A stretch of DNA of 40,072 nt, taken from Ruminococcus sp. (lineage in GTDB: Bacteria > Bacillota > Clostridia > Oscillospirales > Acutalibacteraceae). Below are positions 1 to 40,072 of this stretch, piece by piece (position 1 is the stretch's first letter; each line of letters begins with the position of its first letter). The stretch covers positions 1 to 40,072 of the forward strand of contig JAFRGI010000022.1 of the NCBI GenBank assembly GCA_017433905.1. The letters run 5' to 3'. A program made the position numbers and the translations under genes. Under the pieces are notes generated by a model. The model did not search any database and was not told the origin of the DNA. It saw only the letters and a program-made list of their open reading frames with translations.

Positions 1-280
1 ATGAATGCTTTCCGCAAGCTGAGGGAGGATATTTTGTGCCTATTGCGGAACATCGGTTTTTTGCCGGTTGTTTGGTGCGTGATCCGGTATGGTAATACTG
101 CTTGAATCGGGAAAGTTGGTTTTTTCAGGAAAGCCTATCTACTTCTACAATAACCAACGCATTCAACTCAAAACAAAACTGACACCGATGGAATATCGGT
201 GCCAGTATGCTGCTTAAAACTTAATACTCTACCCTAGGGGCGCTTTTTTGTACTGTCCGCACAATTTAGGGCAGTTCAAT
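1..280 (+). mobile_element. IS3-family insertion sequence, degraded 3' end
   Basis: Positions 138-217 translate as the very C-terminus of an IS3-family OrfB transposase, with the characteristic YFYNNQR and LTPMEYR motifs and a TAA stop at 215-217. The frame upstream of 138 does not look like transposase and is closed by a TGA near position 88, so the gene is decayed or rearranged; the rest lies outside the window. Positions 254-278, read on the minus strand, start TGAACTGCCC and end GCGGACA, which resembles the terminal inverted repeat of IS150-group elements, so the element probably ends near 278. The motif match is seen directly; the exact boundary is inferred. No intact transposase is present in the window. 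Confidence 0.72.
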
Positions 281-296
281 AGGGAGTGTTATTCTT

Positions 297-521
297 TTAT
301 TCATCTATAAACAGCTTGTCCATAAGCTTCTGTATTTTCTGACGGCGACGGTCTGTCTCCTCTGCGCTGAGAAAACAGCTGTCTGCATCGAAACGAATGA
401 TATCCCCCTCATGGATATGCTTGGGGAGCGACGCAAGCTCCATATGGACAAAACTTCCGTTTTCACACTCCAAAACAGCTATGTCTCCCTCAATCTGGTC
501 TACCGTAAATTTTTTCATCAT
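297..521 (-). CDS. DUF3006 domain protein
   Basis: This 74-residue protein has the DUF3006 pattern: a short beta-rich start (KFTVDQIEGDIAVLE), a central H/G-rich turn (PKHIHEGDII) and a charged helical tail. DUF3006 proteins are typically encoded next to ComEC-like metallo-beta-lactamase-fold hydrolases, and that is the case here: the start overlaps the stop of the upstream hydrolase by 4 nt, implying translational coupling. Two adjacent ATG codons (519-521 and 516-518) could serve as the start. The biochemical function of the family is unknown. It is the last gene of the pair, before the IS3 remnant. Confidence 0.8.
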   Translation of the reverse strand: MMKKFTVDQIEGDIAVLECENGSFVHMELASLPKHIHEGDIIRFDADSCFLSAEETDRRRQKIQKLMDKLFIDE

Positions 522-1408
522 TTCGCCCTTTCTATCACTTCACCACCGGTTTCTACCCCGATTTGTTCTCCGTCCGTATAAACGGTCACGGTTTGATCCT
601 GATCTGTGCGGTATACATCACAACCGATTTGATCGAGCCATTCCAGCGTTTCCTTGTGCGGATGACCGTATTCGTTGTCCGCACCGCAGGAAATAACGGC
701 GATCTGCGGATCAACTTTTTCCAGGAAATCTTTGGGATTGGCATTGCGGCTGCCATGATGCCCCACCTTGAGCACATCAGCGCTCACGTCCGATTTAACG
801 GTTTTCAGTTCTTCCTTTTCCGCGTCTCCCGTAAAGAGAAAGGTTGACTCCCGGTAATCAAGCCGTATCATCGCGGAGCTGTTGTTAAGATTTTTCTTGT
901 CGATTTCAAGCGGTGCAATCACCTGTGCCTCAAAATCGCAGTCCTCGTCCTTGATAACCGTTACGCCGGCCTTGGCGCTGTGTACCTTATGATTCTTCTT
1001 TTCAATAGTCTCCAGCAGTTTTTCGTACATGGAGGTATTGGCAGTAACCGGCGGCATATAAATCGATCCGACTGGAAAATTGCGGACAATATACGCCATA
1101 GATCCTATATGATCGGCGTGCGGATGTGTGGCAACAAGATAATCAATCATATCGTAACCGCAGTCCTTCATGTACTCGACGATCGCCGCACCGTGGTAGT
1201 TTTCACCACTGTCAATCAGCATGGTTGTTTCGTTGGGCAATTCAATAAAAATCGCGTCTCCCTGCCCGACGTCAAGAAAATGCACATACATTTCGGGCGT
1301 AAAATCCGCCCCGGTTTCAAACACAACTTTCTCGAAATGACACGAGCACAGCGTAACCAGCGACAGCAACGCCGTCAAAATCAGTGATAACATTTTTTTA
1401 CGTTTCAT
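518..1408 (-). CDS. ComEC-like metallo-beta-lactamase fold lipoprotein hydrolase
   Basis: The 296-residue product begins with a short basic stretch, a hydrophobic segment and a Cys at about residue 23 (LCSC), consistent with a lipoprotein signal, so it is probably membrane-anchored outside the cell. The metallo-beta-lactamase fold is shown by LDVGQGDA (residues 45-52), LIDSG and the metal-binding THPHADH at residues 94-100, followed later by FTGDAE and KVGHHGS. This matches stand-alone relatives of the ComEC C-terminal domain, which are predicted nucleases or phosphodiesterases; no substrate can be read from the sequence. The ATG at 1408 follows an AGAGGTGG ribosome binding site. A promoter is visible at 1426-1454, and the gene overlaps the DUF3006 gene by 4 nt. 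Confidence 0.85.
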   Translation of the reverse strand: MKRKKMLSLILTALLSLVTLCSCHFEKVVFETGADFTPEMYVHFLDVGQGDAIFIELPNETTMLIDSGENYHGAAIVEYMKDCGYDMIDYLVATHPHADHIGSMAYIVRNFPVGSIYMPPVTANTSMYEKLLETIEKKNHKVHSAKAGVTVIKDEDCDFEAQVIAPLEIDKKNLNNSSAMIRLDYRESTFLFTGDAEKEELKTVKSDVSADVLKVGHHGSRNANPKDFLEKVDPQIAVISCGADNEYGHPHKETLEWLDQIGCDVYRTDQDQTVTVYTDGEQIGVETGGEVIERAK

Positions 1409-1425
1409 ACATCCACCTCTTTTTC

Positions 1426-1454
1426 ATTATACGATATTTAGCGGCAAGAAGCAA
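1426..1454 (-). promoter_or_regulatory. Putative sigma-A promoter of the metallo-hydrolase gene
   Basis: On the minus strand, TTGCTT (1454-1449) and TATAAT (1431-1426) are separated by 17 bp. The -10 matches consensus fully; the -35 matches poorly in its second half. It lies just upstream of the start at 1408 and directly behind the ABC exporter terminator. Confidence 0.55.
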
Positions 1455-1460
1455 GCAAAA

Positions 1461-1482
1461 GCGGACGGCAAAATGCCGTCCG
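1461..1482 (-). terminator. Rho-independent terminator of the MarR-ABC operon
   Basis: A perfect 9-bp GC-rich stem (1462-1470 with 1474-1482) with a 3-nt loop lies 7 nt past the stop of the ABC gene at 1490. On the minus strand it is followed by GCTTTTGC, a short U-rich tail. Confidence 0.75.
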
Positions 1483-1489
1483 TCTATTA

Positions 1490-3397
1490 TCATTCTTCAC
1501 CCGTATACAAGTGATAGTATTTTCCTTTTTGCTCCAGCAATTGCTCATGTGTGCCACGCTCGATGATCCTGCCCTGCTCCAATACGATGATACAATCGGC
1601 ATTTTTTACTGTGGAAAGACGATGAGCGATCACAAAGGTTGTGCGTCCCTTCATCAGCTTATCCATGCTGTCCTGCACAATTTTTTCCGTGCGCGTATCA
1701 ATGGAGCTGGTTGCTTCGTCCAAAATCAGCGCAGGCGGATCCGCAATAGCGGCGCGCGCAATAGCAAGCATTTGCCGCTGTCCCTGACTGAGATTTCCGT
1801 CGTCTCCCTTAATAACTGTGTTGTAACCGTCGGGCAACTGACGGATAAAATCATCAGCATTAGCAAGCTTTGCCGCTTCGATCACTTCTTCGTCCGTCGC
1901 ATCCAAACGACCGTAACAGATATTCTCCATGATCGTATCACTAAACAGATTCGTTTCCTGCAAAACGACGCCCAGAGAACGGCGCAGATCAGACTTGCGG
2001 ATCTTATTGATGTTGATACCGTCGTAGCGGATTTTACCGTCCTGAATATCATAAAAGCGGTTGATCAGGTTGGTGATCGTCGTCTTGCCCGCACCCGTAG
2101 AACCAACAAAAGCGATTTTCTGTCCGGGCTTCGCGTAAAGACTCACGTTGTGCAACACCAGTTTATCATCCGTATAACCAAAGTCCACATCATCCATAAC
2201 CAATGCGCCCTCGAGTGGTTTGTATTCCACCTCTCCGGTTGCCTGGTGCACATGCTTCCACGCCCACATACCCGTGCGTTCCTCGGTTTCTGTCAGCTTC
2301 CCGTCTGCTTTTTTTGCATTGACAAGGGTAACATAACCGTTGTCCTCCTCACTCGGTTCATCGAGCAGAGCAAAGATACGCTCCGCCCCCGCGAGCGCCA
2401 TAATAATACTGTTAAATTGCTGGGTAATCTGCGTAATCGGCTGACTGAAGCTCTTGTTAAAGGATAAGAAGCTGACGAGACCACCGAGTGAAATGCTGAA
2501 GAATCCGCTGACAGCAACAGCAAGGGCGCCGCCCGCGAGCGCGCAGAACACATAACTGACATTTCCCAGCTGATTACTGATCGGCATAAGAAGGTTCGCG
2601 AACATATTGGCATTGTAGGAGCTGTGATAGAGCTTGTCGTTCAACTCCCTGAATTCCTCGACCGCCTTTTTTTCGTAGTTAAACACCTTCACAACCTTTT
2701 GACCGTGCATCATTTCCTCTATGTATCCGTTTGCCACACCGAGATCGGTCTGCTGCGCAACAAAAAATTTGCCGCTTTTGCTGCCGATTACCTTGGTCAC
2801 CATCATCATCACAAACACCATAGAAAGCGTAATGAGGGTGAGCGGAATGCTGATGACAAACATGCTGATGAGTACCGATACAATCGTAATGATGCTGGAC
2901 AAAACCTGCGGTAAACCCTGGCTAATCATCTGGCGCAGGGTATCTACGTCGTTAGTGTAAACGCTCATCACATCGCCGTGCGCATGGGTATCAAAGTATT
3001 TGACCGGCAAACTCTCCATGTGCTCAAAAATACTGCAGCGCAGCTCCTGCATCGTTCCCTGCGTAACGTAAACCATAATCTTGGAATAGGCAAAGGTCGC
3101 AGCGGCGCCGAACAAATAAAACACGGCTACACGCGCAAGCGCGTAGATCAGCGGCGTAAAATCAGGCGTCGGCTGAGACAACATCGGAACAATATAATCA
3201 TCTATCAGGGTCTGCATAAAGATGGTGCCCTGCACACCGGAAAGAACGCTGATAATAATGCAGACCAACACACTGATCAAATGAACCTTGTAATTTTTCA
3301 CAATCAGTGCAAGGAGGCGCTTAAAGGTTTTGCCGCTGTTCTTACTCCTCTTCTGCGGCACCGTATTTTTTCTGCCATGTCCCATAGGCGCAGCCAT
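1490..3397 (-). CDS. Heterodimeric ABC exporter, half-transporter with intact catalytic site
   Basis: This is a type IV ABC exporter subunit: a six-helix transmembrane domain with a C-terminal nucleotide-binding domain. The NBD shows Walker A GSTGAGKTT, a Q-loop (VVLQETN), a signature with LSQGQ instead of LSGGQ, Walker B LILDEATSSID with the catalytic Glu, and an H-loop (IAHRLST). The start is placed at 3397, one base past the partner's TGA, because an AAGGGGGG ribosome binding site precedes that ATG; this gives 635 residues. The domain linker is long. With the upstream gene it forms a heterodimer of the LmrCD/BmrCD/TM287-288 type, probably exporting a drug, lipid or peptide. The substrate is not deducible. 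Confidence 0.9.
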   Translation of the reverse strand: MAAPMGHGRKNTVPQKRSKNSGKTFKRLLALIVKNYKVHLISVLVCIIISVLSGVQGTIFMQTLIDDYIVPMLSQPTPDFTPLIYALARVAVFYLFGAAATFAYSKIMVYVTQGTMQELRCSIFEHMESLPVKYFDTHAHGDVMSVYTNDVDTLRQMISQGLPQVLSSIITIVSVLISMFVISIPLTLITLSMVFVMMMVTKVIGSKSGKFFVAQQTDLGVANGYIEEMMHGQKVVKVFNYEKKAVEEFRELNDKLYHSSYNANMFANLLMPISNQLGNVSYVFCALAGGALAVAVSGFFSISLGGLVSFLSFNKSFSQPITQITQQFNSIIMALAGAERIFALLDEPSEEDNGYVTLVNAKKADGKLTETEERTGMWAWKHVHQATGEVEYKPLEGALVMDDVDFGYTDDKLVLHNVSLYAKPGQKIAFVGSTGAGKTTITNLINRFYDIQDGKIRYDGININKIRKSDLRRSLGVVLQETNLFSDTIMENICYGRLDATDEEVIEAAKLANADDFIRQLPDGYNTVIKGDDGNLSQGQRQMLAIARAAIADPPALILDEATSSIDTRTEKIVQDSMDKLMKGRTTFVIAHRLSTVKNADCIIVLEQGRIIERGTHEQLLEQKGKYYHLYTGEE

Positions 3398-3398
3398 A

Positions 3399-5147
3399 TC
3401 AATTGCCCCCCTTCTTGTCGAAATCTCCGCCACCCTCGGTCTGAGCGACATATATTTCGTGATAAACCGGACAACATCCCATCAAGTCGTCGTGCGTACC
3501 TACGGCGCTGATTTCGCCGTGATCCATCACCACAATGCGGTCGGCATTCTCCACACTGGACACACGCTGCGAAATAATCAGCTTGGTTGTATCGGGGATC
3601 CTCTCCGAAAATGCACTGCGGATTTTGGCGTCGGTCGCCGTATCCACCGCAGAAGTGGAATCGTCCAAAATCAGAATTTTGGGCTTTTTGAGCAAGGCTC
3701 TGGCAATGCAGATTCGCTGCTTCTGACCACCCGAAACATTGGAGCCTCCCTGCGTGATTTGCGTATGATAACCCTCGGGGAATCTTTCGATAAATTTGTC
3801 CGCACAGGCTAACCTGCAGGCAGCGATACATTCTTCCTCCGTGGCATTTTCATTGCCCCAACGGAGGTTATCCAAAATTGTTCCGCTGAACAACACGTTT
3901 TTTTGCAACACAACTGCCACCGCATCGCGGAGCGTCTCCAGATCATAGGTGCGCACATCTTTGCCGCCAACCTTGACACAGCCCTTGCTAACGTCGTAGA
4001 GTCTGCCGACCAGATTGACCAGACTTGTTTTGGAGCTGCCCGTACCACCGATAATCCCGATCACCTCTCCCGAACGAATATGGAGATTGATATGGCTGAG
4101 CACGGGACGCTCGCTCTTTTCACTGTAAGCAAACGTAACATTTTCGAAGTCAATGCTGCCGTCGGGAATGTCAAAATCCGGGTTTTCGGGATTTTTCAGC
4201 GTAGATTCTTCCTGCAGCACACCCGAAATACGCTTCGCACTTGCAATACTCATGGCGAGCATCACAAATATAAAGGCAATCATCATCAGGCTCATGAGGA
4301 TCTGCATGCAATAGGTCAGCATAGTCGTAAGCTCGCCCGTTGTCAGCTCGCTGCCGACGATCATGTTTGCACCTAACCAACTGATGGCAATAATGGCGCC
4401 GTAGCTGGTCACCATCATCAGCGGCGAAGCAGAAACAATCATATTTTCCGCCTTGACAAACAGCTTATAAAGGTTTCTCGACGCCTTGTTAAATTTCTTA
4501 ACCTCATGATCCTCGCGCACAAACGCTTTGACAACGCGGATCGCCTTGATATTTTCCTGCACGCTGGCGTTGAGGTCGTCATATCGTTCAAACACGCGCT
4601 TAAAGTACGAATAGCTGCGTGTAATGATAAATGCCATTACAATCCCGAGAAACACAACCGCAATCAGGTATACGCTTGCGAGCTTGAAGTTAAGAATCAT
4701 CGTCAACGTCATGGCGGCAATCAGGTTGATCGGCGCACGAAAACAAATGCGCAGCAACATCTGGTAAGAGTTCTGAACATTGTTCACGTCCGTGGTCATG
4801 CGCGTAACCAAGCCCGCCGTGGAATATTTGTCTGTGTTCGCAAAAGAAAACCGCTGAATGTTTTCAAACATTGCCAACCGCAAATTTTTTGCAAAACCCG
4901 CCGAAGCCTTTGAACCGTAAACACCTCCCATCGCACCGGCAAAAAGAGCGATCATCGCACAGAGCAGCATCCACAGCCCCGTGATAAGAATATGGTCCAA
5001 ATCACCCTTGTTGACGCCGTCGTCGATCATGGTTGCCATCAGCCAGGGAATAATTGTCTCCATTATAACTTCGAGAATCATGAACAGCGGCGTTAGCACG
5101 GATGCAAACACGAATCCCTTAATATGTACTGCCAAAGTTTTTATCAT
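3399..5147 (-). CDS. Heterodimeric ABC exporter, half-transporter with degenerate ATP site
   Basis: The 582-residue protein has an N-terminal six-helix transmembrane domain (about residues 10-310) and an NBD. Walker A is GGTGSSKT (367-374), the signature is VSGGQ (471-475), and Walker B is ILILDD, in which the usual catalytic Glu is replaced by Asp496. In heterodimeric exporters this Glu-to-Asp change marks the subunit that carries the non-hydrolysing site, while its own canonical signature completes the active site of the partner. The start overlaps the marR stop by 4 nt (ATGA) and its own stop is 1 nt before the next start, so all three genes are translated as one operon. Confidence 0.9.
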   Translation of the reverse strand: MIKTLAVHIKGFVFASVLTPLFMILEVIMETIIPWLMATMIDDGVNKGDLDHILITGLWMLLCAMIALFAGAMGGVYGSKASAGFAKNLRLAMFENIQRFSFANTDKYSTAGLVTRMTTDVNNVQNSYQMLLRICFRAPINLIAAMTLTMILNFKLASVYLIAVVFLGIVMAFIITRSYSYFKRVFERYDDLNASVQENIKAIRVVKAFVREDHEVKKFNKASRNLYKLFVKAENMIVSASPLMMVTSYGAIIAISWLGANMIVGSELTTGELTTMLTYCMQILMSLMMIAFIFVMLAMSIASAKRISGVLQEESTLKNPENPDFDIPDGSIDFENVTFAYSEKSERPVLSHINLHIRSGEVIGIIGGTGSSKTSLVNLVGRLYDVSKGCVKVGGKDVRTYDLETLRDAVAVVLQKNVLFSGTILDNLRWGNENATEEECIAACRLACADKFIERFPEGYHTQITQGGSNVSGGQKQRICIARALLKKPKILILDDSTSAVDTATDAKIRSAFSERIPDTTKLIISQRVSSVENADRIVVMDHGEISAVGTHDDLMGCCPVYHEIYVAQTEGGGDFDKKGGN

Positions 5148-5614
5148 ATCGTTTCTCCCTCCGAGGTAAGATTTTCCAGCCCAAGCCGCAGCTTACGCAG
5201 CAATGTCAACAGCTGTCCGCGCTCATCCCCGGAAAGTATATCGGCGCAGCGCTCCTCGTTTGCAACAACAGCCGCCCGGATGTCCTCGCCGACTTTTCTG
5301 CCTGTATCGGTCAGCAAGAGCTTTTTGAAACGCGCGTCCGAATCAATGGAAACTCGCTTAACATAACCTTTTTTTTCCATACACTGCACGATATTCGTTA
5401 CCGTAGAACGTGCAATGGAAAAATATGACTCTATGTCTCTCTGATACACGTCTTCCTCGTCATGGCTCATGAGATAACCAATAATCCAGCCGTGCATAAC
5501 CGTCACCTTATCAATTCCCATTTGAGCGGCAGATTTGAGCATTTCACGTTGCATCAGGTGATCGACTCCTTTGATTTCCACTCCAATGAAATTCATTTCC
5601 GAATTTACAAACAA
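5144..5614 (-). CDS. MarR-family transcriptional regulator of the ABC exporter
   Basis: The 156-residue protein has a winged-helix core: a DNA-binding helix region at about residues 58-85 (YQRDIESYFSIARSTVTNIV) and a wing with the D-x-R motif (DSDARFKKLLLT), both typical of MarR. The best start is a TTG at 5614, placed 9 nt after a GGAGGTG ribosome binding site; an ATG nearer the site is out of frame. A palindrome between the -10 element and the gene suggests autorepression. Repressor control of a co-transcribed heterodimeric exporter is a common multidrug-resistance arrangement; the inducing ligand is unknown. Confidence 0.88.
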   Translation of the reverse strand: MFVNSEMNFIGVEIKGVDHLMQREMLKSAAQMGIDKVTVMHGWIIGYLMSHDEEDVYQRDIESYFSIARSTVTNIVQCMEKKGYVKRVSIDSDARFKKLLLTDTGRKVGEDIRAAVVANEERCADILSGDERGQLLTLLRKLRLGLENLTSEGETI

Positions 5615-5660
5615 AAACCATCACCTCCGGATAGGCTCCAAACAGTTCAATAATAAACTA

Positions 5661-5703
5661 TTTTATATAAAACTATTCTACCTTACCCTACACAAAATGT
5701 CAA
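5661..5703 (-). promoter_or_regulatory. marR-ABC promoter with palindromic operator
   Basis: On the minus strand TTGACA (5703-5698) and TAGAAT (5680-5675) are 17 bp apart, close to the sigma-A ideal. Overlapping the expected transcription start is a perfect 12-bp palindrome, TTTTATATAAAA (5661-5672), flanked by CTA on both sides. An AT-rich palindrome at this place is the usual form of a MarR operator. The promoter is clear; the operator role is inferred. Confidence 0.75.
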
Positions 5704-5717
5704 GAAAAATCAAACGC

Positions 5718-5760
5718 CCGTTATTCCCGGGCAGACGTGCGTGTCGCCCGGGAATAACGG
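5718..5760 (-). terminator. Strong terminator after the dockerin gene
   Basis: A perfect 15-bp inverted repeat (5718-5732 with 5746-5760) with a 13-nt loop begins 1 nt after the TAG stop of the dockerin gene. On the minus strand a T-rich tail (GATTTTTCTT) follows about 8 nt later. It also insulates the marR promoter, whose -35 starts 15 nt away. Confidence 0.85.
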
Positions 5761-5761
5761 A

Positions 5762-6481
5762 CTACGCATTCATCCGCCATAACGCCGTCGCGTCCGAAAT
5801 ATTCAGTTCTTTATCACTGTCAATATCCGCTGCAAACTTGATATACTCCTTCTCATCCTCATCGGAATATGTCAGCTTGCCCGCCAGATATTTCTGAATC
5901 ATCTCTGCATCCAACAAATCCGATTTTCCGTCAAGGTTCAGATCTTTCATCGTCGGCGGCACAGCACCGCCCGAAAAAACAAAATCGACCCGTTCATCAT
6001 TCATCAAACGGTTGGCAAACGCACTGTCCGTGCTGATAAAAACCAACCCAATACTGTCGAGACTTTCTGAGACAGTAACTTTTTCCTGTTTCAAAGCCTC
6101 CTTGAGAGACGTGAAACGATCATTCTTCACACCGAAGCCCTTGAGAAATCCGTTGAGGTCACGCACCAGACCGAGGGCATAATCGTTATCCTCGAGCGTG
6201 CGCTCCAAATTTACGCCGCGCGTCAAATAAAATGTGCCTGCCAGCGCGATCAGATAAGGATTGGACAGATCCAGCCCGCAGTAAACAGCGGTTTTATCAT
6301 AGCTCGTCAGTCCCGACCGCGCGCTGAGCTTCGAATAACCGTTGATGATGGAATAGCCCAAATGCATCAAATCATCATCCTTTAAATCGTCCGCAGCAAA
6401 GGCGCTGACTGTTACAGGACGACCGAAAAAAGCGATAACCGCGATGACAAATGCAAGAAAATAAGCCGTCATTTTTTTCAT
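5762..6481 (-). CDS. Secreted protein with C-terminal type I dockerin
   Basis: The 239-residue protein starts at the ATG at 6481, 5 nt behind a GGAGGTG site, and opens with a signal peptide (lysines, a hydrophobic core, then VSAFAA). The central part, about residues 30-165, is not recognised. The C-terminus has two calcium-loop/helix repeats, DLNLDGKSDLLDAEMIQKY and DIDSDKELNISDATALWRM, matching a type I dockerin. Such modules bind cohesins on cellulosome or amylosome scaffoldins, so the protein may be part of an extracellular enzyme complex. No catalytic domain is visible. A hairpin covers its ribosome binding site (6489-6524). Confidence 0.82.
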   Translation of the reverse strand: MKKMTAYFLAFVIAVIAFFGRPVTVSAFAADDLKDDDLMHLGYSIINGYSKLSARSGLTSYDKTAVYCGLDLSNPYLIALAGTFYLTRGVNLERTLEDNDYALGLVRDLNGFLKGFGVKNDRFTSLKEALKQEKVTVSESLDSIGLVFISTDSAFANRLMNDERVDFVFSGGAVPPTMKDLNLDGKSDLLDAEMIQKYLAGKLTYSDEDEKEYIKFAADIDSDKELNISDATALWRMNA

Positions 6482-6488
6482 AAAAACA

Positions 6489-6524
6489 CCTCCGTTTCCG
6501 ACATTAGTCTGCCGCAAACGGAGG
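6489..6524 (-). promoter_or_regulatory. Hairpin sequestering the dockerin gene ribosome binding site
   Basis: In the mRNA, CCTCCGTTT (6524-6516) pairs perfectly with AAACGGAGG (6497-6489), the second arm containing the GGAGG Shine-Dalgarno sequence of the dockerin gene. The stem is 9 bp with an 18-nt loop that may form a further 3-bp helix (GAC/GTC). If formed, it would block ribosome access until opened, for example by temperature, a protein or a small RNA. The pairing is seen; the regulatory role is inferred. The remaining sequence 6525-6705 shows no recognisable gene. Confidence 0.55.
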
Positions 6525-6705
6525 GAAATATTTATTTTGTGAATTCCAAATTTTTACTCATAACGGCGCTTGTTTAATAAATGCCAAAACGCTTAAAATA
6601 TATTCTCGGAGAATTCGGCAGAGCGAGGCGGAAAATGCCGCTAAGCCGGCCAATAAAGCTATACGGAACGATGAACAATAGGTGTGAGAAATGAGCATAA
6701 AACAT

Positions 6706-7407
6706 CTAACAAACGATCGCACGATAAGCGGTATGCGCCGCCGACACATCCGTGTTACAAGACAAAACATAGAATTCTGCTCTGCCGAGGAGCACATCAA
6801 AATTGTGCAGCATTGCCTCTGCATCTTTCGCACCGACAAAATGCGCTGTCTGAAAATACAGCCGTCGGATTACCTCTTTGGTATCGGGAACACGCACGTT
6901 GTTCTCCTCTCCGCGCTCCAGAAACACAATCGCTCCGAGCGGATATGTTTCATTGAGGGCAATACCGCTCCCTCCGTCAAACGGCGTACCGCAGGCAAGA
7001 ATTTCGTTGTCAAACAGCCGCACAACCGGCGCGTCGTCATTCATAATATGCGCACAATCGCCGAACGCCTGCAGCCATAAACGCGTATGCGTGGACTTCC
7101 CGACGCCAGAATCGGCGGAAAATAAATACGCCTTACCTTTGTAAACCAATGCCGAGGAATGTATCAGCATGGCGGCGTACGGGATAACCGCACGGTTGAA
7201 CAAACTCGATACACCAAGACTCTCCGCCTGTGCGAAGGTGGTTCCTTTCACCAGTTTCGCAAGCAGAGCTTCCACACTCTCACGCGTATACCACAATCGG
7301 ATATCCGTCGATCTGTCGCCTTCATATGCAAACGGCGTCAGAAACGATCTGAACACATCGGACACCGGCTCATACTCCGTCACTAAATCAGCTATCAGAA
7401 GCTTCAT
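6706..7407 (-). CDS. HprK-related P-loop kinase-like protein
   Basis: The 233-residue protein has a Walker A loop, SADSGVGKST (97-106), followed by the NDDAP motif (residues 123-127). This pair is typical of the HPr kinase/phosphorylase and PEP carboxykinase fold. It is shorter than true HprK (about 310 residues) and lacks the N-terminal HprK domain, so it is better called an HprK-related protein. Similar small proteins occur near peptide-modification clusters, but no precursor peptide or maturase is seen here. The start has GGAGG 10 nt upstream and overlaps the yihY gene by 20 nt, making this the last gene of a four-gene operon. Substrate unknown. Confidence 0.7.
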   Translation of the reverse strand: MKLLIADLVTEYEPVSDVFRSFLTPFAYEGDRSTDIRLWYTRESVEALLAKLVKGTTFAQAESLGVSSLFNRAVIPYAAMLIHSSALVYKGKAYLFSADSGVGKSTHTRLWLQAFGDCAHIMNDDAPVVRLFDNEILACGTPFDGGSGIALNETYPLGAIVFLERGEENNVRVPDTKEVIRRLYFQTAHFVGAKDAEAMLHNFDVLLGRAEFYVLSCNTDVSAAHTAYRAIVC

Positions 7408-8293
7408 TACGCCGTTTCCTCCTCTGCTTTAGCTTTTCGTAGAACCGATGTATTTCAATGCGGTAAAACGTGTTAAGCTCCGCGCCAAGCATCAGACAAA
7501 CGATACAAAAATACAGCCAAACCATAATAACAGCCAGACGCGTCAAACCGCCGTAGATGGAAAATCCGTTGAAATCATCCACATAAATTGAAATCCCCAG
7601 CGAAAGCACAAACCACGAAACAGAACAAAGCACGGCTCCCGGTAGCTGATAGAGAAATCCGTTTTCTTTTCTGGCTTCGCGGGACAAATTGGGGATGTTG
7701 CGATAGATCAACGCAAACAACACCACCAGATAAACAAAAATAATCAAATAACGGAACGTGTATATCACGGCTATATAGTTGGGCAAAACCTCGAGATAAT
7801 CTTCTATCAAACCGCTGAGCGTTGAACCGAGAACAACCACACCCATTGTTACAAGCACGATCGCAAAGAAAACCACGGTATAGCCCATCGAACGAATGCG
7901 CAAAAACAACCAGTTGCGGTTTTCATACGTACCGTGTATGCGGTTCAGACCGTTTGTGATCGCCTGAATACCCTTTGCCGCCGACCAAAGTGTTACCAAG
8001 ATGGTGACCAAGCTTATTCCCGTCGTGTTTTCATAAACATTACCCATGAATTCGGACATGTACCGCGACGCCTCCTCGTTAAGAATAATGCTGAAAAACC
8101 GATCCAGCGTATCCACAGGGAAGTGCATGCTTTGCAGCACGGATACTCCAAACATCGCTAACGGCACGCTGGAAAGTATCAAAAAGAACGCCGACTGCGC
8201 TGCGATTGCAAAGAGATTGTGGCGGTTAATCTCACCGACAAACGGTTTAACCGGTGCATAGGCACGTTTAATCCGTTCTACAAGCTTCTTCAT
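7388..8293 (-). CDS. YihY/BrkB-family inner membrane protein
   Basis: The 301-residue protein has about six hydrophobic helices and the features of the YihY/virulence factor BrkB family: an early AAQSAFFLILSSVPL helix, the conserved WSAAKGIQAITNGLNRIHG stretch near residue 125, and a C-terminal helix with GAELNTFYR. These proteins are sometimes mislabelled ribonuclease BN. Their transport or structural role is unresolved. The C-terminus is basic (KLKQRRKRR). The start overlaps the SDR stop by 4 nt, so it is co-translated in the operon running from 9788 to 6706. Confidence 0.88.
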   Translation of the reverse strand: MKKLVERIKRAYAPVKPFVGEINRHNLFAIAAQSAFFLILSSVPLAMFGVSVLQSMHFPVDTLDRFFSIILNEEASRYMSEFMGNVYENTTGISLVTILVTLWSAAKGIQAITNGLNRIHGTYENRNWLFLRIRSMGYTVVFFAIVLVTMGVVVLGSTLSGLIEDYLEVLPNYIAVIYTFRYLIIFVYLVVLFALIYRNIPNLSREARKENGFLYQLPGAVLCSVSWFVLSLGISIYVDDFNGFSIYGGLTRLAVIMVWLYFCIVCLMLGAELNTFYRIEIHRFYEKLKQRRKRRNEASDS

Positions 8294-9156
8294 GACTTGT
8301 TACCGTCTTTTCTGGACTGCACGTTGTAGGATAAGCGGGTAAGTGTTTTTTCACTGAGAAAATGCTGAAAAAATTTGACAATCTTCATACCCGCACCGGG
8401 AATGATAATCATTTTGCCGGTGCGAGCCTTATCAAAGGCGTAGCGCGCCACGTCGCGCGGATTCAAACCGCCAACAGAAAAACGCACATTGGCAACATCG
8501 TTAAAGCTCGTATTCACGGGACCCGGACAAAGCACAGATATCTTTACCCTGCTGCCCGCGCGGCGCAACTCCTCGTAAACACCCTCGGTCAGACGAACAA
8601 CGTAATTCTTGGAAGCGTAGTAGCTCGAAAAGGTCGGACCTGCCGAAAAACCCGCCATCGAACCGACGTTTAGAATCAAACCACTATTGCGCTCAAACAT
8701 ATCGCCGAGATACAACTTGGTCAGAATGTGCAACGAACTGATGTTGGTATGGATCAGCTTGATCTCACGTTCCAGCGGCACTTCATGAAACACACCGTAA
8801 ACGCCGAAACCTGCGTTGTTAATCAACACGTCTATCTTCTCGCCGTCAAGCTTCAGCTGCTCGTAGAGATCTATCGCATCCTGTTCACGCGAAAGATCAA
8901 TAGTGATGACACGGACACGGATGTTTTTGACGGTGCTGGAAACCACCTGCCCCTGCTGTTGCCGTCTGTTTCTGTTCCCGGCATCATTCGAACCGGCAGG
9001 AGAGGGGGGCTGCGGGCGTTTCTCTATTTCCTCCTTCAGCTTGTTCAGTTCATCCGTGCGGCGCGCGCAAATAATCAAATCATAACCGAGCTCCGCAAGA
9101 TAAAGCGCAAACTCCCTACCGATACCGGAGCTTGCTCCCGTGATTAATGCCTTCAT
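8290..9156 (-). CDS. Short-chain dehydrogenase/reductase with low-complexity insert
   Basis: This classical-type SDR has the NAD(P)-binding TGASSGIG motif at residues 6-13, the structural NNAGFG motif, and the catalytic Y-x-x-x-K (YYASK) preceded by a Ser-containing strand (GSMAGFS). The overall layout resembles YqjQ/DltE-type SDRs. Unusually, a Pro/Asn/Arg/Gln-rich segment of about 30 residues (around 47-75) is inserted between the second helix and third strand, where family members have a short loop. Substrate is not predictable. It begins 2 nt after the methyltransferase stop and overlaps yihY by 4 nt. Confidence 0.87.
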   Translation of the reverse strand: MKALITGASSGIGREFALYLAELGYDLIICARRTDELNKLKEEIEKRPQPPSPAGSNDAGNRNRRQQQGQVVSSTVKNIRVRVITIDLSREQDAIDLYEQLKLDGEKIDVLINNAGFGVYGVFHEVPLEREIKLIHTNISSLHILTKLYLGDMFERNSGLILNVGSMAGFSAGPTFSSYYASKNYVVRLTEGVYEELRRAGSRVKISVLCPGPVNTSFNDVANVRFSVGGLNPRDVARYAFDKARTGKMIIIPGAGMKIVKFFQHFLSEKTLTRLSYNVQSRKDGNKS

Positions 9157-9158
9157 TT

Positions 9159-9788
9159 TTACTCCTTTTCAGCGATCGCGCACATCCACGTGGTACCGCT
9201 TCTTACATATGTTCTGATATTCAGATAGCCTGCGCGCTCGAGCATCTCCTCCATACCCTCGCGCGTCACTGCTTCGATATGCAAACGGTTTTCCACTTCC
9301 TCCCACTTCTTCGGATCAACCGGATCTGCCAACATTTCAAACACCAGCAACAGCCTTCCTCCGCGCTTGAGGGTACGAGCGATTTCTCTGAGATCGCCGA
9401 GCTTATCCGGCCAGAAATAATACGTTTCCACCGCTGTCACAGCGTCAAATTTTTCATTCTCAAAGGGCAGCGCAGATACAGACGCCCGGCGAATAATCGC
9501 CTTGTTGCAAAGAATATTTTTTTGATTCAGTTTTTCCGCCCGGCGAACGCAAAGTTCGGAATAATCTATCCCGTAAACCTTTCCGCAGCCTACCATGTCA
9601 CACAACTTGTTTACGGTTTTTCCGCCGCCGCAACCTACATCAAGCACAACGTTGCCGCTTTGGATCGGGAAATGTGTCAGCGCCCAATCTGTCAGAGCAC
9701 TGTGTCCTTTATTCATCGAACGGATCATCAATTTACCCCAAAAGCCGTTCGGCTTCACCGCATTTTCGATGAGCTTATGATATTTCAT
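9159..9788 (-). CDS. Class I SAM-dependent methyltransferase
   Basis: The 209-residue protein has the Rossmann-type SAM-binding motif I (VVLDVGCGGGKT), an acidic second strand (YGIDYS) and motif IV-VI strands (FDAVTAVETYYFWPD, GGRLLLVFEM), as in the Methyltransf_11/25 families. The reading frame stays open to 9896, but the promoter at 9901-9929 would start transcription near 9893, and the sequence from MKYHK onward is where family similarity begins, so the ATG at 9788 is preferred; its ribosome binding site (AGAAGTGG) is modest. It is the first gene of the methyltransferase-SDR-yihY-kinase operon. Substrate unknown. Confidence 0.85.
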   Translation of the reverse strand: MKYHKLIENAVKPNGFWGKLMIRSMNKGHSALTDWALTHFPIQSGNVVLDVGCGGGKTVNKLCDMVGCGKVYGIDYSELCVRRAEKLNQKNILCNKAIIRRASVSALPFENEKFDAVTAVETYYFWPDKLGDLREIARTLKRGGRLLLVFEMLADPVDPKKWEEVENRLHIEAVTREGMEEMLERAGYLNIRTYVRSGTTWMCAIAEKE

Positions 9789-9900
9789 TGTTTCCACTTC
9801 TTTCCGTTTTAGTGCCTGCTCCGTCTCCCGGCTTATAGTCACCAACAAAAACTGTACGATCAGCTGTGTACGCCGGTCTGCCAAACAGGAACTCATCTAT

Positions 9901-9929
9901 ATTATACCTTTTTGCACAAAACAGGTCAA
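9901..9929 (-). promoter_or_regulatory. Sigma-A promoter of the methyltransferase-SDR-yihY operon
   Basis: On the minus strand TTGACC (9929-9924) and TATAAT (9906-9901) are separated by exactly 17 bp. This implies a 5' untranslated leader of about 105 nt before the start at 9788. No riboswitch fold was recognised in that leader. Confidence 0.75.
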
Positions 9930-9982
9930 GAAAAATTCGTCGCAAAACGCGCAGGATCACATATCATACATTGCAGATTTAT

Positions 9983-11341
9983 TCACCTTTTTTCCAGCAA
10001 TGCCACGCTCTCCACATGCGCTGTGCGGCTAAACATGTCGCACGGCGTGACCTCACGCGTAACATAGCCCTGCGCGGCAAAGAATTTTAAGTCACGCGCA
10101 AGGGTGGCAGGATCGCAGGAAACATAAACCACCCGGGAGGGATGCATTTTGGAAACCGTTCCGACCAACGCCTCGCCGCAGCCCTTTCGTGGCGGATCGA
10201 GGATCACTACATCCGGTACAATGCCTTCCCTGCACAGCTGTTCGGCTGCCGCAGGCGCGTCTGCACAGATAAAACGGGCATTTGTGACGCCGTTGCGCGC
10301 GGCGTTCTGCTCGGCATCGCGCACCGCGTCGGGGATGATTTCCACACCGATAAGCGAAGCGCAACTGTCAGCCATCGTCAGACCAATTGTTCCCGTGCCG
10401 CAATAGAGATCCAGCAGCTGCTCCCTGCCGCTGAGCGCAGCGTATTCGCGCGCCTTCGAATAGAGCTTTTCCGCCTGCACACGGTTGACCTGCCAAAATG
10501 AAAACGGCGAAATGCGAAACCGTTTGCCGCAAAGCTCATCCTCGATAACGCCATCTCCGTAAGCAACACGGTTTTTTTTGCCCAGTATCACATTTGTTTT
10601 TTCTCTATTAGAATTAAAAATGACAGTTTTCATATTAGGCAGCACTTTCCGAAGCTGTCCGATCAGTACATCCTCGTGCTTGAGTCCGTTCCCGTTGACC
10701 ACATAGCATATCATCAGTTCGTCGGTCACCTCGGCACGACGGATGTAGAGATGTCTCAGCTTGCCCCTTCCTGTTGCTTCGTCATAAACCGACACATCGT
10801 ACCGCTCTATAAATGCCCGTGTAACACGTATCACCTCCGCAAACTGCTGCGGCTGCAGCACACAGTCCGCACAGTCGATAATGCGGTGACTGTGAAAGGC
10901 AAAAAAGCCGATCTGCACCTCGCCGCTACGACTTTTTCCGACGGGGAACTGCGCCTTGTTGCGGTAGCGATCCGTTTGGTCGCAAGATATCATCGGTTTA
11001 ATCTCCGTCCGGATGCCACCGATACGCTCTATGGCATCGCGCACCTTTTGCTCTTTGAGCCGACACTCCTCCACATAGGTTATATGCCTCCACACACAGC
11101 CGCCGCATCGGGAAAAATGGGGACAATCCGGTTCGATACGCGCCGGAGAAGGAAGCAAAACGACCTCTATTTTACCAAACGCGTAGGTTTTTTTGACCTT
11201 CAAAATACGAACGGTCAGCTCGTCTCCTACCGCCGAAAGCGGCACAAATACCGCCACACCTTCCTCACTGTGCCCCACACCGCTTCCTTCAGCTGTTGCA
11301 GAGGTGATTTTCAGCTGTATCAAATCATTCTTTTTCAACAT
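9983..11341 (-). CDS. rlmD: 23S rRNA (uracil-C5)-methyltransferase, RlmCD/RlmD type
   Basis: The 452-residue enzyme has an N-terminal TRAM RNA-binding domain (residues 1-60), the 4Fe-4S cysteines C73, C79, C82 and C160 (CPHFSRCGGC, then CADC), the SAM-binding LDLYCGTGTIGL motif, the LDPPRKGCG motif, and the nucleophile motif VSCDPATLARD. This is the TrmA/RumA family, which methylates C5 of uridine in 23S rRNA (U1939 and, in some Firmicutes, U747) or tRNA U54. The Fe-S cysteines favour the rRNA branch, but family members cannot be separated by sequence alone. It is divergent from murC; a likely promoter is at 11361-11389. Confidence 0.88.
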   Translation of the reverse strand: MLKKNDLIQLKITSATAEGSGVGHSEEGVAVFVPLSAVGDELTVRILKVKKTYAFGKIEVVLLPSPARIEPDCPHFSRCGGCVWRHITYVEECRLKEQKVRDAIERIGGIRTEIKPMISCDQTDRYRNKAQFPVGKSRSGEVQIGFFAFHSHRIIDCADCVLQPQQFAEVIRVTRAFIERYDVSVYDEATGRGKLRHLYIRRAEVTDELMICYVVNGNGLKHEDVLIGQLRKVLPNMKTVIFNSNREKTNVILGKKNRVAYGDGVIEDELCGKRFRISPFSFWQVNRVQAEKLYSKAREYAALSGREQLLDLYCGTGTIGLTMADSCASLIGVEIIPDAVRDAEQNAARNGVTNARFICADAPAAAEQLCREGIVPDVVILDPPRKGCGEALVGTVSKMHPSRVVYVSCDPATLARDLKFFAAQGYVTREVTPCDMFSRTAHVESVALLEKR

Positions 11342-11360
11342 AGAGTGTTTTCCTTTATCA

Positions 11361-11409
11361 ATAGTATACTATATTCTAACATTGTGCAACGGATTTGGCA
11401 ACCGATTTG
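11361..11409 (-). promoter_or_regulatory. rlmD promoter region with tandem 12-bp repeat
   Basis: On the minus strand TTGCAC (11389-11384) is followed after 17 bp by TACTAT (11366-11361); a better -10, TATACT, would sit only 15 bp away. Partly overlapping the -35 is a tandem 12-bp repeat, 11386-11397 and 11398-11409, differing at a single position. The divergent murC gene has a perfect TATAAT at 11453-11458 but no good -35. A regulator site is possible but not shown. Confidence 0.4.
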
Positions 11410-11490
11410 ATGAAATTTGCACGAAGGACTTTATTTTTTGTTCGTTTCGCCTTATAATAGGAGCAGAGTATTTTGATGGGAGTGTCAGGA

Positions 11491-12876
11491 ATGAATTATG
11501 ACGAGCTTTTGAATCATATTAAACGCATACATTTCATCGGCATCGGCGGCAGCGGCATGTGTCCGCTCGCAGAAATCCTCAGAAGCGAGGGCTTTCAGCT
11601 GTCGGGCTCCGATATGAACGAGGGCGAAACGCTCAACCGCATGAAAAGCTACGGAATCCCCGTGTATATGGGGCACGCCGCGGAAAACATCCGGGGCGCT
11701 GAACTGGTAGTTTATTCTGCCGCTGTCAAAGAAAACAACCCCGAAAGAAAAGCTGCCTCGGAACAGGGAATCCCCTGCATCGAGCGCAGCGTTATGCTCG
11801 GCGTGGTAACAAGGCGCTACAAAAGAAGTATTGCCGTTGCAGGTACGCACGGCAAAACAACCACCACCGCCATGCTTTCTCAGGTACTGATCGGCAGCGG
11901 CTTTGATCCCTCGGCGATCATCGGCGGCAAGCTGCCTTTCATCGGCGGTAACAGCTATGTCGGACAGAGCGATATCATCGTTTGCGAAGCGTGCGAATAT
12001 GTAGATACTTTCCTGGAACTGAATCCGTTCATTTCGATTATCCTAAACATCGACGCTGACCACCTTGACTACTTCAAGAATTTGGACAATATAAAAAAAT
12101 CTTTTCGAGAATTTGCAAAGCTGACCACGGGTCTGCTGATACTGAACGGTGATGACGAAAATACGCTCGACGCTGTGAAGGATGTCGAGCTGGATAAGAT
12201 CACCTTCGGTTTCGGAGAAAACTGCGATTACCGTGCCGTAAACCTCAGCGCCGACAAGGGCGTGCACGAACAGTACGATTTGCTGTACAAAGGAGAAAAG
12301 CTCACCGATGTTAAGTTGATTGTACCGGGAAAACATAACGTCTACAACTCCCTTGCGGCAGCGGCCGCCGCGCACTATCTTGGCGCGACCGCACACGAGA
12401 TTTCCGAAAACCTGCACAAATTCGGCGGCGTTCACCGTCGGTTTGAAATTCTCGGAACACCCGACGGCATCACTGTGGCGGATGACTTTGCACACCATCC
12501 CACGGAGCTGACAGCAACCCTTAACGCCGCGATGAACATGGGCTTCCGCAAAGTATGGGCAGTTTTCCAGCCGCATACCTTCTCGCGCACCGCCATTCTC
12601 ATGGACGATTTTGCCGAAGCGTTGAAAATCCCCGATACGGCGATCATTTCCGAGATCTTGCCTGTCAGAGAAACTAATACCTATCACGTGTATTCCCGCG
12701 ATTTGGGTGCAAAGGTTCCCGGCTCTGTCTGCCTCGACACCTTTGAAGAAATCACGGATTACGTCTGCCGGCATGCACAGGAGGGGGACTTGATCCTCAC
12801 TATGGGCGGCGGCAACGTGTACATGTGTGCCAACATGATTTATAAACAACTGCAGTTCACATCGGAAAACAAGTAA
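11491..12876 (+). CDS. murC: UDP-N-acetylmuramate--L-alanine ligase
   Basis: MurC adds L-alanine to UDP-MurNAc in the cytoplasm, the first amino-acid step of peptidoglycan precursor synthesis. The 461-residue protein shows the N-terminal Rossmann motif GIGGSGM (residues 17-23), the Mur ligase P-loop GTHGKTTTT (118-126), the central NIDADHLDY stretch and the C-terminal DDFAHHPTE and FQPHTFSRT motifs that are characteristic of MurC. The ATG at 11491 is chosen over an upstream in-frame TTG/ATG pair because GGAG lies 8 nt before it. The gene stands alone, divergent from rlmD and convergent with htrA, with a TATAAT element at 11453-11458. Confidence 0.95.
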   Translation: MNYDELLNHIKRIHFIGIGGSGMCPLAEILRSEGFQLSGSDMNEGETLNRMKSYGIPVYMGHAAENIRGAELVVYSAAVKENNPERKAASEQGIPCIERSVMLGVVTRRYKRSIAVAGTHGKTTTTAMLSQVLIGSGFDPSAIIGGKLPFIGGNSYVGQSDIIVCEACEYVDTFLELNPFISIILNIDADHLDYFKNLDNIKKSFREFAKLTTGLLILNGDDENTLDAVKDVELDKITFGFGENCDYRAVNLSADKGVHEQYDLLYKGEKLTDVKLIVPGKHNVYNSLAAAAAAHYLGATAHEISENLHKFGGVHRRFEILGTPDGITVADDFAHHPTELTATLNAAMNMGFRKVWAVFQPHTFSRTAILMDDFAEALKIPDTAIISEILPVRETNTYHVYSRDLGAKVPGSVCLDTFEEITDYVCRHAQEGDLILTMGGGNVYMCANMIYKQLQFTSENK

Positions 12877-12916
12877 TTTTCGATAAAACGCTTAAGGCAA
12901 CACCGATATACGTTTA

Positions 12917-12961
12917 AACAACAAGCCGCACCACTGATCACTCAGCGGTGCGGTGTTGTTT
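12917..12961. terminator. Bidirectional terminator between murC and htrA
   Basis: A perfect 7-bp stem, CCGCACC (12926-12932) with GGTGCGG (12947-12953), is extended by AACAA/TTGTT after a small bulge. It lies in the 141-nt space between two convergent genes, with short T-rich runs on both sides, so it can end transcription from either direction. Confidence 0.65.
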
Positions 12962-13017
12962 ATAAAGAATATATTATATTGGAACAAGGCATAAACCTTG
13001 GGAGGAAAAACGTAGCA

Positions 13018-14676
13018 TTACCAACCGAAAATCTGCTTCCACAAATCGTCACCTGACTGACGCTGACGGGAGTTATTGTCGGATTGCGCCGCCTTTTCAT
13101 TAAGCTTTGCAGAAGGCTTATACTCGGCAAGAGTCAGCGATAAATCGCTTGTCTTTCCGTTGCGCTTAACTGTCATCTTTACGGTATCGCCCACCTTATT
13201 GTCCTCGAGCGCCTTGCTGATATCAGCGGAGGAAGATACATTCGTATCATTGACAGCAACAATCAAATCACCGCGCTTGAAACCTGCGGATTCTGCGTTG
13301 GAACCGCTGCCGACAGAGAGAACGTAACAGCCGAGATCGTTGACACCGTAATAGAACGCGGTATCGTTGGAATTGATATCGACAAATTCCATGCCGAGAT
13401 CAATCTTGCCTGTCACATAACCGTAGTTCTGCAAATCCTTGATCACGTCGATCACATTATTAACAGGAATAGCAAAAGCAATACCTTCCACCTCTGTTCC
13501 GCTGTCCTTTGCGTTAACAATACCAACCAATTCTCCGTTGGCGTTAAAGAGACCTCCGCCCGAGTTTCCGGGGCTGATTTGCGCATTGGTCTGGAGCAGG
13601 GTCATGTTCTTATCCTCGATCGTCACTTCACGGGCAAGAGCTGAAATGATTCCGTCTGTGACCGTGCCACCCAGCGTACCGAGAGGATTGCCAATCGCTA
13701 CAACATAGTCGCCTACTGCTAGGGATGAGCTGTCGCCAAAGGTAGCGGGAGTTAAACCCTCTGCATCTACCTTGAGCAAAGCAATATCGTTATCCGCATC
13801 GCTGCCGATGAGGGTCGCGTCATATTGAGTCGTGCCGTCTCTGAGCGTTACCGTAATGGTATTTGCACCGTCAATAACGTGATGGTTGGTAACAATATAG
13901 CCGTCTGCGGAAATAATCACGCCCGAGCCTGCTCCCTTGGTGACGTACTGACGGGCAAAGCTGCCGTTTACCAAGCCTTCCGTGGCAATTTCTACCACGC
14001 TGTCTGCGGTCTTTTTGACGATACTCGACGTTGTGTTGGAAGAAACGGACGAAGTATTGGTCACGGAACCGGGGTTAGCCTGATTGATAGTCAGATTGCC
14101 GGAGGTCGTGCTGTTCAGGTTTTTGGCGAGAAAACCGCCTCCAAAACCGAGCGCTGCCGAAGCGACAACAGTCAGTGAAAGCATTGCTGCGATGAAACCG
14201 CGCGACAAAGGCTTCCGTTCCTTCTTTTGTTTTTTTTCGGGTTGTCCGGCAACGGTATTTTGCTGCGTCTGATATTGCGACGCCGTATATCCGGAGTAGG
14301 GGTTTTGATAACCGCGATCGTACGGATTGGTTGTCTGCTGCGACTGATAGCCATAGTCTTGACGGGTACTATAGGCATCTTCATAATTGTTTGGATTATG
14401 GGAAGCCGTACTGTTGTTACCGTTTATATAGGAATGTCGGTATTCGCCGTCGGAGGCATTCCACTCATATGAGCCTTCGGAAACCGATTGTGCCGCTTGC
14501 TCCGAACTGCCGGTGATATCCTCATATTCCTGCACATCCGTACTTTGCTGCGCGGTATACACGTCCTGTGCATCTGCGCTCTGCTGCGCTTCGAAAAACT
14601 CCTGTCTGTCATTCTCGGGAATGGGTCTTTCATTCATTTTATTTTGTTCATAATCATCATAATAATCTTTCATCAT
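13018..14676 (-). CDS. HtrA/DegP-like membrane-anchored serine protease
   Basis: The 552-residue S1C protease has a long cytoplasmic N-terminal region (about 150 residues rich in Gln, Asn, Ser and Tyr), a basic stretch (KKQKKERK), one transmembrane helix (about 160-184), a trypsin-like domain and one PDZ domain (about 425-515). The catalytic triad is H266 (TNHHV), D297 (NDIAL) and S372 (GNSGGG). It should work at the outer membrane face in protein quality control. Two adjacent ATG codons (14676 and 14673) follow a GGAGG site; the second has better spacing. The gene stands alone. Its promoter was not clearly identified in the divergent space with trmO. Confidence 0.92.
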   Translation of the reverse strand: MMKDYYDDYEQNKMNERPIPENDRQEFFEAQQSADAQDVYTAQQSTDVQEYEDITGSSEQAAQSVSEGSYEWNASDGEYRHSYINGNNSTASHNPNNYEDAYSTRQDYGYQSQQTTNPYDRGYQNPYSGYTASQYQTQQNTVAGQPEKKQKKERKPLSRGFIAAMLSLTVVASAALGFGGGFLAKNLNSTTSGNLTINQANPGSVTNTSSVSSNTTSSIVKKTADSVVEIATEGLVNGSFARQYVTKGAGSGVIISADGYIVTNHHVIDGANTITVTLRDGTTQYDATLIGSDADNDIALLKVDAEGLTPATFGDSSSLAVGDYVVAIGNPLGTLGGTVTDGIISALAREVTIEDKNMTLLQTNAQISPGNSGGGLFNANGELVGIVNAKDSGTEVEGIAFAIPVNNVIDVIKDLQNYGYVTGKIDLGMEFVDINSNDTAFYYGVNDLGCYVLSVGSGSNAESAGFKRGDLIVAVNDTNVSSSADISKALEDNKVGDTVKMTVKRNGKTSDLSLTLAEYKPSAKLNEKAAQSDNNSRQRQSGDDLWKQIFGW

Positions 14677-14816
14677 AATTCCTCCTGTATCTGAGCAGCT
14701 TTCGCTGTGCTTTTTTATCGTGTCTATATCATAAAACCTCAAAGTGAAAAACAAATGAAATCAGCTTGAAAAAAAACTGTATTTTTTGAAATAATGATTT
14801 TCACTTTTTAATACAA

Positions 14817-14845
14817 TTGACGACAAACGCTCTAAATGGTATACT
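14817..14845 (+). promoter_or_regulatory. Sigma-A promoter of trmO
   Basis: TTGACG (14817-14822) and TATACT (14840-14845) are separated by 17 bp, and the start codon lies 33 nt downstream of the -10 behind a GGAGAG site. Confidence 0.75.
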
Positions 14846-14877
14846 AAACATAAGATTTAACGACGGAGAGTAATCAT

Positions 14878-15615
14878 ATGGATATGACGCCGATTGCACA
14901 CATTTACAATGATTTTCCAACCAAATTCGGACTGCCGCGCCAGAGCGGGATGTCCGAGCATCTGATTTCAGAGATTGTCATGGAAAAGCCTTATCGTAAT
15001 ATCGACGCATTTCGCGGTATCGACGCGTTTGACTACCTATGGCTGATCTGGATTTTTAACCCGATGGGAAAGCGCGCATGGTCTCCGACCGTCCGTCCCC
15101 CCAAGCTCGGCGGCAACAAACGGATGGGCGTGTTCGCCACACGCTCACCAAATCGCCCGAATCCGATCGGTTTAACGCGTGTCAAGCTGATTTCGCTGGA
15201 ACAAACTACCGATCGCGGACCTGTTTTGACCGTTGCGGGAGCGGATTTGATGAGCGGCACGGCCATTCTGGATATCAAACCCTATCTGCCCTATGCCGAC
15301 AGTGTTCCGCACGCCACCGCAGGTACATACGATCCCGCGCATCAAAAACGCTGCAACGTGGTCATTCCCGAACAAGTGGCGTCGTTATTTGATGAAAACC
15401 AACTCGCCGCACTGCGGGAAGCACTTTCCTATGATCCGCGACCGGGTTATCAAACCGACGAGAACCGCTGTTACGGATTTGCCTACGGCGACTATGACAT
15501 TCATTTCAAGGTCTCCGGATACACGGTCACGGTCACGGAAGCACAAAAGGCTGTGCCTTCTTATAAATATCCAAACGTTCCCGCGAACGGAGAACACCAC
15601 CCATGCCGGGAATAA
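14878..15615 (+). CDS. trmO: tRNA (N6-threonylcarbamoyladenosine37-N6)-methyltransferase
   Basis: TrmO (YaeB/TsaA family) methylates the t6A37 base of certain tRNAs. The 245-residue protein shows the family hallmarks in the N-terminal half: an early KFGLPRQSG segment, DAFDYLWLIWIF, the basic VRPPKLGG stretch, and the highly conserved GVFATRSPNRPNPIGLT motif, followed by LDIKPYLPYAD. The C-terminal region resembles the second domain of E. coli TrmO. The start ATG has GGAGAG upstream; an in-frame ATG two codons later is an alternative. It is a single-gene unit with its own promoter and terminator. Confidence 0.92.
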   Translation: MDMTPIAHIYNDFPTKFGLPRQSGMSEHLISEIVMEKPYRNIDAFRGIDAFDYLWLIWIFNPMGKRAWSPTVRPPKLGGNKRMGVFATRSPNRPNPIGLTRVKLISLEQTTDRGPVLTVAGADLMSGTAILDIKPYLPYADSVPHATAGTYDPAHQKRCNVVIPEQVASLFDENQLAALREALSYDPRPGYQTDENRCYGFAYGDYDIHFKVSGYTVTVTEAQKAVPSYKYPNVPANGEHHPCRE

Positions 15616-15634
15616 TCTTTTTCCCATAATATAT

Positions 15635-15684
15635 AACAAGCATATGTCTGTCCGTTTGGGTCACACATATGCTTGTTCTGTTTT
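15635..15684. terminator. Terminator between trmO and the GDPD gene
   Basis: A perfect 13-bp inverted repeat (15635-15647 with 15665-15677) with a 17-nt loop is followed by CTGTTTTC on the plus strand. The arms are flanked by A/T-rich sequence on both sides, so it may serve the convergent genes on both strands. Confidence 0.75.
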
Positions 15685-15734
15685 CATATAAATCGCTTTA
15701 TGCAGCTGTTAACGGATTTGCAAAATACAAAATA

Positions 15735-17486
15735 TCAGAATATCAGATTGGAAATACCTTCCATCATACGCTCAAGAGAAGTCATGCTCTCCAGCTCCTG
15801 CTTGATTTGCTCGGCTTCTGCCACATAGTCGGTGATAATGCCGTCCGCTTCACTGCGCATGAAACGACGGATATCGTCTTTATCATTCACCGTCCAAACA
15901 AAGACCTTCTTCCCCACATGGTGAATGTTCGTGATCGTCTCGTCCGTAGCAACTTCTTCCTCCAACATGAGATAATCGCAGTTGAGCATAGCGGTATTTC
16001 CGAAGGAAGCAAATGCGAGATACCCCGTTTTGATTTCGGGATACATCGTCGCAACATATTCGATCAGGTTGTATTTCAGCGAAATAATAATTGTTTCATC
16101 AGTCATGTGGCGTTCCCGAATGATACGCACAGCGTCATCCGCCATCTGACGGTCGGCTGTTTCGCCTTTCAGCTCTACCAGCAACGTCACCTTGCCTCGG
16201 CTGGCCTCTAGCATTTCTTCCAGAGTCGGCACAGGTTCGCCGTTAACCCGCAGCGTTCTGATCTCATCTAACATCATCTCGGAAGGCTTTTGGGGAACCC
16301 CCGCTGTGCGCGATGCTCTCATCATGGTTAATCACATAGTAGCCGTCCGCCGTGCGCTGAATATCCGTCTCTGAGCCTTCGGCTCCCAACTCATACGCTT
16401 TGTTCACACCTGCAACGGTATTTTCCGCCGCCTCAAAACCTCCGGCGCGGTGTGCAATAACGCCGGTCGTCACCTCGACCGGGAAGATCTCGTCATCAAA
16501 AGCATATACCAGTATCGAGAACATGCCGGCACACGCTACGCACACACATACATAGGCAATCACCAGCGGAGACTTACGGTTTTTTCGTTTACGATAATCC
16601 CACTCGCCTTCGCTTTGATAACGCAAATACATAACCGTCAGATTACACACATAAAACTGCATCAGAAACAGCATGGCCGTCATCATGATAAAAATGGCAC
16701 CGATCATCAGGCATACACCTAAAAACTGCGCGATACTTTTTCCCGAATCCGAAACTACCCATGCTATGACCACCAATAACAGTACACCGATAAAGATAAC
16801 CGCCAACAACAAGAAAAAAATCAGAAATTCAAAGAATAGATTTCTCCAATTTTTTTGACCAACCGTGCCGAGTACCGCGCAGCTTTTCCCAGTTTCATAT
16901 CATCGAGCAATACACCGTGAAATATAAAGGTACACAGCACGCCAACCGCAACCAACGCCGCAATCAGCAAGCCGGAGCCTAAGAGATACAGAGGATTGCC
17001 GTATATAACAGAGGAGATAAATTTCGGAATATAAAAGCTTTTTGTCAGAGAAATACTGAAGCCAAAGTGTATGAGCGGCGAAAAGAATGCAATGTACAGT
17101 ATCACTGCCAATCCCGGCAGTGACAAAAAACGTCGGAGAGCAAAAATACTGTCCCGGCAGCAGTAAAACACACCGGTCTTTTCCCCCTTGAGAAACCGCC
17201 CGCAAAAAACAATCGGCATGTGAATATCAAACGCTATGAAAACCAACAACGTCAGAATCGTCAACAGTAAAATGAATATCCCCTGCCAGCTGGTGAACAA
17301 AAACAGATAATCGCCGCTGGTAACAGCAACTTTGCCCGTGCTCCAAAGCAGAAGCGTTGATAATTTTGAAAAGACAATCAGCCAAAGCTGCGTAACACCC
17401 AAGGCAACCAACTGACAAAGCATCAACCCGGGGACAGCCTGTCTAAACGGCAAAAAGCGCTGCTTTTTTTGTTTCATATTGCGCAT
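15735..17486 (-). pseudogene. Membrane-domain glycerophosphodiester phosphodiesterase, two frameshifts
   Basis: Three consecutive frames together spell one protein of about 580 residues. Frame 1 (17486-16821) and the first half of frame 2 (16812-16264) form a multi-helix membrane domain (GPDPase_memb type); the GDPD catalytic domain starts in frame 2 with IAHRAGG, AAENT, SETDIQ and INHDESI and continues in frame 3 (16325-15735) with RTAGVPQKPSEM, LLVELKG and VFVWTVND. The first break is in a run of seven T (16850-16856), where one more base restores a continuous reading into FFEFLIFFLLL. The second is at GCGCG (16308-16312), where two added bases restore HDESIARTAG. Either the gene is dead or these are sequence errors. 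An intact enzyme would hydrolyse glycerophosphodiesters. Start is 17486 or 17477. Confidence 0.85.
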
Positions 17487-17540
17487 TTCCTCCGTCTATC
17501 CGTTTTGTCATTTTCCTCAAATAAAACTGTCGAACCACCA

Positions 17541-18008
17541 TTAGTCGAAAACAATGGGAAGCTCGTATTCATCCAGCTCCATTTTTTTGTCGACGGATTC
17601 TTTTTGGGAGGATTGTGAGGAAGATTGCTTGTCCGAGCTACTCTGTGAGCTGTGGGAATTCTCGGAAAAGGACGAATCACTTTTTTCGGACGACTGTGCA
17701 GGAGCATCGTCATCATCGTCATCAGCATCCGCGCTATCCACTTTGAAAGTCTTGCTGCCGCTATCACCGTCTTTATCCTCGCGCTGTGCGCTGCTGCTCC
17801 GGCTCTCGGAATCCGATTCATCTTTTTTGTCTGACGCTTTTGTTGTTTCTTTCGTTGCGTCCGTAGCTGCTGTGGAGTCGGACGTTGCCTGCGTCGAAGC
17901 CGAAACCGTCATTTCTTCCGAATCACCGGATTCTTCACCGCAAGCGGAGCATCCTATGGCAACCGCTGCAAGCGCAGCAAAGCACAGCAAGAATTTTACT
18001 TTTTTCAT
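17541..18008 (-). CDS. Ser/Asp-rich low-complexity lipoprotein
   Basis: The 155-residue product has a lipoprotein signal peptide: MKKVKF, a hydrophobic core, then AIGC with the lipobox Cys at residue 20. The mature part is almost entirely Ser, Asp, Glu, Lys and Thr, with a run of six Asp near residue 97 and many Ser-Ser-Gln stretches, so it is probably disordered and strongly acidic. Only the C-terminal ELDEYELPIVFD looks structured. It resembles the flexible stalks of surface-anchored proteins but has no binding domain. The start follows AAAGGTG. No function is recognised. Confidence 0.75.
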   Translation of the reverse strand: MKKVKFLLCFAALAAVAIGCSACGEESGDSEEMTVSASTQATSDSTAATDATKETTKASDKKDESDSESRSSSAQREDKDGDSGSKTFKVDSADADDDDDDAPAQSSEKSDSSFSENSHSSQSSSDKQSSSQSSQKESVDKKMELDEYELPIVFD

Positions 18009-18152
18009 ACAATCACCTTTCCCTTTTGAAATATACTATACTACCGCTGTTACGCATGGAAATCTCAAACGATATACTCATTCTATCAAAAATCAACATC
18101 AAAAGCAAGTCCAAATTAATCCGCAAAAATTGACTTAGTGATGATTTAGAAC

Positions 18153-18181
18153 GTGACAAGGTCCAATTTCTATGTTATAAT
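18153..18181 (+). promoter_or_regulatory. Sigma-A promoter of ktrB-ktrA
   Basis: GTGACA (18153-18158) and TATAAT (18176-18181) are separated by 17 bp. The leader would be only about 40 nt long, too short for a c-di-AMP (ydaO) riboswitch, which controls some ktr operons in other Firmicutes. Confidence 0.72.
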
Positions 18182-18225
18182 AATGAACAAATCCATTTTG
18201 AATATCAAAAAGGAGAGGATGGCAA

Positions 18226-19563
18226 ATGATAAAACCGTTACTAAAACGAAAACAACTGACGTCGTTCCGCATCATTATACTTGGCTTTATCGGCGTCATT
18301 TTGCTGGGCGCGCTGCTTCTCATGCTGCCCATCTCCGCCAAAAGCGGTACGGTAACACCGTTCAACCAAACCTTGTTCACCGCCACCTCGGCGGTCTGCG
18401 TTACCGGACTGATTGTGCAGGACACCGCGACCTACTGGTCGGTATTCGGTCAGGCGGTCATTCTGACACTCATCCAAATCGGCGGACTGGGAGTCATCAC
18501 TATGATCATCTCGCTCGCACTGCTGTCCGGCAAAAAGATCTCGCTGAAACAGCGCAGTACCATGCAGGACGCCATATCCGCTCCTAAAATCGGCGGAATT
18601 GAGAAACTGACAGGTTTTGTTATCAAGTCGACCGTCATCATCGAAATGACCGGCGCGTTGATAATGATGCCCGTATTCATCCATGATCATGGACTCAAGG
18701 GTATTTGGATGGCTTTTTTTCACGCAATCTCCGCTTTTTGTAATGCAGGTTTCGATTTGATGGGCACTCCGGATAATCCATTCCCGTCTATGACCGCTTA
18801 TGTCGCCAACCCCGTTATCAACGCAACCTTGATGATGCTCATTATTTCCGGCGGTATCGGCTTTTTGACATGGCAGGATGTCTATACCCACAAGTTTCGC
18901 TTCAAACGGTATCGGGTGCAATCGAAGATAATCTTTATCACTTCCGCATTGCTGATTCTGGTTCCCGCCGTTTATTTCTTTTTCTTTGACTGCTCCCATC
19001 TTCCGATGGACGAACGTATCAACGGCTCGCTGTTTCAATCCGTTACCACGCGTACTGCAGGCTTTAATACAACGGATCTGACAACCCTTACGAGCGTCGG
19101 GCAAGCAATATTCATTGTATTAATGCTGATCGGCGGATCGCCCGGATCAACGGCAGGCGGCATGAAGACCACCACCATTGCCGTGCTGTTCGCTAACGCT
19201 ATCGCCTGTTTCCGCCGCAAGGAAGATCCCGAGATGTTCGGCAGACGTATCGAAGCCGGCGCCGTCAAGCTTGCCTCGACTGTCATGCTCATGTATGTCA
19301 TGCTCTGCTTTCTCGGTGCGGTCGTTATCAGCATGAAGGAACATCTTCCGCTGAACGTCTGCCTGTTCGAGACTGCGTCGGCAGTCGGTACAGTCGGTCT
19401 GACGCTCGGCATCACCCCCCACCTCGGCTTGCTTTCGCAACTAATTTTGATCACGCTCATGTTTTTGGGACGCGTCGGCGGATTGACCGTCATCTACGCA
19501 GCGCTGTCCGGTGTAGACAAAAAGCTGTCTAAGCTTCCGCCGGAAAAACTACCTATTGGATAA
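18226..19563 (+). CDS. ktrB: Potassium uptake channel subunit KtrB (TrkH family)
   Basis: The 445-residue membrane protein has the four-fold pore repeat of the TrkH/KtrB superfamily. The four selectivity-filter loops are visible in order: SAVCVTGL, SAFCNAGFD, TRTAGFNT and SAVGTVGLT, each with the central Gly that coordinates K+ or Na+. Its length fits KtrB rather than the longer TrkH. The ATG at 18226 is preceded by AGGAGAGG. It is followed after 17 nt by the cytoplasmic gating subunit ktrA, so the two form one operon for Na+-dependent K+ uptake. Confidence 0.93.
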   Translation: MIKPLLKRKQLTSFRIIILGFIGVILLGALLLMLPISAKSGTVTPFNQTLFTATSAVCVTGLIVQDTATYWSVFGQAVILTLIQIGGLGVITMIISLALLSGKKISLKQRSTMQDAISAPKIGGIEKLTGFVIKSTVIIEMTGALIMMPVFIHDHGLKGIWMAFFHAISAFCNAGFDLMGTPDNPFPSMTAYVANPVINATLMMLIISGGIGFLTWQDVYTHKFRFKRYRVQSKIIFITSALLILVPAVYFFFFDCSHLPMDERINGSLFQSVTTRTAGFNTTDLTTLTSVGQAIFIVLMLIGGSPGSTAGGMKTTTIAVLFANAIACFRRKEDPEMFGRRIEAGAVKLASTVMLMYVMLCFLGAVVISMKEHLPLNVCLFETASAVGTVGLTLGITPHLGLLSQLILITLMFLGRVGGLTVIYAALSGVDKKLSKLPPEKLPIG

Positions 19564-19580
19564 AAGGAGAACGAACTATC

Positions 19581-20228
19581 ATGAAATCTGTACTCGTTAT
19601 CGGACTCGGACGCTTTGGGAAAAAAATCGCCGCTCAACTGAATGATCTTGGACATGAGGTCATGGGCATTGACTATAACGAAGAACGCGTCAATGAAGCG
19701 ATGGACATTGTTACCAATGCACAGATCGGCAACAGCACCAACGAAGATTTTTTACGCTCGCTTGACGTTACCAAATACGATATCTGCTTCGTAACCATCA
19801 GCAACGATTTTCAAAGCTCATTGGAAACCACCTGTCTGCTCAAGGAACTCGGTGCCGGCTTTGTTGTATCCCGCGCGGAACGCGACGGTCAGGAAAAGTT
19901 CCTGCTGCGCAATGGTGCAGACAAGGTCGTCTATCCCGAAAAGCAGGTTGCAAAATGGGCAGCCATCCGCTACAGCTCCAACCATCTTCTCGATTACATC
20001 GAGCTGGATCCGAAAAACTCCATTTATGAAGTATCCGTCCCGGAACAGTGGTTCGGAAAAAGCGTTGTTCAACTCGATATCCGCCGAAAGTACAATCTCA
20101 ATATCATCGCAATCAAAAAAGACGGTTCCTTCAATTTTATGATTACCTCGGACACCATCATGTCCTCTGATGCGACACTGCTTGTTCTCGGCGAATACAA
20201 AGCGGTGCAAAAATGCTTCCGCATCTGA
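19581..20228 (+). CDS. ktrA: Potassium uptake regulatory subunit KtrA (RCK protein)
   Basis: The 215-residue protein has an N-terminal RCK/TrkA-N Rossmann domain with GLGRFGKKI (residues 8-16), an acidic residue at the end of strand 2 (GIDYNEE) that fits NAD(H)/ATP ribose binding, and a smaller C-terminal TrkA-C domain from about residue 135, which in relatives binds c-di-AMP. KtrA rings sit on KtrB and gate it in response to nucleotides. The start follows AAAGGAG. The pair is closed by a strong terminator. Confidence 0.93.
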   Translation: MKSVLVIGLGRFGKKIAAQLNDLGHEVMGIDYNEERVNEAMDIVTNAQIGNSTNEDFLRSLDVTKYDICFVTISNDFQSSLETTCLLKELGAGFVVSRAERDGQEKFLLRNGADKVVYPEKQVAKWAAIRYSSNHLLDYIELDPKNSIYEVSVPEQWFGKSVVQLDIRRKYNLNIIAIKKDGSFNFMITSDTIMSSDATLLVLGEYKAVQKCFRI

Positions 20229-20240
20229 TTTTTTTGATAC

Positions 20241-20290
20241 AAAGAGGCTGCCGCTAAATCTTTCGATTGCGGCAGCCTCTTTGCCATCTT
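20241..20290 (+). terminator. Rho-independent terminator of ktrBA
   Basis: A perfect 14-bp stem (20241-20254 with 20269-20282) with a 14-nt loop lies 12 nt after the ktrA stop and is followed by GCCATCTTTTTC. Between it and the histidine kinase stop at 20481 only a small hairpin (CCGGTT/AACCGG, 20452-20471) is seen. Confidence 0.85.
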
Positions 20291-20480
20291 TTTCATTTTG
20301 TTTTCTCCACAAACATTTCATTCAAATTATATAATGCAATATCCCTTAAATCAGATGACAAATCGTGAAGCAAATTGCCGGAACGAGCACCAAATAACTC
20401 TTCCTGTCAAATACCAAACAAGATGAGTACAAAGCACGGCGGAACTGTCAGCCGGTTATTTGGAGAACCGGTAAAGCGCA

Positions 20481-21704
20481 TTACACGTTCTGATTATAAA
20501 ACTTGATCGTAAAAACGCTTCCCTTGCCTACCTCGGAATCAACCCGAACGATACCTCCGGATTTTTGAATAATTGTCTTGGCAAGTGCAAGTCCGATACC
20601 AACGCTGTTCTCGTCGGCGTTCTTACCCCGATAAAAACGATCGAAAATATGCGGCAAATCCTCTATGTCGATTCCCTGACCGTTATCGGACACCGTGATT
20701 TTAGTATAAAACTTGTTGGTTTCTGCGCAAAGCCGCACCTCGCCGTTCTCAGACGTATGCTCTATGCAGTTTTTCGTGATGTTGGTGAGCGCTTCGCAAA
20801 GCCATTTTTTATCGCACGCAAGCGTAATATCGTTGTCTTTCGCCGTGACAGAAACGCCTTTCAGCTCGGCGATGACTTCAACATTTTGGGAAACGTCGGC
20901 AAAAACCCGCGATAGCGGCACATTCTGTTTTTTCATAACAATCGAATCCGCATCAAGCTTTGAGAGCGTCAGCAAAGACTGTACCAGAAAGCTGATATGC
21001 TTGGAGGAACGGTGAATATCACACAGGAATTCCTGCCGCAGCTCCGGCGGCAAATCGGGGTTGTCGAGCAAATTTTCCGTCATAATAATCACGGAGGTCA
21101 GCGGCGTTTTGAGTTGATGTGAAATGTCTGACAGCGCGGTTTTTAACTCCTCCTTGCCCTGAGATGCACGCTGCGCTGCCTCCCGCAGCGTGACTATCGT
21201 TTTATATATTTCGTTTTGCAGTCTCGAATCCACACTCTCGGTGTTACTATCCAACGCCATACGATACCTTCCGTTGTTGATTTGCGCCAAATAATTCGCC
21301 AGTTCGTTTTGCCTTTTTTTCCGATACTGCATATAAAACAAGAATACCGCAAGACCGGAAACGCCGCAAAGCAGACAGCAACCGACGGAAAGCGTCATGA
21401 TATGTTGGCTGTCTGCCTGATTGATTTTTACCGTCCATTCGTCCTCGGATAATCCGAAAGATTTCATCATACTCTCCGTATCATCCGTATCAAGGGTATT
21501 CGACTTTCCGTCAAGAGCTTTCAGAATATCTGTATCCGTCATTTCGGGTTTTTCTGTTCGCAGATTGGCAATCAGCTGCACCATCGCCTGCTGATTGTGC
21601 TCTCGCATTTGACCAAACAAGAAAACAGAGCATAAAACACACAACACGCACCATACGACGAAGATCGCCGCAAATACAATCACAAACCGTTTCTCCGTTT
21701 TCAT
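20481..21704 (-). CDS. Sensor histidine kinase of a two-component system
   Basis: The 407-residue kinase has a first membrane helix (about 8-30), an external region of about 70 residues, a second helix (about 104-126), a HisKA domain with phospho-acceptor H196 (DISHQLKTPL), and an HATPase_c domain with N-box N308/N312, G1 box DNGQGI (340-345) and G2 box GIGLALAK (369-376). The external domain is small but longer than in the intramembrane-sensing BceS kinases, so it may sense a ligand directly. It overlaps the response regulator by 4 nt and lies just downstream of an ABC transporter, a context common for antimicrobial-peptide resistance modules. Confidence 0.92.
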   Translation of the reverse strand: MKTEKRFVIVFAAIFVVWCVLCVLCSVFLFGQMREHNQQAMVQLIANLRTEKPEMTDTDILKALDGKSNTLDTDDTESMMKSFGLSEDEWTVKINQADSQHIMTLSVGCCLLCGVSGLAVFLFYMQYRKKRQNELANYLAQINNGRYRMALDSNTESVDSRLQNEIYKTIVTLREAAQRASQGKEELKTALSDISHQLKTPLTSVIIMTENLLDNPDLPPELRQEFLCDIHRSSKHISFLVQSLLTLSKLDADSIVMKKQNVPLSRVFADVSQNVEVIAELKGVSVTAKDNDITLACDKKWLCEALTNITKNCIEHTSENGEVRLCAETNKFYTKITVSDNGQGIDIEDLPHIFDRFYRGKNADENSVGIGLALAKTIIQKSGGIVRVDSEVGKGSVFTIKFYNQNV

Positions 21705-22345
21705 ACGTCCTCCATTCTGTATCCGGCGCCCCTGACCGTCTTAATCTGGTCGGTACCGAGCTTCTTTCGTACGCGTCGGATATACACGGATAACGTATTG
21801 TCGTTCACATAATTTCCCGCGATATCCCAAATTTTTTCGAGTATCATCTCACGACTCACCACCGCGCCGCGGTTCTGTATCAACAACGAACAAACCCGGT
21901 ATTCAAGCGCGGTCAGCTCGATTTTTTCGCCGTTTTTAAAAACAACCTGCTTATCAAGATCAAGGGTAAGCTCCCCCACAGTAACCGTATTTTCGTTTTT
22001 CCGTGTCAACCGCTTAACACGTGCCAACAGTTCACGGGTGGAAAAGGGCTTGGGGATATAATCCTCCGCACCGAGATCAAAACCCTTGACAATGCTGTCC
22101 TCATCGTCAAGCGCGGTCAGAAAAATGACCGGTGCGGAATGGAGACGGCTTATTTCGCGATACAGATCAAATCCGTTGCCGTCGGGAAGATTGACATCAA
22201 TAATCAACACAGCGTAATCATTGACGATATTGGCGTACGCCTGCTCACAGTCTGCGCAAATGTCCACTTTAAAACCGGCGTTCTGCAGTGAAAAAGCCAG
22301 TCCCTTTGCGATGGCTTTGTTGTCCTCGATCAACAATATTTTCAT
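21701..22345 (-). CDS. OmpR/PhoB-family response regulator
   Basis: The 214-residue protein has a receiver domain with the acidic pocket (EDN at 7-9), phospho-acceptor D50 (LIIDVNLPDG), and the conserved Thr and Lys (FLTALDDE, YIPKPFS), followed by a winged-helix DNA-binding domain (about 120-214) ending with KIRTVRGAGYR-like TVRGAGYRM. The start has GGAGGGG upstream. It is co-translated with the kinase. The most likely target is the tandem 11-bp repeat in front of the neighbouring ABC transporter. Confidence 0.93.
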   Translation of the reverse strand: MKILLIEDNKAIAKGLAFSLQNAGFKVDICADCEQAYANIVNDYAVLIIDVNLPDGNGFDLYREISRLHSAPVIFLTALDDEDSIVKGFDLGAEDYIPKPFSTRELLARVKRLTRKNENTVTVGELTLDLDKQVVFKNGEKIELTALEYRVCSLLIQNRGAVVSREMILEKIWDIAGNYVNDNTLSVYIRRVRKKLGTDQIKTVRGAGYRMEDV

Positions 22346-22364
22346 CCGTTAAGCCCCTCCATCC

Positions 22365-22410
22365 ATGCCACTGACGCGACGCCTTTGTTAAGGCGGCGCG
22401 TCAGTGGCAT
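22365..22410. other. Long hairpin between ABC permease and response regulator
   Basis: A perfect 14-bp stem (22365-22378 with 22397-22410) closes, after one mismatch, on a further 6-bp stem (22380-22385 with 22390-22395) and a 4-nt loop. It follows the ABC permease stop at 22425 by 14 nt, but on the minus strand no U-run follows; the next bases are the ribosome binding site of the response regulator. It may act as a partial terminator, an mRNA stabiliser or a processing site that sets different levels for the ABC and regulator genes. Confidence 0.65.
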
Positions 22411-22424
22411 ACAGATATATGGTT

Positions 22425-25211
22425 TTATATGTTTTCGTTTCGTATGGTTTCAATAATGTTTTGTTTACTCACTTTGACGATAGAGTAGCGCATGATTATC
22501 CACACAACCAATCCAACGGCAACAATGGAAATCAAGACCGCGAGCCACGGAAACTGATACGGGATCTCTTCTGTCATACTGTAAACCATCTGGATGCCCC
22601 AACCGGCGAGCAAACCGATCGGAATACCGATCAACAGAGATTTTGCGGAGTAGAACACGCTCTCCAAACGAATCATACGGTTAAACTCGCGGCGCGTCAT
22701 ACCGATGGAACGAAGCGATGCAAACTCACTCGCGCGCAGGCGCATGTTGGTCGAAATGGTATTAAAGATATTGGTAATACCGATCAGCGTAATAACGAGG
22801 ATAAAGCCGTATACAAAGATCTGAACAACCAGCGTAAAGGCATTTACCGTTCTTTCCGTTCGATCATAATTTGATATATACGCGGCGCCTCCAATCATTT
22901 CGCTAAGTTCCTGCTCGGTTTTATCGGGATTGGAAGATTGGATATAAAATGCACTTTTGACAAATGCGTCTTGAGGCACATGTTCTTTCATCCAGTCAAG
23001 AGTGACGATAACCGCTCCGCTGTCCAATCCTTTCATATGGACACGTTTATGTATCGCTTCCTGATGTACCAGCTCACCCGCCAAGTTCAGCGTCACTTTT
23101 TTACTATTTGCCGCCGGAGACAGATCATTTTCTTCACCAAAAAACAACTCTAAATCGGCATCTTTAACTTTTTTCAAAATCTCACCGTTTGCCCGCAGCT
23201 TATTATCGGTGATTTCAGTGTTTTCATTATTAATCAATCCTTTATCCTTGGCATACGCATAATCGACGCCGCACACCGAGCAAACCTCCCGATAGCTGTC
23301 GTCATCCAGTGCCACCAAACGCGGCAATCGAACAATCATCTTTGATTTTTCATTTTGATCTTCCTGAATGCCGTAAAAAAACGAATGCACATCAGGATTC
23401 TGCACTTCCTCCGTTAGATTGCTCTTATCTATTCTCATGTGTACACCGTAGACCACGCTGCGCGTACTTACCACGCTCTCGACCGTATCCATACGCTTGA
23501 AGGAATCATACCAGTCATCTGCATCCCGATAAGAAAACTCATAAGAGATAGGTACAATTTCCACATTATAATTCACCTGCTGCAAATACAATGCCATATA
23601 CGAAAAGGTAGCGGTAACCAGTGTGCTGACAGCCAGGAACATCGCCACGCTCGCTACAATGGACACCACGGTCGCACGGTATTTTTTGCGGCTGCGCTTA
23701 AGGTTTTTGTAAGCAATACTACCGCCGATACCGAACAGCTTATCAATCCACTTCGGTGTTTTGTGATAGGATTTTTCAAGATCCGACCGAATATCTCTCT
23801 TGCCGCGAATCGCATCGATGGGAGCAATTCTGGACGCGCCGACAGCCGTAAAGAACATCGAGAAAAAGATGGTAAGCGCAGACACAACCACCGCGACGGC
23901 AATACCGATCCACGAAACGGAGAACACAATACGGATACCGTTAAGTCCTTCGCTCAGCAAGGAATTACTAATCGTTATCAGTAGCGTAGTCACGCCGATG
24001 CCCAAAACGACTCCAAGAGAAATACCGATGACACCCAAAAGAAAGCCCTCGAACATAACATTGCGAAGCACCTGCCGCGGCGTGGCGCCGACGGAGCTGA
24101 GCATACCGTAGAGACGTGTTTTCTCGGTAATGGAAATCGCAAAGCTGTTGCGGATGATAAAGATACTCGACAAGACGATGATAGCGGTAACTATTGCGGC
24201 AATGCCGATAAGAATGCTCATGGTTCTTTCACTGACATTAAATATGCGCATTCGCAGGACACTGTCGTTGTATTGAATATCTGTGATACCAAAACGGTTT
24301 TCGGGTATGCTTCTCTCCGACGCATTCACTCCGTCCGCCGGGTTGTAATGGGGAGACAACCATTCTCTTGTCTGCTCCGTTGTCATCCCCGTCAGGTCGC
24401 TTAACGTCTGTATATAATCCCTTTCTTTGCTGTCATACAACCTAAGCATCATGCTCGACGCATGTTCATACGCTGCGGAACGTTCTGATTTATCGTAGGT
24501 ACGTCCCGTAAACAGCCTGATCTCGGTCGAACTGGAATCAGATTCCAGATATCCTTTGGCAGTTTTTAATATGCCCGCAACCGTGTAGGTTTTGGTAAAT
24601 TCGGGGATAAAGTCCTCTTTGTCCGGATCATATAAAGGATTGGTTTCACGGCTATGTTCCTCCCATCCCTCACTTTCGAATGCGGGAATACTTTGTTTTG
24701 TTACCGTGCCTTTCTCCCATCTGCCTCCAACGTCAAGCGTGATCGTATCTCCCACATGATAAGTTTGCGGCGCAAAACTAACAAACTGGGGCGTCAGCAG
24801 GATTTCATCCGATGATTGCGGATAATGTCCCTCCTCCAGCTCACAGCGGTAACAGTTTTCATAGGTATTTTCACTCAAACCACTCAAGTTGACATATGCC
24901 TTGTACTCAGACTTAAAAAGAAACTTTGCCGTACCGACAGGCGTCTTTTCATATACATGCTCTACGTCGCGGTTCTGTGCCAAAGATTCCGCAGTGTTCG
25001 CGTCAAAATCACCTTTCACAGCGACCGACCAGTCACCGCAGATATTGACCTCTGTTTCGACCAAACTCTGTCTGCCGCTGGTGACAATGCCCGTCACCAC
25101 GGTTACCAGCGCAGCGGACAGCATAATGCCGACAATCGTGACAGCCGTACGGGTTCGGTTGCGATTGAGGTTGAGCATAGTCAGTTTTCGCATCGTGCTC
25201 ATGATACTCAC
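22425..25211 (-). CDS. FtsX/MacB-type ABC transporter permease, eight-helix form
   Basis: The 928-residue permease has two FtsX cores. Predicted helices are near 22-44, 331-354, 388-415, 430-457, 511-540, 792-815, 855-875 and 889-908, with large outside domains of about 285 and 250 residues after helices 1 and 5. The conserved FtsX coupling helices appear as RLYGMLSSVGAT (about 366-377) and FASLRSIGMTRREF (830-843). This is the 8-helix duplicated form rather than the 10-helix BceB. Such mechanotransmission transporters expel or detach peptides or lipids at the membrane. It overlaps its ATPase by 4 nt. Confidence 0.9.
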   Translation of the reverse strand: MSIMSTMRKLTMLNLNRNRTRTAVTIVGIMLSAALVTVVTGIVTSGRQSLVETEVNICGDWSVAVKGDFDANTAESLAQNRDVEHVYEKTPVGTAKFLFKSEYKAYVNLSGLSENTYENCYRCELEEGHYPQSSDEILLTPQFVSFAPQTYHVGDTITLDVGGRWEKGTVTKQSIPAFESEGWEEHSRETNPLYDPDKEDFIPEFTKTYTVAGILKTAKGYLESDSSSTEIRLFTGRTYDKSERSAAYEHASSMMLRLYDSKERDYIQTLSDLTGMTTEQTREWLSPHYNPADGVNASERSIPENRFGITDIQYNDSVLRMRIFNVSERTMSILIGIAAIVTAIIVLSSIFIIRNSFAISITEKTRLYGMLSSVGATPRQVLRNVMFEGFLLGVIGISLGVVLGIGVTTLLITISNSLLSEGLNGIRIVFSVSWIGIAVAVVVSALTIFFSMFFTAVGASRIAPIDAIRGKRDIRSDLEKSYHKTPKWIDKLFGIGGSIAYKNLKRSRKKYRATVVSIVASVAMFLAVSTLVTATFSYMALYLQQVNYNVEIVPISYEFSYRDADDWYDSFKRMDTVESVVSTRSVVYGVHMRIDKSNLTEEVQNPDVHSFFYGIQEDQNEKSKMIVRLPRLVALDDDSYREVCSVCGVDYAYAKDKGLINNENTEITDNKLRANGEILKKVKDADLELFFGEENDLSPAANSKKVTLNLAGELVHQEAIHKRVHMKGLDSGAVIVTLDWMKEHVPQDAFVKSAFYIQSSNPDKTEQELSEMIGGAAYISNYDRTERTVNAFTLVVQIFVYGFILVITLIGITNIFNTISTNMRLRASEFASLRSIGMTRREFNRMIRLESVFYSAKSLLIGIPIGLLAGWGIQMVYSMTEEIPYQFPWLAVLISIVAVGLVVWIIMRYSIVKVSKQNIIETIRNENI

Positions 25212-25876
25212 ACCTCCTTGATTCTGCCGTCCTGAATACGGATCACACGGTCTGTATCCTTGGCGATTTCAAGATTGTGGGTAATCATGATGATAGTCTG
25301 GTGATAATTTTGATTGGCGAGCTTTAAGATACGCATTATTTCATCCGTCGCCTTGCTGTCCAAATTACCCGTCGGCTCATCGCAGAGCAAAAGCGAGGGA
25401 TTGTTGATCAGCGCACGCGCAATGCTGACGCGCTGCTGCTGACCTCCCGAAAGCTCGTTGGGGAGATTACGGCGTTTGTCAGCAATACCCAAGGAATGCA
25501 TAATCTCGTTGAGGCGGTTCATATCCGGCGCTCTGCTGTCCAAATCCCACGGAAGCATCACGTTTTCCTCTGCGGTAAGAATCGGGATCAAATTGTAAAA
25601 CTGGTACACGATACCGATTTGACGGCGGCGAAAAATCGCCATCTTATCTGCGTTTAGCTTGCCGATATCCTGACCGTCCACAAATATATGTCCGCTTGTC
25701 GGACGGTCAACACCACCGAGCAAATGCATGAGGGTACTTTTTCCGCTGCCGCTTGCACCAACGATCGCGACAAATTCTCCTTTTTCCACACTCAGGTTAA
25801 CGTTGTCCACCGCGTGAACGGTATTCTCGCCCGATCCATATGTCTTGCAAAGATTTTCTGTACGTAAGATTTCCAT
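25208..25876 (-). CDS. LolD/MacB-type ABC transporter ATP-binding protein
   Basis: The 222-residue ATPase has Walker A GASGSGKST, the Q-loop YQFYNLIP, signature LSGGQQQRVSIARAL, Walker B LLCDEPTGNLD and an H-loop (MITHNLE). The Q-loop and EPTGNLD motifs are typical of the LolD/MacB/BceA family that pairs with FtsX-type permeases. The reading frame opens at 25888, but the ATG at 25876 is chosen since GGAGG lies 5 nt before it. A promoter with a probable regulator site lies just upstream, and the permease follows with a 4-nt overlap. Confidence 0.93.
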   Translation of the reverse strand: MEILRTENLCKTYGSGENTVHAVDNVNLSVEKGEFVAIVGASGSGKSTLMHLLGGVDRPTSGHIFVDGQDIGKLNADKMAIFRRRQIGIVYQFYNLIPILTAEENVMLPWDLDSRAPDMNRLNEIMHSLGIADKRRNLPNELSGGQQQRVSIARALINNPSLLLCDEPTGNLDSKATDEIMRILKLANQNYHQTIIMITHNLEIAKDTDRVIRIQDGRIKEV

Positions 25877-25894
25877 AAGAACCTCCATAACTTT

Positions 25895-25941
25895 ATTTTA
25901 CAAGAAAATCATACAACAGCAAAGTGACTGCAAAGTGACTG
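25895..25941 (-). promoter_or_regulatory. ABC operon promoter with tandem 11-bp regulator site
   Basis: CAAAGTGACTG occurs twice, back to back (25920-25930 and 25931-25941). Two direct repeats spaced by exactly one helical turn are the standard binding site for OmpR/PhoB-type regulators. On the minus strand the proximal repeat overlaps the -35 position, 17 bp above a TAAAAT -10 element (25900-25895), while the -35 itself is poor (TTTGCT), as expected for an activated promoter. The repeats are seen; assignment to the neighbouring response regulator is inferred. Confidence 0.7.
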
Positions 25942-26197
25942 TAACTATTTTGAAAAAAAGGGGACATCATAACGCCAATACTCTTCCGGAGCTTCTTACG
26001 GCGAGACTGAAAACTCTCCGGATATAGACTGTACATGCGTTTCGGATATCGGCTGTAATCTTTAAGACCGTTTCTTAATATCATTGTTGCCTTAGTTCTT
26101 GGTCTAACTTTCGGGGCACATCAAAATCGAAAGCCGTTTTGTTCCTGTACTTTCTTGAAAGTCATTCACACCCAAAGCATCCGTCCCAAAAAAATTA
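25942..26197 (-). mobile_element. Possible IS3-type terminal remnant between ABC and MATE genes
   Basis: This 256-nt stretch has no convincing gene. Read on the minus strand, 26123-26101 begins TGATGTGCCCC and ends AAGTTAGACC, which resembles the outer end of IS150-group IS3 elements. The sequence inward of it contains a 63-codon frame (26084-25893) that I do not recognise as OrfA. A small palindrome (ACTTTCTTGAAAGT, 26149-26162) lies outside it. The match is by eye and could be chance. Confidence 0.35.
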
Positions 26198-27955
26198 TTA
26201 AACTGCTATTTCTATGACTGTGTTATTCATGTTCAAAACACGCGTATACGTCATATTATCCGCAATGGACTTTATCAGCGCGATACCGCCCAGCAGGAAA
26301 CCTTCCTCGTTTTCCGTTGTATTGTACTCGGTGGGATTGAACGAAACACCGTCGTCGCGAAGGCGGAGAATCAGCTTGTTATCCACCTTGGAGAGATTGA
26401 TATCAATGCAACTTGGCTTGTTTCCCTTGTATCCGTAACGAACGATATTGGCGGTAAGCTCCTCGGCGGCAACACCAATAACATTAGCTTTTTCCGAGAC
26501 AATGCCGTTTTGACCGCAGCATTCAATCAGCTTCTTTGAGATCTCGACCGCCTGTTCATCCGTACTCATGACGGTGATATCCATTAGGTTTTCTCCGTCC
26601 TTTTCGGGAATCATCAGAAAACCCTTCTGCGGCAGCCTGCCGCGCTTTTGCTGTATGACTCGGTAAATCCATACCGCCAGGAAGGAAAGCCCCTCTGTCA
26701 TGATGGTCGCTATGCTTACGCCAAGCACACCCACGGTTCCGATCAGCAGCATGGAAAGCGGTACCAGCAGGACAAATCCGTCAAGAACAGTATTCATGGT
26801 GGAAATCTTTGCGTGCAGCGTCGTCTGATAATACACCTGTACAATGCGGTTTGCTGCATAGAAGCCGAAGCTAAAGCTGAACAAACGCACGCAGAGCAGC
26901 GCTTCGTCAAACAAATCGGGCTTGTTGAAGGAAAAGATGGTCAGGATGAACTGAGGATAGGTCAGGAACACCACCATCAGAACAACGACCGTTACACTGC
27001 AGAACAGGAGCGTTCTTTTGACAAGACGCCGGATACCGTAATAATCCTTTTCGCCGTAGAGAACGCCGCCGATGGTCTGCACAACACCGATAATCCCCTC
27101 GACGCAAAGGCGGACGATATAAACCGAGTTGATGCATACGGCATAAATCGCCATATTATCGGCGCCAAGTGTGTTTTGAATAAAGGCGTTGAGGATGTAA
27201 TATTTCAGGATCAGCATGATGAAATACATCGCCTGCGACTGACCGTTTTTGATGATCGTACCAATCATGCGTATCTGTTTCAGCCCCTCACGAAGGCTGA
27301 AACGAAGCATTCTTTTCTTGGAAAAGGTGTACGGTATCACAAGCAGAATGCCGGACGCAAAACCGATAACGGACGAAAGGGCGGCGCCTGTCATACCCAT
27401 ATCGGTGTATTTCAGAAAAATATAGTCCAGCGTCAGATTGACGGCATTTGCCACTATAAAAGCGGCAGAGCCCAACTTGGGGTTGTTATCAACCGTCATT
27501 ATATTGGAGAATACCAGACACATATTGAGCGTCGGAATACAGCAGATAAAGATGAAGAGATATGGTTCCAAAAGTGCCTGCAGTGTCGACGTTGACGCCA
27601 GAAACAGGGTCAGCGGATGCGTGATAACAAAGGACAGAGCGGTAAATACCAGCGAAACGGCGGCTACAGTGATCACACATACCGAAAAAATACCCGAAGC
27701 GTCGTCCAACTGACGTTTACCCAACTTAACGGAAATCGTGATCGCGCCGCCCACTCCTATCGCGAAACCAAACATCTGCATAAAACACAGAACGGGCATA
27801 CTGAGCGATATGGCGGTCAATCCGTCAATATCAATAAACATACTGACGAGGATGCTATCCACGATATTGCCCAGCTGCATGGCAATCGCCATGAGTACAC
27901 CGGGCACCAGATAGCTGTTGAATTTCCGCTTTATTAAATAGTCGTTTCTTATCAT
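26198..27955 (-). CDS. MATE-family transporter fused to C-terminal HATPase domain
   Basis: Residues 1-440 form a 12-helix MATE (NorM/DinF-like) transporter, with a second six-helix half starting near residue 240. After a short linker, residues 460-585 are a GHKL ATPase domain of the RsbW/SpoIIAB anti-sigma kinase type: an N-box-like EELTANIVRYGY (498-509), a G1-like DDG (534-536) and a Gly pair (557-558). MATE proteins normally end after 440-460 residues, so this is a genuine fusion in one frame. The start overlaps the NRPS stop (ATGA), so it is probably co-produced and may export the NRPS product. The ATPase domain may regulate transport or signalling; that is inference. Confidence 0.88.
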   Translation of the reverse strand: MIRNDYLIKRKFNSYLVPGVLMAIAMQLGNIVDSILVSMFIDIDGLTAISLSMPVLCFMQMFGFAIGVGGAITISVKLGKRQLDDASGIFSVCVITVAAVSLVFTALSFVITHPLTLFLASTSTLQALLEPYLFIFICCIPTLNMCLVFSNIMTVDNNPKLGSAAFIVANAVNLTLDYIFLKYTDMGMTGAALSSVIGFASGILLVIPYTFSKKRMLRFSLREGLKQIRMIGTIIKNGQSQAMYFIMLILKYYILNAFIQNTLGADNMAIYAVCINSVYIVRLCVEGIIGVVQTIGGVLYGEKDYYGIRRLVKRTLLFCSVTVVVLMVVFLTYPQFILTIFSFNKPDLFDEALLCVRLFSFSFGFYAANRIVQVYYQTTLHAKISTMNTVLDGFVLLVPLSMLLIGTVGVLGVSIATIMTEGLSFLAVWIYRVIQQKRGRLPQKGFLMIPEKDGENLMDITVMSTDEQAVEISKKLIECCGQNGIVSEKANVIGVAAEELTANIVRYGYKGNKPSCIDINLSKVDNKLILRLRDDGVSFNPTEYNTTENEEGFLLGGIALIKSIADNMTYTRVLNMNNTVIEIAV

Positions 27956-30900
27956 TCCGTATCCCCCGTAAAAAATCCGAATCCCTCAAGAGCGTTAAAA
28001 GCGTTGGCAAGATAGTCCTCGTTGATGATAGGCCACTTAAAGCCCAGATGATAGAGCATCTTTGTCGTAAAGTTGTTGTCGTGTCCGATCCAGAACTGCA
28101 CGGCTTCACCTTTCGCACCCTTGTAGGAAATCAGGGGAGAGAGAATCTCATTCATCTTTTCATCAGACAAAGCGTCGTTAAAAATCTGTTGAAACTCCTT
28201 GCTGCTCACGGTTTGGATCGGAATGCCAATGCGGTTCATCGCCTCAACGACGTCACCCATCTGAACATGATGTCCGTTGGTGGCGTGGAATACGGTGAAT
28301 TTGCTCTCCGTAGACGACAGAGTGACTACCGCCCTTGCGGTACAGTCGATAGGAGAAAACTCCACTTCTCTGTCGAGTGCCGAAACGGGTACCGCACCGA
28401 GCTTTGCGTAAGCCCTCATGCTGCGCATAAAATTATTGGTCAGGAAATTGATCTGGAACTCACCGTCGCTGTAACGGCTCATCAAATTGCCGACGCGCAC
28501 AATCATTCCGTCAAGTCCGTCATCCTCAATTGCTTTCAGCAATACTTGCTCGGCTTTGAATTTGGTGTTGGCATATTTGTTTTCAAGGTTCTGACCAAAG
28601 TAAAGCTCATTTTCATAAATCTTTTTATCTACGCCAAACTGCTCAACCGTTCCCGTGCCGGCGACGCTGACCGTGGATACCTGCACCAGGCGGCGTTTAG
28701 CGTTCAGGCACAGATCAATGAGATTTTCCACTCCATGCCAGTTGATACGGTCAAGGGTGTCGTCCTGTGCAAAATGCTTGACGCAGGCAGCGCAGTTGAT
28801 GACGGTACCGAAGTCGTAAGATCCGAGCGTCAGAATCAGTTTGGGGTCGGTAATGTCTCCCTTGATGACCTCGATGCGGTCGCCAAAGAGCTCTTTCATC
28901 GGATCGTCAAAGTAATACATCAACATATTCATCATCCTGTTTTCTACCGTATCGCTGTTGGCGCGAAGCAGACAATAGATTTTCTTGTCTGTCGTATCAA
29001 TCAGACATTTCAAAACATGGATACCAAGAAAACCGGTCGCGCCCGTCAACAGGATATTGCCGGTATCTACGGTGTTTCCGGATGTTTCATCTGTGATGAA
29101 CACGGGAATGTTATACGACAGCGCGCTGTCCTCTGTCAGCTTCATTTTTTCCTTTGCTTCAGGATTGGTGAGATTTTTGGTGTTGATGAACTGCTCCATC
29201 GTCCCGACAGTGGGATAGTCAAAAACATCCTTGAAGGCGATTGGCAGGTTTTCCATCATCGCTTTCATAGCGATTTTGGATGCCGTCAGCGAGGTGCCGC
29301 CTATCTCAAAGAAGTTATCGTTAATGCCAACCTTGTCGGTACCCAAAGCGTACGCAAACATGGCGCAGAGTTTCTTTTGCAGCTCGGTCACCGGCGCTGT
29401 GTATTCGCGTTCTTCCGCAACAACGACGGGCTCGGGCAGTGCCTTTTTGTCTACCTTGCCGTTGGCGGTGAGCGGGATCGCGTCAAGCTGGACAAATACA
29501 GAGGGGATCATATATTTAGCGAGGCTCTTGCCCATGTGAGCGGCAAGATCGTCCGTGTTAACCTTGACGCCTGCCGCAAAGTACGCACAAAGATACTGAC
29601 CGGTCTGCTCGCTGTCCTTCACAATCACCACGCTGCGTGTGACAGCCGGATAAGCGTTCATCACATTTTCGATTTCATCAAGCTCGATCCTCAGTCCCCT
29701 CAGCTTCACCTGATTGTCCATTCTGCCCATGAAGTAGATTTTTCCGTCCTTGCCCCAGCGCGCGAGGTCACCGCTGCGGTAAGCAGGCAGTCCGTTGAAA
29801 GTGATGAATTTTTCCTTGTTCATCTTTTCGTTGGCAACGTAGCCTCTGCCTACACATTCGCCGAGGATCGTCAGCTCGCCGGGAACATTGGCAGGCAGTT
29901 CATTGTCGTATTTATCCAACATAACCACCTTGGTATTGCAAAGCGGCTTGCCGATGGTGATGCGGTTGGAGGTTAGATAATCAATAGAGGTAGTGATCGT
30001 CGCCTCTGTGGGACCGTAGCCGTTGTAGATTTTGGCTTTGATACCGGCACGGCGCATTTTGTCGTAGAGAGGAGCGGGAAACGCTTCGGCGCCAATATCG
30101 ATCGCTTTCATTTGGCAAAGCACCTTTGCGACCTGCGGTACATCAAGCATATTATTCATATAGGAGGGTGTGCACTTCATAACATCCACACCGTGCTTTT
30201 TCATCATTTCGGCAAGGAGAACGGGATTGTTGATCTCATCCTCTGTCGCCATAGCTACGGTGCCGCCGTGATACAAACCCAAACTTTCCTCCAGTACCGA
30301 AACGTCGAAGGTAAGCGCCGCCAACGCCAGTGATACAGTCATGTTATCGACAAATTCACAGGACTGGACATTGATCGGATGATGATGGACAAAGTTCACG
30401 AGGGAATGATGCTCGATCATCACGCCCTTCGGTTTTCCGGTAGAGCCGGAGGTGTAGATGCAATAGCAGAGATTGTCGGGTCGGACGCCTGTTTCGGGAT
30501 TGGAGATCCGGCTGCTTTTCAGCATATCCTCCATGACGCAAACCGTCACACCCACACTCTCAAACAGCGCTTTTCTTTCTTCGGCAAGCGCTGCCGTTGT
30601 CACGATGCGCTTTGCGCCGGAGTTTGCGAGGATATAAGATACACGGTCGTCGGGATAATCGGGCGCAAGCGGCATAAACGCGGCGCCCGCTTTGAGAATG
30701 CCTTCGCGGACAACATAAGCATATACCGTTCTCGGCATCATCACGCCGACCATTTCATCGAGGATCACGCCGCCGTCAATCAGACTGTGCGCCACGCGGT
30801 TGGCGTTTTCGTTGAGCTGCGCATAGGTCAGCTTCTCGTTGTCGGCAATGACGGCTGTTTTATCGGGATGCGCGACAACCTGCGCTTCAAACAGCTTGTT

Positions 30901-33900
30901 ACAGGTGGTGTGCGGAATATCAACCTCGGTAGCATTAAAGCTGTCAATCAGCCCGGCTGCGCTCTTGGTCATCACAGAAACCTCTTTGAGCAACTGTTTG
31001 CTGATAAACTGCTGAGCGGTTTTTTCCATGCAGGCGACAAAACCGCGCATAAATTCCTCTGAATAACAGTCGGAGCGGTAATCGCAGACAAATAACAGCT
31101 TGTCGTTTTTAATACCGACATTGATATTAAGCGGAGCCTTCGCATCGCTCAACGACAAGGGTATCATTTTCGCGGGTGCGTTGCCGATCTCGGTAAATGC
31201 AAGTCCTTCTCCCTGATAGGCAAACATGACGTCCGCGGAAATGTCATAGGCGCGTGTGATCTCCGCGAAGGAATATATATCGTTTTCCATGCTGCCGATC
31301 AACTGTTCGCCCGTGGCTCTGATAAGCTCGGCGATCTTTTTGTCGCCGTCGAGAGCACAATAAACGGGAAAGGTCTTTACCAGCATGGTAACGGCGCGTG
31401 CCAAACGGGAATCGTTTCTGCCGTTATAGATGGTCGTATAAACCGCTTCGGTTTTATAATTATATTTCGCCAGCACAAAAGCAAATACCGAATTGAAGAA
31501 AGCGTTCAGCGTCACGCCGTTTTGTTTGCACCATTCCCGGATAGGCGAAACATCAACCGCTGACGGCATCTTGAACTGATTGGAGGACTCAACGGCTCCG
31601 TCCACATCCTTAGAGGGAAGGAAATCGGAATCCACGCCGCTGAAAATCGCGTCGTAATATGCCTTTGCCTTGGCGTAGCTCTCGCTCTGACGAGCCTTTT
31701 CCTCCGCAAGCGCCGCTTCAAACCCGGTGTAGCTTTCGGTTTCCAGGGCAGCTCCTCCGTAAGCAGCGTTGATATCCTCTATCAGGACGGCTTCGCTGGT
31801 ACCGTCGCAAATGATATGATGGATCTCGAGATAGAGATAGTTCCCTTCTCTTGTTCTGTATATTTTTACACGATATAAGGGGCTGCTCATCAGCGCAAAG
31901 GGCTGCACCATGTTTTCGGGCAGCGCATCAGCGTCGATCAGCTCAACAACCGGAGCGGCGCTGTCGTTCCTTTTTGCGCGGATGTCGCCGCTGTCATTGA
32001 GGAACAGCTCTGTTTTGAGGTAGGGGTGAGCGTTGATCATCGCCTCGGCGGCGTCTCTGAGCTTCTGTGTATCGACAGTGTCCGACAGCTTGAACAAAAA
32101 CGGGATATTGTAAACGGTAGAATCGGGACGCGCAACACACTCTACGAAAATACCGTTCTGTGTCTGTGTGATGGGATAGTCGGAAAGCAGTTCAAACGAT
32201 TCCGCTTCACCGCTCTGTCCAAAGAAACCTTCCAGCGCCTGCACCGTATTGTGACTGCGCAGGTCTTTAATCGTAACGGGAACATGAAATGCAGACGACA
32301 GCATCACGTTAAGCTTAATCGCGCCGATGGAGGTGAGCCCCGCATCAAAGATATCGTCGGTAATTCCGAAGGCGGCAGAGCCGATTACCTCTGCGATGCA
32401 GTCAAATATCTTCTTCTGTGTTTCGTTCTGCGGAGGCACTGTGTCAGCCGCTTTCTTTTCGGGCTTGGGCAGGGCGCGACGATTGACCTTCTGGTTTTGG
32501 TTCAGCGGAATACGGTCGATCTGCATCGTCACGGCAGGCACCATGTATGCGGGCTTATCGCGCTTGATGAATTCACCCAGCGCGTCCACATCCACAGGCT
32601 CATCCGCAACAACATAAGCTGCGATGAATTTGCCGCCGCCCGATTCGTCGAACGCCTGCACGGTGGTATCTTTGATACCGGGGAATTTGCGGATAATTCC
32701 TTCAATTTCACTTAATTCAACTCGGAAGCCGCGTATCTTCACCTGACCGTCGTTTCTGCCGATAAAATCAGCCGTACCGTCGCTCAGCAAACGCACGATA
32801 TCTCCCGTGCGATAGGCGTGTTCATAGCCGGGTTCATCGGAGAAGGGATTACGGATAAACACCTCGGCGTTCTTTTCGGGACGGTTCAAATAACCTCTGC
32901 CGACCTGATGTCCCGCGACGACCAACTCTCCCGGTATACCGAAGGGCAGGCGGTGGAGGTTCTTATCAACAACATATTGCTTCATGTTGAACAACGGATA
33001 GCCGATCGGAACGCGCCCGAACAGTTTTTCAACGGGATACATATGCGTGAAGATCGTACACTCGGTAGGACCGTAGCCGTTATAGAACCTAAAACCGCGC
33101 GGCGGCTCCACGGGCACCAACTTTTCGCCCCCCGCCGAAAGGTGCTGCGGATAGGAAACATCGGGGAACAAATCGACGTACTGTCTACCGACCTGCGTGG
33201 TCATAAAGGTGTGCGTAATGCCGTTTTCGCAGAAATAGTCTTTTATGGCGATCAGGTCAAGTCGAATACTCTCGTCGATGATATGCAGTTGACCGCCGAC
33301 AAGCAATACAGGGTACATATCCAGCATGTGACTGTCAAAGCCGTAGCTGGCGTAAGCGGAGGAACGGCTGTTCTCATCCATCTGATAAGTGGTGACATAC
33401 CACTCGCAGAAGCAGCAGAGATTATGATGCTCCAGCATAACGCCCTTGGGAACACCCGTGGAACCCGAGGTGTAGAGCATGATGAACAGATCGCTCGGAT
33501 CCGGATTTTCAGGAATTCTTTCTGCGTCGGGCAGATCCGGTATTTCGTCGGTATAGAGCACAGGACCGTCGTAATGCGGCAGCTTATCCATCAGACTTCT
33601 GTCAGCAATCAAATACTGCGCCTCTGCGTCCTGGATCATAAATTCCAGCCGTTCCGAGGGATAACTCGGGTCAAGCGGCTGATAGCCCGCACCCGCCTTG
33701 AGGATACCGAGAGCGGCGATGGGCATATATTCGCAGCGCGGAATCATAACGGAAACCGCCTGATTTTTTCCTATTCCCCTGCTTCTGAGAAACGCCGCGA
33801 TGTTCTCTGTTATGCGGTCGACCTCTCTATAGGTATAGACGTGATCGAGATAGACCACCGCAATATTGCCGGGCGTTTTTTCCACCTGACGTCGGAACAG

Positions 33901-36900
33901 CGTAACGATATCCGTTATCTCGTAATCGTGTTCAAAGTGGTTTAGGGCTTCCAGCCTTGCCTCTGTTTCTTCATCGACAAGCTGTACCTCGCCGATATTT
34001 TCTCTGTTCGCAAACTCCGTCAGCGCACGCTCGTATGTGTCCAGCATATCCTTGATGAAGCTCTCGGTATAAACGTTTGCATCGTAGGAGATGTGATAAC
34101 GCAGGATGTCGCCGTCGGGATAAATCAGCAACTCGATCTTGGCTTTTTCCTCTTCAAAAAAGAGCGGGATATTTTCTGCCTCTGCGCTGCAGAAATCAAA
34201 AGTATTTCCGTCCGAAACCGTGTTTTGATAGACAAACAACACGTCGGCGGTTATATCGAGATGATGTCTGATCTCCGCGAAAGAATAAACATCATATTGC
34301 AAACTGTCCGCCAGCTGTTTGCCGATCCCCTTGATGTACTCAAATACAGAGCCGTTTCCCGGTCTGCAAAGCACGGGATACGTATGTACGAACATAGACA
34401 CACTGTTGCGAAAACGCGGGTCGTTTCTGCCGTTATTAACGGTTGCAAAAACAGCGTCTTCCTCTCTGCCGCAATATTTACCCAGCAGCCATCCAAATAC
34501 AGCGGTGCAAAAGGCATTTTCGCTGACGTTGTTTTCGGCGCAGTAGCCGCGGATAACGGAAGCGATCGCTTTTTTGCCGCTTATATTCAGCATGCCGCTG
34601 TCTTTTTCCTGACGATCGCAAAGCACATCGCCGATAGGCAGGCAGTCGCTTTCCACGCCGTCTAACAACTTCGTGTAATATTCTTTTGAAACATTATAAT
34701 GGACGCTCGAACGCAGCCTTTCTTCCAAAAGCGCCGCTTCATAGCCGCTGTAGGTCTCGGGAGCCGGCGCTGTGCCGTTGTAGGCGGCGGAAATATCCCT
34801 GAGCAGAATTTTTTTCGATTCACCGTCAAAGACGATGTGATGGATATCGAAGAACAGATAATTTTCGTCGTCTGTTTCTATGATGGTGAAACGGTACAGT
34901 TTTTCGTTTTCAATGTCAAATGGCTTGACCAGACTGTCTTTGATCTCGTCGATCGAGCTGCAGCGAAGCACATCTATCTCATTTGCTTCCAATCGGTCAG
35001 TGGCTCTCCTTTGCCTGATCTCTCCCCTCTGATTGATGAACATTCTCGTCATCAGATACGGGTGCGCATTGACCGCCGTCTTGATCGCCGCACGGAGCCT
35101 GTCGGGATCGATCGAACCGTCCAGCCGCAGGAGCGTCGGAATGTTGTAGATCGTGCTGTCAGGATGAGAGGTCGTCTCGAAGAAAATACCCTCCTGCGTC
35201 TGGGTGAGCGCATATTCATCGAGGAGCTCAAATTCCTCGGTGCCTTCCTGCGTCAGCTCTTGAATGAAACGCTCTAATTTTTCAATCGTATCGTTGTCAC
35301 GCAAATCACGGATCTGCACGTTTACGCCGAATGCGTCGCTGAGCCTGATACAGAAACCGACGCTGTTCAGCGAGGTCAGTCCCGCCGCAAACAATTCGGT
35401 TTCCATACCGAAATCACTGTTTTCGAGAACCTCCTCCGCAATATGAAAAATCCGCAGCTGTGTTTCATTTTGCGGCGCAGTCTTCTGCCGCGCTTCCGCA
35501 GTGAGCTCAGGCAAGCTTTGGGTATCGGTCTTGCCGTTGGCAGTAACGGGCAGCGCATCCATTTGCAGGAACGCCGCAGGAACCATGTAGTGTGTAAGGC
35601 GCTTTTTCAGCTCACCGCGCAGCGCGTCGATATCAATTGCCGTATCAGCGGTGAAGTAAGCGCATAGGTTGTCCTGACCTCCCAGCGGACGGATTACGAC
35701 CGCTGCCTTTTTGATATGCGGCTGCGCTTCCATCAGCTCCTCGATCTCGCTCAGCTCAATGCGCAGACCGCGCAGCTTGACCTGATTATCCAGTCTGCCG
35801 AGAATACAAACGTTGCCGTCTTTGTCAAATTTTGCGTAATCGCCCGTGCGGTACATTCTCTGTCCGCAGTATTCCACAAACGCCTCGGCTGTTTTTTCGG
35901 GCAAATTGCGATAACCCCTGGCAACACCCGCACCGCCGACGAACAGCTCTCCTACCACGCCGCAGGGCGCGACATCGCCGAATACATCTACAATGTATTC
36001 GCAGTAATTGAGCAGCGGTCTGCCAACGGTAACATAAGGCGCGTCGGTGAGATCGGCGGCGTTACAGGAAACCGTGATCTCGGTGGGACCGTAGGTGTTG
36101 ATGATTTTAATATCCTTGGAACAAGCCCGGATTGCGTCGCGCAGGGAAATCGGATAGCCCTCACCACCCGACATCACTAATTTGCATTTGGCAATCGCGT
36201 CTCTGAACGGCTCATACTCCATATATTGCTGTAAACGGGAAGGAGTAGCGTTCATACAATCGACGTTGTATTCTTTCATCAGCTTTGCCAATGCGCGCGG
36301 ATCGTTCATCTCATCCTCGGCGGCAAAGATCAGCGTCTTGCCGTTGCACAGCGCCGCCGTGTGCTCTTTGAAGGACATGTCAAAGGAAACGGTCGTAACG
36401 GAAAGATACGTATGGATATGCCTTTTCAAATAATGAATATGTATGTTGGCAGGGTGCGGCGTCAAATAGTTACAAATACTCTTGTGGGCAAGCATCACAC
36501 CCTTTGGCTTGCCGGTGGAGCCGGAGGTATAGATCATATAGGCAAGCGCATCCGCACTCATTTCAACGTCGGGGTTCTCCGTTTGGCTGTCGCTGAAAAG
36601 TTCGGAAACGTTGATCGCCTTGTCCGCGGGATAGTCGGACAGTTTGTCCTCTGTTGTAATGATATACGCCGCACCACTGTCCTCCATAATGGAATGGATT
36701 CGATCGGAAGGATACTGCGGATCGCAGGGAATGAACGCGGCGCCCGCCTTGTTCACACCAAACAGACAGCTGAAAAAAACGCTTTCACGCGGCAGCAGCA
36801 GCACAACACTGTCGCCTGTCGTAACGCCCCTGTCCATCAGGTTATGCGCAACGGTATTAGCGCTTTCGTTCAGTTCACGGTAGGTGAACGTTTTATCCCG

Positions 36901-38286
36901 GGCAATCAAAGCGGTTTTGTCCGCGTTTTCTTCCGCGTTCTGCTCAAACAACCTGTGCAGCAGTGTGACGGGCACTTCCGCAGCGGAGGAAACTGAATAT
37001 GCCTTTAATTTTTTTTGCTGCAGGGCGGGCAGCGCCAGCGCCTGACGAACAGTTTCGGACCGATCTGCGCAGAGGTTTTCTGCTGTGTGGAGGAACTGTT
37101 CGATAAAGTCGTCGATAACGGTTTCGTCAAATAATTCGCTCGCATATTGCAGGTAACAGTCAATGTTCTGCTCCTTGACATGCATCACCAGATTGATGTC
37201 CTTTCCGGAGGACTGCAAACGATAGGAATGACGGAGTGTGATACCATTTTCATTGAGAGTGGGTTGCACATGAATATAGTTAATACCCAAATCGAAAAGC
37301 AGACTGCGCGAGGTATCTCTGCCCCCGGCAAACGCCGCAACCAAACGGTCAAACGGGCAGTGATTTTCTTTGATGTAATCGGTAACAGCCTTTTGTACTT
37401 CGCTGATATAGCTGTCCGCTTTCTTTGTGCGGACAGGTTGCAGCCGCAAAGGAGCTGTGTTGACAAACATGCCGATGGTGTTGGCAGTATTGCCGTCTCT
37501 TGTGTTGGCGGGCACGCCGATAACGATATCCTCTGACGCGGTGTATTTTGCCGCCGTCATGGAATATGCTGACAGCAGCATCACAAACACGCTTACCGAT
37601 CGCGCGCGCGCCGCTTGCTTTAAGCTCCGCAGAAGGTTGTCGTTGATGACAAAGAAACGGTTGGTATCGGATTCCGGGTGCACTTTCGGACGTGCCGATT
37701 TCAGGGGCAGCTCCGTCACAGGCACACCGTCCGTAAACAACTTCTTGTATTTTTCAAAGCCCTTTTGATATTCCGGCTCTTTATCCTTTTGTGAATCTCC
37801 GCTCAAATCAAAGTGATCGCCGACAGGCTCTTTACCGGAGATCCTCGCGAAAAGCTCTCTGCCAAACAAAACGTCACTGCCGCCGTCAAACATAATGTGA
37901 TGACACAAAAGAACAAGCACACTGTCTTTTCCGTCCGTGTAAATCACCGCGCTGACGGGAAGACCGCCGGAGAGATCATAAGGCTTGTCCAACGCTTCCG
38001 CAAGCCCGCGGGCAGCATGGATATCGTCAATCGTCTCGATCGTAACCAGCGGAAGCTCGTCCGTCATCACTCTCAACAGCGCCCCGTCTTTTTCACGATA
38101 TACCGACCGAAAGGCTTCATGACTGCGAAAAATCTCCGTGACCGCTTCCCTGATCCGCTCCGCCGAAACACCGCTAACCTCATAATAGTAAATGAGGTTA
38201 TACATTTTCGATTCCGGATGAAACTTCTGTTCCAGATACATACCGGTTTCAAAGGGATTGAGAGAATGTGAAGTCAGTAAGCTCAT
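27952..38286 (-). CDS. Trimodular NRPS with terminal reductase (C-A-T x3, R)
   Basis: The 3444-residue synthetase has, in order: C1 (about 8-430, HHIMFDG at 129-135), A1 (443-925), T1 (940-1010, Ser972), C2 (1020-1445, HHIVFDG at 1149-1155), A2 (1460-1945), T2 (1950-2022, Ser1986), C3 (2030-2440, HHIICDG at 2156-2162), A3 (2460-2952), T3 (2960-3040, Ser2999) and a reductase (3070-3440; GATGFLG at 3082-3088, Y3238/K3242). All A domains have TSGSTG-x-PKG, YGPTE and the late Lys (919, 1933, 2944). The first C domain suggests N-acylation; the reductase suggests NAD(P)H-dependent release as an aldehyde. No epimerase or thioesterase is present and no phosphopantetheinyl transferase is in the window. 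The start has AAGGAGG upstream. Confidence 0.95.
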   Translation of the reverse strand: MSLLTSHSLNPFETGMYLEQKFHPESKMYNLIYYYEVSGVSAERIREAVTEIFRSHEAFRSVYREKDGALLRVMTDELPLVTIETIDDIHAARGLAEALDKPYDLSGGLPVSAVIYTDGKDSVLVLLCHHIMFDGGSDVLFGRELFARISGKEPVGDHFDLSGDSQKDKEPEYQKGFEKYKKLFTDGVPVTELPLKSARPKVHPESDTNRFFVINDNLLRSLKQAARARSVSVFVMLLSAYSMTAAKYTASEDIVIGVPANTRDGNTANTIGMFVNTAPLRLQPVRTKKADSYISEVQKAVTDYIKENHCPFDRLVAAFAGGRDTSRSLLFDLGINYIHVQPTLNENGITLRHSYRLQSSGKDINLVMHVKEQNIDCYLQYASELFDETVIDDFIEQFLHTAENLCADRSETVRQALALPALQQKKLKAYSVSSAAEVPVTLLHRLFEQNAEENADKTALIARDKTFTYRELNESANTVAHNLMDRGVTTGDSVVLLLPRESVFFSCLFGVNKAGAAFIPCDPQYPSDRIHSIMEDSGAAYIITTEDKLSDYPADKAINVSELFSDSQTENPDVEMSADALAYMIYTSGSTGKPKGVMLAHKSICNYLTPHPANIHIHYLKRHIHTYLSVTTVSFDMSFKEHTAALCNGKTLIFAAEDEMNDPRALAKLMKEYNVDCMNATPSRLQQYMEYEPFRDAIAKCKLVMSGGEGYPISLRDAIRACSKDIKIINTYGPTEITVSCNAADLTDAPYVTVGRPLLNYCEYIVDVFGDVAPCGVVGELFVGGAGVARGYRNLPEKTAEAFVEYCGQRMYRTGDYAKFDKDGNVCILGRLDNQVKLRGLRIELSEIEELMEAQPHIKKAAVVIRPLGGQDNLCAYFTADTAIDIDALRGELKKRLTHYMVPAAFLQMDALPVTANGKTDTQSLPELTAEARQKTAPQNETQLRIFHIAEEVLENSDFGMETELFAAGLTSLNSVGFCIRLSDAFGVNVQIRDLRDNDTIEKLERFIQELTQEGTEEFELLDEYALTQTQEGIFFETTSHPDSTIYNIPTLLRLDGSIDPDRLRAAIKTAVNAHPYLMTRMFINQRGEIRQRRATDRLEANEIDVLRCSSIDEIKDSLVKPFDIENEKLYRFTIIETDDENYLFFDIHHIVFDGESKKILLRDISAAYNGTAPAPETYSGYEAALLEERLRSSVHYNVSKEYYTKLLDGVESDCLPIGDVLCDRQEKDSGMLNISGKKAIASVIRGYCAENNVSENAFCTAVFGWLLGKYCGREEDAVFATVNNGRNDPRFRNSVSMFVHTYPVLCRPGNGSVFEYIKGIGKQLADSLQYDVYSFAEIRHHLDITADVLFVYQNTVSDGNTFDFCSAEAENIPLFFEEEKAKIELLIYPDGDILRYHISYDANVYTESFIKDMLDTYERALTEFANRENIGEVQLVDEETEARLEALNHFEHDYEITDIVTLFRRQVEKTPGNIAVVYLDHVYTYREVDRITENIAAFLRSRGIGKNQAVSVMIPRCEYMPIAALGILKAGAGYQPLDPSYPSERLEFMIQDAEAQYLIADRSLMDKLPHYDGPVLYTDEIPDLPDAERIPENPDPSDLFIMLYTSGSTGVPKGVMLEHHNLCCFCEWYVTTYQMDENSRSSAYASYGFDSHMLDMYPVLLVGGQLHIIDESIRLDLIAIKDYFCENGITHTFMTTQVGRQYVDLFPDVSYPQHLSAGGEKLVPVEPPRGFRFYNGYGPTECTIFTHMYPVEKLFGRVPIGYPLFNMKQYVVDKNLHRLPFGIPGELVVAGHQVGRGYLNRPEKNAEVFIRNPFSDEPGYEHAYRTGDIVRLLSDGTADFIGRNDGQVKIRGFRVELSEIEGIIRKFPGIKDTTVQAFDESGGGKFIAAYVVADEPVDVDALGEFIKRDKPAYMVPAVTMQIDRIPLNQNQKVNRRALPKPEKKAADTVPPQNETQKKIFDCIAEVIGSAAFGITDDIFDAGLTSIGAIKLNVMLSSAFHVPVTIKDLRSHNTVQALEGFFGQSGEAESFELLSDYPITQTQNGIFVECVARPDSTVYNIPFLFKLSDTVDTQKLRDAAEAMINAHPYLKTELFLNDSGDIRAKRNDSAAPVVELIDADALPENMVQPFALMSSPLYRVKIYRTREGNYLYLEIHHIICDGTSEAVLIEDINAAYGGAALETESYTGFEAALAEEKARQSESYAKAKAYYDAIFSGVDSDFLPSKDVDGAVESSNQFKMPSAVDVSPIREWCKQNGVTLNAFFNSVFAFVLAKYNYKTEAVYTTIYNGRNDSRLARAVTMLVKTFPVYCALDGDKKIAELIRATGEQLIGSMENDIYSFAEITRAYDISADVMFAYQGEGLAFTEIGNAPAKMIPLSLSDAKAPLNINVGIKNDKLLFVCDYRSDCYSEEFMRGFVACMEKTAQQFISKQLLKEVSVMTKSAAGLIDSFNATEVDIPHTTCNKLFEAQVVAHPDKTAVIADNEKLTYAQLNENANRVAHSLIDGGVILDEMVGVMMPRTVYAYVVREGILKAGAAFMPLAPDYPDDRVSYILANSGAKRIVTTAALAEERKALFESVGVTVCVMEDMLKSSRISNPETGVRPDNLCYCIYTSGSTGKPKGVMIEHHSLVNFVHHHPINVQSCEFVDNMTVSLALAALTFDVSVLEESLGLYHGGTVAMATEDEINNPVLLAEMMKKHGVDVMKCTPSYMNNMLDVPQVAKVLCQMKAIDIGAEAFPAPLYDKMRRAGIKAKIYNGYGPTEATITTSIDYLTSNRITIGKPLCNTKVVMLDKYDNELPANVPGELTILGECVGRGYVANEKMNKEKFITFNGLPAYRSGDLARWGKDGKIYFMGRMDNQVKLRGLRIELDEIENVMNAYPAVTRSVVIVKDSEQTGQYLCAYFAAGVKVNTDDLAAHMGKSLAKYMIPSVFVQLDAIPLTANGKVDKKALPEPVVVAEEREYTAPVTELQKKLCAMFAYALGTDKVGINDNFFEIGGTSLTASKIAMKAMMENLPIAFKDVFDYPTVGTMEQFINTKNLTNPEAKEKMKLTEDSALSYNIPVFITDETSGNTVDTGNILLTGATGFLGIHVLKCLIDTTDKKIYCLLRANSDTVENRMMNMLMYYFDDPMKELFGDRIEVIKGDITDPKLILTLGSYDFGTVINCAACVKHFAQDDTLDRINWHGVENLIDLCLNAKRRLVQVSTVSVAGTGTVEQFGVDKKIYENELYFGQNLENKYANTKFKAEQVLLKAIEDDGLDGMIVRVGNLMSRYSDGEFQINFLTNNFMRSMRAYAKLGAVPVSALDREVEFSPIDCTARAVVTLSSTESKFTVFHATNGHHVQMGDVVEAMNRIGIPIQTVSSKEFQQIFNDALSDEKMNEILSPLISYKGAKGEAVQFWIGHDNNFTTKMLYHLGFKWPIINEDYLANAFNALEGFGFFTGDTE

Positions 38287-38342
38287 TTATTTATCCTCCT
38301 TATGATTGCATATTTTTATACACATCTTCTTGCCAAATCCGG

Positions 38343-38459
38343 TCATGCAGACGGTCGTACTTTGAAGTTGTCTATCAATATGCTGATTATTATATCATCG
38401 CTGATTTCGGTAAGGTAATAGCATAAATCTTCCGCTGACTGCAATCGTGTAAAGCTCAT
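38343..38459 (-). CDS. 38-residue open frame upstream of the NRPS
   Basis: A short frame begins with ATG at 38459, 8 nt behind a strong AAGGAGG site, and ends with TGA at 38343, 56 nt before the NRPS start. The peptide starts MSFTRLQSAEDL, continues with a hydrophobic Ile-rich stretch (DDIIISILIDNF) and ends VRPSA. It has no signal peptide and is too short for an MbtH protein. It could be a leader peptide, a small partner protein or a relic of a larger gene. I do not recognise it; the ribosome binding site is the main support. Confidence 0.5.
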   Translation of the reverse strand: MSFTRLQSAEDLCYYLTEISDDIIISILIDNFKVRPSA

Positions 38460-38486
38460 TTCCGAAACCTCCTTCAAAATCAGATA

Positions 38487-38532
38487 ATTATATTGTATCA
38501 CGGAAAGATGGTTTTGATTTCCTTATTGGAAA
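38487..38532 (-). promoter_or_regulatory. Putative NRPS promoter with dyad
   Basis: A TATAAT -10 element (minus strand, 38492-38487) lies 28 nt before the small open frame. No good -35 is found 16-18 bp above it. Instead, a dyad TTTCC-N5-GGAAA (38518-38532) sits at the position where an activator or repressor would bind. The dyad is seen; its role is inferred. Confidence 0.4.
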
Positions 38533-38834
38533 AATACAACAATTAAATCAATAAAAAACTGCTTTTTCAAATAGTTTCTGCATATATACCGTGACAGACA
38601 GCATCATTTGACCCCAGTAACGATTTTATATTACAAAAACTGATAACCTTACAACCAGGCTCATTGTGTACGAATGCACTGTGGGGCAATCCGACGCAAT
38701 AATACCTTCTGAATATTTATTATACATCTCCAAACGTACAAAAGTGTAACAAAAACGCCCTATTGACTTCAAATCGCCAAAAAATTATATTCGCAATTTA
38801 AAAAGGATACTCACGGAAACTGCAAAACACAGCA
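38533..38834. other. Non-coding AT-rich spacer
   Basis: This 302-nt region between the NRPS control region and the transposase fragment contains no open frame with a ribosome binding site and no strong hairpin that I can see. It probably includes the outer end of the IS256-type element, but no inverted repeat could be fixed. Confidence 0.5.
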
Positions 38835-39462
38835 TTATATTCGTGCCGAATTTTTGTAGAGCTCGGTGATTCTGAGATAGAGCACTTTAAGCAGCGCATT
38901 TTCGCTCGGGAAAGCGTCCTTTTTGGTAACCTTTCGGAAACTGGAGTTGATGCTCTCAACAGCGTTTGTAGTATACATCACTCTGCGAACAGAACTGCCA
39001 TAATCGAAAAGCTGCTCAACGTGGCTGAAATTGCATTTCCAGACATCGACGGCTCCGGGATACTGAGACCACTCCTGACAGAACTGTTCAAACGCCTTTT
39101 TACAGGCGTTCAGGCCGGGAGCGCCATAGACCTTCTTTAACGACTGTGTGAATTTCTTGTAATCCTTGCTCGGCACATATTTGATGGAATTACGGATCAA
39201 CTGTACCATACATCTTTGAACAACGCCGTCTTTGAAAATCGCTTTAGCGCCTTCCTCAAGCCCCGAAACGCCGTCCATACTGATGAACAATACATCTTCT
39301 ACACCGCGTGTTTTCAACTCATCAAATATCTGCATCCATGTATGCTTGCTCTCGCTTTCGTTAAGCCACAAGCCAAGAATATCCTTTTCTCCGTTGGTAT
39401 CGTAGCCAAAAATCGTATATACGGCGTAGTTTTTACTCTCGTACCGTGCCTATCACCTTAAT
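38835..39462 (-). pseudogene. Truncated IS256-family transposase
   Basis: The fragment encodes the C-terminal half of a Mutator/IS256-type DDE transposase. Visible are FGYDTNGEKDILGLWL, the second catalytic Asp (ISMDGVSGLEEG), the conserved RCMVQLIRNSIKYV and YTTNAVESINSSFRK with the catalytic Glu. An ATG-started frame begins at 39371, but similarity runs in frame to about 39462, where a stop and unrelated sequence begin; the first catalytic Asp and the whole N-terminal half are missing (family length about 400 residues). The C-terminus also ends abruptly (ELYKNSARI). It cannot be active. The break coincides with the start of the tnpV segment. Confidence 0.85.
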
Positions 39463-39484
39463 TTATATTGTAGGAGGTCTGAAT

Positions 39485-39785
39485 ATGGCAACAACCATTA
39501 CATATACACAGCAGGGCAAGTATCTTCTCCCCGATTTGAAATTACCCGAACAGCCGAAGGTCGAAATCGGAGTATGGAGCAAGCGTCATTTGCGCTTCGT
39601 TAAGCAATATCACCCTATCAGATATACCAATCTTCTAACAAGTTGTAAGCTCACTGCCTATCTTGCAGACATTGACAAGCAAGCAGAGGATATTTTCTTC
39701 CGATTAGTAAAACAACTCTCCGAAAAAGAAGGCGTAACCGAACAGCTCAAAGCAGAAGATCAGATGCTGTGGGGGCGGAGAATGA
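39485..39785 (+). pseudogene. tnpV: tnpV transposon gene, interrupted by a group II intron
   Basis: The frame from the ATG at 39485 (GGAGG 7 nt upstream) matches TnpV proteins of Clostridia transposons: TYTQQGKYLLPDL, then YTNLLTSCKLTAYLADIDKQA and EKEGVTEQLKAEDQMLWG. The similarity stops after GRRM, where family members continue for about 20 more residues. At exactly this point (39786) a group II intron begins, so the four last codons read by a naive translation are intron. The 3' exon would lie beyond the window. TnpV is a small accessory protein of unknown role in mobile elements; removal of the intron would restore the gene. Confidence 0.8.
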
Positions 39786-40072
39786 GTGTGACGTGAAAAT
39801 CGTACAGTTAATTGCAGAAATGCTACCCTATCCATTCGGGGTAATCCTAATATGACCTGCGCAAGCGGTAACGCGAGGGTGGGAAGCTCACATGACAACG
39901 TGGATAATCTGCCAGCCCACGGCGGATGAACTGCAAGGATAAGAATGCTATGGAGAACACAAGTGAATCATCGTAAGGGTCGTCACGCTACGACAAACGA
40001 AACGGGCTGAAACGCTTGAACCAAAAGGTGCGGAGACAGGCGAAGGGGCTTCATTAACCCTATCGTGAATGG
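39786..40072 (+). mobile_element. Group II intron, 5' part (domain I), runs off the window
   Basis: The sequence starting GTGTGACG at 39786 fits the group II 5' consensus GUGYG and continues with a G/C-rich, strongly structured, non-coding stretch typical of ribozyme domain I. A candidate EBS1, TCATT at 40051-40055, sits in a loop closed by GGGG/CCC, about 265 nt into the intron, and can pair with AATGA, the last five exon bases (39781-39785). No reverse transcriptase is seen because the window ends at 40072. Identification rests on the 5' motif, the break in tnpV and the candidate EBS1 pairing. Confidence 0.72.

Follow-up and report, generated by a model that had tools for sequence, protein, structure and literature searches.

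How does a non-ribosomal peptide synthetase (NRPS) that begins directly with a condensation domain obtain the group expected to cap its peptide? The question is raised by a reductase-terminated enzyme of 3444 residues, encoded on the minus strand of contig C19 in a Ruminococcus metagenome-assembled genome (MAG) of 1.125 Mb that is 74% complete. All 40,072 nucleotides of this contig were analysed and are referred to here as the window. The gene starts with ATG, runs without an internal stop and encodes the domain order C-A-T-C-A-T-C-A-T-R (C, condensation; A, adenylation; T, carrier; R, reductase). Pfam recognizes three Condensation, three AMP-binding and three PP-binding domains in the product, together with one NAD_binding_4 domain of the thioester-reductase type. 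The features of the enzyme and of the adjoining gene are as follows.

27952..38286, minus strand: trimodular reductase-terminated NRPS, 3444 aa (open reading frame, Pfam and motifs)
36967..38283, minus strand: C1, N-terminal condensation domain of putative acylating type, HHIMFDG (C-domain trees and motif)
35512..36963, minus strand: A1, code DMKNVSTVSK, predicted to select Glu (code alignment)
35257..35475, minus strand: T1, carrier serine motif GLTS (motif)
33952..35229, minus strand: C2, HHIVFDG (tree and motif)
32470..33909, minus strand: A2, code DSLFLAGIFK (by hand DSLFSGGIFK), predicted aliphatic (code alignment)
32215..32433, minus strand: T2, GLTS, putative mosaic joint at which kinship to other enzymes shifts (identities and motif)
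30919..32193, minus strand: C3, HHIICDG (tree and motif)
29437..30903, minus strand: A3, code DVLKIIGITK, its residue predicted to become the C-terminal aldehyde (code alignment)
29179..29394, minus strand: T3, GGTS (motif)
27955..29169, minus strand: terminal thioester reductase, GATGFLG, VQVST and YANTK (Pfam and motifs)
26198..27955, minus strand: 585-aa fusion of a MatE transporter with an RsbW-like HATPase_c_2 domain (Pfam), its gene overlapping that of the NRPS by 4 bp

The open reading frame, Pfam domains and motifs together confirm the initial annotation of a trimodular reductase-terminated NRPS. Its further claim that the nine C, A and T domains and the reductase have all retained their key residues is borne out for the motifs checked; SGSTGxPKG, YGPTE and the A10 lysine (NGK, NQK and NGK) are present in all three A domains. 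In addition, NRPS residues 2958-3439 match PDB chain 6vtj (E 6.2e-90), which we take to be the structure of an archaeal PCP-R didomain.

The A-domain codes, read off an alignment at the customary code positions, suggest what the enzyme may assemble. The A2 substrate looks aliphatic, the by-hand version of its code differing by a one-column shift. A3 has a Lys at the position where Asp and Asn codes carry one, which serves as a lead only. The A1 code is one residue off DMKNISTVSK, the second code in four out of five C-A-T-C-A-T-R enzymes from the genus (L038 and L040-L042) and the third in L037. The fifth such enzyme, L039, has DLKNISTVSK in second position, and a sixth, L036, has different codes. 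From their architecture we infer L038-L042 to be ruminopeptin synthetases, and ruminopeptin has been described as the aldehyde of an N-acylated Leu-Glu dipeptide (PMC8518294). Given this product and the near-identical code, Glu is the best guess for A1, and the best prediction for the whole product is N-acyl-Glu-(aliphatic)-X-aldehyde, likely a protease inhibitor.

Release by reduction and the aldehyde end had been claimed together and stand on different ground. Reductive release is supported by the domain and its motifs, and two-electron reduction to an aldehyde would follow by analogy with known gut relatives. Some NRPS reductase domains perform a four-electron reduction and yield an alcohol. 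We regard an alcohol product as very unlikely here, as the known gut relatives are reported to yield aldehydes (PMC8518294, PMC12327764).

Counting the enzyme's own genome, a C1 relative (E <= 1e-20) was found in 53 of 150 same-genus genomes sampled, and a C1-A1 relative (E <= 1e-200) in 47 of 161. Fourteen named relative loci came from one scan, seven of which (L006, L007, L008, L009, L010, L012 and L016) bear RUG isolate names and are titled uncultured Ruminococcus or Clostridiales; L011 is Pseudoruminococcus massiliensis, and the remaining six are other MAGs. The RUG names presumably indicate rumen origin and, judged from these named kin, the gut Clostridia setting first proposed is better taken as Ruminococcus-like and mostly of rumen type. 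Domain maps of the relatives, drawn with HMMs built from the domains of the window NRPS itself, reveal three types of start: C-first, A-T-C whose first A domain bears Asp235, and A-T-C whose first A domain does not.

An A domain without Asp235 does not hold the alpha-amino group of its substrate, which leaves beta-amino, hydroxy, keto, aryl and fatty acids as possible substrates. Among 95 A-domain rows, in which one enzyme is counted twice (L031 is L009), Asp is present at position 235 in 76 and absent in 19. The latter are 15 first A domains of A-first reductase-ended enzymes, three A domains from separate A-T-half C ORFs (L010, L015 and L017) and one cut, unreadable domain (A1 of L014). Because a loader label defined by the missing Asp would be circular, our loader counts start from all A-first ORFs. 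There are 21 such reductase-ended ORFs, two of them cut at the N-terminus (L006 and L014); in the other 19, the first A domain has A, V or S in place of Asp in 15 and has Asp in four. All 68 other A rows of reductase-ended enzymes, one enzyme again entering twice, carry the residue. The A4 motif (F-D-x-S) reads FALS in the loaders of L007 and L020, FAWS in L010 and FVAS in L008, and when the loader of L029 is aligned to LgrA, an Ala falls opposite the LgrA Asp.

Two groups of Asp-less proteins were noted among the relatives. The separate A-T-half C ORFs (L010:22078-25191, plus strand; L015:10831-13971, minus strand; L017:8921-12037, plus strand) stand beside reductase-ended NRPSs, and Pfam, run on those of L010 and L017, recognizes a thioesterase domain in both. 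L032-L035 and L044-L048 are common enzymes of 1976-1980 aa with an Asp-less loader A-T, a C domain, a Glu-code A-T and a reductase, for which release of an acyl-Glu aldehyde is predicted.

The position of C1 among these relatives bears directly on its donor. In a tree of 68 C domains, the window C1 lies inside a 19-row clade (support 99/100), which is recovered at 100/100 in a tree of 65 domains from which three very long L043 rows were removed. This clade comprises 14 rows that follow Asp-less loaders, four C-first rows (the window, L009, L030 and L036) and one row of unknown start (the first ORF of L008, cut at the locus start). Rows labelled internal are absent from it (0 of 34 in the larger tree, 0 of 31 in the smaller). 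The C1 domains of 14 of the 15 Asp-less-loader enzymes fall in the clade, as do those of none of the four Asp-bearing-loader enzymes. Within it, the window C1 forms a group of four with L029, L010 and L007 (100/99 and 100/98), all three of which have a loader in cis and share 73, 71 and 68% identity with it; support for a pair made up of the window and L029 alone is weak (90/55). The tree tool warned that the long branch between the C1 clade and the rest could mislead, a warning that does not touch the placement of the window inside the loader-fed group, since this is independent of that branch. The placement of L030 is weaker in the 65-row tree (81/72).

By these trees, labelled by position and without named lipo-initiation reference domains, the N-terminal C domain is of acylating type, as in ruminopeptin-type enzymes. 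The acyl cap first read from it is thereby supported, and the cap may be a fatty acid. What does not hold is that C1 resembles the original starter of a C-first enzyme, since its nearest kin are loader-fed in cis. Grouping with upstream-fed C domains had been named as evidence against a cap, and half of this was found: C1 groups with domains that are fed from upstream, but seemingly with an acid that has no alpha-amine. A supply to C1 from ordinary amino-acid modules, also considered, is not supported: L011, L012, L013 and L018, whose first A domain bears Asp, have their C1 elsewhere in the tree.

A putative trace of such a loader lies at the start of the window gene.

38269..38308, minus strand: putative loader scar, the ribosome site with the opening six codons (MSLLTS), aligned in register to where the loaders of L029 and L010 start (start comparison)

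Compared over bases -22 to +18, the window gene shares 32 of 40 positions with the start of the L029 loader and 29 of 40 with that of the L010 loader. These two were the best matches among 287 longest-ORF starts (at least 150 aa, the window's own included), the third reaching 22 of 40. As many longest-ORF starts may be wrong, the control was repeated on every ATG, GTG and TTG; with L031 and the small loci that duplicate parts of the window's own genome omitted, L029 and L010 were again the top two among 64,053 such codons, taken from either strand of the loci retrieved, followed by one at 25 of 40 and six at 23. The match is weak for L007 (0.42) and L020 (0.55, with a hand-chosen start), even though the proteins themselves open with MSGLT and MSRLT. 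The protein of the window gene begins MSLLTS-HSLNPFETGMY and the L029 protein MSLLTS-TLKK, with the C1 of L029 beginning TEYPLSPYETGMY. Relative to L029-type loader enzymes, about 558 codons are absent from the window gene. The A-T loader that precedes C1 in those enzymes is missing, and no remnant of it was found upstream of the window start beyond the 40-bp scar.

Since the three nearest C1 kin have their loader in cis and the starts of two of them match, we read the window gene as an in-frame deletion derivative: an acyl-loading A-T of about 558 codons seems to have been deleted in frame. One could instead blame the assembly, with the true gene containing an extra A-T, given that the sequence comes from a single MAG with mobile elements at the contig end. 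This is highly improbable, because the joint is in frame and C-first kin exist in other MAGs. Moreover, the regions joined share at most 5 bases in L029, so k-mer collapse during assembly is not expected.

A deletion derivative would not stand alone in the C1 clade. On the 68-row tree, loader losses in the clade number three if the loader is ancestral. L009, which is C-first, keeps residues matching the T0-C1 linker of L008 (KENKPK.YPLTSSERGMY), which is another sign of loader loss. Outside the clade, L037, the fifteenth Asp-less-loader row, has the C-first enzymes L040-L042 as its sister group (100/100 and 100/99), which adds a further switch. L037 and L040-L042 may thus form a second lineage alternating between loader and no loader, although L037 sits on a long end branch, and rows of this kind are flagged by the tool as unsure in their placement. 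The C-first L015, L017, L038 and L039 lie elsewhere in the tree, so that C-first enzymes have more than one origin. None of the listed titles and opening parts of abstracts on loader or starter types, module loss and rumen or gut peptide aldehydes describes loader loss in these enzymes, which is no proof of its absence in print.

With the loader apparently lost, the acyl group must now arrive in trans. In the scheme we favour, and hold to be somewhat probable, the acyl donor comes from outside the enzyme. An acyl group (acyl-CoA or acyl-ACP) would be joined via C1 to Glu on module 1, modules 2 and 3 would add the aliphatic and then the third residue, NAD(P)H reduction would free the N-acyl tripeptide aldehyde, and the adjoining MatE-HATPase protein would export it. 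The acyl nature of the donor is proposed because Asp235 is absent in the loaders of close kin and ruminopeptin is reported as N-acylated. Within the window, no acyl ligase, ACP or trans loader was recognised beside the NRPS. The sole free-standing AMP-binding protein found in the 74% complete MAG is acyl-CoA-ligase-like, and no ACPS-family phosphopantetheinyl transferase was found in this assembly (~1.13 Mb), while one is present in five of five more complete same-genus genomes.

The scheme supposes that C1 is still used. An idle C1 since loader loss would have synthesis start with Glu on A1-T1 and yield a free-amine tripeptide aldehyde able to cyclise or condense. In keeping with this, the nearest C1 kin are loader-fed, no trans source was seen beside the NRPS, and the relatives L011, L012, L013 and L018 have an amino-acid first A domain that would leave a free amine. 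The dN/dS of C1 (NG86) is also slightly raised, at 0.109, 0.118 and 0.117 against L029, L010 and L007, compared with 0.097, 0.073 and 0.080 among those three, in comparisons where dS is saturated (at least 1.6); C2 gives 0.066-0.102 for the five of six pairs that were computable. This rise could reflect a changed donor or mild relaxation. However, the C1 motif is intact, the ratios indicate purifying selection, and the window end branches of C1 and C2 are alike (0.22 and 0.23 in the 68-row tree), which together we take as retained function. In addition, L009, L030 and L036 retained C1 while being C-first, which makes the missing loader a workable state. An idle C1 is thus unlikely.

The external donor could also be a loader acting in trans. 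The same MAG encodes a second reductase-ended NRPS, L020 (contig C11, 4666-15530, plus strand; A-T-C-A-T-C-A-T-R), with a MatE gene after it and an Asp-less loader followed by the codes DMKNVSTVSK and DLKNVATISK. Its A0-T0, or a loader in the missing quarter of the genome, might feed C1. L020 shares 63% identity with L029 in the loader and 52% with the window enzyme in C1, and separate Asp-less A-T proteins exist in the genus (L053 and A-T-C proteins of about 1000 aa). Against this, L020 T0 is directly followed by its own C1, and no docking part was noticed. Furthermore, no bare A-T didomain was found with one loader as query (E 1e-15) in G061 (100% complete) or G110 (98%), both of which have C-first enzymes; the matches were NRPSs, one A-T-C protein, and frames of 513 and 551 aa without a T hit. 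We judge a trans loader to be distinctly unlikely, and retain free acyl donation to C1 as the preferred reading.

The separate proteins merit description in their own right. L053:4230-6563 (minus strand), from the genome G046 that also holds the C-first L036, is a 777-aa Asp-less A-T whose C-terminal stretch is alpha/beta-hydrolase-like without a Pfam hit. The proteins of about 1000 aa (L049:4706-7702, L050:5173-8178, L051:4804-7794 and L052:4257-7244, all plus strand, from four same-genus genomes) have an A domain with FVAS and no Asp235, a T domain with GGDS and a C domain with intact HHxxxDG. Each is directly followed by an ORF of 555-559 aa, of the carboxylesterase family in L049, the sole one tested, and these proteins look like acyl-to-free-amine condensing systems. 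As trans loaders these proteins were rejected: they turn up both where the genome has a cis loader and where it lacks one, which makes a function of their own likelier.

The last step of the scheme involves the adjoining transporter. A MatE ORF was located no more than 1 kb away from 28 of the 34 reductase-ended NRPS ORFs, HATPase-fused in 25 and on the same strand in 27 (counted with a one-sequence HMM, and with L031, the copy of L009, dropped). The six without one are L014, L015, L017, L019, L046 and L047, of which L014 and L019 have an ORF truncated by the start of the locus. Other neighbours are STAS (L011), SpoIIE-HATPase (L011, L032, L035 and L037) and lone HATPase genes (L038 and L040). 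MatE-HATPase is thus the presumed export and sensing partner of the NRPS, sensing probably by partner switching. Downstream of the NRPS pair, 20481-25888 (minus strand) encodes an ABC ATPase, a 928-aa FtsX permease, a response regulator and a histidine kinase, an order that presumably recalls peptide-antibiotic resistance sets. These genes were rejected as cluster parts: in L006, the one relative compared, MatE is followed by an LRR protein and then an ORF without a Pfam hit. Elsewhere in the window, the contig end (38835-40072) carries a fragment of a Mutator-family transposase followed by TnpV and part of a group II intron (RF02012, 39824-39933), and a glycerophosphodiester phosphodiesterase is seemingly split across two overlapping frames at 15735-16812 (minus strand).

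Loader loss is not the only rearrangement that the enzyme appears to record. Per-domain identities to the best-matching domain in seven enzymes, and 80-residue-window profiles against five, indicate that it is a mosaic of two lineages. From A1 to A2 it resembles all seven (A1 67-86%, T1 77-84%, C2 63-73%, A2 80-90%), whereas from T2 to R it shares 76-90% with L030 and L006 only and 37-48% with the other five. L029, L010 and L007 (A-T-C-A-T-C-A-T-C-A-T-R) are like the window enzyme over C1-A-T-C-A (65-88% per domain) and in their MatE-HATPase neighbour, but they have an Asp235-less A-T before C1, and their nearest domains to window T2-C3-A3-T3-R are only 38-48% identical. Conversely, L030 (G110) shares the order C-A-T-C-A-T-C-A-T-R, the A1 code and the A3 code, and has T2 to R in common with the window enzyme, as does L006 (RUG10755), but the C1 of L030 is only 40% identical. 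C1 identity is likewise 38% with both L008 and L009, and L006 is cut at the contig end within C1. The joints lie near residues 430-480 (C1/A1) and 1945-1960 (A2/T2).

These observations allow a tentative generalization, which in our estimate falls a little short of an even chance: the acyl loader may be a detachable cis A-T module without the amino-acid Asp, lost repeatedly and leaving C1 to use acyl groups of the cell, with a direct scar of the deletion kept in the window gene and later modules swapped at C1/A1 and A2/T2. If true, this would be natural module exchange on capped protease-inhibitor aldehydes. L029 and L010, with a loader, and the window enzyme, without one, would then be natural before-and-after pairs for the switch of a C domain from a carrier-bound to a free acyl donor, which NRPS engineers seek, and the C1/A1 and A2/T2 joints would mark sites that tolerate natural exchange. 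A concrete compound class, acyl-Glu-aliphatic-X aldehydes, is predicted for a gut genus in which C1 relatives are this frequent.

Among known systems, the AusA aureusimine synthetase is likewise an NRPS with a reductase end, and its product is an uncapped pyrazinone. The window enzyme matches the AusA model NF047350 at 2228.1 bits, below the curated cut-off of 2500, and is not assigned to that family. The main text of a survey of rumen gene clusters uses neither 'aldehyde' nor 'reductase' (PMC8241843). In Methanobrevibacter ruminantium M1, mru_0068 is a C-first NRPS with MatE, an anti-sigma antagonist and serine phosphatases as neighbours, whose end is a thioesterase in the paper's text and a thioester reductase in its Figure S8 legend (PMC2812497). 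It has two modules and separate anti-sigma antagonist and phosphatase genes, whereas in the window MatE is fused to HATPase. Among gut peptide aldehydes, a Clostridium cluster is reported to produce N-octanoyl-Met-Phe-H (PMC8518294), and Ruminococcus bromii is given as the source of ruminopeptin (PMC12327764). The ruminopeptin synthetase and other dimodular gut peptide-aldehyde NRPSs, such as BGC0001686, resemble the window enzyme in an N-terminal C domain, an expected N-acyl aldehyde and a reductase end, here a thioester reductase with SDR motifs. However, ruminopeptin-type enzymes have two modules with Glu last, whereas the window enzyme has three modules, with Glu predicted first and the loader apparently lost, and its C1 belongs to another N-terminal C lineage than those of L038-L042. 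The window NRPS is therefore best described as a three-module variant of the ruminopeptin type and not as a ruminopeptin synthetase.
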